The notes under the pieces are model-generated. The model had not been told where the DNA came from and did not search any database. It was given only the letters and a program-made list of their open reading frames with translations. Made by a program: the position numbers and the translations under genes. A stretch of 64,000 nt of DNA, taken from positions 1 to 64,000 of the IMG/VR virus record IMGVR_UViG_3300011113_000253; one strand, given 5' to 3'. The DNA is from a virus. Positions within the stretch are counted from its first letter, which is position 1. Every line of letters starts with the position of its first letter. Positions 1 to 64,000 of the stretch are shown here, one piece after another.

Positions 1-3000
1 AGATGCACAAGAATCTATGCATGGTGATGTAAGCACAAGCATTCACAACGATGTTTATGGTGTCATGAATGAAATACCAGCACAAGTACCATTTACAAAT
101 ACTTGGGTTGGCGGTAAACAATCTCGCCACGTTCAATTAAATACAGGTGCAGATAATTACTTATCAAGACCAGAAGCATGGAAAATAACACTTGGAACTT
201 TATTAACTGCTTCATACCAAACAGCAATTGGTTTTGTTGGCGCAGATTACCCTTACCCAGAGGGAAATCCATACGAACCATCTTATCCAGTAGTTGCACA
301 CAAAAGAGCAACTTATTTTAGAGAAGAAACAGCAAAAAGACCAGTTAATACAAGAAACATTCAAACTACTACAGGCTCTGTAGTACTTGGAAATTATCAA
401 AATACTTATGAAATACTAAGTTCGTTTGGTTCTACAAATAACAATAGAGAATTAGTAGATGCTGTTAACCCAACCAACAATACAGAGCTTTATGGTATTG
501 TTAGAACTGATGTAACAGATGGAAGAGTAGATTTTACTTTACCAACAAGACAAAGATCACAAACAATTGTTAAAAATTTATTTTCTGCTCCTGGTGATTA
601 TAGAACAAATTCAAGAGGTTATCTAAACAGGTACGCTGAAGAATTATCTCCTTATAATTCTTTGCCATTCAGAAACAAACAAATAATTGGTGATGGTTCA
701 AGAAACGCAGATGTATTAACCACAGATTCTGTACAGTATCCAGAAATTGTTTCTGGTTCAAAATTAGAATTAAACAATCTTTTAACTATACCAAGTAGTT
801 TTGGCGGTTATGTTTCTGGATCTACAACAGTTGCATCTTTCCACAAAGTCAATAGAAATCGTATCTTTACAACACAAAATACATTTAATTATGATAATGG
901 TTTTGTGTCACATCCAATACCACAAAAAGATTCTGGTTACTTATGGATTACATCATCATTAAGTGGAACTGCTGTAGACAATAATCTTGCGTTTTTTGGA
1001 AATTTCAATAGTGACATTACACTTCCAACTGGTTCCACTTCTTATGAACCAACATACTACTTTGTTTCTGCAAGTGAAATTGGAAGTTATTACGATACTC
1101 TTGGATTAACCAGAAAATTCCCAGAAAGTGTCACAGATGCTTCATTAGGTAATAGAAATCAATTTATACCAATTGATTTTGTTGGTTTAAATACACTTAT
1201 TTATGAAACTAGTTCATACACAACTTTAGGTGAAACAACAAATGATTATCAAACTTTGGTTAACATGAGTGTTGTTGGCACAGTTGATGTAATGCAAAAA
1301 CCATACATTTTTTCTGCTTTAATGCAACACAGAAATGGTCCATATGGATTTTCATCATTTAAACAAGTAAGAACTGGTGAACATAGAGTAGTTAGAAATC
1401 TTGTTAGAGATAACTATACTTCTTTGTTAGTAGAAAACTCAGATGGTACACAAACATTTATAATTCAAAAAGAACCAAACGTTTACTTTAACACACCTTT
1501 TACAGCAAAAATTAGAGACACTTTAACAAATCAAATTTTAACGTTTAAGTATTCTTATGAAAACTTATTACAAACTTTTGAACAACCAGATTTATTTAAC
1601 AACTTGTCTATTACTAATAATCAAACATTTTATGAAAAGAAAATTGCTTTCTTATTAAATAATTCAAGATACAAACTTGTTAATACAAAAGTTGGATTTT
1701 CACTTTATCCAAGAAGAAGAAATAAATCTTTATTAGAAAATAACAAGAGAATAAATTATGTATTTACAAGTTGGAGAGATTCTAGAGAAAATAGAAACAT
1801 TTCTAATTCTATTTCTCAATTTAATTACACAGTAAATAATAATACTATTTTGATACCAAAACAAAGTATTTGGCCTATGGATGCTTCCGCTTCAATAGGT
1901 GATGGTGGTGTATTGCAAAATAGCTATTCGTTAATACATAATGGTTTAACTTCTAGTATAACCGCTTCAGTCCTTTATAACTACAAGCACACTTTATTGA
2001 CTTTAGATAGTTATAAATCTAAATCACCAATTGATGCAGTATTGCAATTTTCACAATCAAGTGTAAACCCTTATCTTCAAGTATCAACTGGTTTGTTTGG
2101 TGGTACTGCTATTTGGGAGGCAGGACTTTATGGTAATAATCCATACGCAGATTCTTATGATAATTGGTACGAAAAGATCAGATCAATTGCAAAAGACTAT
2201 AGTATTATGCCAGAGTATGTTATTTCAGATGATACTAAACTTCTTGCAGCACAACAAAATAAGTTTGATGATGAATACTTAAATTCAATTACACTTACTG
2301 GTTCACAATTTAATGCTACTGCATCAATGACAGATAGTTTCGTAAATGATCTAGTTAGATCTGATTTCATTAAAGATGTTGATAAAATCAAAACTGATCT
2401 TTCAAGTATAAGCAAAACAATAAAGCTTAAATTAAATTGCGATGCAATAATTAAATTTAATGCAAAACCAGATTTGTATCCACAATACAGAACAGTTGAC
2501 ATAGCAGAAAAATTCTTAACAACAACAGAAAATTATTTATCATTTTGGACAGGTTCTGGTCCTATAGCTGCAAATACTTACACTCAAAAAAATGTTGCTT
2601 ATAGAAGTGTTTTAACGCCTTTATTTGCTCCTGGTATTCTTTATAATACAATTAAATCTGGTATTGCTGTAGACTTTCCTATTTTAACTTCTTCTCTTGA
2701 AGTAACAGGTGGTGTTTATGAAAGTGGTCTTGATAAAGATCGATTAATAAATAATAGTACATTTAACATTAGATTGCCATTTGAAACATTAGTACAACCA
2801 GAAAATTATTTAACAACTAATTTTATTGATATGGAACCAAACCCATCTGCTTCATTAGGCATTACTGGTTCATGGTCTGGTCAATACAGCAACAACCTTT
2901 ACAAGATGGCAATTAATAACTTCTTAGCAGAAAGTATTAATTTCTTCTTACCAGATGGAAAATTAACAACACTTTATTCAAAACCAGAAAGTGAATTTGG

Positions 3001-4762
3001 TTTAGTAGACCCAACAAAAACTTATCAAGCGTTAGTTAAAATTTATAAAACTGCTGATAATAATAAAATTTTTGATTATGATTATGGTGATTCATTAGGC
3101 AATACTTCTTATGCTACAAGAGGCAAGTATGCAAAACCACAATTACCAAGCACATCTAAAGAGACTATTACTATGTACTCAAGACCATCTGCGTTTGGTC
3201 CTCCATGTGCTGGTGGTGAAAAAGGAACTACTGGGTTTACTAAAGGCATTGTAGATTCTTCAAATGGGTACAATCCAGCATTTACTCCTCCATACTACGA
3301 CGGTTCATCTTGGGCAATTCTTACATTTAAACCAAGCGGATCTGTTTCATACAAACCAACATTAAATGAAATAATAAACAACATTACTGCTTCATACATA
3401 AGATTTGAAATGATTAGTGGAACTGTTGGAACTTCTGGTCCGTATTCAAGTGCAAATTTGAATACAAATTCAATGCAAGTATCAGCATCTTTGAATTTGT
3501 TTAACATTGTTAATACAAATCAAGTTGACTTGTCTACAATTGATGCAACAAACGTTCAGCCAAATTCAAGACTTTGGGCAATACAAACTAAATTTGAAAC
3601 ACCAATCTTGGACTTCAATCCATCTAATACTGGTGCAACAATAACATCTGGTTCACAAATACCAACAATAGGTATGTGGCATCAAATAGGTCAAATACCA
3701 GAAGATGATAAAGGAATTTATTTACAAATTACTGATGTTCCAAGATCTTACTTGGTATACGGAACAAACGGTGTATCCTTAGATGTACAAGCCTCAGCAA
3801 ATACATTTAATACATCACCACAACTAACTGGCTCTCTTTGCGACATTGTTGGATTCTCAAAACAAGAAGTCAAGTTGGGACAAGTTGCAAACGAAAAAAC
3901 AATTAAAGAAGCAGTAGTTGCAATTCCTTATGTTAATGTATTAAACCAAAGAAGATTTATTAATTTACCAAATAATGCTGTAACTTATGTACAAAATACA
4001 TTTTTTGGTATGAGCAAAGAAATAGAGCAAACAGAAACCGAAATTCTTTCATCAGTACCAGAAACTGTTAGAAATCAATTAAGGGCAATGAAAGAATACG
4101 TTATTCCTCCAAACTTTGATTTTGTAAATAACGATAAAGTAAATCCAATTGCAATGTACTTCTTTGAATTTAGTTACAAACTAACACAACAAGATTTGGT
4201 AAACATTTGGCAAGGTATGCAACCAAACATTTCAGTTGAATTTGAAAAACAATCTTCAATTATTGAACATGAAATAAATCAAAATGAATTTATTAATTTA
4301 GACAACTTAAGTGAAAAACTTGAATGGTTAGTGTTTAAGGTTAAGCAAAAAGCAAAAACTAATTACTTTGATCAAGTATTCCAATCAATAAAAGAAAAGA
4401 ATAAAGATAAGATCAATAACTTACTTAAACTTGGAAGAAACAATAAATTTAACATTACTTCATTGGAGTCAATGCCACAATACACTTACAACTGGCCTTA
4501 CGATTATTTCTCACTTGTAGAGTTAGCTAAGATTGATGCAAAATTAGAATTTGAAAATCTAGATACAGATCCTGCTTCAATTACAAATGTAAGCAATAAA
4601 ACTCTTAAAGAAATTAGTGAGCAACCAAAAAGAAATCTTAATAAGATTGTTGAATCATCTACCGACAATGCAACTCAATTACTAACTAACGTTTCTACAC
4701 AAACAATAAGACCAGCATCATCAGCAGGAGATGCTTCAAGATTAAAAAGGAATAGAACATAA
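1..4762 (+). CDS. Giant virion structural protein, 5' end cut by window
   Basis: The frame is open from the first bases of the window, so the ATG at 17 is not necessarily the start and the protein is at least 1586 residues. It is rich in Asn, Ser, Thr, Tyr and Phe, with no signal peptide or transmembrane segment, which is typical of large phage baseplate or appendage proteins. Recognisable blocks are an N-terminal VPFTNTWVGGKQSRHV segment followed by RPEAWK, a central FGPPCAGGE...FTPPYYDGSSW block (about residues 1055-1095) and a charged helical C-terminus (about 1330-1580). I remember similar proteins only from uncultured marine phage contigs, without an assigned function. The gene leads a run of virion genes and overlaps the next by one base pattern TAATG. 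Virion role is likely; exact position in the particle is unknown. Confidence 0.75.
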   Translation, partial: DAQESMHGDVSTSIHNDVYGVMNEIPAQVPFTNTWVGGKQSRHVQLNTGADNYLSRPEAWKITLGTLLTASYQTAIGFVGADYPYPEGNPYEPSYPVVAHKRATYFREETAKRPVNTRNIQTTTGSVVLGNYQNTYEILSSFGSTNNNRELVDAVNPTNNTELYGIVRTDVTDGRVDFTLPTRQRSQTIVKNLFSAPGDYRTNSRGYLNRYAEELSPYNSLPFRNKQIIGDGSRNADVLTTDSVQYPEIVSGSKLELNNLLTIPSSFGGYVSGSTTVASFHKVNRNRIFTTQNTFNYDNGFVSHPIPQKDSGYLWITSSLSGTAVDNNLAFFGNFNSDITLPTGSTSYEPTYYFVSASEIGSYYDTLGLTRKFPESVTDASLGNRNQFIPIDFVGLNTLIYETSSYTTLGETTNDYQTLVNMSVVGTVDVMQKPYIFSALMQHRNGPYGFSSFKQVRTGEHRVVRNLVRDNYTSLLVENSDGTQTFIIQKEPNVYFNTPFTAKIRDTLTNQILTFKYSYENLLQTFEQPDLFNNLSITNNQTFYEKKIAFLLNNSRYKLVNTKVGFSLYPRRRNKSLLENNKRINYVFTSWRDSRENRNISNSISQFNYTVNNNTILIPKQSIWPMDASASIGDGGVLQNSYSLIHNGLTSSITASVLYNYKHTLLTLDSYKSKSPIDAVLQFSQSSVNPYLQVSTGLFGGTAIWEAGLYGNNPYADSYDNWYEKIRSIAKDYSIMPEYVISDDTKLLAAQQNKFDDEYLNSITLTGSQFNATASMTDSFVNDLVRSDFIKDVDKIKTDLSSISKTIKLKLNCDAIIKFNAKPDLYPQYRTVDIAEKFLTTTENYLSFWTGSGPIAANTYTQKNVAYRSVLTPLFAPGILYNTIKSGIAVDFPILTSSLEVTGGVYESGLDKDRLINNSTFNIRLPFETLVQPENYLTTNFIDMEPNPSASLGITGSWSGQYSNNLYKMAINNFLAESINFFLPDGKLTTLYSKPESEFGLVDPTKTYQALVKIYKTADNNKIFDYDYGDSLGNTSYATRGKYAKPQLPSTSKETITMYSRPSAFGPPCAGGEKGTTGFTKGIVDSSNGYNPAFTPPYYDGSSWAILTFKPSGSVSYKPTLNEIINNITASYIRFEMISGTVGTSGPYSSANLNTNSMQVSASLNLFNIVNTNQVDLSTIDATNVQPNSRLWAIQTKFETPILDFNPSNTGATITSGSQIPTIGMWHQIGQIPEDDKGIYLQITDVPRSYLVYGTNGVSLDVQASANTFNTSPQLTGSLCDIVGFSKQEVKLGQVANEKTIKEAVVAIPYVNVLNQRRFINLPNNAVTYVQNTFFGMSKEIEQTETEILSSVPETVRNQLRAMKEYVIPPNFDFVNNDKVNPIAMYFFEFSYKLTQQDLVNIWQGMQPNISVEFEKQSSIIEHEINQNEFINLDNLSEKLEWLVFKVKQKAKTNYFDQVFQSIKEKNKDKINNLLKLGRNNKFNITSLESMPQYTYNWPYDYFSLVELAKIDAKLEFENLDTDPASITNVSNKTLKEISEQPKRNLNKIVESSTDNATQLLTNVSTQTIRPASSAGDASRLKRNRT

Positions 4763-5742
4763 TGTCTTTTTTTGACTCCAAAGAAGAAGTAATAAATCTT
4801 GAACTTACAAGTTATGGTAAACTTTTATTATCAAAAGGTCTATTAAAACCAGAGTATTATTCCTTTCATGATGAAGACGTACTTTATGATGTATCTTATT
4901 CTAATTTGCAAGAAAATGCTGGTGTTGCTGAAGTAAGAATACAAGAACAAACAATTTATGTAAAACCAATTTATAATTTTGTATCTCCAACGCCTTTAAT
5001 ACAAAAAGCACTAAACCAAGACAATTATTTGAAAAGTATTAATAACCTTAATGAATACAAAGTAGACTATTTTGATAATTCATTAGGAGTATCAAGTATT
5101 TACAATCTTTATGCTCCAGCGTGGAACATAAAAAATCTTTCAACTGTATTTGTTTCGTCAAGTAACAATTTTTCTAATACAAATCTAAGAATACCACAGT
5201 TTGAATGTATTCTAACCGCATCATTTATTAAAACTACAGAAGATAAATTAAACCAAGATCAACAGTTAGCAGAACTAGTTTCCTCTAAACTTAATGCTGT
5301 GTTTCTTGAAGATGGAACTGTTTATTTTAATGATTTTGAAGAGTTAGTAATTAAAATGGAAGAATTAAATACTGATGCAGATTTCGATAAATTTGAAATA
5401 GAAATTTTTAAAGTTCAAACAAATAATGATGGTACTGAATCGTATGAAATTATGAAACTACCAAAAGAATTAAATTTTGTTGACGATAATGGATTACTAC
5501 AAAACTTATCAGCTTTAAACTTACAAGAAATTATAGATGATAGTTATGCGACTAAATTTTTTGATGTTTTGGTGGACAAAGAAATTAATGATGAGATTGC
5601 ATGTAAGCACATTTTATTATCTACACAAAATCAAGACGCAATCTTTAATGACATAACTATTTGTGATAATGTTAATGTTAAATACAAAACAAATGATCTC
5701 TACAGAATAATTAATGATAGAGCAACAGGAAGAAACTGCTAA
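4762..5742 (+). CDS. Conserved virion-associated protein, unknown function
   Basis: The 326-residue product starts at the ATG inside the TAATG stop/start overlap of the giant structural gene, implying translational coupling. The N-terminus carries a compact motif (SFFDSKEEVINLELTSYGKL, residues 2-21, then a P-x-YYSFHDEDVLYD stretch) that also resembles, in spacing, the start of the gene at 10295 (LTDTGRLRLAKG). The remainder is acidic and without membrane segments. I infer a tail or baseplate accessory role from the neighbours only. Confidence 0.6.
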   Translation: MSFFDSKEEVINLELTSYGKLLLSKGLLKPEYYSFHDEDVLYDVSYSNLQENAGVAEVRIQEQTIYVKPIYNFVSPTPLIQKALNQDNYLKSINNLNEYKVDYFDNSLGVSSIYNLYAPAWNIKNLSTVFVSSSNNFSNTNLRIPQFECILTASFIKTTEDKLNQDQQLAELVSSKLNAVFLEDGTVYFNDFEELVIKMEELNTDADFDKFEIEIFKVQTNNDGTESYEIMKLPKELNFVDDNGLLQNLSALNLQEIIDDSYATKFFDVLVDKEINDEIACKHILLSTQNQDAIFNDITICDNVNVKYKTNDLYRIINDRATGRNC

Positions 5743-5743
5743 A

Positions 5744-7864
5744 ATGCCTTCAATAATAAAAACAGAAAACGAACTTTTACCACAATTAAAAATAACAAGT
5801 TTATTATTGGGTCAAGGCGAAACAAATAATTCTAATTTAGTTAGCGTTTTAGAAGATACTAATAATTTGTATTTAGAAGTAAATGTTGAAACTATAAACA
5901 ATGTAACATCGCTTGATCAAATAGTACAAGATAACGAGTATTATAAATACATTCAAATAAGTGTATCAGTTGAACCACAACCAGTATCTACTACGCCAAT
6001 CAGAAAGAATCTATTAAACAGTAGTGGTGAAATAAATTTACAAAACAAGTTTGTGTTAAAAAACATAAACTCTGATACTTTTTCTTTAAAAATAGAACAA
6101 AGTTTTGATTTTGATTCGTTCGCATCAGACAATAAAATTAGTTTAGAACAAAAACAATTATTAATAAACGTTTACGGACAAACACAATCAATAACTTATC
6201 CAATTTTACTAAACAAAAAAATAATTAAAACATTTGATAATGGTGAAAATTCAATTTTAATTGATAAAAGATTTTTAGATGGTTTAGACGTATTTCAAGA
6301 TAATTTACAATTTAATAAAATTGAAAGAACAAACACAAGTTATTTTGGTGATAATTTTTATCAAACACATAATAATCAAAATTTAACTTCTTTTATAATT
6401 TTTGATTATGAATCTTTTTTAAGAGAAACAAGTTTCTTTACAGAAAATGCATTACAAAATTATTCATACACAATTGAAGTAGTAAAGAATAATAGCATAG
6501 TTGATGTTATTAGTGTATCTTTTGATAGTAATACTGTTTCTTTCTTTAGTAAGAAATCGGTATCTGTGTTACACAAAACAAATCCTTCTTTGTTTATTTC
6601 TGTTAATGAGCAAATGGATTCGTTGAGTGAAACAACTACAAATACTTATAAGCTAAACGTAACAAATAAAGATAAAACATTTATTAATTTTTATAATAGA
6701 TTAGATAATACAGGGGAATTTGTTGATCTTAGAAATTCTTACGATCAGTTAAAAAATGTAATCAAGTTTGCAACAACCAGAATGGATCAAACAAAAAACA
6801 TTTATTATTTAGATCCAGTAACATTAAAGTTTCAAGAAGATTTTATTTTATTTTATCAACAAAAAGAAAATTATTTTAATTCTACATTTAATTCTTTTAA
6901 AATAAACATAAACATAAATGAATTTATAACTTCTATTTTTAGAGTTTATAATAAATTTTCTAACAATACAATTACTCAAGAGCAAATAGAAGATGTGGTT
7001 AATTTACTTGTACTACAAAATACAACTTATGATCTATGGCAAAGAATGTTTAATACCTTAGATAAATTGTTCAGCACTTTAGAAAATTTTCTATACAACA
7101 TTACTATAACTCCATCAATTACAAGAAGTAAAAGTTTCATTAAAAAAGTTACAAAAAGCAATTATTATTATTCAATAAGTAATTTTAACTCATACGATTT
7201 ATTTCCAAAAGTTTCATACGAACAAGTTTCTAATTCTTACCTACAAAATGAACCTTCAGGTTTAGCACAATTTTTTACATTTAAAACAGTTACTTATAAA
7301 AATGAAAACAACATTCAATTTGATAGTCCAACGTATAATGCTATAAATGCTTATTTAAACACAAAATTAAAAATTAATAGTAAACAAATAAGTGATTCAA
7401 GTTTATTAGGATTTACAAACTTAGAACCATTTGGAGTAGATGTTATAGAACAAGATCAGCAAGCAGAAGCAAACAATCCTATTAAATCTAATTCACTTTT
7501 GAATCCAATTTCTACTGCTAAAAATTCTAAAACATCAAACAATTATTTAAATTTAAATAAAATAAAAGATTTAGATAATAATACAAAATTTGCAATCAGC
7601 AATACAAATAAAATGTTACTTGGCTTATCGAGTGGTAAAATTACAGATACATTATCATTAAATTCATTATTTCCAAAGCTTGCATTTAGTAGGTTTAATT
7701 ATAGTTTAAATAGATTTGAACTTATTGAAGATTTATCAACACTAATAAACAATGATTTAATAAAATTAGAAGTTATTCAAGAACCAGAAATCTTTTCAAC
7801 AAACAATGTAGGTATAGAACAAATAGATTTAGTAAATACTTATTTCATAATAGATGGAGTTTAA
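5744..7864 (+). CDS. Large Asn/Lys-rich virion-module protein, unknown function
   Basis: The product is 706 residues if it begins at the ATG at 5744 (MPSIIKTENELL), one base after the upstream stop. An in-frame ATG at 5714 would overlap the preceding gene and has no Shine-Dalgarno sequence; AGGA at 5727 serves the later start at a long spacing. Composition is strongly AT-driven (Asn, Lys, Ile, Phe) with predicted beta-rich segments and no catalytic motif or hydrophobic helix. It sits between conserved virion proteins, so a structural role is inferred. I do not recognise a family. Confidence 0.55.
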   Translation: MPSIIKTENELLPQLKITSLLLGQGETNNSNLVSVLEDTNNLYLEVNVETINNVTSLDQIVQDNEYYKYIQISVSVEPQPVSTTPIRKNLLNSSGEINLQNKFVLKNINSDTFSLKIEQSFDFDSFASDNKISLEQKQLLINVYGQTQSITYPILLNKKIIKTFDNGENSILIDKRFLDGLDVFQDNLQFNKIERTNTSYFGDNFYQTHNNQNLTSFIIFDYESFLRETSFFTENALQNYSYTIEVVKNNSIVDVISVSFDSNTVSFFSKKSVSVLHKTNPSLFISVNEQMDSLSETTTNTYKLNVTNKDKTFINFYNRLDNTGEFVDLRNSYDQLKNVIKFATTRMDQTKNIYYLDPVTLKFQEDFILFYQQKENYFNSTFNSFKINININEFITSIFRVYNKFSNNTITQEQIEDVVNLLVLQNTTYDLWQRMFNTLDKLFSTLENFLYNITITPSITRSKSFIKKVTKSNYYYSISNFNSYDLFPKVSYEQVSNSYLQNEPSGLAQFFTFKTVTYKNENNIQFDSPTYNAINAYLNTKLKINSKQISDSSLLGFTNLEPFGVDVIEQDQQAEANNPIKSNSLLNPISTAKNSKTSNNYLNLNKIKDLDNNTKFAISNTNKMLLGLSSGKITDTLSLNSLFPKLAFSRFNYSLNRFELIEDLSTLINNDLIKLEVIQEPEIFSTNNVGIEQIDLVNTYFIIDGV

Positions 7865-7866
7865 TA

Positions 7867-10263
7867 ATGTCATTAAAAAGTAAAAATGTTATTAGTAATT
7901 TTACTGGAAACTCTGTCACACTTAAAAATCAACAAAGTTTTGATAAATTAGATGAACTAATGTCAAATGTTGGGTTACCACCTTACACTTTATTAACTGA
8001 AATTAATAATCTTCTTAGATCTGGTAATGCTACTACTATTGAGGATCTAGAGTCTACTCTAAATGTTTTACCTTTACAAGAAATAGATACAAACATCCAA
8101 CTAGTTTATGGCCTTACTGGCCTAAATGACGCTGTTTGTATTGCTAATGGCAATTATTTTATAAACAACATTGCATCAAACAGACTTGATAAAAACAATC
8201 TTTCATCTTATGCGTTTTCATTTTTTGAAGTTAATGTAGAAACCCAAACAACTATTTCAATAAATACTAATAAATTTCTTGGATTTATAGAAAAATACTT
8301 ACCAAAATTAAACCAATTTGTTTTGTTAACTAATAGAAGTGAAGCATTTATTAATTTATTAAAAACACTTTTTATGTATTCATTAAATAAAATTGCTATA
8401 AACAATACTAATGTAAATTATTGTGTATACGAAACAAATTTAAGAGAAAAGAAAAACACAAATAATAATTCTTATTTCTATGATGTAAAACCACAATACA
8501 ATTTTTATTTAAAAAATTATGAAAGCGTATTTAATGAAAACTTTTCCTATACCAACATGATACCAAATTATTATGCTGTTAACAGTTATTTAATTGATAA
8601 TAATCAAAATGTTGAAAGTCATTTAAGTTTAGGAAGAAGAGTACCTGTAACAAAGAAAAATGTATTATCACAAGAGTATTTTACTAATCTATCTAATAAC
8701 ATTAAAACAAATTTAGGAGATGATGCGTTTTTAAATACATACTCTAGTATCTTTAATAACGTTTTATTAGATTCAACTTCTTATTCTACAAATCAAATCT
8801 CTACAGAAAACTTTCCATATGTTAATGAATTTACATTTTTTAATGATACTAACCCAATCTCGACTTTTTTAATTAACAACAGCCTAGAGTTATTAACGTT
8901 AAATAATTGCTATTCTTCTCTTTATGGAATTGGTAGTAACTCAACTTTATTTAGTATACAAACAACAGATGTTCAGCAAACAGTAGATACAACTGGTCAA
9001 TTTCTTTCTGTAAATGGTACAAGATACAACAACACTTATACAAATAAATTAGAAAATAAAAATACTCAAAACACAACTTTCAACCAAATTTATAATTTTT
9101 TAATAACTTCCCCTTATGGATTTGAAGTAAAAAATAATAATGCATTTAAATTCGATAATAATTTCACCAACCTAGAGGGTCCAAAAAATTTATTTAGATT
9201 TGCAAAGTTAAATAATTTATTTTTTGATTTATACAAAGAGTACAATGATTACACTTATGTTAAAAATTTACAAAATTTAAGAGCAGATACCGTATGTTAT
9301 TTTGTTGAAAAATTATTAGAAACAAATAGTGTATTGCAAACAGTTGGTTTAACAACCGAGCAAAGTGACCAAATAGTTTATAAAGACACACAAATACCTT
9401 ATAATAAAAATCTTATTTATAATGTGTATTCAATTGATTCAATACCAACAATTAATTTATCTTACGAAAATGTTTTAAATTATTATACAGAATTAAAATT
9501 AAACATTATTACTAATGTTGAGTATAAATTTTATAAAAATCTTTTATTTACAACTCAAGCAAAAGTAACAGATTCAGCACCAGTTTTTCCATTAGTTAAT
9601 TTTGTTCCATACAGAAACATTAATTCTGTTGTGACTATTTTATTTAATGCTACAAGTGCGACAATTAGAGAACATCCAATACCAATTTTACAAGATGATT
9701 TAAATCAATTTATTGAATTACAGAAAAAAGAATCAGAACAAGATGGAAAGATAATTTTTCAAAGTGATGATTTAATTGATAGAGTTCAAATTTTTAGAAC
9801 AACTACCAAACCAACATCATACTCAGATTTTTCTAATTCATTATTTCAAGAAGTATCTTTTAATAATTTATCTGCTGCTTCTTATCTTATGAATGTAGAA
9901 CCAAATCTTAAATACTATTTAACATTTAGAAGTATAGATGTTCATGGACTTTTATCAAATCCAACTGAAGTTTTTGAATTAGAATCTATTTCTAATAGTG
10001 GTGCTAATTATTTTGTAATAAACACTATTAATTTATTTAATAATCAAAATTTTAATTTTAGTAAAAATTTAAGAAAGTATTTAAGTATCTCTCCATCATT
10101 TGATTATTCTCAAGTTAATCTATTAGATAATAATCAAATTAAATTTGGAAATGATGATAAATTATGGGGACAAAAATTTAAAATTAGAGTAACATCTAAG
10201 AAAAGCGGAAAAGCATTTGATCTAAACATAAAATACATAAAAAATGAAATAGATTTAACATAA
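7867..10263 (+). CDS. Virion protein with fibronectin type III-like C-terminal part
   Basis: The 798-residue protein begins two bases after the upstream stop (TTTAATAATG). Around residues 635-700 there is an Fn3-like pattern: RVQIFRTTTKPTSYSDF, then SAASYLMNVEPNLKYYLTFR and SIDVHGLLSNPTEVFELE, matching the Y-x-F-R / D-x-x-G-x-x-S-x-P strand signature. The last 30 residues (FKIRVTSKKSGKAFDLNIKY) are a compact basic beta segment. Fn3-like modules are common on exposed phage tail proteins; a baseplate or tail surface location is inferred. The long N-terminal region is unrecognised. Confidence 0.6.
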   Translation: MSLKSKNVISNFTGNSVTLKNQQSFDKLDELMSNVGLPPYTLLTEINNLLRSGNATTIEDLESTLNVLPLQEIDTNIQLVYGLTGLNDAVCIANGNYFINNIASNRLDKNNLSSYAFSFFEVNVETQTTISINTNKFLGFIEKYLPKLNQFVLLTNRSEAFINLLKTLFMYSLNKIAINNTNVNYCVYETNLREKKNTNNNSYFYDVKPQYNFYLKNYESVFNENFSYTNMIPNYYAVNSYLIDNNQNVESHLSLGRRVPVTKKNVLSQEYFTNLSNNIKTNLGDDAFLNTYSSIFNNVLLDSTSYSTNQISTENFPYVNEFTFFNDTNPISTFLINNSLELLTLNNCYSSLYGIGSNSTLFSIQTTDVQQTVDTTGQFLSVNGTRYNNTYTNKLENKNTQNTTFNQIYNFLITSPYGFEVKNNNAFKFDNNFTNLEGPKNLFRFAKLNNLFFDLYKEYNDYTYVKNLQNLRADTVCYFVEKLLETNSVLQTVGLTTEQSDQIVYKDTQIPYNKNLIYNVYSIDSIPTINLSYENVLNYYTELKLNIITNVEYKFYKNLLFTTQAKVTDSAPVFPLVNFVPYRNINSVVTILFNATSATIREHPIPILQDDLNQFIELQKKESEQDGKIIFQSDDLIDRVQIFRTTTKPTSYSDFSNSLFQEVSFNNLSAASYLMNVEPNLKYYLTFRSIDVHGLLSNPTEVFELESISNSGANYFVINTINLFNNQNFNFSKNLRKYLSISPSFDYSQVNLLDNNQIKFGNDDKLWGQKFKIRVTSKKSGKAFDLNIKYIKNEIDLT

Positions 10264-10267
10264 TAAA

Positions 10268-10274
10268 CTATTTA
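10268..10274 (+). promoter_or_regulatory. CTATTTA motif, putative late promoter
   Basis: AAACTATTTAC in the 31-base gap before the gene at 10295, 20 bases upstream of its ATG, followed by GAGGA at 10281. One of twelve intergenic copies. Confidence 0.55.
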
Positions 10275-10294
10275 CAAAAAGAGGAAACTAAACA

Positions 10295-11212
10295 ATGGCG
10301 TTTTTGGATAATAGCGGCGACATAATACTTGACGCAGTTTTAACAGATACAGGAAGACTTAGATTAGCAAAAGGAGATGGTAGTTTTAGAATTACACAAT
10401 TTGCTTTTGGTGATGATGAAATAAACTATGGTCTTTACAATAAGAATCATCCATCTGGTTCTGCTTATTATGATTTAGAAATCCTTCAAAGCCCAATACT
10501 TGAAGCTTTTACAAATAATACATCAGTTCTTAAATACCAATTAATTTCTAATAACAGAACAGACTTGTTATTCCTCCCAGTAGCAAAATTAAACACTATC
10601 TTAAATCCATTTAGTACAGGATACTCAAGTTACTTTGTAGTGTCAAATACTACTACAAGAGATGCAATACAAAATAGTTCTGTTGGATTCCTAGATGGTG
10701 TAACAAATACACCACAATTTTTACCAATTAGTGTAGATCAAGGTTTAGATTCTAATCAAACAGATAGAACAAAAAATTTAGTAGAAACAGATTCTACATT
10801 GTATGAATCCCAATACTCTATTGAAGTTAATTACAATCTTTTAAGATTAAGAATTGGAAATCAACTTCTTGAACCTACCTCAATTGATGATGATGGGTTT
10901 GCAATTTATGTATTAGATGAAAACATAAATACTTCTGCAATCACACAATTACAACCTGGAGAAGTGTATGCACCAAATCAATGCTCCACAGTTCTAAATG
11001 GCACAGTAGGAAGTAGATTATCATTAAACCTTTTATGTTCAACACAAGTACAAATAGGAACAGAAATTTTCACAAGACTTGGTGGAACATTTAACGGAGC
11101 AAGTGTAGGACTTAATGCAGCAACCTATTACATAGATACAGCCATAACTGTAAAAGGATTAACTACTGGAGTATCTACAACAGTACCATTAAAGATAGTT
11201 AAAAATCCATAA
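10295..11212 (+). CDS. Conserved tail/appendage structural protein
   Basis: The 305-residue product has a distinctive N-terminus, AFLDNSGDIILDAVLTDTGR (residues 2-21), followed by FRITQFAFGDDEINYGLYNK and SGSAYYDLEI. I associate this arrangement with a widespread virion protein of uncultured marine phages, from memory and without a functional assignment. The start is well supported by GAGGA at 10281-10285, nine bases upstream, and the gene opens a new transcription unit behind the CTATTTA motif. The protein is beta-rich, without membrane segments. A baseplate or tail-fibre-network role is inferred from context. Confidence 0.65.
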   Translation: MAFLDNSGDIILDAVLTDTGRLRLAKGDGSFRITQFAFGDDEINYGLYNKNHPSGSAYYDLEILQSPILEAFTNNTSVLKYQLISNNRTDLLFLPVAKLNTILNPFSTGYSSYFVVSNTTTRDAIQNSSVGFLDGVTNTPQFLPISVDQGLDSNQTDRTKNLVETDSTLYESQYSIEVNYNLLRLRIGNQLLEPTSIDDDGFAIYVLDENINTSAITQLQPGEVYAPNQCSTVLNGTVGSRLSLNLLCSTQVQIGTEIFTRLGGTFNGASVGLNAATYYIDTAITVKGLTTGVSTTVPLKIVKNP

Positions 11213-11230
11213 TTAATTAAGGAATAAAAA

Positions 11231-12256
11231 ATGTCAACTTACAAACCACTTTCATCAAACGATACAGTTTCAACAAGAACGTTACTAAATGAGGTTATTC
11301 CTTTAACTGGTACTATTGTTTCTGGAACATACAACGACAATAACATAAAAAATTATTCACATCAAATGTTCCAATCTGTTTATGATTATCCTTATTTAAG
11401 TTCTTCTGCAAATCACATCTTTGACATAGCAGTAGGGTTTTCAACTGGATCAGCTTTATCAAGTTCAACCGCTACTCAAGTTGCTAAAAAAGTTAACATT
11501 TATAACCAAATGGCTCAATTACTAGTTGGTTATAACACAACAAATGCTATTCAAAGATTTGATCAAGACGGTGATTTAGGAAGTGGAACAAAAATAGATA
11601 ATGCATTTTTTCTTTCATTTAGTAGATTATTAACAAAAGATGAAATTAAAAAAGGTTCATTTACTTTACAAGTTCTTACAGGTGGTGCAAATACTTCTCC
11701 ATCAAACATACTAACAATTTCTGATTACGGTGCAACCACAGACTACAGAACTAATTCACCAGCGGGAGAATACGGAATACTTTATACTTCTTCAGCCGCT
11801 GTAGACGGTACTGGTGTTGGTTTGATTTATTATCAAGCTGGTTTGGTTGTACTAACTTGCTCTGTTTTTAACGGTAACTTTGGTCCAAGATCCGATACAT
11901 CAACCTACACATCTTCTGTAGCAAATTATTTTGTTACTGGTTCAACAACAGGATCGTTTGATGGATTTAGAAACAGACTTTACAATGTTCAATTCAACAA
12001 CACAACTGAGTTGAATTCAACAGTATACTTCTGTCGTGCAAATCATAACGAATTTAACTATTCATCAAATCCAACTTATCTTAGTGGTGGACAAATAACT
12101 GTTAAAAATAACGCATCCGACGCTCCAGTTTCTTACATAACTACAGTAGGTTTGTACTCAGCAGACAATGAGCTTCTTGCTGTTGCTAAACTTAGTGAAC
12201 CATTAAAGAAAACTGTTGACAACGAACTAACAGTAAGAGTTAGATTGGACTACTAA
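11231..12256 (+). CDS. Virion protein, first of a tandem paralogous pair
   Basis: The 341-residue product is paralogous to the next gene. Shared positions include a segment F-N-x-S-x-NPTY/F (here EFNYSSNPTYLSGG, about residue 275) and the C-terminal block LYSADNELLAVAKLSEPLKK...VRVRLDY, against LYDRNKNVIGIAKLSKPIRK...FKIKLDL in the neighbour. Both proteins are rich in Ser, Thr, Gly and Tyr with no membrane segment. Their placement after the gene at 10295 suggests they form part of the same appendage, perhaps as a heteromer. AAGGA at 11219 supports the start. Function is unknown. Confidence 0.6.
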   Translation: MSTYKPLSSNDTVSTRTLLNEVIPLTGTIVSGTYNDNNIKNYSHQMFQSVYDYPYLSSSANHIFDIAVGFSTGSALSSSTATQVAKKVNIYNQMAQLLVGYNTTNAIQRFDQDGDLGSGTKIDNAFFLSFSRLLTKDEIKKGSFTLQVLTGGANTSPSNILTISDYGATTDYRTNSPAGEYGILYTSSAAVDGTGVGLIYYQAGLVVLTCSVFNGNFGPRSDTSTYTSSVANYFVTGSTTGSFDGFRNRLYNVQFNNTTELNSTVYFCRANHNEFNYSSNPTYLSGGQITVKNNASDAPVSYITTVGLYSADNELLAVAKLSEPLKKTVDNELTVRVRLDY

Positions 12257-12263
12257 AAGTGTT

Positions 12264-13436
12264 ATGTCATTACATAAAATTAAACCAAACGAAATCTTTA
12301 TTAATCAAGTAGAATTTAATCCAAAGGTTAATTTTTATGTTTATGATGGAAAAACTTATTATAACCAACAATCAGAAATTTCTGGAGCATTTACTAGTAA
12401 CGTACTAAATGTTCCAGTAGGTCACTTAAGCCTTTATGAATTAAACGTAGACAGAAACCAATCTCAAACTGGTTTAATTTATCCATTTATTACAAAAGAT
12501 GGTTCATTAACTTCTTTTAGAACAATAAGCACAACATCATTTAATACCGATTTTGCTTATGGTAACGAAGTAACAGGCACTTATCCAATGAGTGCTACAA
12601 TACTACGTGAGTTTTATCAAACAGGTGAAACAAGAACCCACTTAAACGCACTTAAAAATACATTAAATTATTATTCTTATGTTTCTAATCACTATTCTTA
12701 TTCTTCTTCTTTAGGTGATAAATCAAATCAACCATTAAATTTATTAAGTATTCCATCGATCTTTTACGGTTCTTCTATTAAAAAAGGAACAGTAAAGTTA
12801 GACTTTTACATTTCTGGTACATTAATTGGTACGTTAGAAGATTATAATAAAAATGGTGAATTGATACAAACTGGTCCATCTGGTTCTACAGGTTCTGGAT
12901 CGGTTGCTGGAGTCGTTCTTTACACAGAAGGTTTCGTTATTCTTACAGGGTCATGGGGACTTGAAACTGGTATTGCAAGAAACTATTTAAACGACATTAG
13001 TAATCAAGTAACATCTTCGTGGCTTTATTTTGGTTCTGGTATGTCTGGAACTGAAGCTTATACTTATGGTTCTTTACCATCATCAAGTTTTAACATACAA
13101 TTTGATGGAATCAACAAAACACCAGTTATGACATTTTTTGCTCACGCTAAAAGAGGAGAGCTTAACAACTCATTAAATCCAACATTTATTGCAAGCTCAA
13201 GTTATAAACAACCTTTAATAAATTCAAGTTCTTATGTAGAATACGAATACATGCAACCAACAAATGTTGTATCAAGTTCATTTAATACAGAACCATACTT
13301 AGAAAAAATTACATTTATTTCATCAATTAAGTTGTATGATAGAAATAAAAATGTTATTGGTATTGCAAAACTATCTAAACCAATAAGAAAATCTCAAGAA
13401 AGAGATTTAGCATTTAAAATTAAACTTGACTTGTAG
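12264..13436 (+). CDS. Virion protein, second of a tandem paralogous pair
   Basis: The 390-residue product aligns by eye with the preceding protein in its C-terminal half (Q-F-D/N-x, a block with NSLNPTFIASS, then IKLYDRNKNVIGIAKLSKPI and a closing KIKLDL). Its N-terminal half has diverged, with a Y-V-Y-D-G-K-T-Y pattern near residue 25. Only seven bases separate it from its paralog, so a local duplication is the simplest origin. It is the last structural gene before the replication island. The exact virion location is not readable from the sequence. Confidence 0.6.
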   Translation: MSLHKIKPNEIFINQVEFNPKVNFYVYDGKTYYNQQSEISGAFTSNVLNVPVGHLSLYELNVDRNQSQTGLIYPFITKDGSLTSFRTISTTSFNTDFAYGNEVTGTYPMSATILREFYQTGETRTHLNALKNTLNYYSYVSNHYSYSSSLGDKSNQPLNLLSIPSIFYGSSIKKGTVKLDFYISGTLIGTLEDYNKNGELIQTGPSGSTGSGSVAGVVLYTEGFVILTGSWGLETGIARNYLNDISNQVTSSWLYFGSGMSGTEAYTYGSLPSSSFNIQFDGINKTPVMTFFAHAKRGELNNSLNPTFIASSSYKQPLINSSSYVEYEYMQPTNVVSSSFNTEPYLEKITFISSIKLYDRNKNVIGIAKLSKPIRKSQERDLAFKIKLDL

Positions 13437-13442
13437 GCAGTA

Positions 13443-13973
13443 ATGAAACCAGCAATAATTGGACTTGATGTAAGTTCATCTAAAATAGGTGTAGCCGTTT
13501 TGGGTGAAGATAGAAAAATACTAACATCAGAAGTTATAAAATTAAAATCTGATGATTCTTTAGAAAATCGTGCTTTAATGTTAGAAAATAAATTGGAAAA
13601 ATTAAAAAAGTATTATTTTATTGATAATGTTTTTGTAGAAGAACCATTTATTGCTTTTGGTGGTGGTAAGACTACTGCACAAACAATGGCTACTCTACAA
13701 AGATTTAATGGAATGTGTTGTTATTCAATTTATCGTGTTTTTGATAAACCACCAAAAATGGTTTCTGTTAGAAGTGCAAGATCTAAGTTGGGCATAAAAA
13801 TACCAAAAGGCACCCCACAAAAAGAATCAAAAAAATACATAATTGAGTATGTGGAAAAGAACCATCCAGAATTTCAATACACCACAACAGCGCATGGAAA
13901 TCCACAACCTGGAACAGACGATAGAGCAGACGCTATTGTTATTGCATTATACGGACTTGACCAGACAGAATAG
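13443..13973 (+). CDS. ruvC: RuvC-like Holliday junction resolvase
   Basis: The 176-residue protein has the RuvC/RNase H-fold nuclease pattern. The first strand is IIGLDVSSSKIGVAV with D9. VFVEEPF carries E66/E67 at the end of the fourth strand. The C-terminal helix GTDDRADAIVIAL supplies D160 and D163. The family cuts four-way junctions with two metal ions; in phages it resolves recombination intermediates and debranches DNA before packaging, the job T4 gives to the unrelated endonuclease VII. The gene is followed by primase and SbcCD genes, consistent with replication-recombination. Length matches bacterial RuvC (about 173). Confidence 0.85.
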   Translation: MKPAIIGLDVSSSKIGVAVLGEDRKILTSEVIKLKSDDSLENRALMLENKLEKLKKYYFIDNVFVEEPFIAFGGGKTTAQTMATLQRFNGMCCYSIYRVFDKPPKMVSVRSARSKLGIKIPKGTPQKESKKYIIEYVEKNHPEFQYTTTAHGNPQPGTDDRADAIVIALYGLDQTE

Positions 13974-13985
13974 CCATGCTATGAT
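13957..13985 (+). promoter_or_regulatory. Candidate sigma70-type promoter before primase gene
   Basis: TTGACC at 13957-13962 and TATGAT at 13980-13985 are separated by exactly 17 bases. The -35 half lies in the end of the ruvC-like gene. Transcription would start at about the primase ATG (13992), so the transcript would be leaderless or nearly so. No experimental support; a single chance match in AT-rich DNA is possible. Confidence 0.35.
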
Positions 13986-13991
13986 CTGAAC

Positions 13992-14921
13992 ATGGCAACC
14001 AAAACATCACTACTAAGCTCGGCACTAGGAGACTACAGAAAGTCTGGTGACGAGCTTCTTTTCTTTTGTCCTTTCTGTCAGCATCACAAAAAGAAATTAT
14101 CTGTAAATTTAAAAACAAACAACTATAAATGTTGGGTTTGTGACGAGCGTGGTAAAAATGTAAGACGCTTGTTGAAACCTCGTTTGTCTTATTCTGAATT
14201 ATACGAATGGGATAAGTTAAATAATTACGTTGACCTTACTCAGCTTGATTCAAACATTTTTGATGATCACTCAAAAGTTGTTGAAGAAATTATTGAACTA
14301 CCAGAAGATTTTGTTTCTCTTGCAAATAAAAATCTTCCTATGTCTTCGCGTTTTGCTCTTAAGTATTTGCAAGACCGTGGTATTACAAAAGAAGACATTT
14401 TAATGTGGAAGATTGGTTATTGTAATAAAGGAGAATACAAAGATAGAGTAATTGTTCCATCATTTAATAATGATGGTAATGTTAATTATTTTATTGCTCG
14501 TTCCTATACAAATAGTTTTCCTAAATACATGAATCCAAAAGTGTCTAAAGACATTGTGTTTAATGAAATCAACATCGATTGGGATGAAGACATTGTAATT
14601 GTTGAAGGTGTGTTTGATGCTATGAAAGCAGTAAATGCAATACCGCTTTTGGGTTCTACATTAAATCAACAATCCAATTTGTTTAATAAGATTGTTTACT
14701 ATGACCCAAAAGTTTACATTGCACTTGACCCAGATGCAGAGAAAAAAGCTTCTACACTAATCCAAAACTTGGTTGGGTATGGTATAGAAATTTATAAAAT
14801 CGACATTTCTGGTTATGATGATGTTGGTGCGATGCCCAAGCACGTTTTTATAAACAGAAAAGAAAGAGCAGAACTAATTGGCGAAGATTGGGTTTTAGAG
14901 CATAATCTTCTTGCTATTTGA
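13992..14921 (+). CDS. dnaG: DNA primase with zinc finger and TOPRIM domain
   Basis: The 309-residue protein starts with a CHC2-like zinc ribbon, CPFC (C26, C29) and CWVC (C47, C50), that binds template DNA. A linker leads to the primase core, which includes DRVIVPSFNNDGNVNYFIAR (151-170) and the TOPRIM motifs VEGVFDA (E205) and ALDPDAE (D246, D248), which bind catalytic metal. It would make RNA primers for lagging-strand synthesis. It is shorter than bacterial DnaG (about 580) and has no helicase domain; a separate helicase must lie outside the window. It sits 18 bases after the resolvase gene. Confidence 0.88.
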   Translation: MATKTSLLSSALGDYRKSGDELLFFCPFCQHHKKKLSVNLKTNNYKCWVCDERGKNVRRLLKPRLSYSELYEWDKLNNYVDLTQLDSNIFDDHSKVVEEIIELPEDFVSLANKNLPMSSRFALKYLQDRGITKEDILMWKIGYCNKGEYKDRVIVPSFNNDGNVNYFIARSYTNSFPKYMNPKVSKDIVFNEINIDWDEDIVIVEGVFDAMKAVNAIPLLGSTLNQQSNLFNKIVYYDPKVYIALDPDAEKKASTLIQNLVGYGIEIYKIDISGYDDVGAMPKHVFINRKERAELIGEDWVLEHNLLAI

Positions 14922-14954
14922 TGATTTCTGTAGTACATTGACTTGGGAGACAGT

Positions 14955-17900
14955 ATGAAGTTTGCTCACATTGCGGATACGCACATCAAAAACTTAAAAT
15001 ACCATACAGAATACAAAACTGTATTTAGTAAAATGTACGATACCTTGAAAGAAGAAAAGGTAGATTACATAATTCATTGTGGAGACATTGCTCACACCAA
15101 AACTCAAATCTCACCAGAGTTTGTTGAAATGGCAGCAGATTTTTTTAAAAATCTTTCTGCTATTGCCCCAACATACATTATTCTTGGCAATCATGACGGT
15201 AACCTTACTAACGACAGTAGACAGGATGCACTTACTCCAATCGTAAATGCTTTGAATCTTAACAATCTTTATCTTTTAAAGAAGTCGGGCGAGACTAAAC
15301 TAAAAGATAATTTTGTTCTTAATGTCTTATCTGTGTTTGATGAAGAAGGTTGGGTAAAACCATCAGATCCAAATGCAGTTAACATCGCACTTTATCACGG
15401 TTCTGTTAATGGAGTAAAAACAGATACAGGGTTTGTTTTGGAAAAAGCAGACCATGATGTTTCTATTTTTGTAGGTCATGACTACGCATTTCTTGGTGAC
15501 ATTCACAAAACAAACCAAACTCTTGATACAGATGGAAGAATTCGTTACCCAGGCTCTACTCTTCAACAAAATCATGGTGAAACAAACGATAAAGGATTTC
15601 TTATTTGGGACATTCAAGATAAGCTCTCATTTGATTGCAAACACGTTTTAATTGAAAACCCTAATCCTTTTATCACAGTTGAACTTGAAGAGAATGGCGG
15701 GCTTCCTAATGGGCTTACAATACCTTTGAATGCAAGGCTTAGACTTCTATCTCGTACCAATCTTCCAGCAGAAATTATGAAGAATGTTGGTGACGTTGTA
15801 AAAGAAAAATGGAAACCAGAAAGTGTATCTTTTTTATCCAAGAACGTCGCCAGATCAAAAGAACTAAAGGAAAGTGTAGATGGTATTGAGAAAGAAGATC
15901 TACGAAATGTAAAAGTTCAAGAACAATTAATTGAAGAGTTTCTTGTCAACTATAAAGTACCAACTGATGTTTTGCAGAAGGTATTTGAAATTAATAAAAA
16001 ATTTAATACAGAAGTAGAGTCAAAAGAAGAAGTTGCACGTAACATTAATTGGAAAGTTGAGTCTTTAGAATGGGATAATCTTTTTAATTATGGAACAGAT
16101 AACAAAATTAATTTCAAAAATTTACAAGGTATTGTTGGTATCTTTGGTAAAAACTACTCTGGTAAATCTTCTGTAATTGATAGTATTCTTTATGCTTTGT
16201 ATAACACAACTTCAAAGAACGAAAAGAAAGCATCAAACGTAATCAACACAGCAAAGAAAAATGCTGTTGTTAACTTAAAATTATCAGTAGATGATAGTGA
16301 GTATGTTATTGCTCGTAGTTGTGAGAAAGTAATCAAGAAAGATGGTTCTGAAGAAGCTAAAACAACTTTGAACTTTATTGGCGATGGTGTTTCTATTAAT
16401 GGAGATACAAGGGTTCAAACAGACGCAAACATTAAAAAAATGTTTGGCACTATTGATGATTTTATGCTTACCTCTATGTCTTCACAACTTGATTCACTTT
16501 CTTTTATTCGCGAAGGTTCTACAAAACGCAAAGAGATTCTTGGTCGCTTTTTGGATTTGGAAATCTTTGATGCTAAAAATAAACTAGCAAAAGAAGAATC
16601 AGCAAGTATCAAAGCTTTAATTAAGAAGCTTGAAGTAACAGATTACGATACTCAAATTTTAAAAACACAAGATGAAATAGAAATTCTTAATACTACAACT
16701 AATCTATTGAAAGATCTTGTCAGCGATTCTAATAATACTTTGAAGCAGTTGAAGACAGAGATTGATTCATTAGATGGACAATTAAAATCAATAAACGTTG
16801 AGTCAATTGACATTTCAAAAACTATAGAAAGACGGGAGTATCTACTTACTACTTCAGTTAAAGCCTCAACCGCTAAAGCAGATAAAGTATTAGAATTAGA
16901 AAACAAAACAGCAGAGTTTGATAAAATTACAGATTTTCTAAACAACTTTGACATTGTTGGTTTAAACAAAAAGAAAGAAGAGATAAAGGACTATCAATCT
17001 AAACTGTCTGCTATTACTCAAGATCTTCAATTAAACAATAAAGAAACAAAGTATCTAAAAGATAAAATTAAATTACTTGGCGAAGTTCCTTGTGGTACAC
17101 AGTTTCCAACTTGTAAGTTTATAAAAGACGCTATTGATGCTTCAAATAAAATTACAAATCAAGAAAACAAAACTAATAACCTTGCAGATGAACACGATAA
17201 AGTTGGAGAAGCACTTGCTTTATTAAGTCCAGACGTTGTAGAAAAACAACTAAACAAGTACCAAATGGTTGTCAATAAACAAACAACAGTCGAAAAAGAA
17301 ATACTTCAATTAAAGATTGATGTTGAAAAATTTAATACAATTATTTCTAACATTAATAAAGAAATGAATCTTGTTAAAGAGAAAATAGAACAATACAAAA
17401 AGAACGAAGAACTGTTCAAACAAGTTGAATCTTTAACACAAGACAGAAACGATAAACAAATTGAATGGAATCAACTTGATAAAGAAACTAAAGCAAATAA
17501 CGAACAGTTGTTGCAATGTTACATAAAGTATGGGTCACTAGTAGAAAAGATTGCTGCATTAAATGTTACAAAGCAAGAATTAGAAAATTATAGAAATGAA
17601 TTTGCTGCTTACGATTACTTTATGAAGGCTACAAGCTCTAATGGTATTTCTTATGAGATTATCAAAAAGAAACTTCCAATTATTAACGAAGAGATAGCAA
17701 CTATTCTTTCTAACATTGTAGATTTTCAAATTTATTTTGAAGATGATGGGTCTAAGTTAAACATCATGATTCAACATCCTAATAGTGAACCAAGACCTAT
17801 TGAAATGGGTTCTGGTGCAGAGAAATCAATTGCTGCTATGGCTATAAGACTTTCAATGCTTCAAGTATCTAATCTGCCTAAGTCTAATTTGTTTATTTTA

Positions 17901-18080
17901 GATGAACCTGGAACTGCATTAGATAGTGAGAACCTTGAAGGCTTTATCAGAATACTTGATATGATTAAAAATTATTATGATACTGTTCTTCTTATTTCCC
18001 ATATGGATGCTTTAAAAGATGTAGCAGATCAAATAATTACAATAGATAATGTAAATGGATTTGCCAAGATTGTTATTTAA
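14955..18080 (+). CDS. SbcD-SbcC fusion (gp47-gp46-type recombination nuclease/ATPase)
   Basis: The start is the ATG at 14955, five bases after GGGAGA; an upstream in-frame TTG at 14943 lies before that site and is rejected. The 1041-residue chain joins two proteins that are normally separate. The N-terminal metallophosphatase (MRE11/SbcD/gp47) shows HIADTHI, IIHCGDIAH, LGNHDG and GHDYAFLGDIHK. The SMC-like ATPase (RAD50/SbcC/gp46) shows Walker A GKNYSGKSS (about 395-405), long coiled coils around a hook with C713 and C720, the GSGAEKS signature and Walker B LFILDEPGTALDSEN (about 978-992). The complex processes DNA ends for recombination-dependent replication. The hook is C-x6-C rather than the usual C-x2-C. 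Confidence 0.9.
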   Translation: MKFAHIADTHIKNLKYHTEYKTVFSKMYDTLKEEKVDYIIHCGDIAHTKTQISPEFVEMAADFFKNLSAIAPTYIILGNHDGNLTNDSRQDALTPIVNALNLNNLYLLKKSGETKLKDNFVLNVLSVFDEEGWVKPSDPNAVNIALYHGSVNGVKTDTGFVLEKADHDVSIFVGHDYAFLGDIHKTNQTLDTDGRIRYPGSTLQQNHGETNDKGFLIWDIQDKLSFDCKHVLIENPNPFITVELEENGGLPNGLTIPLNARLRLLSRTNLPAEIMKNVGDVVKEKWKPESVSFLSKNVARSKELKESVDGIEKEDLRNVKVQEQLIEEFLVNYKVPTDVLQKVFEINKKFNTEVESKEEVARNINWKVESLEWDNLFNYGTDNKINFKNLQGIVGIFGKNYSGKSSVIDSILYALYNTTSKNEKKASNVINTAKKNAVVNLKLSVDDSEYVIARSCEKVIKKDGSEEAKTTLNFIGDGVSINGDTRVQTDANIKKMFGTIDDFMLTSMSSQLDSLSFIREGSTKRKEILGRFLDLEIFDAKNKLAKEESASIKALIKKLEVTDYDTQILKTQDEIEILNTTTNLLKDLVSDSNNTLKQLKTEIDSLDGQLKSINVESIDISKTIERREYLLTTSVKASTAKADKVLELENKTAEFDKITDFLNNFDIVGLNKKKEEIKDYQSKLSAITQDLQLNNKETKYLKDKIKLLGEVPCGTQFPTCKFIKDAIDASNKITNQENKTNNLADEHDKVGEALALLSPDVVEKQLNKYQMVVNKQTTVEKEILQLKIDVEKFNTIISNINKEMNLVKEKIEQYKKNEELFKQVESLTQDRNDKQIEWNQLDKETKANNEQLLQCYIKYGSLVEKIAALNVTKQELENYRNEFAAYDYFMKATSSNGISYEIIKKKLPIINEEIATILSNIVDFQIYFEDDGSKLNIMIQHPNSEPRPIEMGSGAEKSIAAMAIRLSMLQVSNLPKSNLFILDEPGTALDSENLEGFIRILDMIKNYYDTVLLISHMDALKDVADQIITIDNVNGFAKIVI

Positions 18081-18082
18081 AA

Positions 18083-18089
18083 CTATTTA
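18083..18089 (+). promoter_or_regulatory. CTATTTA motif, putative late promoter
   Basis: AAACTATTTA lies directly after the SbcCD stop codon and only five bases before the ATG at 18095. No Shine-Dalgarno sequence fits between them. Confidence 0.45.
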
Positions 18090-18094
18090 ATGGT

Positions 18095-18643
18095 ATGTTA
18101 ACAGAACGCAAATTAAGAAACATAATAAAACAAGAATTGCTAGATCTTCTTGAGGCAAGACAGCCAACAGAGGATCTGGCAATTTTTTATAAGTTACTTA
18201 GCCAATTAGGAACTTTTCATTTTGGTGGTGACAAAGAACAACAAACAATGTCATTCTTAAATAACGAAATGATACCAACATTAGATTCATTGATAGAAAA
18301 AATAGAAAAAATTACATTTAAAAAAGTAAACGAAAGCATCATTGACACTTTGCGTTTGTATGTTGGCAAAGAAAAAGAAGCACCAGAAGTTTTTACTAAA
18401 ACTGATTTACAAATTACAATACAAGAAGTAAAAAATAAGTTAAAAGAATTAACAAATTTAATTTTTGATAAAAGAGCTGGCTTTAACAAAGAATACCAAA
18501 AATACCATGATGAATCTGTTTCTCCGATACTTGATCAACTAAAACAAAAATTAGAAGAATTAGTTCAATCTAATACAAAACATCCTTCGCGATCACAACT
18601 TACAAAAAGTGATATCTTAAAAAGAGCGGAAAAAGGTATATGA
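18095..18643 (+). CDS. Shared-helix protein, helical, unknown function
   Basis: The 182-residue protein opens with MLTERKLRNIIKQELLDLLE, one of the copies of the N-terminal helix shared across this genome, ending in an L-x-E (LLE) site. The rest is mostly helical and charged, with a predicted coiled coil in the C-terminal half (VKNKLKELTNLIFDKRAGF to KLEELVQ). No membrane segment is evident. It overlaps the next gene by ATGA and so heads a small coupled operon with two membrane proteins. If the helix is a capsid-targeting tag, this would be an internal head protein; that is inference. Confidence 0.6.
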   Translation: MLTERKLRNIIKQELLDLLEARQPTEDLAIFYKLLSQLGTFHFGGDKEQQTMSFLNNEMIPTLDSLIEKIEKITFKKVNESIIDTLRLYVGKEKEAPEVFTKTDLQITIQEVKNKLKELTNLIFDKRAGFNKEYQKYHDESVSPILDQLKQKLEELVQSNTKHPSRSQLTKSDILKRAEKGI

Positions 18644-19008
18644 CTTTTTTATTGACTCATTGGAAATTGATACTAGCTATTGTTTATGGTATAAGTGTGC
18701 CTATCTATTTTAGTATTAGTTCTGATAAAGCTGTTAAAAATATGGAATCTGCTTTAGAATCTTCACAAGAATCAAATAAAAAACAATTAGAAGTTTTACA
18801 AAATTATTTAGAAGATCAGCGTGTAGCATACGATAAAATGTTTAAAGATTACCAAGCAAAAATGGCAAAGCTTGAAGAAGATTATCAAAAAGATTTAAAA
18901 AAAGTAACCGACAAACAAGCTGTGCAACAAAAACAATTAGCAGATAGGTTTACTGATCCTAAAGCAGTAGATGAAGAATTAGAAAAAAGGTTTGGATTAA
19001 AAAAATGA
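18640..19008 (+). CDS. Inner-membrane-anchored coiled-coil protein, i-spanin-like
   Basis: The 122-residue product has one N-terminal membrane helix (WKLILAIVYGISVPIYFSI, about residues 8-26) and then a continuous charged coiled coil (about 35-110) rich in Lys, Gln, Glu and Asp. This is the architecture of Rz-type inner-membrane spanins, which span the periplasm and disrupt the outer membrane at lysis. The ATGA overlaps on both sides couple it to the neighbours, and the next gene encodes a protein with a signal-like N-terminus. No endolysin or holin is recognisable nearby, so the lysis role is an inference from architecture. Confidence 0.5.
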   Translation: MTFLLTHWKLILAIVYGISVPIYFSISSDKAVKNMESALESSQESNKKQLEVLQNYLEDQRVAYDKMFKDYQAKMAKLEEDYQKDLKKVTDKQAVQQKQLADRFTDPKAVDEELEKRFGLKK

Positions 19009-19421
19009 TTACACTATTATTACTAGCAAAATTAGCAAATGCACAAGATTACTCACCAATAAAAAAAGGTGAAGTTTCTCCAATAAGTGGTACGGTATTA
19101 ACGCCAACCGCTATGGCAACAATAATTGCTAAATGTGATGCAGATGTTGCAACAGAAAAAGTAAAAGCTAAATATGAGCTAGAGAAACTACAAACAACTT
19201 GTGATTTGAATGAAGAAAAATTACAATATGATTTAGACGCACATATTAAAACAAGCAAAGATATTATAGAAATAAAAGATAAAGAATTAGAAAAAGCTTA
19301 TGAAATTATTAAAAATAATTCTAAGAAAAATACTTCACTTTGGTTGGGAGTAGGATTTACTGCTGGACTTGTAACTTCATTTAGTATAATATATGGCTAT
19401 GAAAATTTGACAAATAATTAA
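19005..19421 (+). CDS. Exported membrane protein, possible lysis partner
   Basis: The 138-residue protein begins with a short hydrophobic signal-like segment (MITLLLLAKLANA, with a plausible cleavage after ANA). A helical, charged middle containing two cysteines (CDADVATEKVK and CDLNEEK) follows, then a C-terminal membrane helix (SLWLGVGFTAGLVTSFSIIY, about 110-129). It overlaps the spanin-like gene by ATGA. There is no lipobox, so it is not a classical o-spanin. It could instead be a membrane component acting during lysis or DNA entry. Function unproven. Confidence 0.5.
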   Translation: MITLLLLAKLANAQDYSPIKKGEVSPISGTVLTPTAMATIIAKCDADVATEKVKAKYELEKLQTTCDLNEEKLQYDLDAHIKTSKDIIEIKDKELEKAYEIIKNNSKKNTSLWLGVGFTAGLVTSFSIIYGYENLTNN

Positions 19422-19452
19422 AACCATAATAAATTATATTAGGATTAATATA

Positions 19453-20160
19453 ATGTCATTTTTAAATACACCAATACCAATAGTTGAAGCTTTTATTAGA
19501 GGAAATTTTTTACGAAATAATGAAGATTCGCATGATAAAAAATTTCCTTGTTATATATTTGGAATGTGCTCAATACCATCACAAGCTCCATTATTTCACT
19601 TTATTATGGAAGATGGGGGATTATGGTGGAGAATGCCTATACATGCTTTTTGTTGGAAAGATACTGCACCACAACAAGAGTTAGACGAATTAGTTCTTTG
19701 GGATTCGTTTTCGTATCATGTTGGAGTAACTTCATATCCAATTTTAAAAAATAAAGTTGTTAAGTTTATTTCTAGACGCAGGGAAAAATACCAAGGTAGA
19801 TATTTATTTACGTTAGATTGGGCAAGCTCCTCAGATTCATCGGAAACAGATTTTGGACTAAGTGAGTTTCCATCTCAACATAAATGTGGTCATTTTATTG
19901 CAATGGATAATGGTAATTTTGCTATTCAACCTAACAATCGTCTAACAATACATGATCCTTCTTTTACTGTTAAAGATAAAGTTGTTATAAATAGAAAATA
20001 TAATACTACACTTTGGACAGCCGAACGCAATGCTAGGTGGGTAACACCAGATACAGATATTATGAATTATGATCATACTGATTTGCAAAATGGCGAATCA
20101 AACTCTCAAAGATCAAATCAATACAATAATATAGATAATGAAACTATTAATAAATCATAA
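19453..20160 (+). CDS. Conserved phage hypothetical protein
   Basis: The 235-residue product starts at an ATG eight bases after AGGA (19441-19444). The N-terminus MSFLNTPIPIVEAFIRGNFL and the WWRMPIHAFCW and HKCGHFIAMDNGNFAIQPNN segments look like a conserved globular protein that I recall, without function, from cyanophages and other marine phages. The pattern of buried aromatic and Cys/His residues suggests an enzyme or metal-binding fold, but no known catalytic motif is visible. The C-terminal 40 residues are low complexity (Asn, Ser, Asp). It overlaps the next gene by 23 bases. Confidence 0.55.
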   Translation: MSFLNTPIPIVEAFIRGNFLRNNEDSHDKKFPCYIFGMCSIPSQAPLFHFIMEDGGLWWRMPIHAFCWKDTAPQQELDELVLWDSFSYHVGVTSYPILKNKVVKFISRRREKYQGRYLFTLDWASSSDSSETDFGLSEFPSQHKCGHFIAMDNGNFAIQPNNRLTIHDPSFTVKDKVVINRKYNTTLWTAERNARWVTPDTDIMNYDHTDLQNGESNSQRSNQYNNIDNETINKS

Positions 20161-20674
20161 AAATAGTATTTTTGATGGTAGCAAACCACTCATACATTTA
20201 GAAGCTGTTAAAGAAGATGAAACAGCAAAATATATGTTTGAAAATGGTTGGGTTCCATATGGCGATGTATGGTATCAAACAATGTCTTCAAGATTAAAAT
20301 TTGGCAATATTTCTAATTCAAGAAAAAAACAACTAAAAAATATTAATGTATCTTATACAACAAACAATGATAATATTATTGTTCCAAACGATATCAGTAA
20401 TTACAATAACTCTAAATATTTAGATTTTTTCTTTGACGATATATTTTGGGGTAGAATAAATTTTTATGAAGACCAAATATTTTATTCTACCATGAATAAA
20501 ATATATGATAAAAAATCTTATGGAACTTTGTCTTTTTATTATTTACTTGAAAAGTATAAAAATAATTATGAGTATTTATATATTGCAGATTATTATGAGC
20601 AATTTAAGTATAAATCTAAATTACCAAATTTTCAATTTTGGAATGGTTCTAATTGGATAAAAGAGGATATATGA
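20138..20674 (+). CDS. Possible GNAT-fold transferase (aminoacyl-transferase-like)
   Basis: The 178-residue protein contains, near its C-terminus, KSYGTLSFYYLLEKYKNNYE followed by YLYIADYYEQFKYKSK and FQFWNGSNW. This resembles the G-T/L-x-x-F/Y-x-x-L-E-x-A-K...YLYLGYY signature in the GNAT domain of leucyl/arginyl-tRNA-protein transferases. The N-terminal half is unrecognised. Overlaps on both sides (23 bases upstream, ATGA downstream) tie it to its neighbours. A structure prediction could test the GNAT idea; I hold it loosely. Confidence 0.4.
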   Translation: MKLLINHKNSIFDGSKPLIHLEAVKEDETAKYMFENGWVPYGDVWYQTMSSRLKFGNISNSRKKQLKNINVSYTTNNDNIIVPNDISNYNNSKYLDFFFDDIFWGRINFYEDQIFYSTMNKIYDKKSYGTLSFYYLLEKYKNNYEYLYIADYYEQFKYKSKLPNFQFWNGSNWIKEDI

Positions 20675-21060
20675 AAGATCCAAATGAAATTGTAAAAATA
20701 GAAAAAGCTATAGCACAGAAGTATGGCGAAGATACAATAATGAATCCAAAACATTATTGGAACGAAGATAAAGAAAAAGAATACCTCCAACAAATAAAAG
20801 AAGTAACCAAGCAAGAAATAAAAGACAGAGAAAACAATCAAAAGATTGATATTGGTGGTCTTTTTATTTCTAAAAAACTACTTAATAAAGACAGCAATAG
20901 AAGTTGTCCCGTTTGTCATACTTATTCTTTTGATCTTAACGATGATTTATACATGAATCGATACCAATGTTGTAAAAAATGTTACATACAATGGGTTGAA
21001 GGAAGAGAAGAAAGATGGAAAACAGGATGGAGGCCAAATGAAAATAACAGTAAGTCGTGA
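20671..21060 (+). CDS. Zinc-ribbon conserved phage protein
   Basis: The ATG at 20671, with AAGAGGA just upstream and an ATGA overlap with the preceding stop, gives 129 residues; an earlier in-frame ATG at 20653 has no such site. The protein has a helical acidic N-terminus (PKHYWNEDKEKEYLQQ) and a treble-clef-like zinc motif, CPVC...CCKKC, about 25 residues apart, followed by YIQWVEGREERWKTGWRP. The cysteine pattern supports metal binding. The WVEGREERW...GWRP tail looks conserved in marine phages as I recall them. Role unknown; it could bind nucleic acid. Confidence 0.6.
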   Translation: MKDPNEIVKIEKAIAQKYGEDTIMNPKHYWNEDKEKEYLQQIKEVTKQEIKDRENNQKIDIGGLFISKKLLNKDSNRSCPVCHTYSFDLNDDLYMNRYQCCKKCYIQWVEGREERWKTGWRPNENNSKS

Positions 21061-21376
21061 AGAGCTTAAACAAATAATTAAAGAAGAGTGGGAGCGTGAG
21101 ATGCTTCTTGAAATGCATACAGAAGCTGAAGAAATGGCAATGCCACAAGGTTACGATTCAACTGTTGAAGACCAAGATCAAGAATTAGATTACGAAGGTT
21201 ACATGACCAAATCTCAACTTTATAAAATTGGTGAAGCTGCTTTAAAGCTTCACGATATGATAGAAGATGGCGACAACCTTCCAGAATGGATGCAATCAAA
21301 AATTGCACAAGCAGAACAAATGATTCAATCGGCATATAATGCATTAAAATACGACAAAGTAAGAGGGACTGTATAA
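21038..21376 (+). CDS. Shared-helix protein with small helical domain
   Basis: Starting at ATG 21038 gives 112 residues beginning MKITVSREELKQIIKEEWER, a clear copy of the genome's shared N-terminal helix; an upstream ATG at 20996 would add 14 residues that only mirror the preceding gene. After an acidic linker comes YMTKSQLYKIGEAALKLHDM and LPEWMQSKIAQAEQMIQSAY, a compact helical domain I remember from other marine T4-like phages. It overlaps the zinc-ribbon gene by 23 bases and the next gene by TAATG. Its position just before the packaging genes fits a head-related protein. Confidence 0.6.
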   Translation: MKITVSREELKQIIKEEWEREMLLEMHTEAEEMAMPQGYDSTVEDQDQELDYEGYMTKSQLYKIGEAALKLHDMIEDGDNLPEWMQSKIAQAEQMIQSAYNALKYDKVRGTV

Positions 21377-21945
21377 TGGCTACTACTCTTGAAATAGTTC
21401 AAGGCATCGCACAAGCAGCAGCAAATGCTTATGATGGTTCACACATTGGTAAATACAATGCTGATGGAGAAGAAAAGAAAATAGGACTCCGCAGAGAAGA
21501 GGGTGATCCAATCCTTGACTCAAGAGTTATTGATGGATTTAAAGTTAAATTTAAAGGTAATAAACTTTGTATAACTTACCAAAGTGAAATTCGTTTAAAA
21601 GAAGTTCATAAAGGTGCAAAATTTGAATCTGAAATGGAAGGAGTTATGGCAGACATTGTTAAATTCTTAAAGAAAGAATATAAAATAATTACTGGTAATT
21701 CTCTTTCTTTAAAGCCTGTAGGCGAGGTAAACATTTTTGTTCAACCAATTTCAAGAACAAGAACGGATCTTTCAATGTATCAAGAGTTTGAAATAACTTC
21801 TTACGATAGTAAAATTGTTATTGCAGTTGGGCTTCCAAGTGAAGACACAACAAGAGATGCAATTAAAAAATTCCTTTCTTTAGGAAGACAAAAAGCTAAA
21901 AGACCTTCAAACGATACAAGAAAACAAGAAAAGAAAAAAGATTAA
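21376..21945 (+). CDS. Conserved protein upstream of terminase
   Basis: The 189-residue product begins at the ATG within a TAATG overlap. It starts MATTLEIVQGIAQAAANAYD, followed by KKIGLRREEGDPILDSRVID and GFKVKFKGNKLCITYQSE, and ends in a very basic tail (KAKRPSNDTRKQEKKKD). It is a mixed alpha/beta protein without membrane segments. Its place directly before the large terminase is where a small terminase would lie, but I see no helix-turn-helix and no resemblance to gp16. It is more likely a conserved virion or head-assembly protein. Confidence 0.55.
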   Translation: MATTLEIVQGIAQAAANAYDGSHIGKYNADGEEKKIGLRREEGDPILDSRVIDGFKVKFKGNKLCITYQSEIRLKEVHKGAKFESEMEGVMADIVKFLKKEYKIITGNSLSLKPVGEVNIFVQPISRTRTDLSMYQEFEITSYDSKIVIAVGLPSEDTTRDAIKKFLSLGRQKAKRPSNDTRKQEKKKD

Positions 21946-21951
21946 AATGAA

Positions 21952-23538
21952 ATGGCAGTTTACCGACCAACAAAACAGGAAATACAATCTGAAATTTTAA
22001 AGTGTGGTAAAGACCCAATTTATTTTTTAAATACTTACGCAAGAATTTCTGATACACAAAAAGGTCCAATACCTTTTAGAACTTATGATTTTCAAAATGA
22101 AGTTCTAAAGGATATGAAGGACTTTCGTTTTAACGTTGTTTTAAAGGCCCGTCAGCTAGGGTTATCAACAATTGTGGCAGGATACATTGCTTGGTTGATG
22201 TTATTTCATAGAGATAAGAACGTACTCATCTTAGCAACCAAATTATTATCAGCATCAAACTTGGTAAAGAAAGTTAAATACATAATCAAAAGTCTTCCAG
22301 AATGGTTGATGATTGCTGATGTTAAAATAGACAACAGAAACTCATTTGAATTAACAAACGGTTCACAAATTAAAGCTTCAGCAACTTCTGGCGATGCTGG
22401 TCGTTCTGAGGCTCTTTCTTTGTTGGTTCTGGACGAAGCTGCATTCATTGAGAACATGAAAGACCTTTGGACAGGTGTGTATCCTACACTTGCTACAGGT
22501 GGTCGTTGTATTGCTATCTCAACCCCTAATGGTGTAGGTAATTGGTTCCACCAAACTTATGTAAATGCCGAATCTGGTGAAAATGAATTTCATCCAATAA
22601 AACTACATTGGTCTGTGCATCCAAATAGAGATCAATCTTGGTTTGAAAAAGAAACAAAAAATATGTCAAGAAGAGAGATTGCACAAGAATATGAATGTTC
22701 TTTTAATGCATCTGGCGAAACTGTAATTGCTGCTGAGGATTTAGAATACTTACACAACAATTGTAAAGAGCCAAAACATAGAACAGGTGTTGATAGAAAC
22801 TATTGGATTTGGAAAGAGTTTAATTCTGAGCATACTTACGTTTTGGTTGCAGACGTAGCTAGAGGTGATGGTAAGGATAATTCTGTATTTCATATTGTAA
22901 ACTTAGATACAAATGAAGTTATAGCAGAATATCAAGGCAAAATAACCACAGAAGATTTTGCAAACTTAATTATGACCGCTGGTAAAGAATATGGTAACTG
23001 TATGGTTGTTATTGAGAATAACAACATAGGCTTTTCAGTATCAGAAAAAATAATAGCTGCTGGTTATCCAAACATATATTACTCTACTAAAGGTTCGGCA
23101 GAATATATTGATCAGATATCAGCAGAAGGCACTACAAATACAGTCCCAGGATTTACAACCTCACATAAAACAAGACCATTAATTATTGCTAAGCTTGAAG
23201 AGTTTATAAGAAATAAAACTATAAAAATTAATTCATTAAGAACTGTAAACGAATTAGATACATTTATTTGGTCTTATGGAAGAGGCCAAGCAATGCAAGG
23301 CTATAACGACGATTTGGTTATGTCACTTGCAATCGCTTGTTGGATTAAAGATACAGTATTTCAAACTAACCAAAGAGAGCTAGAATATAAGAAAGCAATG
23401 TTGACAAGTCTAGTAAAAACTAATACAATGATGGATACAAAAATACCTGGTATGCTTGGTTACAATAAAGACTTATCAGTTTCTTTAAACGAAGCGAAAC
23501 AACAATATGAAAACTTCTTTTGGGTTTATAAAGGATAA
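21952..23538 (+). CDS. terL: Terminase large subunit (gp17-type)
   Basis: The 528-residue packaging motor has an ATPase domain with a Walker A-like KARQLGLST (65-73), Walker B LLVLDEA (D161, E162) and coupling motif AISTPNG (188-194). The nuclease domain shows VADVARGDGKD (D301), VVIENNN (E355) and YNDDLVMSLA (D453/D454), the acidic triad of RNase H-fold terminase nucleases. It cuts concatemers and pumps DNA into the prohead through the portal encoded next. T4 gp17 is about 610 residues, so this version is somewhat compact. No small terminase was identified. Confidence 0.93.
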   Translation: MAVYRPTKQEIQSEILKCGKDPIYFLNTYARISDTQKGPIPFRTYDFQNEVLKDMKDFRFNVVLKARQLGLSTIVAGYIAWLMLFHRDKNVLILATKLLSASNLVKKVKYIIKSLPEWLMIADVKIDNRNSFELTNGSQIKASATSGDAGRSEALSLLVLDEAAFIENMKDLWTGVYPTLATGGRCIAISTPNGVGNWFHQTYVNAESGENEFHPIKLHWSVHPNRDQSWFEKETKNMSRREIAQEYECSFNASGETVIAAEDLEYLHNNCKEPKHRTGVDRNYWIWKEFNSEHTYVLVADVARGDGKDNSVFHIVNLDTNEVIAEYQGKITTEDFANLIMTAGKEYGNCMVVIENNNIGFSVSEKIIAAGYPNIYYSTKGSAEYIDQISAEGTTNTVPGFTTSHKTRPLIIAKLEEFIRNKTIKINSLRTVNELDTFIWSYGRGQAMQGYNDDLVMSLAIACWIKDTVFQTNQRELEYKKAMLTSLVKTNTMMDTKIPGMLGYNKDLSVSLNEAKQQYENFFWVYKG

Positions 23539-23540
23539 AA

Positions 23541-25550
23541 ATGGCAGATCAAAAATTTAAAAATACAAAAAATCAAGACTCTGAATTATTTAAGAGGCTT
23601 ACTAAGTTATTCTCTGGTCCTATAGTAAACTATAATCAACCAGTACAAAGTAGATATAGACGTAACCAAATGGACAAGTTTGGTCAGAAGTTTACATCTG
23701 CTGGTGGTTTAGAATTTAAAAAATCTGCTTATAATCCATACGAAAATTTTTCATCTAAAATGATGTCAAATCAAAATCGAGCCGACAGGTATATTGATTT
23801 TGACCAAATGGAGTACATGCCAGAGATTGCATCTGCTCTTGATATTTATGCAGATGAAATGACAACATCTAATGAACTTAATAATATGTTAAGTATTAAA
23901 TGTCCAAACGAAGAAATAAAATCTATATTAAATACATTATTCAACAAAACTTTAAATCTTGATTCAAATCTTTTTAATTGGTGTCGCAATATGTGTAAAT
24001 ATGGCGATCACTTTTTGTATTTAGACATTGATGAAAGATTGGGAATAAAATCTGCTTTAGGTCTTCCTGCGAATCAAATAGAAAGAATGGAAGGTAAAGA
24101 TCCAACAAATCCAAATTATGTTCAATTTCAATGGAACTCTGGTGGTTTAACCTTTGAAAATTGGCAAGTAGCACATTTTAGAATTCTTGGAAACGATAAG
24201 TATTCTCCATATGGTACTTCTGTATTGGATTCCGCAAGAAGAATTTGGAGACAACTTACACTTCTTGAAGATGCAATGATGGCATACCGTATCACAAGAT
24301 CTCCAGAAAGAAAAGTATTTTACATTGATGTTGGGAACATTCCACCACAAGAAGTCGAACAATACATGCAAAGAGTTATGACTTCAATGAAGCGTAATCA
24401 AATTGTTGATCAAAATACTGGTCGTGTTGATTTGCGTTATAATCCAATGTCAGTAGACGAAGATTACTTTATTCCAGTTCGTGGCGGTCAAAACAATACA
24501 AAGATTGATGCACTTCCAGGTGGTCAATTTGCTTCTGCTATTGAAGACGTAAAATACCTTAGAGATAAATTATTTGCTGCTTTAAAAGTTCCAATGTCAT
24601 ACCTTATTAGAGGTGATGGTGCAACTGAAGACAAAGCAACTCTTGCACAAAAAGACATTAGATTTGCTAGAACCATCCAAAGACTTCAAAGAGTAGCTGT
24701 AGCAGAGTTAGAAAAGATTGGTATTATCCATTTATTTACACTTGGCTATAGAGGATCGGATTTAATTTCATTTAAACTTTCTCTTAACAATCCATCAAAA
24801 ATTGCAGCCCTACAAGAACTTGAACATTGGAAAACTAAGTTTGATGTTGCTGGTGGAGCTACAGAAGGCTACTTCTCTAAGCGTTGGATTGCTCAACACA
24901 TCTTTGGTTTGTCTGATGAAGAATTCTTACGCATCCAAAGAGAACAATACTATGATCGTAAGTTTGCAGCATCATTAGAAGCTGCTGGCGCACAACCACA
25001 AGCAGCCGCTGGAGGCGGCGGTGGAGGTGGTGGAGGTCTATTAGGTGGAGGACTTGGTGGAGGCGAAGCACCAGCCCCAGAAGGCGCACCAACACCAGAA
25101 GAAGGAACACCACCAGAAGGCGGCGCAGCACCAGAAGGAGGAGGTGAAGCTCCAGAAGCACCAGCCGCTCCAGAACCAGCAGCAGGAGAAGAGGGTGGAA
25201 GCACATTATTAGCAGCACCATCGAAGAGAAGAGATGGTAAACCACAAACAACCACACCAGCATCTAAAGGAAAAATGTATACACCAGCTAAATTTACTGG
25301 TGGTGATGGAAGAAAATCTGGAGCATTTAAAAGAAGTAATTTAGCTTCTGGTGGAGGCTTTACTGCAAGCGGTAGTCGCAAAAATGTTATGAAAGATCAA
25401 GAATTAGATTCACTCATTGGTAACTTTCTTAGAGAAAATATGAACGATACACACAATGAAGATGAATTTGAACTATTTAGAATAGAGCGTGAAACTCGTC
25501 AATTAATCGAAAGTTTGGAGTCCAAAAATAATGGAAAGAATAAAGCTTAA
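23541..25550 (+). CDS. Portal protein (gp20-type)
   Basis: The 669-residue protein follows the terminase gene by two bases with AAGGA at 23531. Portal-like segments include ADRYIDFDQMEYMPEIASAL, DIYADEMTTSN, WNSGGLTFENWQVAHFR, SPYGTSVLDSARRIWRQLTL, LLEDAMMAYRITRSPERKVF (the portal stem/clip region) and LRDKLFAALKVPMSYL. It forms the dodecameric DNA channel at the head vertex. About residues 488-553 are an unusual Gly/Pro/Ala/Glu-rich insert, longer than anything in T4 gp20 (524 residues), followed by a basic Gly/Ser/Lys region and an acidic C-terminus. Confidence 0.92.
   Translation: MADQKFKNTKNQDSELFKRLTKLFSGPIVNYNQPVQSRYRRNQMDKFGQKFTSAGGLEFKKSAYNPYENFSSKMMSNQNRADRYIDFDQMEYMPEIASALDIYADEMTTSNELNNMLSIKCPNEEIKSILNTLFNKTLNLDSNLFNWCRNMCKYGDHFLYLDIDERLGIKSALGLPANQIERMEGKDPTNPNYVQFQWNSGGLTFENWQVAHFRILGNDKYSPYGTSVLDSARRIWRQLTLLEDAMMAYRITRSPERKVFYIDVGNIPPQEVEQYMQRVMTSMKRNQIVDQNTGRVDLRYNPMSVDEDYFIPVRGGQNNTKIDALPGGQFASAIEDVKYLRDKLFAALKVPMSYLIRGDGATEDKATLAQKDIRFARTIQRLQRVAVAELEKIGIIHLFTLGYRGSDLISFKLSLNNPSKIAALQELEHWKTKFDVAGGATEGYFSKRWIAQHIFGLSDEEFLRIQREQYYDRKFAASLEAAGAQPQAAAGGGGGGGGGLLGGGLGGGEAPAPEGAPTPEEGTPPEGGAAPEGGGEAPEAPAAPEPAAGEEGGSTLLAAPSKRRDGKPQTTTPASKGKMYTPAKFTGGDGRKSGAFKRSNLASGGGFTASGSRKNVMKDQELDSLIGNFLRENMNDTHNEDEFELFRIERETRQLIESLESKNNGKNKA
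25005..25200 (+). repeat. Low-complexity Gly/Pro/Ala/Glu coding tract in portal gene
   Basis: A stretch of GGN and CCA/GCA/GAA codons encodes runs of Gly followed by repeated P-E-G, A-P-E and E-G-G units. It is much richer in G and C than the surrounding DNA and produces spurious leucine- or proline-rich frames on the opposite strand. Confidence 0.8.
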
Positions 25551-26331
25551 ACATAATAAGAAAAGAAACACCGCTTTTCTTTTTGAGTCTTTAACTAAAG
25601 AGCTTACCAAAGCTATTGTTGCCAAAGATGAAAATAGAAAAGCACTTGTATTATCAATAATCAAAGAACATTTTAAAAAGGGCACATCTTTAGCTAGAGA
25701 GCTAGATGTTTACAAATCTCTTTATGAATCAAGAGGACTTCCAAAAGAAGCAGCAGAAAGAATGGTTACAGAAGCCAAAAGAGTTTATTTTGGTCTTAAT
25801 CAGCAACACATTTTTAATGACCAAACTAGAGTTATTAATGATGTAAATAGACAACTTGGTCCTGCTGTATTTACAAATTTTATGTCTAACTATAAAGATC
25901 TTGCAACAATAGCACAAATCTTTGATCAAGAAATTCCAATGAAATCAAGAGTAATACTTGAACAGTTCTTGGTTGAAAGATTGTCAACTGAAGATAACAT
26001 GCAGAATCTTAAACCAATAGACAATCTTGTTTACAAAGAATTCGTAAAGAAGTTCAATGAGAAATACGGTACATCACTTCTTGAAGAACAAAAAGAGTTA
26101 TTAACAAGATACATCGCTTCATTCTCAGATGGTGACTTTGATTTTAAAATTTATCTTAACGAAGAGATTTCAAGAATAAGAAGTGTAATAAAAACAACTT
26201 CTAATCTTAACGAAGCAACGCAGAGACAAGATATTCTTTCTGTAATTGACAACATTAAGAATACTCAAATAGATCATAATGTTATCGAGAAGGTTCTTAA
26301 ACTTCAAGGAATTGCTAAGGAACTTTCCTAA
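25531..26331 (+). CDS. Prohead-module helical protein, possible core component
   Basis: The 266-residue protein overlaps the portal gene by 20 bases, with GGAG at 25517-25520 ten bases upstream of its ATG. It begins with a very basic segment (MERIKLKHNKKRNTAFLFES) and continues as helices with regular charged residues, with no catalytic motif. Its place between portal and protease is where T4 carries small prohead core genes (gp67, gp68), so a core or assembly role is possible. Sequence similarity to those is not apparent. Confidence 0.6.
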   Translation: MERIKLKHNKKRNTAFLFESLTKELTKAIVAKDENRKALVLSIIKEHFKKGTSLARELDVYKSLYESRGLPKEAAERMVTEAKRVYFGLNQQHIFNDQTRVINDVNRQLGPAVFTNFMSNYKDLATIAQIFDQEIPMKSRVILEQFLVERLSTEDNMQNLKPIDNLVYKEFVKKFNEKYGTSLLEEQKELLTRYIASFSDGDFDFKIYLNEEISRIRSVIKTTSNLNEATQRQDILSVIDNIKNTQIDHNVIEKVLKLQGIAKELS

Positions 26332-26903
26332 TGTCTATTAAAATTAAAGTTAAAGATGATACAATGCCAAGTGGTCCAAAAGAGCCACCAAAAACTAAAG
26401 TTAAACTTGACATAAGAAAAACTTTAGATGGTAATTTTATTATTCAAGATCATCCTTACATAGACATTATAATTTCACCATCAAAAAATAAAATACTTGT
26501 TTTATCAACTCTTTCAATGGATGATAAAACTTATTATACTCAAAACAAGTATTTAGACTTTCTTTATAAGCGTGGTGTTATTGATCCATCTACTATACAA
26601 GCTGGAAACATTTACGCATCAATGGAAGCTGCTATTCCTCAAACAGAAGAAAAAGTAGATCCAATTGAAGTTATTATTTTTTCAACAGCTTTATTCATGG
26701 ATAAAGAAAGACCATCATTTGAGTTTGAAAAAGCAATGAGAAGAGATCAAGACAATTATCTTACAAATCCAGAAGAAGAAGATTCAACTGAACTTGGTGA
26801 AGTACCACAAAAGGCTCGTCAAGGCTCTATTGGTACTGCTGCTTACTCTATCAACAAACATTACAACATTGCTTATCTTGGAGAGCAAAAAGAGAAGAAA
26901 TAA
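26331..26903 (+). CDS. Conserved head-module protein, unknown function
   Basis: The 190-residue product starts in a TAATG overlap with the preceding gene and ends in another with the next. It has a basic, Pro/Lys-rich beginning (KVKDDTMPSGPKEPPKTKVK), a beta segment DIRKTLDGNFIIQDHPYIDI, and a helical acidic C-terminal third. No motif identifies it. The tight coupling between portal, this gene and the protease implies a head-assembly role. Confidence 0.55.
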   Translation: MSIKIKVKDDTMPSGPKEPPKTKVKLDIRKTLDGNFIIQDHPYIDIIISPSKNKILVLSTLSMDDKTYYTQNKYLDFLYKRGVIDPSTIQAGNIYASMEAAIPQTEEKVDPIEVIIFSTALFMDKERPSFEFEKAMRRDQDNYLTNPEEEDSTELGEVPQKARQGSIGTAAYSINKHYNIAYLGEQKEKK

Positions 26904-27205
26904 TGTGGCTTTTGTATTTTATTCTTGTTTGTTTTGGTTTAACTAACATTCTTGTTTACGGTTCAATACTAAATTGTGTTAGACCAAAAGAAGGACTATG
27001 GGGAGAACTATTTAAATGTCCAATGTGTATGGGATTCCATGTTGGATGGTTTGTTGCTATGTTAATGAATCTTTCAAGTCTTATTGATGTATCTACAAGC
27101 ATAGTTGATACATTTTTGTTAGCTTGCTTATCATCGGGGACTTCTTATGTTTTGTGTTCATTATTTACCGATTTTGGAATTAATTTTAAAATCAATAAAG
27201 AATAA
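26903..27205 (+). CDS. Small integral membrane protein with CPMCMGFH motif
   Basis: The 100-residue protein has three hydrophobic segments: WLLYFILVCFGLTNILVYGS (2-21), MGFHVGWFVAMLMNLSSLI and IVDTFLLACLSSGTSYVLC. Between the first two lies FKCPMCMGFHVGW, resembling the cysteine motif of DUF1360-type membrane proteins. It is odd in a head-assembly operon. Possible roles include membrane association during assembly or lysis, or superinfection exclusion. Function unknown. Confidence 0.6.
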   Translation: MWLLYFILVCFGLTNILVYGSILNCVRPKEGLWGELFKCPMCMGFHVGWFVAMLMNLSSLIDVSTSIVDTFLLACLSSGTSYVLCSLFTDFGINFKINKE

Positions 27206-27245
27206 TAATAAAAATGAATCTAATTAGAATAGTTGGAGATTTATT

Positions 27246-27359
27246 ATGATAACTCAAAATACACAAGGCTTTTGGACCAGAAAATGGGCACTTCAACCTG
27301 TAAGACTTTGTTGCAGAGGAAAGCCGAAAGGTATACAAAAAGGAATTTTATTTAAATGA
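27246..27359 (+). CDS. 37-residue basic microprotein
   Basis: A short frame of 37 codons starts at ATG 27246, seven bases after GGAG (27235-27238), and ends in an ATGA overlap with the next start. The product is basic with Trp and two adjacent Cys: FWTRKWALQPVRLCCRGKPK at residues 9-28. The good ribosome-binding site, correct coupling and otherwise unexplained 150-base gap favour a real gene. No function is evident. Confidence 0.55.
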   Translation: MITQNTQGFWTRKWALQPVRLCCRGKPKGIQKGILFK

Positions 27360-27904
27360 AAATAACTGAATCTCATTTGAGAGTAATAATAAAAGAAGAG
27401 CTTAAAGGTTTACTTAATGAAGTTGGACCTGTCATGGATGTTACGCCACCTTCAGCTTACGTGCAAACAGCCGATCCAGAATTTATTGCAAGAATGCAGC
27501 AAGGTGAACAAGCAATTTTATCACAAGTAGATGGAGAGAAAATTAAAAAAGTACTTACAGATAAATTAACTTTTAAAAAAATAAATGATAATGAAGTTAT
27601 GGTTACTGATAAAACTACTAACAAAACAGCTACTATTGATTTAAATAATTTAAGAGTAAAACAGGGGCATAGCCAATCATATAGACCCCCTGGTAGTTCT
27701 ACAAGAACAATTTATGTTCCTGCACCTGCTAAACAAGAAATACAAAAATTAAAAAATCTTAATCAAGAAGTAAAAAATGTAATTGAAGCTGAACAAGCAA
27801 AAAATGAACAACAAGTTATGACCATTATTTTTTCTACTATACTTGTTGGTCTTGCAAGTGCATATGGCGCAGCTATTGTTGCTGATAAGAGACAAGGTAA
27901 ATAA
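27356..27904 (+). CDS. Shared-helix protein with C-terminal membrane segment
   Basis: The 182-residue protein starts MKITESHLRVIIKEELKGLL, the clearest form of the shared helix, and LLNE gives an L-x-E site at its end. A beta-containing middle (DKLTFKKINDNEVMVTDKTT) and a helix with repeated Lys/Gln/Glu follow. The C-terminus has a membrane-like stretch, VMTIIFSTILVGLASAYGAA (about 155-174). It lies directly before the prohead protease gene. A membrane segment plus a possible head-targeting tag could indicate an ejected internal protein, but this is speculative. Confidence 0.6.
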   Translation: MKITESHLRVIIKEELKGLLNEVGPVMDVTPPSAYVQTADPEFIARMQQGEQAILSQVDGEKIKKVLTDKLTFKKINDNEVMVTDKTTNKTATIDLNNLRVKQGHSQSYRPPGSSTRTIYVPAPAKQEIQKLKNLNQEVKNVIEAEQAKNEQQVMTIIFSTILVGLASAYGAAIVADKRQGK

Positions 27905-27906
27905 AA

Positions 27907-28503
27907 ATGAGCAAATCACTTTTAAGAGAATTTTACGAACTATGCCCAAACGGACTTTGTGAAGACATACTTACAGAGTCTGATAAGCATTTCATCAAAC
28001 AAGGTGGAATGATGCTTTCTGGTGTTATTCAAAGAGCAGATGCAAGAAATGGAAATGGCAGAATTTATCCACATTCTGTTCTTGATCGTGAAATGAAAAC
28101 TTATCAAAATCTTGTCCAAGAAAGAAGAGCATTGGGAGAATTAGACCATCCAGATCAATCTGTTATCAATCTGCGTAACGTATCACATTTAGTTACAGAG
28201 ACTTGGTGGAACGGAAAAGATGTAATGGGTAAGATACAAGTTCTTAACACTCCATCTGGTCAAGTATTAAAAGAATTAGTAAATGCAAATGTCAAGATTG
28301 GTATTTCTTCAAGAGGAACAGGCTCTGTAAGAGAAAACAGAGGCGAAACAATAGTAGAAGATGATTTCAATCTTATTTGTTTTGATATTGTTTCTGAACC
28401 TTCAACTCATGGTGCATTTATGTTCCAAGAAAACAGAAAGATGGTTACAGAAAGTAGAGGAACAAAATTAAACAATTTAATTCAAGATTTGTTAAAAAAA
28501 TAA
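27907..28503 (+). CDS. Prohead core protease (gp21-type)
   Basis: The 198-residue protein matches T4 gp21 (212 residues) in key blocks: GVIQRADARNGNGRIYPHSV (the N-terminal substrate groove), LGELDHPDQ with H81, VKIGISSRGTGSV with S134/S135, and DIVSEPS (D160). These fit the Ser-His protease of the herpesvirus/gp21 fold. It matures the prohead by cutting scaffold and capsid proteins, with T4 preference for L/I-x-E. It sits among the shared-helix genes, which may be its substrates. The upstream spacing is two bases; the Shine-Dalgarno sequence is weak (AAGG). Confidence 0.92.
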   Translation: MSKSLLREFYELCPNGLCEDILTESDKHFIKQGGMMLSGVIQRADARNGNGRIYPHSVLDREMKTYQNLVQERRALGELDHPDQSVINLRNVSHLVTETWWNGKDVMGKIQVLNTPSGQVLKELVNANVKIGISSRGTGSVRENRGETIVEDDFNLICFDIVSEPSTHGAFMFQENRKMVTESRGTKLNNLIQDLLKK

Positions 28504-28515
28504 GGAGATTTTAAT

Positions 28516-28827
28516 ATGCAATTAACAACAGCAAGACTCAAGCAAATTATCAAAGAAGAACTTGAGCAATTAGTCAGCCAAGAAATGGAAGACGATTTAG
28601 AAGAAACAGTAGACGATGTTAGCGAAGTAAATGCAGAAATTGCTTCACTTGAGCAACAACTTGCAGAAGCCAAAAAGAAAGTAGAAATGGCAAAAGGTAA
28701 AAAAGCTGCAATGAAAGGCGATAAAATGCCAGCCAAAAGAGGCGATAGTGGTATGAAAAAAGTAGGACCAGAGCAAACCTTTTCCTCAGCTAAATCAGCT
28801 ATGAAAACAATGAAAAAAGGTAAGTGA
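28516..28827 (+). CDS. Shared-helix protein with acidic and basic halves
   Basis: The 103-residue product begins MQLTTARLKQIIKEELEQLV with AGGAG eight bases upstream. After the shared helix comes a strongly acidic segment (EMEDDLEETVDDVSEV), a short coiled coil (AEIASLEQQLAEAKKKVEMA) and a Lys/Gly/Met-rich basic tail. The small size, charge segregation and place right after the protease recall small T4 prohead core proteins such as gp67 and internal proteins, by character rather than by sequence. A double terminator follows. Confidence 0.6.
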   Translation: MQLTTARLKQIIKEELEQLVSQEMEDDLEETVDDVSEVNAEIASLEQQLAEAKKKVEMAKGKKAAMKGDKMPAKRGDSGMKKVGPEQTFSSAKSAMKTMKKGK

Positions 28828-28836
28828 AATAAAAAT

Positions 28837-28859
28837 AAAACCTAAGTTATAGGTTTTTT
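28837..28859 (+). terminator. Hairpin terminator 1 after 28516 gene
   Basis: AAAACCTA (28837-28844) pairs perfectly with TAGGTTTT (28850-28857) around a 5-base loop, followed by TT. The stem is AT-rich, so it is modest alone. Confidence 0.55.
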
Positions 28860-28864
28860 ATTAG

Positions 28865-28895
28865 AAGCGGTGCATTTTTATGCACCGCTTTCTAT
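28865..28895 (+). terminator. Hairpin terminator 2
   Basis: AAGCGGTGCAT (28865-28875) pairs over 11 bases with ATGCACCGCTT (28880-28890), with a TTTT loop and a T-rich tail. It lies within an upstream in-frame extension of the next gene, showing that the ATG at 28870 is not the true start. Confidence 0.75.
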
Positions 28896-28898
28896 TTA
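28892..28898 (+). promoter_or_regulatory. CTATTTA motif, putative late promoter
   Basis: TTTCTATTTATG follows the strong hairpin immediately and lies 25 bases before ATG 28924. AAAGGA at 28906-28911 is the likely ribosome-binding site. Confidence 0.55.
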
Positions 28899-28923
28899 TG
28901 TATGTAAAGGAAAATTATTAATC

Positions 28924-29583
28924 ATGGTACTAACTGAAACTAAATTAAGATCTGTTATAAGAGAAGAATTACAACAATACTTAATTGAACAAGGATTTTT
29001 ACAAAGAATAGGTTCTGGTATAAAATCTGCTTATCAAAAATTAACTGGTGGCGGTCAAACTTCTACAGCACAAGCTCAAACAACACCTTCTGCGGCACCA
29101 CCAGTTAATCCAAATGTTGCTAAACAAGTTAGAGATCAAAAAATAATTGATAGACAAAAAAGAGGCGAATACGGGCCTACAATACAGTCTGGTCAAGACA
29201 TAGTGAAAGCAAGACGCTATTATTTGCAATTATTAAATACAGGTAAAAAAGAACAAGCAATAAGAGAAATTTTTAACAACTTGACCGCTAACATAACACA
29301 TAGAAAAGATAGAGCCGAAACTTTAAATTCTAATGAAATTGCAATTTATAAAAAATTTATTACAAACATTGAAAATAAATTAAAAAATGTTGTTAAAGAA
29401 AATGAACAGCAAATACAAACAATTATTCCGACAGCCTTGTTAGGAGGTTATTTATCGGTACTTTACAATGAGATAATTAATAATAAACTTATGACAATTG
29501 AAGAATTTAAACGTATAATGAACATAACAGACATTAGTTTACAATTTGAAAAATTAAAGAAACTTATAACAGGAAATCAATGA
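28924..29583 (+). CDS. Shared-helix protein, unknown function
   Basis: The start at 28924 (MVLTETKLRSVIREELQQYL) is preferred over an in-frame ATG at 28870 because the latter would translate through the terminator hairpin. The 219-residue protein has the shared helix ending YLIE (L-I-E), then a Gln/Thr/Ala/Pro-rich linker (about 40-70) and a helical basic C-terminal domain. A weakly hydrophobic stretch, IQTIIPTALLGGYLSVLYN, lies near residue 170. It is coupled by ATGA to the next gene. Confidence 0.6.
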   Translation: MVLTETKLRSVIREELQQYLIEQGFLQRIGSGIKSAYQKLTGGGQTSTAQAQTTPSAAPPVNPNVAKQVRDQKIIDRQKRGEYGPTIQSGQDIVKARRYYLQLLNTGKKEQAIREIFNNLTANITHRKDRAETLNSNEIAIYKKFITNIENKLKNVVKENEQQIQTIIPTALLGGYLSVLYNEIINNKLMTIEEFKRIMNITDISLQFEKLKKLITGNQ

Positions 29584-29999
29584 ATTCAAATGATTTAAAG
29601 AAAACACTTCGTCCTCTTGTAAAACAATTGGTCAAAGAAGCAATGCAAGAAGAGTTATCAACTGTAATAAGTGAGATAATAAAGCAAACTTCTTCTACAC
29701 AAATTGTTGAACAAAGACAACAAGCTCAACCTGTAATCAATAAACAATTACAAGAACAAAGAGCAGCAGAAAAACAAAAACAAATAGAAGAAAGAAGAAA
29801 AAGATTAGAAGAGTTTAGTAAGAATTCTTTTGGTGGTTTAAACCTATTTGAAGGTACCACACCCGCACCACCACCAAGAGATACAGGAGCAGCGGCAGAG
29901 GCTGTAGCTTCTCCTTTGGCTGGTGTTGATCCAAGTGACTCTGGTGTTGACATTTCTGGTTTACTTAGAATGACGGGTGGTTGGAAACAGATAAAATGA
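29580..29999 (+). CDS. Helical Gln-rich protein, divergent shared-helix type
   Basis: The 139-residue product starts in an ATGA overlap. Its beginning, MNSNDLKKTLRPLVKQLVKE, followed by AMQEELS, keeps the amphipathic Leu/Val and Lys/Glu spacing of the shared helix but lacks the L-T-E start. A coiled coil rich in Gln, Glu and Arg follows (about 45-85). Then comes a Pro/Ala/Gly linker and a short C-terminal motif, DSGVDISGLLRMTGGWKQIK. The neighbours on both sides carry the full helix. Function unknown. Confidence 0.55.
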   Translation: MNSNDLKKTLRPLVKQLVKEAMQEELSTVISEIIKQTSSTQIVEQRQQAQPVINKQLQEQRAAEKQKQIEERRKRLEEFSKNSFGGLNLFEGTTPAPPPRDTGAAAEAVASPLAGVDPSDSGVDISGLLRMTGGWKQIK

Positions 30000-31036
30000 A
30001 AATCTTAACAGAACAACAAGTAAGACAAGTTATTCGCGAAGAACTTGAACAGTATCTTGTAAAAGAAGGTTTGATGAATCTTTCGGGTTTTAAGTTTTTC
30101 AAAAATCTTGCATTACCAGGAATTTTAATTGCTACAATTTTAAATTCTTTTGTTCAAACAGGCACTCAAGCTGCACAAGGCTTTGAATCCTTAAAACCAG
30201 ATCAACAACAAGTAGTTAAAGATGTGCAAACAATTGATGATTTATTAGATCAAGTTGGGATGAAAAGAGAAATACTTAAAGAATTAGAAAACCAATTAGA
30301 AAAAAAAGATCTTCAAAAAGCTGGTATTTTGTTCCAACAATTAAAAGAAAAACAAAAACAAATAATTAACGCTAAGACACCAGAAGAAAAAGAAAGATTA
30401 GAAGCTGAGAAAAGTAAAATCTTTAGCTCTAATAATTTTGAAGATCAAGAACAATTAAATAGATTTTTAGAAACAGGCAAAACAATTTTTAGATTTATAG
30501 AAAATGCTAAACCAGAAGAATTAGAAGCAGTTGGTAATTTAGATACAGAACAAGCATTATTAAAATTACAAGCTAAAGCAGCTAATTATGCTGTATCTTC
30601 TGGCGGCAGATCAAAGTTACTTGCAAGTTCTATTTCTAATGATTTAATAGCAATCAAAAATTATGTTTTAGAAACAGATTCTTCAATAGCACAAAATCCA
30701 AATGTTAAATCAAGTTTTGACATTGCATTGGCATACATACTAGACAAATACGGTGATGAAATTTTTAAATCAGATACTGTTGGCGATTCAAGTAAAATAA
30801 CTCCAATTGAAGTTATTGAATTTTTATCTAATAAAGGCGAGGTTGAATCAGAATTATTAAAATACTTTACAAAAGAAGGTTATGAATCATACAAGATAGG
30901 TCTTGAAGATGATCCAAATTATTTTATTACAAAAGATAAAGCACTACAATTAGCTTCTGGAATAAAATCGGTACAAGAAAATAAAATAAATAAACTAAGA
31001 CAAAGACTAAATGAATTGAGAGGTGTTTATGTCTAA
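29996..31036 (+). CDS. Shared-helix protein, large helical
   Basis: The ATG at 29996 in an ATGA overlap is preferred to the upstream TTG at 29981. The 346-residue protein begins MKILTEQQVRQVIREELEQY followed by LVKEG, then a hydrophobic helix (FFKNLALPGILIATILNSFV, about 30-50) and long charged helices with coiled-coil character (about 70-140). A hydrophobic segment after the tag, as in the 62401 protein, may suit a protein that interacts with a membrane after ejection. It overlaps the bS21 gene by eight bases. Confidence 0.6.
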   Translation: MKILTEQQVRQVIREELEQYLVKEGLMNLSGFKFFKNLALPGILIATILNSFVQTGTQAAQGFESLKPDQQQVVKDVQTIDDLLDQVGMKREILKELENQLEKKDLQKAGILFQQLKEKQKQIINAKTPEEKERLEAEKSKIFSSNNFEDQEQLNRFLETGKTIFRFIENAKPEELEAVGNLDTEQALLKLQAKAANYAVSSGGRSKLLASSISNDLIAIKNYVLETDSSIAQNPNVKSSFDIALAYILDKYGDEIFKSDTVGDSSKITPIEVIEFLSNKGEVESELLKYFTKEGYESYKIGLEDDPNYFITKDKALQLASGIKSVQENKINKLRQRLNELRGVYV

Positions 31037-31307
31037 GCAAAATACTCACGTTAATGTGAGAGTTAAAGAAAAGAAAGGTGAACCATTTGAGAGAATGGTC
31101 AAAAGATTCTTGAAAAAAGTTAAAAAAGAAAGAATCATAGAACAAGTAAAAGAAAGACGTTATTATGAAAAACCATCTGTAACAAAAAGAAAAGAAAAAC
31201 TTGCTGGTATTGCTAGATGGAAAAAAGCAGAAGCTGAGAAAAAACAGAAAGAATTGCAAAAAGAATCTAATTATAATAAACGTTTTGAAAAGAAAAAGGA
31301 AAACTAA
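31029..31307 (+). CDS. rpsU: Ribosomal protein bS21 homolog
   Basis: The 92-residue basic protein matches bS21 along its core. VRVKEKKGEPFERMVKRFLK corresponds to E. coli IKVRENEPFDVALRRFKR, and EQVKERRYYEKPSVTKRKEK corresponds to [20 protein letters not shown]. A Lys/Glu-rich tail extends it beyond the 71-residue E. coli protein. bS21 binds the 30S platform near the anti-Shine-Dalgarno region and assists initiation. Phage copies are known and thought to bias host ribosomes. The ATG at 31029, five bases after GAGAGG, is chosen over GTG 31023. It lies among virion genes, so it may be made late. Confidence 0.88.
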   Translation: MSKQNTHVNVRVKEKKGEPFERMVKRFLKKVKKERIIEQVKERRYYEKPSVTKRKEKLAGIARWKKAEAEKKQKELQKESNYNKRFEKKKEN

Positions 31308-31309
31308 AA

Positions 31310-31744
31310 ATGTCAGCTAACTATCCTTATGGTGTAGGTATAAGCAATGTAGGTTCATATCAAGTTTCTGGTATACCTTATGCTACATCAAGTCTTGCAG
31401 TTCCATCAAGTGCAGGTACTCCAACAGAAGTAACTTTCCCAGATGTAACTCAAAGAATCTTTGTATCTAACATAAATACTGCTTCACCATTGAGAGTTGG
31501 TTTTTCATCCAATGGTGTAAAAGGAACAAATTATTTTATAATTCCTGCCGCAACAACTACAACAGTTTTTCCAACACAAGAGTTTAGAGTAAAAGTATCA
31601 TCAATTTTTATTTTATCAAACACAACAACACCAACAAGTGCTTCTGTGTTTGCTGAACTATCAAACATAGGTACAATACATTTACAAAACTCTGGCCCTA
31701 ATGGTGTTGGTAATAACTGGTCTGGTTCTATAGGGGTAGGATAA
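31310..31744 (+). CDS. Small beta-rich virion protein
   Basis: The 144-residue protein starts MSANYPYGVGISNVGSYQVS and continues as Ser/Thr/Gly-rich beta strands (VTFPDVTQRIFVSNINTASP, FRVKVSSIFILSNTTTPTSA, VFAELSNIGTIHLQNSGPNG). The N-terminus resembles a common marine-phage structural protein I remember as unassigned, usually beside tail fibres. It precedes the large fibre gene by one base and is likely an adaptor or decoration protein. Confidence 0.6.
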   Translation: MSANYPYGVGISNVGSYQVSGIPYATSSLAVPSSAGTPTEVTFPDVTQRIFVSNINTASPLRVGFSSNGVKGTNYFIIPAATTTTVFPTQEFRVKVSSIFILSNTTTPTSASVFAELSNIGTIHLQNSGPNGVGNNWSGSIGVG

Positions 31745-31745
31745 A

Positions 31746-34151
31746 ATGAGTAGATTTGGTTGGGCTTATGTAAATTCTGAAATGACAGGGGCTGTAGCAA
31801 ACGGCCCAGACAAATCTATTCAATTTGCTTCTGGTTCTTCTCAAAAAATTTCTGGAAGTTCAAATTTAACTTTTGATTATACTACGAATACTTTATACCT
31901 AACTGGTACTTTAAGAGCAGATACATTAATTGTTTCTGCTTCCCAAATATTAAAATCTGGTTCAACAATATTTGGTGATAGTGTAGGAGACACACACCAG
32001 TTTACTGGTTCAGTTTATGTAGCTGGTATTGTTTCATCATCAACTGGTATACAAACCGCTGGTGCGATAACAAGTAATGGTGTTGTTTCATCTTCTACTG
32101 GTATACAAACTGCTGGTGCAATAACAAGCCAATCTATTGTTTCTTCGTCACTAGGGTTTCAAACAAATACAACAGTTCAAGCAGCAGGAAACATAACATC
32201 GCAAGGCATTATTTCTTCTTCTAATGGTTTTCAAACAAATTCAACAATTGATGCTGTAGGTAACATAAGAACAACTACTGGTGACCTTTCTTCTTCTCTT
32301 GGCATACAAACTGCTGGATTTTTAACTGTTGCTGGTGCTGGAACAATAAAAGGTGGATTAACCGTAACTGGTTCTTCTTTTGTTCAAGCACTTTCTTCAT
32401 CTGGTCAAATACAAGCAGCATCTTTTGCTGGTAATGGTCTTAACATTACAGGTGTTCAAGCCTATAATGTTGATGGCTCTGGTAATGATTGGTCAATACA
32501 ATTTAAAAATGGACTAACTGGAACTTTAACAGGTTCATCTAATTTGTTATTTAGCGGAAGTACTTTAACATTAACTGGTTCTATTCTTATGTCTGGTACA
32601 GCTTACATAAGTGAAACTGATTACATAGATTTTGATGTTTCTGCTTCAATACCATCATATAAAAATGGTAGAGTATTTTATGATACGGATACAGGTGATT
32701 TAGCTTATTATTTAACTTATGGTAATCAAAAACTTCAAATAGGTCAACAAACCGTAGTAAAAGTTAAAAACTCAAGTGGTTCCCCAATTTCTAAAGGAAA
32801 ACTTGTTCATATTATAGGTGGTGTTGGAAATAATCCATTAATTGCCACAGCAAGTTGGGAGAATGATTCAAATTCTGCAAATACATTAGGTATGTTAATG
32901 AGTACCGTAGCACATAATGATTTTGGTTATGTTTTATTGAATGGTGTTATTACAGATGTAAATACTGATCCTGCAACTTTTACCGCTGGTCAAGTTATTT
33001 ACCTTTCATCAAGTGGTGACTATACTGCTACCACACCAGTTGCACCAAAACATACAGTAAGGATTGGTGAAGTTGTTAGGGCACATGCAGTAGTAGGATC
33101 TATATTTATTAAGATAGATAATGGTTATGAACTTGATGAACTACACAATGTTTATATCTCTGGTCCATCTGAAGGTGATTTATTAGTTTATGATAACACT
33201 AATCAATATTGGAAAAACAATAAAGTATTATCTGGTTCTTATGTTGTAAGTGGAACATTAACTGTTTCTGGTGCTGCTACAATAAGAAGTGGACTAACTG
33301 TAACTGGTTCTTCATTTGTTCAAGCACTTTCATCATCTGGTCAAATACAAGCAGCATCTTTAAGAGGTGATGGTCTTAACATAACTGGAATTCAAGGTTC
33401 TAATGTTAGTGGTGTTGGAGATGATTGGACTGTACAACTTAAAAATGGAAGTACTGGAACTTTAACTGGTTCTAGTTTATTAAAATTTGATGCATCTGCT
33501 GCGACAAAAACATTAGCTGTTGTTGGCGATATAACAGCTACTAATATATCAGCTTCAACATTAATACAAGCAGGTAATTTTGCTGGAAATGGATTTTCTA
33601 TTACTGGCATACAAGGAACAAACGTATCAGCAATTGGTGCAAATGGGTCTGTACAATACAAGCATACAACTGGTGTTTTAACTGCTTCTAATAATTTAAC
33701 ATTTGATAATGGAACAAATACATTATTTATAACAGGAACAATAAATACTTCAACTGCTTCGATTGGCGTAGCATCAGTTAGCGGATTTACTACACTAGGC
33801 ACAACTTACGAAAGGGTATTGTTAACGTCCTCTATACCAGCAACAGTAACATTTGATACATCAACTAGATCAACAATGTACATAAATAACCCACCAGCAA
33901 ACTTTACATTAAACTTTACAAACGTTGCTACAACCGACCAAAGAGTGTCGGCGTATAATGTTGTAATTTCTCAAAGTGGTACACCTTACTCCGCTTCATC
34001 TGTTCAAGTTAATTCTACAGCTTCATCAGTTAAATGGTCTAACGCTGTTGTACCTGCTGGTACTGCAAACAGACACGATATATATGGTTTTAGTTTAATA
34101 AGATCTGGTAGTACTTGGGTTACATTAGGACAATTAAGTTCTTTCGGATAA
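31746..34151 (+). CDS. Tail fibre protein with internal repeats
   Basis: The 801-residue protein is Ser/Thr/Gly/Ala-rich with fibre-like repeats. An N-terminal unit, KSIQFASGSSQKISGSSNLT, recurs in modified form about every 230-400 residues, ending in F-D-x-x-T-N-T-L-x-x-T-G-T. Residues about 95-200 carry roughly 18-residue units of the type VSSSTGIQTAGAITS. A central globular insertion (VVKVKNSSGSPISKGKLVHI to KHTVRIGEVVRAHAVVGSI) is of a kind seen in phage tail fibres. The C-terminus resembles a receptor-binding beta domain. Role: host adsorption. Confidence 0.75.
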   Translation: MSRFGWAYVNSEMTGAVANGPDKSIQFASGSSQKISGSSNLTFDYTTNTLYLTGTLRADTLIVSASQILKSGSTIFGDSVGDTHQFTGSVYVAGIVSSSTGIQTAGAITSNGVVSSSTGIQTAGAITSQSIVSSSLGFQTNTTVQAAGNITSQGIISSSNGFQTNSTIDAVGNIRTTTGDLSSSLGIQTAGFLTVAGAGTIKGGLTVTGSSFVQALSSSGQIQAASFAGNGLNITGVQAYNVDGSGNDWSIQFKNGLTGTLTGSSNLLFSGSTLTLTGSILMSGTAYISETDYIDFDVSASIPSYKNGRVFYDTDTGDLAYYLTYGNQKLQIGQQTVVKVKNSSGSPISKGKLVHIIGGVGNNPLIATASWENDSNSANTLGMLMSTVAHNDFGYVLLNGVITDVNTDPATFTAGQVIYLSSSGDYTATTPVAPKHTVRIGEVVRAHAVVGSIFIKIDNGYELDELHNVYISGPSEGDLLVYDNTNQYWKNNKVLSGSYVVSGTLTVSGAATIRSGLTVTGSSFVQALSSSGQIQAASLRGDGLNITGIQGSNVSGVGDDWTVQLKNGSTGTLTGSSLLKFDASAATKTLAVVGDITATNISASTLIQAGNFAGNGFSITGIQGTNVSAIGANGSVQYKHTTGVLTASNNLTFDNGTNTLFITGTINTSTASIGVASVSGFTTLGTTYERVLLTSSIPATVTFDTSTRSTMYINNPPANFTLNFTNVATTDQRVSAYNVVISQSGTPYSASSVQVNSTASSVKWSNAVVPAGTANRHDIYGFSLIRSGSTWVTLGQLSSFG
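32031..32340 (+). repeat. Degenerate 54-base tandem repeats in fibre gene
   Basis: Two well-matched 54-base units (starting at 32031 and 32085) and about three looser ones encode VSSSTGIQTAGAITS-like 18- to 25-residue steps. The pattern suggests repeat expansion in a fibre shaft. Confidence 0.7.
32364..32424 (+). repeat. 61-base direct repeat, copy 1
   Basis: Matches 33300-33360 at 59 of 61 bases by eye, encoding TVTGSSFVQALSSSGQIQAA. The similarity continues more weakly downstream. Confidence 0.85.
33300..33360 (+). repeat. 61-base direct repeat, copy 2
   Basis: Second copy of the 32364-32424 repeat, 936 bases downstream in the same reading frame. Recombination between the copies would remove 312 codons without a frameshift. 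Confidence 0.85.
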
Positions 34152-34154
34152 CAG

Positions 34155-34667
34155 ATGTTAGGTAGACTTTCTTCAATTGTTGGACCATTAGGTAACCATC
34201 CAAAATCAAGAATAGGTTATAGATATTATCGTTTTAATACTACAAAAATTAGAGATAAAACAGCAGATCCAGCAAATGCAGAAGGTATTGTTCAAGTAAG
34301 CCAATTTGAGCTTATGTATTCTGGTGGATTTTTAAGCTATAGTGGCGCATCTGCTACTAATCCAGGTGGTACAAATCCAGCAGGCGAAGAACCAGATAAA
34401 GGGATAGATGGTTCTGTTGAAACAAAATGGTTGGATAGTAGTAATCGTGCTACTAGATCTTTAGTTATAGATTTTGGTTCTATTAGATTTGCAGATGCAT
34501 TCAGATTTGCTACAGGTAATGATGTAGACGGTAGAGATCCAGTTAGATGGACTGTGGATGGAAGTAATGATAACTCTAATTGGACTACATTACACTCTCA
34601 GTCTACAGACGCTTCAATAACTACAAGTAGAAAAACATACACTCAAATATTTTACTTTACAGCATAA
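34155..34667 (+). CDS. F5/8 type C (discoidin)-like adhesin domain protein
   Basis: The 170-residue protein looks like a single galactose-binding-like domain: YRYYRFNTTKIRDKTADPAN near the start, VSQFELMYSGG, then GSVETKWLDSSNRATRSLVI with FGSIRFADAFRFATGND, and DPVRWTVDGSNDNSNWTTLH. The last block is the W-x-V-x-G-S-N-D strand typical of F5/8C domains, which bind sugars on cell surfaces. It sits immediately after the fibre gene and is a good candidate for a receptor-binding tip or collar adhesin. Confidence 0.7.
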   Translation: MLGRLSSIVGPLGNHPKSRIGYRYYRFNTTKIRDKTADPANAEGIVQVSQFELMYSGGFLSYSGASATNPGGTNPAGEEPDKGIDGSVETKWLDSSNRATRSLVIDFGSIRFADAFRFATGNDVDGRDPVRWTVDGSNDNSNWTTLHSQSTDASITTSRKTYTQIFYFTA

Positions 34668-34680
34668 AATACATTTAAAT

Positions 34681-34687
34681 CTATTTA
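34681..34687 (+). promoter_or_regulatory. CTATTTA motif, putative late promoter
   Basis: AATCTATTTATAG ends six bases before ATG 34694, with no Shine-Dalgarno sequence between. Confidence 0.45.
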
Positions 34688-34693
34688 TAGTTA

Positions 34694-35659
34694 ATGGCAC
34701 GCCAAAAAAAATCTAATACTGCTTGGAATCAACCAGCAACTCCACCACCACCTTTATTTACAGGTGAAAAAGAACGCAATCTTGTTAAACAAGTCAATGA
34801 CGAAATTATTGAAAGAGTCATTGGTCAACAGATTGCGTATTTTGCTATTGACATTGATCGTTCAAATTTTCATCCTCTTTATGGTGAAGCAATACAAAAA
34901 ACATTTCTTCCACCAGTTAGAGTTTATGCTCTTGTTAAATGGGAAGGTCAAACACAACTATTCACACAAAATATTGGTATAGATAAAGCAACATCTATAG
35001 AGATTCACTTTCACAAAAAACGCTTGACAGAAGACCAAGATTTGTTTGTTCGTGAAGGTGATTTTGTTTTATATGGTGACCGTTATTATGAAATAGTTTC
35101 TACAGCAGAACCAAAACAATTGTTTGGACAAGTAGAAAATAAATTTGAAATTGTTGCTAAATGTCAAAGGGCAAGAGAAGGAATGTTTAATCCTCAATTT
35201 ATTGCAGACACTATTCCAACAACAAGAGTTACAACTTCTACTTCTACTGGTTCTTCGTCAACATATACAAACCCATCTACAATTACTGTTGGTGGTTTGA
35301 TAGTTAATAATAACACAACTACAAATACTTTAACAGTATCATCAACTTCTACATTTAATGGTGCAATAGTTTATGGAAATGTTTTAGTTTCTGGAAGTTA
35401 TAATGTTCTTTCAACCGACTATTTAATTGGAGTTAATACAACTTCTGCAACAGCTTCAATTACTTTGCCTTCAACCACAACAACAACTGCTGGAAGAACA
35501 ATAATAATTAAAGATGAAACAGGTAATGCTACTACCAACCCAATTCACGTATCAGCATCATCTGGAGAAACTATTGATGGTTTGTCTGTATTCACTATAG
35601 ATTCTGATCATGGTGCAATTATTATCTATTGCACTTCAACTGGCTGGCACGTAGCATAG
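34694..35659 (+). CDS. Connector-like N-terminal domain fused to fibre-type C-terminal module
   Basis: Of 321 residues, about 1-165 form a soluble domain unlike the neighbours: KERNLVKQVNDEIIERVIGQ, SNFHPLYGEAIQKTFLPPVR, EIHFHKKRLTEDQDLFVREG, DFVLYGDRYYEIVSTAEPKQ, LFGQVENKFEIVAKCQRARE. The D-F-V-x-Y-G-x-x-Y-Y-E-I pattern recalls head-closure or neck proteins (gp14-like), but this is tentative. After a Thr/Ser linker, residues about 225-321 are a fibre-type module (YLIGVNTTSATASITLPSTT to SGWHVA) shared with the next two genes. A neck-attached fibre or whisker-type role would fit. Confidence 0.6.
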   Translation: MARQKKSNTAWNQPATPPPPLFTGEKERNLVKQVNDEIIERVIGQQIAYFAIDIDRSNFHPLYGEAIQKTFLPPVRVYALVKWEGQTQLFTQNIGIDKATSIEIHFHKKRLTEDQDLFVREGDFVLYGDRYYEIVSTAEPKQLFGQVENKFEIVAKCQRAREGMFNPQFIADTIPTTRVTTSTSTGSSSTYTNPSTITVGGLIVNNNTTTNTLTVSSTSTFNGAIVYGNVLVSGSYNVLSTDYLIGVNTTSATASITLPSTTTTTAGRTIIIKDETGNATTNPIHVSASSGETIDGLSVFTIDSDHGAIIIYCTSTGWHVA

Positions 35660-35667
35660 GATTTTAA

Positions 35668-36234
35668 ATGGCTTATAAAGTTATCAAAGGTAAAAATAGA
35701 GTTACTGGTAGTCAAACTTTTATTGACGCACTATCTGGTTCTATAATCTCAGCTTCTTTTTTTGTAGGTAATGGTTCTTTATTAACAAACATTGCTGGTG
35801 GTGGTTCTGCAACTGGTGGTGGTCCTTTAACGGCAATACAATTTAAGACAGGATCTGCTGGAGAAATAAGTGGTTCTTCCGATCTATTGTTTGATTATAC
35901 AATACCAAAGTTTACCGCTAATTCTGGTTTTGTTGTAAGAAGAACTACAACATCTGGTAATTTGTCAATAACTGCTGCACAAAACATAATTGGTGTAAAT
36001 ACAGCTACTGCTACAGCGAGCATAACTTTAACTCTTCCAAACGCTTCTACTCTTTCTGACGGTCAAATGTTTATTGTAAAAGACGAAGGAGGAATGGCAG
36101 ACACTTATACAATTACTTTAAGTTGTTCTGTTTCTGGTCAAACAATTGATGGAGAAGGAACAGTAGTTATTGAGTCACCGTACTCAGCAGTAAATATTTA
36201 TTCAAATGGGTCAAATAAATACTTCATATACTAG
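35668..36234 (+). CDS. Short fibre protein
   Basis: The 188-residue product has an N-terminal anchor (MAYKVIKGKNRVTGSQTFID), a Gly-rich hinge and the repeat unit AIQFKTGSAGEISGSSDLLF also present in the 31746 protein. Its C-terminal 95 residues (NIIGVNTATATASITLTLPN to SNKYFIY) are homologous to the end of the preceding protein. It may be a separate short fibre or a subunit assembling with its neighbours. A terminator follows. Confidence 0.65.
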   Translation: MAYKVIKGKNRVTGSQTFIDALSGSIISASFFVGNGSLLTNIAGGGSATGGGPLTAIQFKTGSAGEISGSSDLLFDYTIPKFTANSGFVVRRTTTSGNLSITAAQNIIGVNTATATASITLTLPNASTLSDGQMFIVKDEGGMADTYTITLSCSVSGQTIDGEGTVVIESPYSAVNIYSNGSNKYFIY

Positions 36235-36261
36235 ACCAGCACACTACTTACTAATGTAGCG

Positions 36262-36304
36262 CATAACTTAAATTTAATTGTTTAGTTATGTGTCTTTTTT
36301 TTTA
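36262..36304 (+). terminator. Terminator between fibre genes
   Basis: CATAAC (36262-36267) pairs with GTTATG (36285-36290), and TAAA/TTTA extends the stem after a bulge; a run of at least eight T follows (from about 36295). It lies inside an upstream extension of the next frame, which supports the later start at 36321. Confidence 0.6.
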
Positions 36305-36320
36305 TAGGAGACAAAATAAC

Positions 36321-37859
36321 ATGGCATATAAATTTCAAAGGGGGCCTGCTGTAGCTTCTGGTTCTTTTACAGCAGAAGAAGGCTTAACTTCCAGTAATAG
36401 TCTTACAGTATCCGCTGGTACAGTTACATTACCAAACTCTTCTGTAGCAACAACAGCATTAGCAGCAAGTAGCGTAACTATAGGTAGTACTTCTGTTTCT
36501 CTAGGTGGAGTAGCAGCTACTTCATTAGATGGTTTAACAACAGTTGATACAACAAATATTGAAGTAACAAACATAAAAGCAAAAGATGGTACTGCTGCTG
36601 TTACCGTTGCAGATACAACTGGTCACGTTACCATAACAAACTTAACAGGAACAAGTGTAGCCATTAACGGTGGTGCAATTAACGGTACTACAATTGGTGC
36701 TACTACCCAATCATCCGTTAGAGCAACAACGCTTTCTGCTTCATCTACAATAACTGTAGACGGAGCAGCAACATTTAAAGGCGATGTAACATTAGGTGAT
36801 GCTGGTGCAGATACAATATATGTAAATGGATTGTTTACTTCATCATTAAATCCAAAAGTAAATAATGAAGGAAATGTTGGTGTACCAGGAAATTTATGGG
36901 CTGGTGTAAGTGCTACTGAACTTTCTGCTTCTAATAGAGTAAGAGCAGGCAATTCCATAACTGGTCAAACACTTACTGCATCTGTAGGTGCTACACTAGC
37001 TGCTACTGTAGTTACAACTATTACTGGTTCTAGTACCGCAACATTCCAATCTATGACTTCCAACAATGTTACAATTGGTGGAGGAACAATCAATGCAACA
37101 CCTATAGGTGGCACAACACAAGCTGCTGGTCAATTCACAACTCTATCAGCTTCAAGCAATTTGCAAGTTGGTTCATCAATAACTGCTTCTTCTGGAGTTA
37201 GAGTTTCTTCTGGTGGCGTTACAGTAACTGATGGTGGCTTGACAGTATCTCTTGGTGATTCATCTGTTCAAAAACTTACAGTCAATGGTGACTTAATTGT
37301 ACTTGGTAATACTTTCTCTGCATCTGTTGGTACATTAGTAATTGAAGATAAACAAATAGTTCTTGCCGATGGTGCCGCTGATCGTACTGTTGCTAATGGT
37401 GCTGGTTTCTTTGTAAGTGGTGCAAGTGTACAATGGACATATAAAAATGACGGTGAAGGCGCAGCAGCTTCTTCTAATGATATCTTTGTAGCTTCTAGCT
37501 CTGCTGGTCTTATCGATATTCAAGCAGCCAACTTCTATGGTACATTCAATGGTTCACTTGTTGGCTCAATGGCTTCAACAGTATCTGCTTCTGTTGGTGG
37601 TGCAACATTGGTTACTGGTGTTAACTACTTTGGTACTGTAGGTGGTGCTGTTTCTGTTACATTACCTGCCTCTGCTGGTTTGACCGTTGGTAATTCTGTT
37701 AAGGTTAAAGCAGGCTCAGATTGTAGTACAACAAACACAATTACAATTAACAAAGATGGTTCCCAAACTATAGACGGTGTAACTTTCGTAGTTCTTGAAT
37801 CACCTTGGGCAGCACTTGAATTTGTGTATGTAGCATCAGATACATGGAGAATCTTCTAA
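36321..37859 (+). CDS. Large fibre protein
   Basis: The ATG at 36321, ten bases after AGGAG (36306-36310), gives 512 residues; an ATG at 36288 would read through the terminator. The sequence is highly repetitive in Thr/Ser/Gly/Ala/Val (SSNSLTVSAGTVTLPNSSVA, TTLSASSTITVDGAATFKGD, GNLWAGVSATELSASNRVRA), typical of beta-helical fibres. A middle block, DLIVLGNTFSASVGTLVIED, resembles phage fibre shaft proteins. The C-terminus (QTIDGVTFVVLESPWAALEF) belongs to the module shared with the two genes before. Confidence 0.7.
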   Translation: MAYKFQRGPAVASGSFTAEEGLTSSNSLTVSAGTVTLPNSSVATTALAASSVTIGSTSVSLGGVAATSLDGLTTVDTTNIEVTNIKAKDGTAAVTVADTTGHVTITNLTGTSVAINGGAINGTTIGATTQSSVRATTLSASSTITVDGAATFKGDVTLGDAGADTIYVNGLFTSSLNPKVNNEGNVGVPGNLWAGVSATELSASNRVRAGNSITGQTLTASVGATLAATVVTTITGSSTATFQSMTSNNVTIGGGTINATPIGGTTQAAGQFTTLSASSNLQVGSSITASSGVRVSSGGVTVTDGGLTVSLGDSSVQKLTVNGDLIVLGNTFSASVGTLVIEDKQIVLADGAADRTVANGAGFFVSGASVQWTYKNDGEGAAASSNDIFVASSSAGLIDIQAANFYGTFNGSLVGSMASTVSASVGGATLVTGVNYFGTVGGAVSVTLPASAGLTVGNSVKVKAGSDCSTTNTITINKDGSQTIDGVTFVVLESPWAALEFVYVASDTWRIF

Positions 37860-37894
37860 TCTAGAATTAAGTTCTGGTTTTATATTAGAATTTT

Positions 37895-37928
37895 GGAAGG
37901 CATCAGAGATGGTGCCTTCCTTTTTTTT
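37895..37928 (+). terminator. Strong Rho-independent terminator
   Basis: GGAAGGCA (37895-37902) pairs perfectly with TGCCTTCC (37913-37920), followed by eight T. An upstream ATG at 37893 in the next frame would translate through it. Confidence 0.85.
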
Positions 37929-37937
37929 ATTTTATAT

Positions 37938-37944
37938 CTATTTA
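37938..37944 (+). promoter_or_regulatory. CTATTTA motif, putative late promoter
   Basis: TATCTATTTATT, ten bases after the terminator T-run and 17 bases before ATG 37962; GAGAG lies between. Confidence 0.55.
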
Positions 37945-37961
37945 TTTTGAGAGAAAAAAAC

Positions 37962-38519
37962 ATGGCATTTGGTTATACAAGAACTGGTTCCGTACAAGTA
38001 ATAGGCGATATAGTTGCAGGCAGCGATCCACAAAGAGATACAAAAATAGATTTTTCAAATAATCAAATAGATTTTGTTGTTGGTGGTGCAACTGTAGTAA
38101 CAATTACACCATCACAATTTAGTGCATCAATTTTTGTTGGAAATGGTTCTTCGTTATCTGGTGTTGGTGGTGGAGGAGGCTCTGGTGACATAACAGCAGT
38201 AAACGCTGGAACAAATCTAACAGGTGGTGGTACAAGTGGTGATGTAACATTAAATCTTGCAAGTTCTATAAACTTAACTGCTGTTACTGCTTCGTTTAAT
38301 GGTAATGGCTCAAATATTACACAAGTAACATCATCTGCAATAAATGATACAACAGGCTCTTTTCCAATACAAGGAATAGAAGACGGACAATACTTAAAGA
38401 GATCTGGAAATAAAATAATTGGTGCATTTGTATTTTCTGCTTTTGTTTCTTTTGCAGTTCCTTTTGCTGGACAACAAATTGCACCAACATCAGTAACATT
38501 TTCTGGAACGGCTGTATGA
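37962..38519 (+). CDS. Short fibre/appendage protein
   Basis: The 185-residue protein (ATG 37962) starts MAFGYTRTGSVQVIGDIVAG and has the DFSNNQIDFVVGGATVVTIT strand pair common in fibre N-terminal parts, a Gly-rich hinge (GVGGGGGSGD), SFNGNGSNITQVTSSAINDT and a C-terminal Phe/Val/Ala-rich stretch (KIIGAFVFSAFVSFAVPFAG). It is coupled by ATGA to the first of three paralogs, so it may be the shaft or adaptor carrying those proteins. Confidence 0.6.
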   Translation: MAFGYTRTGSVQVIGDIVAGSDPQRDTKIDFSNNQIDFVVGGATVVTITPSQFSASIFVGNGSSLSGVGGGGGSGDITAVNAGTNLTGGGTSGDVTLNLASSINLTAVTASFNGNGSNITQVTSSAINDTTGSFPIQGIEDGQYLKRSGNKIIGAFVFSAFVSFAVPFAGQQIAPTSVTFSGTAV

Positions 38520-39508
38520 GCTTACCTTTACCCGATTTAACATTTTATAGATTACCAGACGCTCAACCAGCAGCAGCAACTATTCAAGGTTTGCTCACAG
38601 CAGTTTATAATACTTTAACTTGTTCTGTAGATTATCGAGGAACGGCAATACCATCTACACATACATGGACTTGGGCTACTTCAAGCACTACTGGTCTTGC
38701 TGTTTATAGTACTGCATTACCTGCTGGATCTGGAAGAACAACCAATTTTGCTGTACTAGTTGCTGGCAATAACTCTGCCACAACACCAGCTTCTATGCTT
38801 ACTCCAGATACTTATACTAACTCTACTTCTGTTGTTGGAGTTATAAGAAATCCTGGTGCTTATTTACATTGGACAGGTTCTAATCCGTTCACAACAGGCG
38901 AAGAAATAGGATTATGGAATTTTACTGCTACAACAGCAAATGCTACTACAACAGTAGTTAGAAGTTACGTTTCACAAGAATCTGTGTTTGTAAGAGTTAT
39001 ACAAAACGGTACAACACAATATTGGTTTTATGGTGGAGCAGGAATAACTCCATATACTTCTAATGCAGATGGTACTGTTTTTACTGCCGAAAGAGATGAT
39101 AGAATTTTGTGTTTGTATACATCTAATACTGCTGGTATATCATCTACATTTGTTGCTGATAATACATTCAACGCACACAATGGAAGTATAAACCAAAATC
39201 ATGCTGGTTGTATTATGCCATTTACATATCCTCAAATTGTTACAGTAAACAATCCTTGGAGAAATGGTTTGGCTGCTACTGATGGTGAAAAAGATTTAAA
39301 TGGTAATTGGGTTCTTAGTGAAATGCCAGTAGCAAAATTAGTAGCACCACTTTATAGAATTGGTATGTTAAGGAACATATATGGACTAGGTAAAAATTTA
39401 ACAAACGCAACAAACACTTTAAGAAGCGGTTCTACCGATCTGTATCATATTCTATCTTATAACACAGCTTCAAGCTCACAATCTATTGTTTTAAAGGCTG
39501 CACCATGA
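38516..39508 (+). CDS. Tandem paralog 1 of 3, putative receptor-binding protein
   Basis: The 330-residue protein shares with its two successors the beginning LPLPDLTFYRLPDA, then T-x-DYRGTAIPSTHTWTW at about residues 40-57, Y-N/S-T-A-x-P-x-G, FVSQE-type and E-x-D-D-R-I/L-x-G/C-L segments, and the ending RSGSTDLYHIL...LKAAP. No membrane segment or enzyme motif is visible. It is rich in aromatic residues and Thr/Ser, as surface adhesins are. The start is inside the upstream stop (ATGA). Confidence 0.65.
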   Translation: MSLPLPDLTFYRLPDAQPAAATIQGLLTAVYNTLTCSVDYRGTAIPSTHTWTWATSSTTGLAVYSTALPAGSGRTTNFAVLVAGNNSATTPASMLTPDTYTNSTSVVGVIRNPGAYLHWTGSNPFTTGEEIGLWNFTATTANATTTVVRSYVSQESVFVRVIQNGTTQYWFYGGAGITPYTSNADGTVFTAERDDRILCLYTSNTAGISSTFVADNTFNAHNGSINQNHAGCIMPFTYPQIVTVNNPWRNGLAATDGEKDLNGNWVLSEMPVAKLVAPLYRIGMLRNIYGLGKNLTNATNTLRSGSTDLYHILSYNTASSSQSIVLKAAP

Positions 39509-40506
39509 GTTTACCTTTACCAGAATTAACTTTTTATAGAATGCCAGATATTACATTTTCTGGTTCTAACATACAACAAATGTTGACAAATTTATTAACC
39601 TCTTTGACAAGTACGGTTGACTATAGGGGAACAGCAATTCCTTCAACGCATTTATGGACTTGGGCAACTGGATCAACATCTGGTAGTATTTCTTCAATTT
39701 ATAATACCGCTGTTCCAACTGGCACTACAATGACACAAAATCCAACAATTATTTATGCTGGATTTACTGGTTCTGCTACACCAAAAACTGGTACAATTGA
39801 TACTTATGCATCACAAAGTTTATACGTTGGTGTTAACATAAATGGTACAACTTATACAGATTGGACAAATAATTTGCCAATGACAGCAGGTTCTTTTTTA
39901 GGTTACTCAAGAGTAGCCCCATCGGCGGTAACGATAGGAACCAGTACAATAATTAGAAATTATGTTTCTCAAGAAGTTGTTGTAACTGTTTTAAGAGCTA
40001 CTACATCTTCAAAATATGTTTCAATTGCTGGTGCTATTTATGAACCACACAATAGTTATTCAAGTAGTGCTGGTGGTACAAGAACAGCAGAACCAGATGA
40101 TAGAATTTATGGTCTAACAACAACTGGAACAACTGCATTAGCGACAACATTTTTATCAGCAGTAAATACAGGATTTTTATACAATCGTAGTAACGCATTC
40201 CTGCCAACAACATCCACAGTTATGCTTGTTGCAAGAGCTAGTACACATTTAGTTAACTCTTCATTTTACTCTCAAGATTTAACTGGTAAATATGTGTTTG
40301 ATAAAAATAGAGTTATGAGATCTGGTCATGGTGGTGGTAATGCAGCACTTGGACATTATAGAGAAATTTATCCTGCAACTGGTATCATGATAAACAACAT
40401 GAGGGGTGTCATACGTGACGAAGGTGTAGATAAGTTTCACATAATCACAGCAGACGAAGCACAGAATAACGTTTATTCAACTCTTGCATTGAAGGCAGCA
40501 CCATGA
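39505..40506 (+). CDS. Tandem paralog 2 of 3, putative receptor-binding protein
   Basis: The 333-residue protein keeps MSLPLPELTFYRMPD, DYRGTAIPSTHLWTWATGS, TAEPDDRIYGL and the LKAAP end, but its middle and its last 60 residues (KYVFDKNRVMRSGHGGGNAA, GVDKFHIITADEAQNN) diverge from the flanking copies. This is the most diverged of the three. It is ATGA-coupled at both ends, so the three should be made in similar amounts from one message. Confidence 0.65.
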   Translation: MSLPLPELTFYRMPDITFSGSNIQQMLTNLLTSLTSTVDYRGTAIPSTHLWTWATGSTSGSISSIYNTAVPTGTTMTQNPTIIYAGFTGSATPKTGTIDTYASQSLYVGVNINGTTYTDWTNNLPMTAGSFLGYSRVAPSAVTIGTSTIIRNYVSQEVVVTVLRATTSSKYVSIAGAIYEPHNSYSSSAGGTRTAEPDDRIYGLTTTGTTALATTFLSAVNTGFLYNRSNAFLPTTSTVMLVARASTHLVNSSFYSQDLTGKYVFDKNRVMRSGHGGGNAALGHYREIYPATGIMINNMRGVIRDEGVDKFHIITADEAQNNVYSTLALKAAP

Positions 40507-41549
40507 CAAATTATGAGATAACACCATTACCAGATTTAACTTATTACAGATTACCAGATGCATCACCAACTGCTGCAACTATTGATAAATTTTTAGATGC
40601 TATTTATGGGTCTTTAATTTCAACAACAGACTATAGAGGAACTACAATACCCTCTTCGCACACTTGGACTTGGAATAGATTTAGAAGTGCTACAAACATA
40701 ACAGAAGCAGTTTACAATACAGCAGTTCCAAGTACAGCATCGCTTACAAAAAATCCAACATTTATTTTTGCTGGTTCTTCAAGTGCGCCCGCTTCTGGTC
40801 CTACTATGTTAGCTCCAGATACTTCTTTTACACTTAATTATGGTCACGTTGGAATGGTGTTAAATCCTGGTGCTTATTCAAGTTGGTCAAGCACTACACC
40901 AATGACAAGTGGTAGTTTTTCTGGCTATTGGTATTTAGCTCCAAACACAATAAATATTACAACAGCAGTAGTAAGACCATTTGTGTCACAAGAAAATGTA
41001 TTCTTACAAATGTTTTTAAACAATACATTGCAATACTGGTGTCATATTGGTGCTATTTTTCAACCAATTGCATCATACGAAGATACCAAGCATCAATACA
41101 TAGCATCGGCAGAATCAGATAATAGATTGTATGGTATTTCAACATTAGGTGCAACTATAGGTACTGGCCTTGGGAATACACACTTAAGACAATCAAATTT
41201 TTATCTTTATCAAGGTGCTTTATCAATTTCTCAAGCTCATTGTGGTTATTTTATACCAGGAACATCAACTTTTACAAATGGTGTAAGAAGACATTATTCT
41301 CACGGTGGTCCACAACTATTTGAGAACATTGATGTTAATGATAATTATTTCTTTGAAAAGATGTACATAACAAGAAATAACTCTTCATTAGGTCAGTATA
41401 CAGTTGGGTACAGTAGAGAAACTTATGGTTTTGGTGTAGCACAAGCTGGATTAAAAACAATTAGATCTGGTTCTACAGACTTATACCACATTTTATCTTC
41501 CGACGAAACAACAGCAGCAGAAGCTATTGCTTTAAAGGCGGCTCCATAA
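40503..41549 (+). CDS. Tandem paralog 3 of 3, putative receptor-binding protein
   Basis: The 348-residue copy begins MTNYEITPLPDLTYYRLPDA, a few residues longer than the others at the N-terminus. It keeps DYRGTTIPSSHTWTW, VSQENVFLQMFLNNTLQYW, ESDNRLYGI and the RSGSTDLYHILSSDET...LKAAP end. Its closest relative is copy 1, which it matches at the C-terminus more than copy 2. It overlaps the following small gene by TAATG. Confidence 0.65.
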   Translation: MTNYEITPLPDLTYYRLPDASPTAATIDKFLDAIYGSLISTTDYRGTTIPSSHTWTWNRFRSATNITEAVYNTAVPSTASLTKNPTFIFAGSSSAPASGPTMLAPDTSFTLNYGHVGMVLNPGAYSSWSSTTPMTSGSFSGYWYLAPNTINITTAVVRPFVSQENVFLQMFLNNTLQYWCHIGAIFQPIASYEDTKHQYIASAESDNRLYGISTLGATIGTGLGNTHLRQSNFYLYQGALSISQAHCGYFIPGTSTFTNGVRRHYSHGGPQLFENIDVNDNYFFEKMYITRNNSSLGQYTVGYSRETYGFGVAQAGLKTIRSGSTDLYHILSSDETTAAEAIALKAAP

Positions 41550-41773
41550 TGACAATTAGAGATTGTGTAATTCAATTATTAGAAAGTAATAATGATATAA
41601 GTTTAGTAAAAATAACTAATTGGTTTAATTATCAAGAACCTACACTTTATATAAATGATAATAAAATAATAAACATTCAATTTTATGAATGTGTAGATCC
41701 TGGTGTTGTAGAATTTTATAACTCAAACAATCAATTAATCACAAAAGTTAAAGGTTTTTTTAGTGTTGAATAA
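41549..41773 (+). CDS. Small protein after fibre cluster, unknown
   Basis: The 74-residue product starts within a TAATG overlap with paralog 3. It is a mixed protein (MTIRDCVIQLLESNNDISLV, TLYINDNKIINIQFYECVDP) with no membrane segment. Its place recalls the small fibre-assembly chaperones that follow fibre genes in many phages, but there is no sequence evidence for that. Confidence 0.45.
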   Translation: MTIRDCVIQLLESNNDISLVKITNWFNYQEPTLYINDNKIINIQFYECVDPGVVEFYNSNNQLITKVKGFFSVE

Positions 41774-41800
41774 ATAATTAGTATTTTCTATTTTTACACA

Positions 41801-41807
41801 CTATTTA
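41801..41807 (+). promoter_or_regulatory. CTATTTA motif, putative late promoter
   Basis: ACACTATTTAAG in the 70-base gap before the scaffold gene, 36 bases upstream of ATG 41844. Confidence 0.55.
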
Positions 41808-41843
41808 AGTATGATTAACTATTAGAAATTGGAGAACAATTTA

Positions 41844-42923
41844 ATGTCTTCTTTGTTAGAACAAGCAATTATTGATGCAACTGCACTTAAAGAAGCCGCA
41901 CTTAAAAATGCAGAGGCTCAAGTTTTAGAAAAATACTCAACAGATGTAAAAGAAGCTTTAAGAAGTCTTTTAGAGCAAGAAGAAGGATTTACTGAACCAT
42001 CTGCTGCGGAAGCATCTGGTGTTGGTACATCTGCTGCTGGAATGGGTGGTGATCAACCTATGGGTGGTGGTGCTAATGTAAGAAATCAAAGCCCATCAGC
42101 TTTTAGAGATGGTCAAAAATTATGTGCTTGCCCAGAAGACAAAGAACAAGTAACAATTGATTTAAATCTTTCTGACATTGAAGATATGGCTAGTGAAGCT
42201 GGAGTGCCAATAGGTGGTAAAACACCAACCAGTTTAGGGCCAACCCCAGGTCCAGAACCAGTAGCACTTCAAGAAGAATACGAAGTTGATAAAGACGAAC
42301 TTCTTGACCTTTATGAAAAACTTACAGTTGATGCAAGAAACGTTCCATACGGTAACATTGAATACCCTGCTAATTCACTTGAAGTAGAATACGCAAAAGA
42401 CGTATCACTTGCAAAAAAAGCCCAACTTGCATCGGAAGAAAAAGCCGCAGAAGTTGGCGAAGAAAACAAAAAACTTACAAAAGAAAATAAATTATTAGCA
42501 AGAAAACTAGATTCAGTCGAAGGTAAACTTGCTAAAATTTCTGAAATTGCTGAAGCACTTGCAAACAGAGTTGAAGAGTACGAATCAGCAGTTTCAACAC
42601 TTAAAGAGAGGCTTGAATCTTTAACAGTTTCAAATGCCAAACTTTTATACAAAAATAAAGTATTGAATAGTAACTCCTTGAATGAGCGACAAAAAAATAA
42701 GATTGTCGAAGCACTATCCAATGCAAATACAGCCGATGAAGCAAAAACAATCTACCAAACACTTCAAAGCACCGTGGCGGGCAATGACAAAGTTACTGCT
42801 CCAAAATCACTAAGCGAAGCAATTAATAGAACTTCATCAATAATCATGCAAACCAGAAATAACGATGCAACCCCTCCAGTAATAGAGAGAATGCAAAGAT
42901 TAGCTGGTATTAAAAATAAATAA
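41844..42923 (+). CDS. Prohead core scaffold protein (gp22-type)
   Basis: The start is ATG 41844, nine bases after GGAG; a TTG at 41829 is rejected. The 359-residue protein is acidic and helical, with a Gly/Met/Ala linker (about 45-80), a long coiled coil (about 185-275: EENKKLTKENKLLARKLDSV onwards) and the ending LNSNSLNERQKNKIVEALSN, then ERMQRLAGI. The coiled coil followed by such an end matches gp22-family scaffolds. It would be degraded by the gp21-type protease during maturation. T4 gp22 is about 269 residues. The capsid gene follows directly. Confidence 0.82.
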   Translation: MSSLLEQAIIDATALKEAALKNAEAQVLEKYSTDVKEALRSLLEQEEGFTEPSAAEASGVGTSAAGMGGDQPMGGGANVRNQSPSAFRDGQKLCACPEDKEQVTIDLNLSDIEDMASEAGVPIGGKTPTSLGPTPGPEPVALQEEYEVDKDELLDLYEKLTVDARNVPYGNIEYPANSLEVEYAKDVSLAKKAQLASEEKAAEVGEENKKLTKENKLLARKLDSVEGKLAKISEIAEALANRVEEYESAVSTLKERLESLTVSNAKLLYKNKVLNSNSLNERQKNKIVEALSNANTADEAKTIYQTLQSTVAGNDKVTAPKSLSEAINRTSSIIMQTRNNDATPPVIERMQRLAGIKNK

Positions 42924-42941
42924 CATTTAAGGAGTTATACT

Positions 42942-44705
42942 ATGTCTATTATTGAAAAATTGACAGAGGGTATGGTACAAAGAGATCTTCAAGCAGAAGG
43001 CTCAGCCCTCTTAGGTAAATGGGAAAAAACAGGTCTTCTTGAAGGTCTTTCTAACGAGAGAACCAAACACACAATGGCAAGACTTCTCGAAAATCAAGCT
43101 AAAGAGCTTCTTCGTGAGTCTAACACAATGGCATCTGGTGACGTAGAAGGTTTCGCAGCAGTTGCATTCCCAATCGTTCGCAGAGTATTTGCTGGTCTTA
43201 TCGCCAATGATTTAGTCTCCGTACAACCAATGAGCCTTCCATCTGGTCTTATCTTCTTCCTTGATTTCAAGGTTTCAGATACTGCTGGTGCCCCAAGACT
43301 TGGCTACGGAACAAATGATTCACTCTACGGTGGTGGTGTTCTTGGTCAACAAATCACAGGCGGTGTAAGCTTAACTGGTTTAAATGCTGAGAAAGCTTTT
43401 TACAACATGAATAATGGTTACAGTTCACCAACAGGTTCATACACAAGCCCAACATTCGTCGCTCTTGCTTCTGGTGTCTTTGGTGACGGAACACTTGATT
43501 CATGGGTACGTTATGACGCTGACTTCCTTTCTGGTGCATCTGGAACAGGTACTGCATTAGTACTAGTATCAGCAAGTTTGGCTTCCCTTACAAACTTTAA
43601 CAAAAAAGATTTTGTTGCTGTTTCTTTAAGTGGTTCAACACCAAACTTAACTGGTTCTAACAACTCAACTCTTGTCAGAAGACTTACAAGACTTGGTGAC
43701 GGAACAGTAGTCGGTTCCCACACAACCTCAGCAGATGCAGTATACTTTGTATTTGCTGGTGCTGCTGGTAAAACTGCTGCTAACGTTTCAACAGACGTAA
43801 CTGCTGCTGGAACTTCACCAGTACTTAGTTTCCCAATTATTGATCCATTTGGTACATCAGTAGCTGCTGGTTCAACCAACGCTCTTGGTGCTATTGCTGG
43901 TACATCAACTTGGGGTCTTGAAGGTAATGCAAATATCCCAGAAATCGATATCAAAGTCGATTCAATCAGCATCACCGCTGTAACCAAGAAACTCAAAGCA
44001 AAATGGACACCAGAACTTGGTCAAGACCTTAATGCTTACCACAATCTTGATGCAGAAGTTGAGCTTACCTCAATTCTTTCTGAACAAATTGGTCTTGAAA
44101 TTGACAGAGAAATTCTTGAAGATCTTATCAAAGGTGCTACCGCTGGTACATTCTACTGGTCAAGATCCCCAGGTCTTTTCGTCAACAGAACCACAGGTGT
44201 TGAGATTGGTGCATCAGCTAAAGCTCCAGACTTCACAGGTACTGTAAGTGCATGGTACGAAACCCTCATTGAAACAATCAATGACGTTTCAGCCCAAATC
44301 CACAGAAAGACCCTCCGTGGCGGTGCTAACTTCATCGTATGTGGTCCAGAAACCGCAAACATTCTTGAGTTCACATCTGGCTTCAGAGCTAAAGTAACTC
44401 ACGAAGACGAGAAAGGTGAAATTGGCGCAGTTAACGTTGGTTCAATCTCCAAGAAGTTTGATGTATACGTTGATCCATACTTCCTCCGTAACGTAATCCT
44501 CGTTGGTCGTAAGGGTTCCAGCTTCCTTGAATCTGGTTACGTTTACGCACCATACGTACCACTACAAGTCACTCCTACCATCTTTGGTACTGAGGACTTT
44601 GTTCCACGCAAAGGCGTAATGACCCGTTACGCTAAGAAAATGGTTAAACCAGACCTTTACGGCTTGGTAATCATTCGTGGCCTCCTTGGTGAAAGCGGAG
44701 CTTGA
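42942..44705 (+). CDS. Major capsid protein (gp23-type)
   Basis: The 587-residue protein starts seven bases after AAGGAG. GFAAVAFPIVRRVFAGLIAN, followed by DLVSVQPMSLPSGLIFFLDF, corresponds to gp23 LVMGMVRRAIPNLIAFDICGVQPMNSPTGQVF. Later blocks include AKWTPELGQDLNAYHNLDAE and FIVCGPETANILE, and the C-terminal VPLQVTPTIFGTEDFVPRKG with MTRYAKKMVKPDLYGLV. A removable N-terminal piece is likely: LLRE (L57-E59 forming L-x-E) then S60, similar to T4, where 65 residues are cut. Codons are noticeably richer in C- and T-ending forms than in the neighbours, as expected for a highly expressed gene. Confidence 0.93.
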   Translation: MSIIEKLTEGMVQRDLQAEGSALLGKWEKTGLLEGLSNERTKHTMARLLENQAKELLRESNTMASGDVEGFAAVAFPIVRRVFAGLIANDLVSVQPMSLPSGLIFFLDFKVSDTAGAPRLGYGTNDSLYGGGVLGQQITGGVSLTGLNAEKAFYNMNNGYSSPTGSYTSPTFVALASGVFGDGTLDSWVRYDADFLSGASGTGTALVLVSASLASLTNFNKKDFVAVSLSGSTPNLTGSNNSTLVRRLTRLGDGTVVGSHTTSADAVYFVFAGAAGKTAANVSTDVTAAGTSPVLSFPIIDPFGTSVAAGSTNALGAIAGTSTWGLEGNANIPEIDIKVDSISITAVTKKLKAKWTPELGQDLNAYHNLDAEVELTSILSEQIGLEIDREILEDLIKGATAGTFYWSRSPGLFVNRTTGVEIGASAKAPDFTGTVSAWYETLIETINDVSAQIHRKTLRGGANFIVCGPETANILEFTSGFRAKVTHEDEKGEIGAVNVGSISKKFDVYVDPYFLRNVILVGRKGSSFLESGYVYAPYVPLQVTPTIFGTEDFVPRKGVMTRYAKKMVKPDLYGLVIIRGLLGESGA

Positions 44706-44727
44706 TAAAGCAGCCTAATTAGGAAAA

Positions 44728-44770
44728 GAAAACCCCCCATTCTGAAAAGTTTGGGGGTTTTCTTGTTTTA
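44728..44770 (+). terminator. Strong terminator after capsid gene
   Basis: GAAAACCCCC (44728-44737) pairs with GGGGGTTTTC (44753-44762) over ten bases, followed by TTGTTTT. Confidence 0.88.
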
Positions 44771-44775
44771 TAAAA

Positions 44776-44782
44776 CTATTTA
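44776..44782 (+). promoter_or_regulatory. CTATTTA motif, putative late promoter
   Basis: AAACTATTTATT, 14 bases after the terminator stem and 32 bases before ATG 44815. AGGAGG (44801-44806) lies eight bases upstream of that ATG. Confidence 0.55.
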
Positions 44783-44814
44783 TTGTGTTGGTTAATTCCA
44801 AGGAGGGTATTTAA

Positions 44815-45231
44815 ATGGGTTCTAAATTTAGCGTAGCAAGAATGAGAAAAGAACTTGCTGCTCAAACAATGTCTAGTGTTGCAACATCTGGTGATACAAC
44901 TGTTGGTTCTGGTTTAATTTTATCAGATGTAGCTTCTGCCAATCTTGATGCTGCTGGTACAACAGTTAATGATGCAGTAGCTGTTTCAAACCATGTAACG
45001 AATGTTTCTGGTGCCGCTAACTCTGGTGTAAAATTACCAACTACTGCAACTTCTGGTGAAGTTTATATTTTATCTAACGTTGGTGCAGCTAACATTAAAG
45101 TTTATAGTACTGGTTCCGAAACTTTAAACGGTGTAGCTGCTGCTACTGGTCTTATTTTATCAGCTAGCACAGGTGCTGTAGCAGTTAAATCTGGTACAAC
45201 TAACTGGGCATTTATTTATTCTAGAGTATAG
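44815..45231 (+). CDS. Small capsid-decoration or head-fibre-like protein
   Basis: The 138-residue product has a strong ribosome-binding site (AGGAGG). After a short basic helix (FSVARMRKELAAQTMSS) it is a Thr/Ser/Gly/Ala/Val-rich beta domain: GVKLPTTATSGEVYILSNVG and GSETLNGVAAATGLILSAST, ending in SGTTNWAFIYSRV. This matches the layout of the C-terminal module found on the fibre proteins (strand-L-P-x-A...x-I/V-x-N...G-x-x-L/I-D/N-G...W-x-I/F-Y). Its own promoter and terminators, next to the capsid gene, fit an abundant head surface protein. Confidence 0.6.
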   Translation: MGSKFSVARMRKELAAQTMSSVATSGDTTVGSGLILSDVASANLDAAGTTVNDAVAVSNHVTNVSGAANSGVKLPTTATSGEVYILSNVGAANIKVYSTGSETLNGVAAATGLILSASTGAVAVKSGTTNWAFIYSRV

Positions 45232-45250
45232 TTAGTTTCAAAACATAAGA

Positions 45251-45280
45251 ACCCTCCTTTATGGGGGGTTTCTTTTATTT
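45251..45280 (+). terminator. Terminator after 44815 gene
   Basis: ACCCTCC (45251-45257) pairs with GGGGGGT (45263-45269), one G-T pair included, around a TTTAT loop; TTCTTTTATTT follows. Confidence 0.8.
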
Positions 45281-45284
45281 ATAA

Positions 45285-45291
45285 CTATTTA
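45285..45291 (+). promoter_or_regulatory. CTATTTA motif, putative late promoter
   Basis: TAACTATTTAAAG directly after the terminator, 23 bases before ATG 45315; GAGGAG spans 45299-45304. Confidence 0.55.
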
Positions 45292-45314
45292 AAGTATCGA
45301 GGAGTATTTATTGA

Positions 45315-46604
45315 ATGGCAGTTCCTGTTTTAACTCCAGCATCCACATTAAGTGCAGTTGTACTACCATCTTCTGGCAATCCAGCAGATGTTGCAGTAGC
45401 ACTACCTCTAGGAATTTATTCTTCTAATGGTGATTTTCTTTCTGGTGCTGCTGATCAAGTAGCGTTTGTTTATAAAAGACTTGGTGGCGACATATTAGAC
45501 ATTGAATTAACAACAGGAAATGTTTATGCAGCTTATGAAGAAGCAGTATTAGAATACTCTTACTTAGTTAATCTTCACCAATCAATCAACGCTCTTCCAA
45601 CAATGTTAGGTGCATCAACTGGTTCTTTTAACCAAGATGGTGAATTTAAAGCTGGTTCTGCTCTTGTTGGACAAAATCCAGAATTAGCTTATCCAAAGTA
45701 TAATTTACATTACTATACAAGATATGGTGATGCTTTTGCTACTGAAACTGGTATAGGCGGAACAGAACCAATTTATTCTGCATCTATACCAATAACAGCA
45801 GAAGTACAAGATTATGATTTACAAGCAATAATTGAATCTGCTTCGTTAAATAATTATGATGCAGCTAGTGGAAGCCCAGTTCCTTTCTCTGGTTCTGTAG
45901 GAAACAAAAGAGTTATAATAAGAAGAGTCTTTTATAAAACTCCAAATTCAATGTGGAGATTCTTTGGTTATTATGGTGGGTTAAATGCTATTGGTAATTT
46001 ATCTTCTTATGGACAGTATGCAGATGATAGCACATTTGAAGTAATTCCAACATGGCATAATAAGCTTCAAGCTATGGCATACGAGACAGCAATTTATACA
46101 CGTAATTCTCATTTTTCTTATGAGATTAAAAATAATAAAATAAGATTTTTTCCACAACCACCAGACATAGGTATAGATCATTATTGGGTAGAGTTTAGTA
46201 TTACAAATCAATCTAATCCTTGGGAAGTAACATCTGGCTCTGCTGAGGATACTGTTAATGGCGTAAACAACATTAACACACTTCCATTTGCAAACATACC
46301 TTATAATAGTATTAACTCAATGGGTAAACAATGGATACGTCGTTATGCTCTTGCGATTTGTAAAGAAATGCTAGGGCATGTAAGATCCAAGTTTAGTACA
46401 ATTCCAATACCTGGGGAATCAGTAACTTTAAATGGTCCTGCATTAATGAGCGAAGGCAAAGAAGAAAGAAAAGAACTTAAAGAAGAACTTAACAAAATTC
46501 TTGATCAAGTTACTTATCATAAACTTGCTGAAATTGATGGTAAAATGTCTGACGATATGCAGAAGCTAGGTCAAAAGATTCCAGTTCTTATTTATGCAGG
46601 TTAA
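45315..46604 (+). CDS. Neck/head-tail connector protein (gp13-like)
   Basis: The 429-residue protein has the C-terminal signature I know from gp13-like neck proteins: SMGKQWIRRYALAICKEMLG followed by HVRSKFSTIPIPGESVTLNG, then a helical EGKEERKELKEELNKILDQV and QKIPVLIYAG. The middle includes TPNSMWRFFGYYGG and IRFFPQPPDIGIDHYWVEFS. In T4, gp13 (about 309 residues) closes the portal before tail attachment. The order capsid, neck, terminator, sheath supports the call; the exact T4 equivalent is less certain. Confidence 0.75.
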   Translation: MAVPVLTPASTLSAVVLPSSGNPADVAVALPLGIYSSNGDFLSGAADQVAFVYKRLGGDILDIELTTGNVYAAYEEAVLEYSYLVNLHQSINALPTMLGASTGSFNQDGEFKAGSALVGQNPELAYPKYNLHYYTRYGDAFATETGIGGTEPIYSASIPITAEVQDYDLQAIIESASLNNYDAASGSPVPFSGSVGNKRVIIRRVFYKTPNSMWRFFGYYGGLNAIGNLSSYGQYADDSTFEVIPTWHNKLQAMAYETAIYTRNSHFSYEIKNNKIRFFPQPPDIGIDHYWVEFSITNQSNPWEVTSGSAEDTVNGVNNINTLPFANIPYNSINSMGKQWIRRYALAICKEMLGHVRSKFSTIPIPGESVTLNGPALMSEGKEERKELKEELNKILDQVTYHKLAEIDGKMSDDMQKLGQKIPVLIYAG

Positions 46605-46610
46605 CAATTA

Positions 46611-47483
46611 ATGGATACAAACTTACAAGAAATAACATTTCAATCTTCTACAATAGAAACAATAGATCTTGCTTTTTATAATTGGATAAATTATGAAATG
46701 AATTTGTTTGCAACTTATCCAGAAGGTTGGAAAAAAGTACCAGTTACATGGATTTCTGCTGAAAGAGCTTACCAGCTAAAAAATAACAAAGACATTCGCG
46801 ATTCATCTGGTATGGTTATTTATCCCATTATAACAATAGAAAGAAAAACTATAAACAAAGATCCTACAAAAACAGGATCTATACCAGCAAATTTGAGAGC
46901 GATCAATGATGAAAAGGGTGGTGTTATAACTATAGCTAGAAGAATTCAACAAGATAAAACATCAAATTTTCAAGATGCAGATAATAGAAAGTATAATAAA
47001 TCACCAAAATCAAACCCAGTATTTCCATTAAATTCTACAAATTATAAAGAAAATAACAAAATAGTTTATGAAACAATTACTATTCCTATACCAGTTCACG
47101 TTACAGTAAGCTATCAAATAACATTAAAATGCGATTATCAACAACAATTAAATGAATTAACAACTCCATTTTTTACTAAAAACGGAAATACAAGATACAT
47201 ACAATTACAACAAGATGGTCATAAATACGATGCATTTATTAAAGGAGATTTTCAATTCGATAATAATGCAGCACAATTAAACGAAGAACGTAAAACTTAT
47301 TCTGCTACAATTAACTTAGAAGTTATAGGTTATTTAATTGGTGATGATAAAAATCAAATAACTCCTAAAATGATTATAAGAGAAAATGCTGTTGAAGTTA
47401 AAATACCAAGAGAGAGAGTAATCTTTGGTGACATTCAAACATTTTTAAATACATCTAAAAATAAAACAAACTATAGAAGTTAA
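46611..47483 (+). CDS. Tail terminator / sheath stabiliser (gp15-like)
   Basis: The 290-residue protein resembles T4 gp15 (272 residues) in layout. KKVPVTWISAERAYQLKNNK corresponds to FIRVPITYASKEHFMM. YPIITIERKTI corresponds to its I-L-P-R-I strand. VSYQITLKCDYQQQLNELTT is the equivalent of YELSIFTRYEDDMFQIVEQI, and RKTYSATINLEVIGYLIG of RRIEWSLTFEVNGWMYP. gp15 caps the sheath and tube and connects to the neck. It follows the neck gene and precedes the sheath gene, exactly where such a protein is expected. Confidence 0.7.
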   Translation: MDTNLQEITFQSSTIETIDLAFYNWINYEMNLFATYPEGWKKVPVTWISAERAYQLKNNKDIRDSSGMVIYPIITIERKTINKDPTKTGSIPANLRAINDEKGGVITIARRIQQDKTSNFQDADNRKYNKSPKSNPVFPLNSTNYKENNKIVYETITIPIPVHVTVSYQITLKCDYQQQLNELTTPFFTKNGNTRYIQLQQDGHKYDAFIKGDFQFDNNAAQLNEERKTYSATINLEVIGYLIGDDKNQITPKMIIRENAVEVKIPRERVIFGDIQTFLNTSKNKTNYRS

Positions 47484-47504
47484 AGCCTTTTGCTGTTTAG
47501 TAGA

Positions 47505-47511
47505 CTATTTA
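47505..47511 (+). promoter_or_regulatory. CTATTTA motif, putative late promoter
   Basis: AGACTATTTATT, 42 bases before the sheath ATG, the longest spacing of the set; GGGAG (47541-47545) is eight bases before the ATG. Confidence 0.5.
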
Positions 47512-47553
47512 TTATTGATTAATAACATTTAATAAAAGCAGGGAGTCTAATAA

Positions 47554-50382
47554 ATGGCAGCTTCATCATACAGATTTGTATCTCCAGGTGTTCAAGTACA
47601 GGAAATTGATAATTCAATTCGTACTTCAGATTCAGCACAAACTGGACCAACAATAATTGGCAGATTTGAGAAAGGTCCAGCAATGCGTCCTGTTTATGTC
47701 AATTCATTTTCTCAATTCTTACAAACATTTGGTAACCCAATTCCTGGCAATAACGGTACAGATGTATGGCGTGACGGAAATTACGTAGCACCAACATACG
47801 CTGCTTATGCCGCACAAGCTTGGCTTAGAAACACACCAGCCCTTAACGTCATTCGTCTAGTTGGTGTCGAACACACAAATGCAGTTGCTGCTGGTAAAGC
47901 TGGTTGGACAACAGACAATGCTTATACTGCTAACTCTTCTGGTGGTGGCGCATTTGGCTTATTTGTATACCCATCTGCTTCTGCTGGTACAGCCGTTACT
48001 GGTACTCTTGCTGCTATTTGGTATGTACAATCTGGTTCAGTACAACTTAAAGGATTTACTGCTGGTTCACCAATGAGTTTAAATCAAGGAACAAACTTAG
48101 TAGTTGCTTCAACAGTAGGCGGTTCTACAGCAGAATTCCAAGCTATCGTAACATATCCAGGTGGAACTTATACATCTAACTTTAATTTTGATAAAGATTC
48201 TGATAAATACATTAGAAAAGTTTTCAATACAAATCCAATACTTACAAATTCAGACATTACAACTGCTGACAATCTTGAATACTACTGGCTTGGTGAAACA
48301 TTTGAAAGAAGCTTGCTTGAGACATTTAGCACTCAAAATCCTTCTTACACACTTTCATCTGCTAATTGTTATGGTTTTATTTCTGCATTAACAAACGGAA
48401 CACAAGATGTTCGTGACCACAAAATTTCAGCAAGAGCAGCAAAAACTGGTTGGGTAATTGGTCAAGATTTAACAACTAATGCTGCATCTTTTAATCCTGC
48501 AAATCAACAAAAACTTTTCAGATTTGCAACACTTGATGCTGGTGAGTATGAACAGAAAAATTACAAGATTTCAATAGGTGACATTAAAGCACCAACAAAT
48601 GATTTTGATGATTATGGCACATTCTCTGTATTTATAAGAACAGCACAAGATACAGACATTAGACCACAATTAGTTGAAGCATTTACAAACGTAACACTTA
48701 ATCCAGGTTCTCCAAATTACATTGCAAGAGTAATTGGTGATAAATTTGTTCAATGGAGCGATACAGATAGAAGATTAAGAGAGTATGGTACTTACACTAA
48801 TAACTCTAAATACATCCGTGTTGAAATGAATGATGATGTAGACGCTGGTAACATTGATCCAACTTATCTTCCATTTGGTTTCTTTGGTCCTCCAAGATAC
48901 AAAAATTTCACAATAACAAGCGGATCTAATCCAACAATTGCTGCGCCTGTAACTGGTGGTTATGGACCAACTTATTCTGCTGGTACATTTGCTTTCACAG
49001 CAGCAAACGTAACTGCTTCTATTCAGTTCCCAAGATTTCCTCTTGTAACTTCTGCTTCTTATGCTGGTCTTAGCGATCCAACAAATGTTTACTTTGGTAT
49101 TAGAACAGATGATGGTGGAGCAAATAATGAATTTACAAATGCTTACTATGATTTAACAAGAGCAAACAAATACTCAACTTATAGCTTTACAAGTGAATCT
49201 TATCTTGAAGATTCTTTTGTATTCACACTTGATGATGTATCTGGCGCAGTTGCAGGTACAATAGGTGCTGTTTATGTATCTGGATCAAGACTAGCTGGTA
49301 CTTCATTGACAGCCGTAAATAGTGGATTTAGAGGAGTGCTTAATGAAGGTTATAATGGATTTACAATGCCACTCTTCAACGGTTTTGATGGCTTCGATGC
49401 TACAGAATCTGAACCATTAAGAAATTCATTAATAAGTACTGGTACACCAACTGAAACAACAAGCTACGTATACAATACATACAAGCGTGCAATCGATACT
49501 TGTTCAGACCCAGAAACATTAGTAACTGACATAATCACAGTTCCAGGTCTAACAAACACAGGTCTTACAAATCATCTTATCTCTACTTGCGAAGCTAGAG
49601 CAGATGCCCTTGCAATTATTGACCTTCCAAACGTATACAAACCAGAGGCCGAAGGTACTGCAACAACTAGACAAAGTAGATACCAAGGTACTGCTACTGC
49701 TGTTGCTAATGCTCTTAAAGGCAGAGGATTAAATAGCAGCTACGGCGCAACATACTATCCTTGGGTACAAGTTACTGATACTGTAAGTAATAGAGCTTTA
49801 TTTGTACCACCATCTGTTGTAGCTCTTGGTGCTATGTCCTATGGTCAAGCTACACAAGAACTTTGGTTTGCTCCAGCAGGATTTACTAGAGGTGGTTTAA
49901 CTGAAGGTCGTGGTGGTATTCCAGTAATAGGTGTTACTGAGAAACTTTCTTCTAAGGATCGTGATACTCTTTACGAAGCCAACATCAATCCTATCGCACA
50001 GTTTCCAGCAGAAGGTATTGTAATCTTTGGTCAAAAGACACTTCAAGTTACACCATCTGCTCTTGATAGAATTAATGTTCGTAGAATGATGATCTTTGTT
50101 AAGAGAGAAATTTCAAGAATTGCTTCAACTCTATTGTTTGATCAAAACGTAGATGTAACTTGGTCAAGATTCACAGGTCAAGTAAATCCATTCCTTGCTA
50201 CAGTTAAATCAAGATTGGGTCTTAGCGACTACCGTGTAATTCTTGATAAGACAACAACTACACCAGACTTAGTTGACAGAAACATAATGTACGCAAAAAT
50301 CTTCTTGAAACCAGCAAGAGCAATTGAATTCATTGCAATTGACTTTACAATAACTGATTCTGGTGCGTCATTTATAGATTAA
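47554..50382 (+). CDS. Tail sheath protein (gp18-type)
   Basis: The 942-residue protein begins with the sheath hallmark YRFVSPGVQVQEIDNS, followed by GPTIIGRFEKGPAMRPVYVN and SFSQFLQTFG. The C-terminal conserved domain includes AFPPSVV-type NRALFVPPSVVALGAMS, GLTEGRGGIPVIGVTEKLSS, LYEANINPIAQFPAEGIVIF, then GQKTLQ, and INVRRMMIFVKREISRIAST, ending FIAIDFTITDSGASF. It forms the contractile outer tube. It is about 280 residues longer than T4 gp18 (659), with the extra sequence in the middle (about 120-620) forming Ser/Thr/Gly-rich surface domains. Confidence 0.95.
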   Translation: MAASSYRFVSPGVQVQEIDNSIRTSDSAQTGPTIIGRFEKGPAMRPVYVNSFSQFLQTFGNPIPGNNGTDVWRDGNYVAPTYAAYAAQAWLRNTPALNVIRLVGVEHTNAVAAGKAGWTTDNAYTANSSGGGAFGLFVYPSASAGTAVTGTLAAIWYVQSGSVQLKGFTAGSPMSLNQGTNLVVASTVGGSTAEFQAIVTYPGGTYTSNFNFDKDSDKYIRKVFNTNPILTNSDITTADNLEYYWLGETFERSLLETFSTQNPSYTLSSANCYGFISALTNGTQDVRDHKISARAAKTGWVIGQDLTTNAASFNPANQQKLFRFATLDAGEYEQKNYKISIGDIKAPTNDFDDYGTFSVFIRTAQDTDIRPQLVEAFTNVTLNPGSPNYIARVIGDKFVQWSDTDRRLREYGTYTNNSKYIRVEMNDDVDAGNIDPTYLPFGFFGPPRYKNFTITSGSNPTIAAPVTGGYGPTYSAGTFAFTAANVTASIQFPRFPLVTSASYAGLSDPTNVYFGIRTDDGGANNEFTNAYYDLTRANKYSTYSFTSESYLEDSFVFTLDDVSGAVAGTIGAVYVSGSRLAGTSLTAVNSGFRGVLNEGYNGFTMPLFNGFDGFDATESEPLRNSLISTGTPTETTSYVYNTYKRAIDTCSDPETLVTDIITVPGLTNTGLTNHLISTCEARADALAIIDLPNVYKPEAEGTATTRQSRYQGTATAVANALKGRGLNSSYGATYYPWVQVTDTVSNRALFVPPSVVALGAMSYGQATQELWFAPAGFTRGGLTEGRGGIPVIGVTEKLSSKDRDTLYEANINPIAQFPAEGIVIFGQKTLQVTPSALDRINVRRMMIFVKREISRIASTLLFDQNVDVTWSRFTGQVNPFLATVKSRLGLSDYRVILDKTTTTPDLVDRNIMYAKIFLKPARAIEFIAIDFTITDSGASFID

Positions 50383-50385
50383 TAA

Positions 50386-50392
50386 CTATTTA
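50386..50392 (+). promoter_or_regulatory. CTATTTA motif, putative late promoter
   Basis: TAACTATTTATT begins four bases after the sheath stop and lies 26 bases before ATG 50419; GGAGG spans 50405-50409. Confidence 0.55.
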
Positions 50393-50418
50393 TTAAAAAA
50401 GGTTGGAGGATTATTTAA

Positions 50419-51036
50419 ATGGCATTCTGGAATGAAGCAGCGTTAGAACCAAAAAGAAAGTTTAAGTTCTTAATTAGATTTGGAGCAGCATCTGATGATT
50501 TACCAAGTTTTATTGCAAAAAAATGCGATAAACCATCGTTTGACGTAACAGAATCTATACATGATTTCTTTGGTCATAAGTTTTATTATCCAGGTAGAGT
50601 AACTTGGAAAGAAGTAACAGCAACTGTAATAGATCCTGCTGGTTCTGCTGGTGGTGGAGATGATGATGCACGTACTCCAAACGGTCCAACAACTGACGTA
50701 GCAGATTCTATTTATAACGTTCTTCTTCGTGCTGGTTATCAATCCCCTACCGCTGCTGGTTCTGCACTTGCTGGTGGTGCTACTGGTTCTACTTTAAGAA
50801 CAATGGCAAAAGGTACGGCAACAAGACAATTTGATCAAATTCAAATTATTCAAGTTGATGCAAATGGTAATTCTCTTGAAACTTGGACTCTTAATAATGC
50901 TTGGTTAAAATCAGTAAACTTTGGTGGTCTTGATTATTCATCAGACGACATTAATGAGATTTCATTTACATTCAGATACGATTGGGCAGATCTACAAATA
51001 ACCCAAACCAGTTTTGATTCATCTGTAATACCATAA
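50419..51036 (+). CDS. Tail tube protein (gp19-type)
   Basis: The 205-residue protein shows the gp19-type order: an N-terminal RKFKFLIRFG strand, FIAKKCDKPSFDVTESIHDF, the loop FGHKFYYPGRVTWKEVTATV, LDYSSDDINEISFTFRYDWADL near the C-terminus. It polymerises into the inner tube under the sheath. GGAGG (50405-50409) precedes its ATG. It is longer than T4 gp19 (163), with an inserted Gly/Asp-rich segment near residue 80 (SAGGGDDDARTPNGPT). Confidence 0.88.
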   Translation: MAFWNEAALEPKRKFKFLIRFGAASDDLPSFIAKKCDKPSFDVTESIHDFFGHKFYYPGRVTWKEVTATVIDPAGSAGGGDDDARTPNGPTTDVADSIYNVLLRAGYQSPTAAGSALAGGATGSTLRTMAKGTATRQFDQIQIIQVDANGNSLETWTLNNAWLKSVNFGGLDYSSDDINEISFTFRYDWADLQITQTSFDSSVIP

Positions 51037-51051
51037 TAATTGGAGTAATAA

Positions 51052-51642
51052 ATGTTTTGGTCCCAACGTGGAATTGAATTATCTAAAAAACATTTATTTA
51101 TTGCAGAGTTTTCTAATACAAATCAATTTGGTAAAGGTGGTTGGTCTGGTATTGCAAATGAGCAAAACATTAAGTTATTTGTAAAAAAGATTGATGCCCC
51201 TTCAATGAATCTTAATTTTGAAAGAGGTTTGGCTTCAAATTATGTTCACTATTTTCAACAAGGTGAAATTAATTGGGAGCCAATAAATGTTACATTTGTA
51301 GATACAGTAACAGAACAACAAGATCAAATTCCTAATTGGCAAAAAATGTTTACTGATTATTTGGCTTCTTCAACTGTTAATGGTGTAAATAGAACTGGTA
51401 TGTTAGACTTACCAATTTTCTGCAATGAAATAATAATTAGTTCTTATCAATCGATTGCAGTTGAAAAGCCAGTAACAACTGAGATAAAAGATTTATCTAT
51501 TTTATCAGAAAGAAAATTTAAAATTTTAAATCCAAGAATAACTAAAATTTCATTTGGTGCATACGATTATTCTTCCGATGAATCAAATGAGTTAAGTGTA
51601 ACATTTATACCAGAATGGTGTGAATTGTATAGCGTAGAATAA
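51052..51642 (+). CDS. Second tail-tube-like protein
   Basis: The 196-residue protein is a paralog of the preceding tube protein: VKKIDAPSMNLNFERGLASN and YVHYFQQGEINWEPINVTFV match the loop region of the tube, and KISFGAYDYSSDESNELSVT with FIPEWCELY matches its end. It lacks the Gly/Asp insert. One copy may build the shaft and the other the distal or baseplate-proximal ring, as T4 gp48/gp54 do; the sequence does not decide which. Confidence 0.78.
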   Translation: MFWSQRGIELSKKHLFIAEFSNTNQFGKGGWSGIANEQNIKLFVKKIDAPSMNLNFERGLASNYVHYFQQGEINWEPINVTFVDTVTEQQDQIPNWQKMFTDYLASSTVNGVNRTGMLDLPIFCNEIIISSYQSIAVEKPVTTEIKDLSILSERKFKILNPRITKISFGAYDYSSDESNELSVTFIPEWCELYSVE

Positions 51643-51656
51643 CAATAGAGTGAATA

Positions 51657-52505
51657 ATGAGAAATAACCTAGAAAGATTGGGTTTGGATACAAAAAGCCC
51701 ACAAGACGATAACGGTCCTGTTACGTCTGCATTAAATTTTGTAGTACCAACAGAAATTATAGATCTTCCATCAAAAGGTTTGTATTATCCAGAAGGACAC
51801 CCACTTTACGGTAAACAAACAATTGAAATAAGATACATGACAGCAAAAGATGAAGATACTTTGACAAACGTATCTCTTCTTAAGAAAGGTCTTGCATTAG
51901 AAAAAGTATTGCAAGACATTATTCTTGATAAATCAATAAGATCAGAACAATTACTTGTTGGTGATAAAAATGCAATAATTGTGGCAGCAAGAAAGTCTGC
52001 TTATGGTTCAGATTATCAAACAAAAATAACCTGTCCATCATGTGGTAAATCACAAGAGTATGAGTTTGATTTAAATTCTCTTAACATAAAAGAACCAGTA
52101 TCCGATGAAGAATTGAATGAGTCTAACATTGTAAGAACAGAAAACTGTACGTTTATGTTTAATCTTCCAATACTTAAAGTTCCAGTTGAATTAAAATTAA
52201 TGACAGGAAGAGATGAAAACTTCATAGCACAAAAAACAAGAGAAGCACAACAATTAAAGAAAGAATTAGATTCTTTAACTCTTCAACTAAGTGTTATGAT
52301 TAAATCAATAAACGGTAAAGAAGATAGACAAGTTATAACAGAAGCTTCTGCTCTTCTTCCAGCAAAAGATTCAAGAGCAATAAGAGAAGTTTATAAAATA
52401 ATAAGTCCAAATGTTGACTTATCTCATGATTTTGAATGTAAAGCTTGTTCTTACGAAACAAGGTTGGAGGTTCCGTTTACATCGGACTTTTTTTGGCCTA
52501 AGTGA
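51657..52505 (+). CDS. Baseplate hub protein (gp26 family, zinc-binding)
   Basis: The 282-residue protein fits the T4 baseplate gp26-type family. The start FVVPTEIIDLPSKGLYYPEG and IEIRYMTAKDEDTLTNVSLL is followed by a zinc ribbon with CPSC (C126, C129) and CKAC (C261, C264), with TGRDENFIAQKTREAQQ between. It likely belongs to the baseplate hub or its assembly. The C-terminus ends VPFTSDFFWPK at a run of seven T, where the next frame takes over (see the frameshift entry). Confidence 0.78.
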   Translation: MRNNLERLGLDTKSPQDDNGPVTSALNFVVPTEIIDLPSKGLYYPEGHPLYGKQTIEIRYMTAKDEDTLTNVSLLKKGLALEKVLQDIILDKSIRSEQLLVGDKNAIIVAARKSAYGSDYQTKITCPSCGKSQEYEFDLNSLNIKEPVSDEELNESNIVRTENCTFMFNLPILKVPVELKLMTGRDENFIAQKTREAQQLKKELDSLTLQLSVMIKSINGKEDRQVITEASALLPAKDSRAIREVYKIISPNVDLSHDFECKACSYETRLEVPFTSDFFWPK

Positions 52506-52680
52506 AGAATACCAAAAGGTTGTTTATGAACAATTCTTTATTTTAAAGTATCATGGTGGATGGTCGTTTATTGAAGCCTATAATCTACCAGTTGGTCTTA
52601 GAATGTGGTTTGTTGAAAGACTTGCAAAACAATTAAAAGATGAATCAGAAGCAATTGAAAAAGCTTCAAAGAAAAGATAA
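52411..52680 (+). CDS. Baseplate hub assembly chaperone-like frame; start uncertain
   Basis: The conserved-looking part starts around GLSEEYQKVVYEQFFILKYH (52495 on) and continues GGWSFIEAYNLPVGLRMWFV with a charged helical end, like small hub chaperones (gp51-type) of T4-like phages that I remember. Possible ATG codons at 52411 and 52426 lie inside the zinc-ribbon coding sequence of the gp26-type gene and lack a Shine-Dalgarno sequence. The residues they would add look like a shadow translation. The functional product may therefore be a 340-residue gp26 fusion made by frameshifting. Confidence 0.55.
   Translation: MLTYLMILNVKLVLTKQGWRFRLHRTFFGLSEEYQKVVYEQFFILKYHGGWSFIEAYNLPVGLRMWFVERLAKQLKDESEAIEKASKKR
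52488..52494 (+). other. Candidate +1 frameshift site (T7 run)
   Basis: The gp26-type frame reads GAC TTT TTT TGG CCT AAG TGA here. Skipping one T after TTT TTT gives GGC CTA AGT GAA and continues open to 52680. A homopolymer, a nearby stop and lack of a good start in the downstream frame all fit either a programmed +1 shift or a one-base sequencing error. Confidence 0.4.
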
Positions 52681-52683
52681 TAC

Positions 52684-52710
52684 AAGGGGTTAACAGCCCC
52701 TTTATTTTTT
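52684..52710 (+). terminator. Terminator after baseplate hub genes
   Basis: AAGGGG (52684-52689) pairs with CCCCTT (52697-52702) around TTAACAG, followed by TATTTTTT. Confidence 0.8.
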
Positions 52711-52716
52711 AATAAA

Positions 52717-52723
52717 CTATTTA
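52717..52723 (+). promoter_or_regulatory. CTATTTA motif, putative late promoter
   Basis: AAACTATTTAAT, seven bases after the terminator tail and only five bases before ATG 52729; no Shine-Dalgarno sequence in between. Confidence 0.5.
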
Positions 52724-52728
52724 ATAAC

Positions 52729-53871
52729 ATGATAAAGATAATAATAAAAGAACAAAAAACAAAAGCTGGTACTGCCGCTGCTGGTACGCAAGCAATTAGA
52801 AGTTATTATAACCCACAAACTAAAATAAAGTCTAAATCACCTAAAGAAGAAACTCCTGTTACTGATACTGAATCTTCTCAATCACAACAAGAACCAGAAG
52901 AAACCAAACCAAAAGGTACTGTACCTTCCAACTGGAAACCAGAAATAGGAACAGAAATTCAATTAAAGGATGTTAAATACAAAGCAAATGCAAATGGTGG
53001 CTGGTTACCTAATGGTATAGGCTTACCTATACCTAAAACATCACCAATTTTTTCTACTTTAAATACTTTAGCTTATAACGAAGAACAAAAGAAAAAAGGT
53101 CAATCAACTTCTACAACTGCAATAACTGTACCTTTAGGTCCAGAAGATGCACCAACAGAGGAGGCTGCAACGCCAGTACCTGTAGAGGAAGTATCAGATG
53201 AAATTAACTATGTAGATTTATTGTCTCAAGTACAAAATTATGTTGATTTTAGAGATCAAAACAATCTTATAAATTTTGTTGAAAAAACAGTTGAATTTTT
53301 AAAATCTAACCAAAATTTTAAATCTGTTTATGAACAAATTGAAAATAAAATTCAACAATTATCAGATAAGATTTTTATGGATCAAAGAAAACAGCAAAGA
53401 AGACAAGATCTTGCTAATGATCTTGCTGGTCTTGTGTCTGAAGTGTTAGATCCAATTACTGGTTTATCTATCCTTTTAGGTACAATTAGTCTAGGTACTC
53501 TTATTGGAGGATTAAATTATAAAAGACTAAGAGCTAAATCAAATGAAACACCAGAGGGTAAGTATTTATTTTTATTAGGATTAGAAATTAAACTGCTTAT
53601 AATCAAGAGTATTATTGATGGAAATACAGACATTGAAACTTTAATAACAAATAAATTAGAACCAGATTTAAAAGAATTTAAAAAACCAAGTCTTAATTTA
53701 TTTAAACAAAAAAACTTACTTAAGCAAAAAATTGGACAATTAGAAAATTTAGCTAGTGAAGTACTTAGATTAATACATACTAAATCAAGGGAGCAAAGAC
53801 CTGACCATTTATCAGAATCAATTATAAACCGTTGGAAAGTCTTAGCAAACATAAAGAATAGTGAGGTTTAA
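52729..53871 (+). CDS. Helical protein before tape measure, degenerate shared helix
   Basis: The 380-residue product begins MIKIIIKEQKTKAGTAAAGT, which looks like a shortened form of the shared helix (I-I-K-E). A long Pro/Thr/Glu-rich disordered region follows (about 20-150). The second half is helical with one hydrophobic stretch (PITGLSILLGTISLGTLIGG, about 240-260). No motif identifies a function. It sits between baseplate hub genes and the tape measure gene, and a leaderless start is suggested by the promoter-like motif. Confidence 0.55.
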   Translation: MIKIIIKEQKTKAGTAAAGTQAIRSYYNPQTKIKSKSPKEETPVTDTESSQSQQEPEETKPKGTVPSNWKPEIGTEIQLKDVKYKANANGGWLPNGIGLPIPKTSPIFSTLNTLAYNEEQKKKGQSTSTTAITVPLGPEDAPTEEAATPVPVEEVSDEINYVDLLSQVQNYVDFRDQNNLINFVEKTVEFLKSNQNFKSVYEQIENKIQQLSDKIFMDQRKQQRRQDLANDLAGLVSEVLDPITGLSILLGTISLGTLIGGLNYKRLRAKSNETPEGKYLFLLGLEIKLLIIKSIIDGNTDIETLITNKLEPDLKEFKKPSLNLFKQKNLLKQKIGQLENLASEVLRLIHTKSREQRPDHLSESIINRWKVLANIKNSEV

Positions 53872-53873
53872 AA

Positions 53874-56042
53874 ATGGCAGACGACATAAATCTTATTATT
53901 GAAAGTTTAGTAGCAGCAATTTCACAAAAGGTACAACAAACATCTGGTGGTACTACTGCTACGCCTGTTTCGTCGGTTGACATAATTGGTAGTGCTTCAA
54001 GAGTAGAATACCTAGATAAAGAAATTGAAAAATTAAAATTACAACAACAGTTTATTAAATCAATTTATAATGATTCAGAATCTCTTGCACAACTTGAAAT
54101 AGAGAATGAATTAAAAAAAGCAGAAATAAATAAAAAAATTGCTGATGAATTACAAAGAATAAACAAACTAAAAAAAGATAATGGATCTATAAGTGAGAAT
54201 GATTTAGAAAATTTAAAGAAACTTTCTGGTGATCTAGATGAAATAGTGGAAACAGAAAAAGATTTTGGTAGAGCAAAAGGTGCTGGTAATAAATTAGGTA
54301 ATCTTCTTGGATTTGATGAAAGTAAAAAAAGCGATTTAGTTTATCAAATGTTCAAAAATCCAAAACAAGTATTTGGACAAGTTGGTGAAAGTATAGATAA
54401 GTTTGGTGGTGGTGTTAAAGGCACGTTTAGTATGATTGGTATTACACTTGCACAAGAAGTTGTAAAACAAACTATGGAGGCATTTAAACAATACGATCAA
54501 GCTGCTGCGTCATTATCAAAAGTAGCAGGAGCAAATGCACAATTACAATCTGTTTTAAACAACACAGCAAGAGGCGCAACTGCTTATGGTATTTCGTTTG
54601 CACAAGCTGGTAAAGCAATTGAAGGTTTGTATACAGAACTAAATACGTTCTCAAACCTTAATCAAAAAGTTCAAGAAGAATTAGTTGTATCTACTGCAAA
54701 ATTAGAAAAGCTTGGTATTTCATCTCAACAAAGTGCTAAACAAATTGCTAGTTTAACTCAAATAATGGGAATGACAGAATCTCAAGCTGCAAAGACTTCT
54801 GAGAAACTTGCTGGATTTGCTTTGGCTATAGGAAGATCACCAACACAAGTTGCATCTGATTTTGCTGCTGCTTCTGAAAGATTGGGTGGTTATGGCGACA
54901 AAATGCTTGATGTATTTAAAAATCTTGAAATTCAAGCAAAAGGAACTGGTGTTGCTCTTAATGATCTTCTTAGAATAACAGAAAAGTTTCAAACATTTGA
55001 AGGTGCTGCTACTGCTGCTGGTAAGCTTAATGCTGCTCTTGGTGGTGGTTTTGTTAATGCTATGGAACTTCTTGAAGCATCAGCAGAAGACCCATCAAGA
55101 GCAATTGATTTACTAAGAACAAGATTAAACGATGCAGGTTTAGCTTTTAATCAAATGTCTTTTTATGAAAAGAAATTAATAGCAGATGCTGGTAATTTCA
55201 AATCTGTTGAAGAAGCAAGTCGTATTTTATCAATGACAAATGCCGAAGCAGAAAGAGCAGCAGCGGCAGACGCAGAAAGAGCAAATCAACAACAATTATT
55301 AAATGATGCAATTCAAAGATCAATACCAATTCAAGAAAAAATACAATTACTAATGGCAAATTTAGCTATTGTTATGGGTCCAGTTGTTGATGCTGTTAGT
55401 GGATTGATTTCAATGTTTACAATGTTGGTTGATAATCCTATAGGTGGATTTTTACTTAAAATAGGTCTTGCTATTGGTTTAATTTTTACTCCTGTAGGGT
55501 GGTTAGGAGCAGCAATTTATGCACTAGGTTTAGCGTTTGAATACCTACATGACATAATTTTAAAACCACATTCTCCAATTTTGTTTGATGTTTTAAATGA
55601 GATGCCTAGCGTATTTGGTGGTATGACTTCTTCTCTAAGTGGTTTAGATGGTCAAATGAATAGAACACTAGGAAACATGAATAAGTTTGAAGGATCTGTA
55701 AAAGGTATTGCATCAAGCTTTGAAGCATTACCAGATAGTATTTCTGTAACAACTCCTCAACTTGATAAACTAAATACAAGTATGGAAGTAACAAGTAAAA
55801 TAACTGATGCAACTAAACAATCTGTTGATTCAATTAATAATCTAAATACAGAAAAAGCAAATCAACTTGTTAGCATTATGTCACCACAACAACCTAATGT
55901 TACCGTATCACCTATGATTAACCAACCTGCACCAGAAGTTAAAGTTTATTTAGGTAACGAACCAATAAAAGGTATTGTTAATAAAGTTATGAATGGTGGT
56001 TCTAATTTATCACCACAAGCACTTGGAGTACCATTAAAATAA
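53874..56042 (+). CDS. Tape measure protein
   Basis: The 722-residue protein is helical, with coiled coils in the first 150 residues and Ala/Gln-rich helices through the middle (AKQIASLTQIMGMTESQAAK). It has a long hydrophobic stretch near residues 495-565 (VVDAVSGLISMFTMLVDNPI, IGLAIGLIFTPVGWLGAAIY), as tape measures do. The G-L-x-x-E-L motif and the GFVNAMELLEASAEDPSRAI segment fit myovirus tape measures. It sets tail length and later leaves through the tube. GAGG precedes the ATG. Confidence 0.82.
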   Translation: MADDINLIIESLVAAISQKVQQTSGGTTATPVSSVDIIGSASRVEYLDKEIEKLKLQQQFIKSIYNDSESLAQLEIENELKKAEINKKIADELQRINKLKKDNGSISENDLENLKKLSGDLDEIVETEKDFGRAKGAGNKLGNLLGFDESKKSDLVYQMFKNPKQVFGQVGESIDKFGGGVKGTFSMIGITLAQEVVKQTMEAFKQYDQAAASLSKVAGANAQLQSVLNNTARGATAYGISFAQAGKAIEGLYTELNTFSNLNQKVQEELVVSTAKLEKLGISSQQSAKQIASLTQIMGMTESQAAKTSEKLAGFALAIGRSPTQVASDFAAASERLGGYGDKMLDVFKNLEIQAKGTGVALNDLLRITEKFQTFEGAATAAGKLNAALGGGFVNAMELLEASAEDPSRAIDLLRTRLNDAGLAFNQMSFYEKKLIADAGNFKSVEEASRILSMTNAEAERAAAADAERANQQQLLNDAIQRSIPIQEKIQLLMANLAIVMGPVVDAVSGLISMFTMLVDNPIGGFLLKIGLAIGLIFTPVGWLGAAIYALGLAFEYLHDIILKPHSPILFDVLNEMPSVFGGMTSSLSGLDGQMNRTLGNMNKFEGSVKGIASSFEALPDSISVTTPQLDKLNTSMEVTSKITDATKQSVDSINNLNTEKANQLVSIMSPQQPNVTVSPMINQPAPEVKVYLGNEPIKGIVNKVMNGGSNLSPQALGVPLK

Positions 56043-56054
56043 TGGAGAATAATA

Positions 56055-56849
56055 ATGGCTGACATTTATCCTGGTTTTGGAATTTTTGAAGGTGTAAAAG
56101 TAGGTTTACTAAAAGTATTTAGTATTACCTATGATTCTGAAATTCAGTTCCTTCCTTACGATTTAAGAATTACAGAAAGTTTAACACCAGAATGGAATCA
56201 AGAATCTGTTATTGGTAGAATGGACCCTATTGCTCGTTTTAAAAGAATGGGTAGAACAATGAACATTAATTTTAAAGCAAGAGCAAAAGAAGATTTAAAA
56301 GATGGAACTGCTTATCTTCCATACGATGATTTATTACATTGTGTAGACCATTTAAAAAGAGTTTGTTATCCAAGATACAATTCAAGTCAAGTTATGACCT
56401 CCCCACCATTATTTAGAATAAAACACGATCTAATACAAGCTGGAGAAAATACAAATGATTCTGGTGTATTATGTTACATTACAACAATAAAAGCAGATCC
56501 AGTTATGGAAAAGAATGCTGTATTTTACAAAACTGATGGAGCTTCAAACAATAAAATAGGTAATCTTACACAAGGTATTTATCCTAAAGCTTTTGACATA
56601 ACAATAGGTATTACAGTATTAAATGAAAATCTTGTAACTGATACAGACGGTAGAGTGATAGTAACAGGAACTTTAAATAAACGTTATTTTTACAACTTTA
56701 GTACAACTAATGGTCCCGCTGGTGGTCACGATGGATTTCATGCAGCCGCTGATGGAGCAGAAACAGCAACACCAGACACAAATGCTAATAGCCAAGGCAC
56801 ATCTAATCCAGAAGATGCTGCTGCTGCAAAGGTTATAGGAGGTAAATAA
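56055..56849 (+). CDS. Baseplate-tube junction protein (gp48/gp54-like)
   Basis: The 264-residue protein has SITYDSEIQFLPYDLRITES, LTPEWNQESVIGRMDPIARF and KRMGRTMNINFKARAKEDLK, the W-N-x-E-x-V-x-G-R-M-D-P-I signature I associate with tube-baseplate junction proteins. TDGRVIVTGTLNKRYFYNFS follows near the end, then a disordered Ala/Asn/Asp-rich tail. It lies between the tape measure and LysM genes, the usual place for a tube cap or adaptor. Confidence 0.72.
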   Translation: MADIYPGFGIFEGVKVGLLKVFSITYDSEIQFLPYDLRITESLTPEWNQESVIGRMDPIARFKRMGRTMNINFKARAKEDLKDGTAYLPYDDLLHCVDHLKRVCYPRYNSSQVMTSPPLFRIKHDLIQAGENTNDSGVLCYITTIKADPVMEKNAVFYKTDGASNNKIGNLTQGIYPKAFDITIGITVLNENLVTDTDGRVIVTGTLNKRYFYNFSTTNGPAGGHDGFHAAADGAETATPDTNANSQGTSNPEDAAAAKVIGGK

Positions 56850-57190
56850 TGGCTACAAGATACTCTGGAAACGTTTTAAAAAGCACCTCCACAGACAATA
56901 CTTCATTAAAACAAGTTATTGAATCAAGAGGAAGAAAATTTATTGATCATTATTCAACTGCTAATTTGATTTATCCAACAGTTGAACAAATACAAATGTT
57001 AAGTTTTACCAATCATATTTGGAAGGCTGGTGATAAGTATTGGAAGTTATCATCTACTTATTATGGTGATCCAAAGTATTGGTGGATAATTGCATGGTAC
57101 AACAAAAAGCCAATTGAGGCTTCTTTGGCTGTTGGAGATGTTTTACAAATCCCACAACCTCTTGGTGATTTATTGGGAATGATAGGATAA
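56849..57190 (+). CDS. LysM-type baseplate protein (gp53-like)
   Basis: The 113-residue protein carries a LysM-like fold in its second half: IWKAGDKYWKLSSTYYGDPK, YWWIIAWYNKKPIEASLAVG, DVLQIPQPLG, i.e. the D-x-Y-W/x-L/I-A-x-x-Y-Y-G-D-x-x-Y-W-W-x-I-x-x-x-N pattern. Small LysM proteins (T4 gp53, P2 gpX) join tube to baseplate or wedge parts. It starts within a TAATG overlap with the junction gene. Confidence 0.8.
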   Translation: MATRYSGNVLKSTSTDNTSLKQVIESRGRKFIDHYSTANLIYPTVEQIQMLSFTNHIWKAGDKYWKLSSTYYGDPKYWWIIAWYNKKPIEASLAVGDVLQIPQPLGDLLGMIG

Positions 57191-57193
57191 AAA

Positions 57194-60001
57194 ATGCCAC
57201 CAAAAACTGATGTTAAGTTTAATAATCAAGGTTTTATTACATCTTACATAACTGAAATAATTGAATTAATAAAACCTACGTATGACAACATCTTAACTTT
57301 AGATACTTCAGAAAAAAGTCTTCCAGAAACAATAGCTTTGTTAACAGGTAAGACTGATGGGTTAAAATTAACAAATTTAAAAGCCTATCAATACAATTCT
57401 TTGATTCCAAAAATTAGATTATTTAGAGTAAATTCAGAAGATGATAGTGAGTATGAGTTTATTTTTAGTAAAGATTACAAATACAATTATCTTAGTGAAA
57501 ATCATTTTGTAGGAAATAATTGCGGTATTAAGTCCATCAATTGGATCTTGGCAGGTACAAATCCAGCATCATCAGAAAAAACAATTGAAGTAAAAATAGA
57601 ATTTTATTTTGATTCTATTAATTCTTTTTCTGGTGGTAGTTATGACCAAATGTTAAAACTTTGGAACAATAGAACTCCAAGTTTGTTAAGAAGCCCATTT
57701 GATAATCCGACAACAAAACAAACTACAAACTATTGGTCATTAATTTATCATCCATCTATTTTACCAGATCAATACTCAAGTCCTTTATTTAGGATAAAAG
57801 CAATTGTTGGATGGGAACAACTAAGACCAGAAATACTTAATGAAATTTTTAAAGGTAAACAAGACATAAATGAAGAGTTTTATGATTCTGATCTTGTTAT
57901 GTACCTAAACCTTGTACAACATAATTTTGCTTTCAATGAGGATGGCAGCATTAAACTAACAGCAAATTACATTGCTAGTTTAGAAAATAGTTTATTTTCT
58001 ACAAATTTTGATTTATTAAAAGGATTAAAAGAAAGTTTAGATAAACTAAAAGATGTAGACGTTTTAACACTAGATTCTCCTTACGATGCTGTTGATCTTC
58101 AAACAGTTACTCCTGGTTTTGAACTAGAAACATCTAATGAAAAAGCAGATGTAGAATTATTATCAAAATCTTTAACAATAACTCAATTAGAAAGAAGAAT
58201 AAAGTTCTTAACTTATTTATCAAATGGTAATGATCTTTCAAAATTAAAAACAGAATTAAATTTATGTCTTGGTCCTAATGCAACTTTAGCAAACCTTGGG
58301 ATACCAGATTTAGATTATTCTACTGGTGTAGCACAGGAAAAAGTACAAGAACTATTAACAACTTATTCTGCTACTGCTGATCTAGCACAAAATTTAATTG
58401 ATTCAAGAACTGTAGAAATAAAACAATTTTATTATTCTCAATTAATAAAAGAATTAATTAAAACAACAAATGGTAAAAATAAAATTTTTCTTTTACCAGT
58501 AGATGCTCCGTTTGTTAAACAATGGTTAAATTGGAAAAATGGTATTGGTAGTGCTAGTAAACCAAAGTTTTCAATAACAAGAACTGGTAGTATTTTACCA
58601 CAAGACGAGACAGCTTTAGATAAAAAACTTTCTAATCTTGATTTGGCAAGAACTTCAAGCGATGGATTAGAGTGGTTTGAAGGAGATCCAGATGATTTTG
58701 GCGAAGCTCAGCAGACATTAAGAAATGAAGAAGAATCTGTAACTTCTAAAAGAATTATGTTTACTACTTTTGGTTACTTAATAGACGCAGCTATAACAAT
58801 AATTAGAAATAAGTACGGTTCAAATTTAAAAGAACTTGAAAGAAATAAAATTTTATTTTCTACTTTTTCTGAGGTTGTACAAATACCAAACCAACCAAAG
58901 AACTTTTCAATTGCAGACATACCTATTGAAATTAATTTTTTTGTTAATTTTTTAGATAATGAATTGTATGAAAAAGGAGTTAAAGAATACCCTTTATTTA
59001 AATTTATTAAAGACTTAACAATAAAAGCAGCAGAACCATCACTTGAATCGAGAGAAATTTATAACGGTAATGTTAATAAGTATTCAAATACTTCGTTAGT
59101 TAGTACTATTATTTCATTAGGATCAACAGACCCAAAAAATCATCCTTTATCAGATTTTATTGATCCAAATACAAATGCAGTAAAGTTTGGATTATCAATT
59201 AATAAAACAAATTTAAAACCATTTTATTTAACAAGAACAAATTTATCTAATACAAAATTAATTCCATTTAATTATTTTATTGTTTACGATAAATTTAATA
59301 AAGATTTTACTGGTGTTGAGAATAAAGTTGCTGACGAAAAACGAGGAATTTATCATTATACTTTAGCACAAGATTATGGTTTAGTAAAATCAATAAACTT
59401 TAAAAAAATAGATCAACCATTTTTAAGAGAATCAAAATCTGTTGGAAAGAAAACTATTTATCTTGGACAATTTAGAGATCTTTATAATGCTGAAATAAAA
59501 ATGATTGGCAATAACATTTATTACCCTGGCATGATGTTGTTTATAAAACCTAATGTTGAATTTGGAAGAGTTATTTCAACAGTAAAATCTGCTCCTACAT
59601 TTGCACAATTAACTGGTATAGGCGGTTATTATACTGTTACAAAAGTTACAAGTGAAATAACTGACGAAGCGTATACAACTACTTTAGATTGTGTATTTCA
59701 TTCCAACGATGGTTTACAACCAAGCGAAGCAGAATCACAAGATTGTAATTATACAGAATTAGAAAAAGCTGGTCTTTATGACTCAAGTGGAAAAGTTCTA
59801 CCAGAAATGAGTTTAATTCTTGCTAACTTAAAAGAAATTGTTGACGATGTGGCAGAGCAAAAAGAAGAATTAGATAGAGAAAAGAAACTACAACAATTAC
59901 AACAAGATCTTGAAATCAGTATGCAACAAGGTGAAATTTCTCGTGCAGCACAAATTGCGTTAGAAGCAGAAATAGAATACCTTAAAAGTTTTTTTGATTA
60001 A
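57194..60001 (+). CDS. Large baseplate hub-like structural protein
   Basis: The 935-residue protein has an N-terminal virion-type domain (YEFIFSKDYKYNYLSENHFV, CGIKSINWILAGTNPASSEK) I recall from marine-phage baseplate proteins. A helical middle follows (about 280-420, QLERRIKFLTYLSNGNDLSK). The C-terminal part includes NIYYPGMMLFIKPNVEFGRV and GIGGYYTVTKVTSEITDEAY with TTTLDCVFHSNDG, typical of hub proteins that ring the tube tip. It ends in a coiled coil (about 885-930). It follows the LysM gene; a hub role is the best inference. Confidence 0.62.
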   Translation: MPPKTDVKFNNQGFITSYITEIIELIKPTYDNILTLDTSEKSLPETIALLTGKTDGLKLTNLKAYQYNSLIPKIRLFRVNSEDDSEYEFIFSKDYKYNYLSENHFVGNNCGIKSINWILAGTNPASSEKTIEVKIEFYFDSINSFSGGSYDQMLKLWNNRTPSLLRSPFDNPTTKQTTNYWSLIYHPSILPDQYSSPLFRIKAIVGWEQLRPEILNEIFKGKQDINEEFYDSDLVMYLNLVQHNFAFNEDGSIKLTANYIASLENSLFSTNFDLLKGLKESLDKLKDVDVLTLDSPYDAVDLQTVTPGFELETSNEKADVELLSKSLTITQLERRIKFLTYLSNGNDLSKLKTELNLCLGPNATLANLGIPDLDYSTGVAQEKVQELLTTYSATADLAQNLIDSRTVEIKQFYYSQLIKELIKTTNGKNKIFLLPVDAPFVKQWLNWKNGIGSASKPKFSITRTGSILPQDETALDKKLSNLDLARTSSDGLEWFEGDPDDFGEAQQTLRNEEESVTSKRIMFTTFGYLIDAAITIIRNKYGSNLKELERNKILFSTFSEVVQIPNQPKNFSIADIPIEINFFVNFLDNELYEKGVKEYPLFKFIKDLTIKAAEPSLESREIYNGNVNKYSNTSLVSTIISLGSTDPKNHPLSDFIDPNTNAVKFGLSINKTNLKPFYLTRTNLSNTKLIPFNYFIVYDKFNKDFTGVENKVADEKRGIYHYTLAQDYGLVKSINFKKIDQPFLRESKSVGKKTIYLGQFRDLYNAEIKMIGNNIYYPGMMLFIKPNVEFGRVISTVKSAPTFAQLTGIGGYYTVTKVTSEITDEAYTTTLDCVFHSNDGLQPSEAESQDCNYTELEKAGLYDSSGKVLPEMSLILANLKEIVDDVAEQKEELDREKKLQQLQQDLEISMQQGEISRAAQIALEAEIEYLKSFFD

Positions 60002-60012
60002 TAGGAATAAAA

Positions 60013-61209
60013 ATGGCAACAATAGCAAGAAATAATCAAAAATCTATAGAACAATTTACATTTAGAAAATACTATGATGTTGTGTATTATCCAAAAGAAT
60101 ACACAAACATTATTGATTTCTGGAAAAATTCAATTCTTTATGGAAAGATTAATAGAGATTTAGATTCAATTATTTTAAATACTAATAATCTTAAAGTTCT
60201 CAAAACAAGCAACATAAACCAAGCAAATCAATTTTATGCTATTTCTTTCGTTGCAGATGCCTTTAATGAAATGGTTATTGAGTTTCAAAGAGCAAATCAA
60301 TTAAGTTTAATTCCTAAATCAAAATTAAATCCATTAAAAATTGTAAGAGCAACAACAATACCACAAAATAACTATAATGAAACAATAAGAACATTTTTAG
60401 ATAAAGTATTTGATCAAAATAAATTAAGAAATTCTATAACTAATTTAAATGATTTTCTTAATGAGTTTTGTTATCTTATGAATAATACTGGTTTATACAT
60501 TTCTCAAACAGCTTTTATGACAAGCGGAATTGCTTCGCCAACCACTACAGGATTAGTAATTGATTTATCTAATCTTAATAATGGTGACGATCAATTAAAA
60601 GTTAATCAATTTTTAAATGATCCAAATTATAAATTTTTCATTAATACAGCAGAAAAATACAGTTTTTTTGTTGATAAGAATGCACCCTGGAGATTAGTAT
60701 TCAATCTTTCAACAAATTATGCATTAGAAAAAATGAAACAAAACAATTTTAATTCTCTTGATGAAATGTTTGATAACGCTTATACTACGACATACATAAC
60801 AGATTGGAAAATTATTAAAGATACATTAATACAATACTACAATGACAATGTATTTGTAAAGAACAAAATACAAAGTCCCATTTTAAATAATGAAGGACAA
60901 CTTATAAACAGAACAATAAATAAACAACAAATTAATAGCAATACTTATGATGATTTATTTTGGATTAAAATGTATTATTTTATTAGATTAAGAGAAGAAA
61001 ATTTTAGAATTAATCAAAATCAATTTGAAAATAAATTACATACATTAACCGCAATTTATAATGCATCTGGAGAATTATCTACTTTGCAATACATCAATAA
61101 AGATACAAAACCATTCCTTGACGGTGGAACAAATCCAGATTATGCTCAAGTAATCGAAGTAAGTAAGAAGAAGAAAATGAAGTCTTCTAATTTTATTTAT
61201 AAATTTTAA
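60013..61209 (+). CDS. Baseplate-module structural protein, unknown exact role
   Basis: The 398-residue protein has an N-terminal FRKYYDVVYYPKEYTNIIDF and a central block ending FFVDKNAPWRLVFNLSTNYA, then a helical region with many Asn, Tyr and Lys. The A-P-W-R-L-V-x-N/D-L-S block is one I remember from marine phage virion proteins of unassigned function. It lies between the hub-like gene and a DNA polymerase gene, with AGGA before its ATG. No enzyme motif is visible. Confidence 0.55.
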   Translation: MATIARNNQKSIEQFTFRKYYDVVYYPKEYTNIIDFWKNSILYGKINRDLDSIILNTNNLKVLKTSNINQANQFYAISFVADAFNEMVIEFQRANQLSLIPKSKLNPLKIVRATTIPQNNYNETIRTFLDKVFDQNKLRNSITNLNDFLNEFCYLMNNTGLYISQTAFMTSGIASPTTTGLVIDLSNLNNGDDQLKVNQFLNDPNYKFFINTAEKYSFFVDKNAPWRLVFNLSTNYALEKMKQNNFNSLDEMFDNAYTTTYITDWKIIKDTLIQYYNDNVFVKNKIQSPILNNEGQLINRTINKQQINSNTYDDLFWIKMYYFIRLREENFRINQNQFENKLHTLTAIYNASGELSTLQYINKDTKPFLDGGTNPDYAQVIEVSKKKKMKSSNFIYKF

Positions 61210-61219
61210 TGAGGCTAAA

Positions 61220-62362
61220 ATGTTTGTTGAACCTCTTGATAATAAAGGCGAGTGTGTGGGCTTTTATTGTCAAAATGAAATAATTCAAAATTTACCAGAT
61301 TATGTAAAATCTTGGAGTTATCATCCATCCTTTAATGGTGGTGATTATGCTTATTTGTATTGCCAAGATGAAATTAATAAGTTTTGTCCAGATAATGCAA
61401 AAGATGATTGGAAACTTGTTAATGATAAGATGAAAGCTTATTTTAAATCTTTCTCAAATGCTAAAATTAATCTTGATGATAATTGTTTATTTGAAATGAT
61501 TCCACACAAGTTTCTTATGACTTATTATGAAGTCAAAACAAAAATTGTTGAACACATTCTAAATACGGTTGCAAAGCCAAAAGATTATGATTATCTCGTT
61601 AAATTATCAGAAGTTCTTTGGGACATTAAAAGTAGACCATTGAATGTTGTGTTGGATGGTGTGGAAGATAAAAAGATAATCCAAAAGTATTCAAACATTA
61701 GTAGATTTATTAACTATGACATTTTTGGAACAAAGACAGGTAGACTATCAACCCATAAACGTTCATTCCCAATAATGCAGATGGATAAGAATCATCGTTC
61801 TATTATCCATCCTACAAATGATTGGTTTGTTGAGCTTGATTATAACGGAGCAGAACTTAGAACGTTTCTTGCTCTTGCAGGAAAGCCACAACCCAAAGAA
61901 GATATTCACGATTGGAATAATCAACACATTTTTGATAACAAGAAAACAAGGGATGAAGCAAAAGTAGCATTTCTTGCATGGCTTTATGGAGATACTAAAA
62001 ATGAAAAGGCTGAATCGATTTACAATAAAGAAGAAGTACTTAATAGATTTTGGGATGGAGAAAAGGTTACTACGTTCTACGGCTTACAAATTTCAGCAGA
62101 TAATCATCATGCTCTTTCTTACATTGTTCAGTCTACATTTGGTCAGCTTGCTCTTCGTCAGATGATTAAAGTGTTTCAGTTTCTAAAAGGTCGTAAATCT
62201 TTTATTGCTTTTACTATTCATGACAACATTGTGATTGATCTTGCAGACGAAGATAAAAAAGACCTAAAAAAAATTATGAAGATTTATTCCAATACTGACC
62301 TTGGGATGTTTAAAGTAAACGTGAAAGCAGGAAGTAATTACGGTGAAATGCGTAAGATTTAA
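61220..62362 (+). CDS. polA: Minimal family A DNA polymerase (palm/fingers)
   Basis: The 380-residue protein carries family A motifs. GTKTGRLSTHKRSFPIMQM (170-188) is the T-G-R-L-S/T region. WFVELDYNGAELRTFLALAG (202-221) is motif A with D207. TRDEAKVAFLAWLYG (243-257) is a motif B/O-helix variant with R244, K248 and Y256. FTIHDNIVIDL (331-341) is motif C with H334-D335. The N-terminal 3'-5' exonuclease of Pol I is absent and the thumb is reduced; E. coli Pol I is 928 residues. It probably needs a separate exonuclease elsewhere. Its placement in a baseplate run is unusual. Confidence 0.82.
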   Translation: MFVEPLDNKGECVGFYCQNEIIQNLPDYVKSWSYHPSFNGGDYAYLYCQDEINKFCPDNAKDDWKLVNDKMKAYFKSFSNAKINLDDNCLFEMIPHKFLMTYYEVKTKIVEHILNTVAKPKDYDYLVKLSEVLWDIKSRPLNVVLDGVEDKKIIQKYSNISRFINYDIFGTKTGRLSTHKRSFPIMQMDKNHRSIIHPTNDWFVELDYNGAELRTFLALAGKPQPKEDIHDWNNQHIFDNKKTRDEAKVAFLAWLYGDTKNEKAESIYNKEEVLNRFWDGEKVTTFYGLQISADNHHALSYIVQSTFGQLALRQMIKVFQFLKGRKSFIAFTIHDNIVIDLADEDKKDLKKIMKIYSNTDLGMFKVNVKAGSNYGEMRKI

Positions 62363-62369
62363 CTATTTA
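62363..62369 (+). promoter_or_regulatory. CTATTTA motif, putative late promoter
   Basis: TTTAACTATTTATT starts right at the polymerase stop codon and lies 31 bases before ATG 62401. The following TTAAAGGAAAATT leader closely resembles that before the 28924 gene. Confidence 0.55.
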
Positions 62370-62400
62370 TTGTGTAAGTAAATTAAAGGAAAATTTTATA

Positions 62401-63033
62401 ATGATTATAACAGAATCACAATTAAGACTTATAGTTAGACAAGAACTTTTAGAAGTATTAAGTGAAAATAATCCAGATCTTTTAAACGAAGGAAGACTTG
62501 GACAATTATTTGCTAAATTTGCTTTTCCATTAGCTGTTGCATTTGGTGGTGGAGCTTCATTAGGTACAGCTATAAACCAATCTGATGAAGCATTATCTGG
62601 AGGTCCAGCGATAGCTCAAGTAGCCAGGACAATTGGTGCATCTCAAGTAGATAAAGAGCAGCTTCCAGTATTATCTAAAAAATACATTGAAAGCTTAAGC
62701 CCAAATATTAAATTTGATGTTGATAATAAACAATTAATTTATAAAGGCATTAAAACCACAATAGATAACAGTTTAATAGAACAAGCAAAAAGGTTTGTCA
62801 GTCTTGATCCAAGTGGTAAATCAAGTGAAGTAGATAAATTTATGAGATCGCCAGAAGGTCAAAAATTTAAAAATGATATAGAATTATATATTGAAAAAAA
62901 CCAAGAATTAAATAAAGCAGTAAAAGCTCAAGACAAACAAAATCTAAGTTTAGCTATTGCTCTTATGTGTCTTACTTTGGCGTTGATTACAGCGGTTCAT
63001 GGTGCTGACATAACAACAAAAGATAGGAGATAA
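62401..63033 (+). CDS. Shared-helix protein with two hydrophobic segments
   Basis: The 210-residue product begins MIITESQLRLIVRQELLEVL, then SEN, so LSE supplies an L-x-E site. A hydrophobic Ala/Gly-rich helix (FAKFAFPLAVAFGGGASLGT, about 39-58) and a C-terminal one (LSLAIALMCLTLALITAVHG, about 181-200) flank a soluble middle (PVLSKKYIESLSPNIKFDVD). The upstream AAAGGA is about 12 bases before the ATG. With two potential membrane segments it could be an internal protein delivered to the membrane, or a membrane protein unrelated to the virion. Confidence 0.6.
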   Translation: MIITESQLRLIVRQELLEVLSENNPDLLNEGRLGQLFAKFAFPLAVAFGGGASLGTAINQSDEALSGGPAIAQVARTIGASQVDKEQLPVLSKKYIESLSPNIKFDVDNKQLIYKGIKTTIDNSLIEQAKRFVSLDPSGKSSEVDKFMRSPEGQKFKNDIELYIEKNQELNKAVKAQDKQNLSLAIALMCLTLALITAVHGADITTKDRR

Positions 63034-63034
63034 A

Positions 63035-63391
63035 ATGGACCAAATAGTAATGCAACTTGTTCAAATGGAACAACAAATGAGAATCTTTCATTGGCAAACA
63101 AAATCGTTTGCCAGACATTCAGCTTTTGGTGGAATCTATGGAACTCTTGGTGATCTTATAGATACTTTTACAGAAGCTTGGATGGGAAGAAACGGGAGAG
63201 TACGTGTTACTGGTCCAATTGAACTACAAAACCTTGGTGGTGATGTAGAACAAATTGTAGATGGATACATTGAAACTCTTATTGGAATGACAGATATTCT
63301 TGACCAACAAAAAGATACAGATCTTTTAAACATTCGCGATGAAATACTTGGCGAGTTTAACAAACTTAAATACCTATTAACACTTAAATAA
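63035..63391 (+). CDS. Small helical protein resembling DUF5856 / Dps-like fold
   Basis: The 118-residue protein begins MDQIVMQLVQMEQQMRIFHW, followed by QTKSFARHSAFGGIYGTLGD and LIDTFTEAWMGR, similar in spacing to a Dps/ferritin-type four-helix bundle (F-H-W-Q-T near helix A, a H-x-A-F...Y...D/E helix). The E-A-W-M-G-R segment resembles the D/E-x-I-A-E-R region. I recall it as a DUF5856-type phage protein with unknown function. GGAG lies in the end of the preceding gene. Iron binding is not established. Confidence 0.55.
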   Translation: MDQIVMQLVQMEQQMRIFHWQTKSFARHSAFGGIYGTLGDLIDTFTEAWMGRNGRVRVTGPIELQNLGGDVEQIVDGYIETLIGMTDILDQQKDTDLLNIRDEILGEFNKLKYLLTLK

Positions 63392-63759
63392 TGGACCCTT
63401 TAGTACAACAACTTAGAGACTTATTAGAACAGACAGAGCCTTTTCAGAGAAAGATGAAGGCAGGGCACAGTCGTAAAAAGAAAAGAGTTATTGGTCATGG
63501 CAATCAACCCGCTGGTGCCCCTTATAGTGAAAAACCATCTATGGAACGTTCTAAATCTGCTCCTCCTATTGGTGAACACATTGTTAAACAAGGTTCTAAG
63601 TATTGTTTGAAATCAAAAAAGAGTGGTAAGAATCTTGGCTGTTATGATTCTAGAAAAGGTGCAGAAAAAAGAGAAAAACAAGTACAATACTTTAAACACA
63701 TGAAAGAAAACCTTCTTGAAGAAATTGTAAAAGAGGTTATTAAAGAATTACTAAAGTAG
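63391..63759 (+). CDS. Small basic protein with C-terminal amphipathic helix
   Basis: The 122-residue product starts in a TAATG overlap. Residues about 23-60 are basic and Pro-rich ([20 protein letters not shown]), like a DUF5872-type phage motif, then [20 protein letters not shown] around 70-89, a C-x-x-x-S-x-K-S-G-K-x-L-G-C-Y pattern. The last 15 residues, [15 protein letters not shown], repeat the character of the genome's N-terminal helix but at the C-terminus. Function unknown. Confidence 0.55.
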
Positions 63760-63766
63760 GATCAAA

Positions 63767-64000
63767 ATGGAAGAAAAAGATACCGAAGATTCAGTTGTAG
63801 TTGTTGTAATAGATAAAAATAAAATTCTCTTAATTAAAAGATCCAAAACAGATACATGGAAACCATTACATTGGTCATTTCCAGGTGGTCATGTAGAAAA
63901 AGGTGAAGCACCCTATAAAGCTGCTAGAAGAGAGCTTAAAGAAGAAACAGAACTAGATGGTAGAATTAAATACTGTGGTGTTCGTAAAGCTAAAAGTGGT
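63767..64000 (+). CDS. Nudix hydrolase, 3' end cut by window
   Basis: The frame is open to the window end (78 residues). It contains a complete Nudix box, G-x5-E-x7-R-E-L-x-E-E, at residues 41-60 ([20 protein letters not shown]). Upstream, [12 protein letters not shown] gives the usual F-P-G-G entry. Nudix enzymes cleave nucleoside diphosphate-linked substrates with Mg2+ at the box glutamates; phage versions may clean up modified nucleotides, NAD derivatives or mRNA caps. The substrate cannot be read. AGGA (63758-63761) lies five bases before the ATG. Confidence 0.85.

Follow-up and report, generated by a model that had tools for sequence, protein, structure and literature searches.

Why should a phage carry, one behind the other, three versions of a protein that related phages make from a single gene, and why should all three versions end with the same five residues? 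We addressed this question in a window of 64,000 nucleotides, i.e., the whole stretch of DNA that was analysed, which covers most of a 73,750-base virus record of IMG/VR. The reading that we favour, with a probability of roughly 0.62, is that the locus is an adhesion cassette, the three paralogs being subunits with the fold of gp47 and gp48, the lateral-fibre proteins of phage JBD30.

By its gene content, the virus is a T4-like, contractile-tailed phage, with a match to the major capsid protein Gp23 (E = 9.5e-72) and to other markers of such phages (prohead protease, portal, terminase and tail sheath). Among annotated capsids, the nearest belongs to the Flavobacterium immuto phages (49% identity across the aligned parts). 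Another IMG/VR record, 3300011116_000655, was discarded as a separate relative: it is the same virus (99.98% identity over 17.9 kb) and adds nothing. The three paralogs lie in a stretch of about 13 kb (28516-41773), made up mostly of unknown genes together with fibre and baseplate genes, which runs from the prohead protease gene (27907-28503) to a scaffold-like gene at 41829 and the capsid gene at 42942; the immuto phages have just small ORFs at this place. The same stretch comprises two adjacent ORFs of 321 and 188 amino acids (34694-36234), each matching the baseplate family PHROG_20556, the first with a weak match to the T4 gp9/gp10 N-terminal domain too; this pair may be another duplicated adhesion part. 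Elsewhere in the window, a single ORF of 1045 amino acids with a TTG start (14943-18080) matches an SbcD-like PHROG at residues 3-369 and an SbcC-like one at residues 212-1043, as if both subunits of the recombination nuclease, which T4 encodes in the separate genes 47 and 46, had been fused. A ferredoxin-like gene (19453-20160, 235 aa; PHROG_3704, E = 1.7e-51) is a possible auxiliary metabolic gene.

The three paralogs, all on the plus strand, occupy positions 38516-39508 (copy 1, 330 aa), 39505-40506 (copy 2, 333 aa) and 40503-41549 (copy 3, 348 aa), and they are joined by four-base ATGA overlaps. Their N-termini have in common the motif PLP[DE]LT[FY]YR[LM]PD, followed by DYRGT.IPS.H.WTW, and their C-termini the residues LKAAP. 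Pairwise, the copies are 35-41% identical over nearly their full length (BLASTP; E from 1e-44 to 1e-67; 143-203 bits), whereas the best of 1500 shuffled copies reached 32 bits, so that their likeness is far beyond chance. Identity peaks in columns 1-80 (42-68%) and at the very end, and falls to its minimum at about columns 241-320 (16-28%). In the final 33 columns, identity is 63% between copies 1 and 3, as compared with 32% and 43% for the pairs that include copy 2, the most diverged of the three. The earlier note, which had described three ATGA-coupled paralogs with common start, DYRGT and end motifs, diverged middles and a closer C-terminal likeness of copies 1 and 3, was right on each of these points. 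No fourth copy was found in the whole 73,750-base record, and no model in the Pfam, PHROG, NCBIfam and PDB sequence searches covers the three copies. Weak matches of single members to CoA_trans, HTH, DUF7544 and coproporphyrinogen oxidase, all below the cut-off, were dismissed as chance.

As to relatives, searching 50,697 phage records with single protein sequences yielded nothing credible (one chance match), the bacterial genome contigs searched held no relative of the family, and nothing significant emerged from searching the PDB by sequence. Using degenerate DNA motifs in IMG/VR, with confirmation by HMM, we found about 17 distinct related loci, all in metagenomic phage contigs, which split into two groups: L042, L044 and L060/L070 share DYRGT with the window copies, and the members of the other group have a different sequence there. 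The 20 aligned members of the family gave no convincing family match in PHROG, Pfam or NCBIfam. The comparison of copy number in related phages, which the earlier note had called for, gave a uniform answer: outside this virus there is exactly one copy per record (20 of 20 records, which include some near-duplicates and are mostly fragments). In the tree, the three window copies group together as a single clade, with L042, L044 and L070 next to it (support 97/96), and this clade is stable when any single copy is left out (98-99/96). Because of this single, stable clade, an old triplication within this phage's lineage is the simplest reading, with the caveat of long branches; the clade also disfavours an independent acquisition of the three copies, not firmly, in view of these long branches and of the GC-rich relatives.

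The first copy comes directly behind a fibre-like gene, hereafter the carrier (37962-38519, plus strand; 185 aa), the end of which it overlaps by ATGA. The carrier has a C-terminal region (DGQYLKRSGNKIIG...SGTAV) that shares homology with the gene found before the family member elsewhere: in a search with an HMM built from the final 75 residues of the corresponding proteins of 16 other phages, it scored E = 1.5e-5, better than all unrelated window ORFs and 1000 shuffles. The window carrier has no match in PHROG; the tail families of PHROG do recognise the carriers of relatives. The linkage to a fibre gene, which the earlier note had read into this locus, is kept, in that the family gene lies directly behind a fibre-like carrier in every relative with a readable upstream gene. 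At the 17 distinct loci, the junction between the two genes is an ATGA or GTGA overlap in 14 cases, a one-base overlap in two and frame-broken in one. In L074 (6118-6628) and its near twin L075, the carrier is apparently frame-broken just before the family gene, the junction sequence being intact. The carriers also end alike, with DGQxLxRSGxxIxG or DETMLVRRAG and then mostly ...GTxV, and a scan of IMG/VR for the carrier DGQ motif alone returned seven contigs, all seven with a family gene behind the motif.

Behind copy 3, and coupled to it by TAATG, comes a gene of 74 amino acids (41549-41773, plus strand), which the earlier note had not included; it is the positional counterpart of the genes of 64-67 codons that follow the family gene in 13 of the 15 loci readable downstream. 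These small genes (L070, L076, L084 and others) are of two unrelated types, MSPAVAWVAALAAEGH... and MTYxEQIEQYVAAYP..., which track the adhesin subfamilies; the window gene has no detectable homology to either. Set against the relatives' cassette (carrier, 325-aa protein, small gene), the window thus possesses the carrier homology, the coupling and the family gene, with the 74-aa gene matching in place only. In G001, the gene order is tape measure, two more large genes, carrier (with minor tail protein matches), family gene, small gene, and then spanin-like and VanY-type endolysin genes. The slot between tail and lysis genes is the usual place of receptor-binding proteins. In the window, an intrinsic terminator-like hairpin (37895-37920, plus strand; an 11-bp stem followed by a T run) separates a 523-codon fibre-like gene from the carrier; it is the strongest of the region, where such sites are no commoner than in shuffles. 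No other plus-strand terminator-like hairpin was reported from there up to 43200, and promoter matches in the region are at chance level. A hairpin before the carrier and none after it up to 43200 fits a single transcription unit, which would comprise the carrier, the three copies and the small gene.

The family's likely nature emerged from its predicted fold. The model of copy 3, obtained with AlphaFold2 on a 20-row alignment (pLDDT 79.9, pTM 0.85; low confidence at residues 192-199, 219-233, 265-272 and 295-297), had a sole PDB chain below E = 0.001 in Foldseek, namely 8rk3_G of the JBD30 baseplate (E = 5.2e-6, probability 1.00, TM-scores 0.50/0.56, values near 0.5 marking a shared topology only). 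The model of the relative L076 (about 26% identical to copy 3; pLDDT 87.2, pTM 0.91), which was built from the same sequence set and is not fully independent, again had 8rk3_G as its sole PDB match (E = 4.8e-4). Chain G is very probably gp48, as judged from length, because its 305 modelled residues fit the 307 amino acids of gp48 better than the 318 of gp47. Among the BFVD matches are phage "virion structural proteins", including those of FoX4 (321 aa) and MMDA13 (330 aa), the lengths of which equal those of the gp48-like genes of these phages. For another BFVD match, in Agrobacterium phage Atu_ph07, no sequence link to the family was found. An enzyme or scaffold fold, which the earlier note had named as evidence against its proposal, did not appear: the predicted fold matched a JBD30 tail-fibre protein, and there is no enzyme among the significant matches of either model. 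The link to gp47 and gp48 is one of fold, because sequence profiles of the family failed to match them (E = 0.31 and 0.013, respectively), while in the positive control the profiles of gp48 and gp47, both members of PHROG_687, recognised each other as related (E = 3.7e-10). The earlier impression of an unrecognised family hence holds for the sequence libraries searched and not for the fold, which is a known one. On the basis of the two models, the three copies are probably a new sequence family of the JBD30 gp47/gp48 adhesin fold, expanded to three in this phage.

From these lines of evidence, we propose a single adhesion cassette, cotranscribed and coupled in translation, which comprises the carrier gene, the three copies and the gene of 74 codons. 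The carrier would be a short fibrous tail protein, and the three paralogs beta-rich adhesin subunits that share the gp47/gp48 fold of JBD30. These subunits would be part of the virion, attached to the carrier or next to it at the outer end of the tail, and would there contact the host surface. Type IV pili are not to be taken for granted as the receptor of this phage. In the relatives, a single copy would do the job, presumably as a homo-oligomer; in the window phage, the old triplication would have supplied three subunits, the common ends of which probably serve assembly and the diverged later parts of which are probably receptor-facing. That the three copies join in one hetero-oligomer is possible, at somewhat less than an even chance. 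More doubtful is the proposal that a triplicated homo-oligomeric adhesin became a hetero-oligomer of three obligatory subunits on a single fibre, the LKAAP codons doubling as ribosome-binding sites and the gene order setting the subunit ratio.

It is worth considering what the LKAAP ending can tell, since the earlier note had taken equal translation and shared ends to suggest a hetero-trimer or alternative adhesins on one shaft. In each of the three copies, AAGG occurs within the LKAAP codons, suitably spaced from the start that follows: AAAGG in copy 1 (39493-39497), GAAGG in copy 2 (40491-40495) and AAAGG in copy 3 (41534-41538), all on the plus strand, are placed as Shine-Dalgarno sequences for copy 2, copy 3 and the 74-codon gene, respectively. 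Such sequences precede 36 of 53 starts in this phage, versus 7.8% of other ATGs, and in several relatives, the carrier end SGGTVV contains GGAGG ahead of the family gene. Translation may therefore account in part for the identical C-termini. A protein-level basis is suggested as well, because LKAAA is the ending of L042 and L044, two relatives with a single copy, and the copy-3 model places its final beta strand at the C-terminus. As the codons hold a putative ribosome-binding AAGG and single-copy relatives have nearly the same ending, LKAAP is a weak argument for a hetero-trimer. The least credible account is that the shared ends are a mere trace of recent duplication or gene conversion, without functional meaning: conserved ends and diverged middles can arise in that way, but the same end motifs are found in other phages, and same-codon use at the shared residues is no higher than codon usage predicts. 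Because there is no such excess, we take the likeness of the ends to be old and kept by selection.

The copies could also be alternative or mixed adhesins, each building its own homo-oligomeric tip, so that virions would bear one, two or three kinds and reach a broader host range. The concentration of divergence in the later columns is as expected for distinct receptor faces, the single-copy relatives indicate that a homo-oligomer is workable, and the synonymous sites between the copies are saturated, which speaks for three functions long kept apart. We nevertheless regard this proposal as rather unlikely, since coupled translation ties the three copies into one unit, neither switching nor invertible repeats are in evidence at the locus, and in the JBD30 precedent the paralogs pair as a heterodimer. 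Virion-borne enzymes (depolymerases or hydrolases) in place of plain adhesins are quite improbable: the authors of the JBD30 study placed gp47, whose fold is similar, among the hydrolases of the nitrilase superfamily (PMC11445458), and the family studied here keeps the acidic residues D106, E164, E204 and D206 (copy 3 numbering), but the hydrolase reading of gp47 is putative, Pfam, PHROGs and NCBIfam gave no enzyme family match, and the significant fold matches are likewise free of enzymes. Slightly more improbable still are assembly factors or chaperones of the carrier fibre, absent from the finished virion; the place directly behind a fibre gene is one where tail-fibre assembly genes often sit, yet the fold match is a virion component, the separate small gene behind the family suits a chaperone role better, and three chaperones of some 330 residues would be unusual.

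Together, these data assign a likely role to a family about which none of the sequence libraries searched had anything to say. They also connect siphovirus-like phages with an uncultured phage of the T4 type, and both with the fold of the JBD30 fibres. Should the three copies make up a single complex, their comparison with the single-copy relatives would show the change from a homo-oligomeric to a hetero-oligomeric adhesin. The embedded ribosome-binding sites also call for caution: where genes are coupled, a common protein function does not necessarily follow from identical C-termini.

The closest known system is the JBD30 pair gp47 and gp48 (PHROG_687; PDB 8rk3 and 8rk5), products of neighbouring genes with similar folds, which form heterodimers, three of them making up each lateral fibre, which binds the type IV pilus (PMC11445458). 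The family resembles this pair in its fold, according to the two models, and in its length (318 and 307 aa in JBD30). Adjacent paralogs, which in JBD30 work as a hetero-oligomer, occur in the window but not in the 20 other records. It differs in that the JBD30 genes sit between the tape measure and a distal tail gene, whereas the family sits behind a carrier fibre gene; in that there are two copies there, as compared with three in this phage and one per relative (20 records); in that the contractile tail is a feature of the window phage; and in its lack of detectable sequence relation. For Pseudomonas phage Lydia and the M6-like phages, the JBD30 fibre fold was reported for the neighbouring genes gp67/gp68, and the same paired-fibre arrangement was proposed for Lydia (PMC11946847); a gp48-like protein of JM2/M6 was altered during host-range evolution (PMC11577772). 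These pairs, from siphoviruses of Pseudomonas, differ from the family in the same ways as those of JBD30. The long and short tail fibres of T4, with their gp38/Tfa-type helpers, are alike in that partner genes come after a fibre gene within a single gene cluster, in a phage of the T4 type, and unlike in that the copies and the carrier have no similarity to them in PHROGs or Pfam. Among these systems, the JBD30 gp47-gp48 heterodimer would have its three-part counterpart in the obligate three-subunit hetero-oligomer, if this is formed as proposed, in a T4-like phage with a contractile tail.
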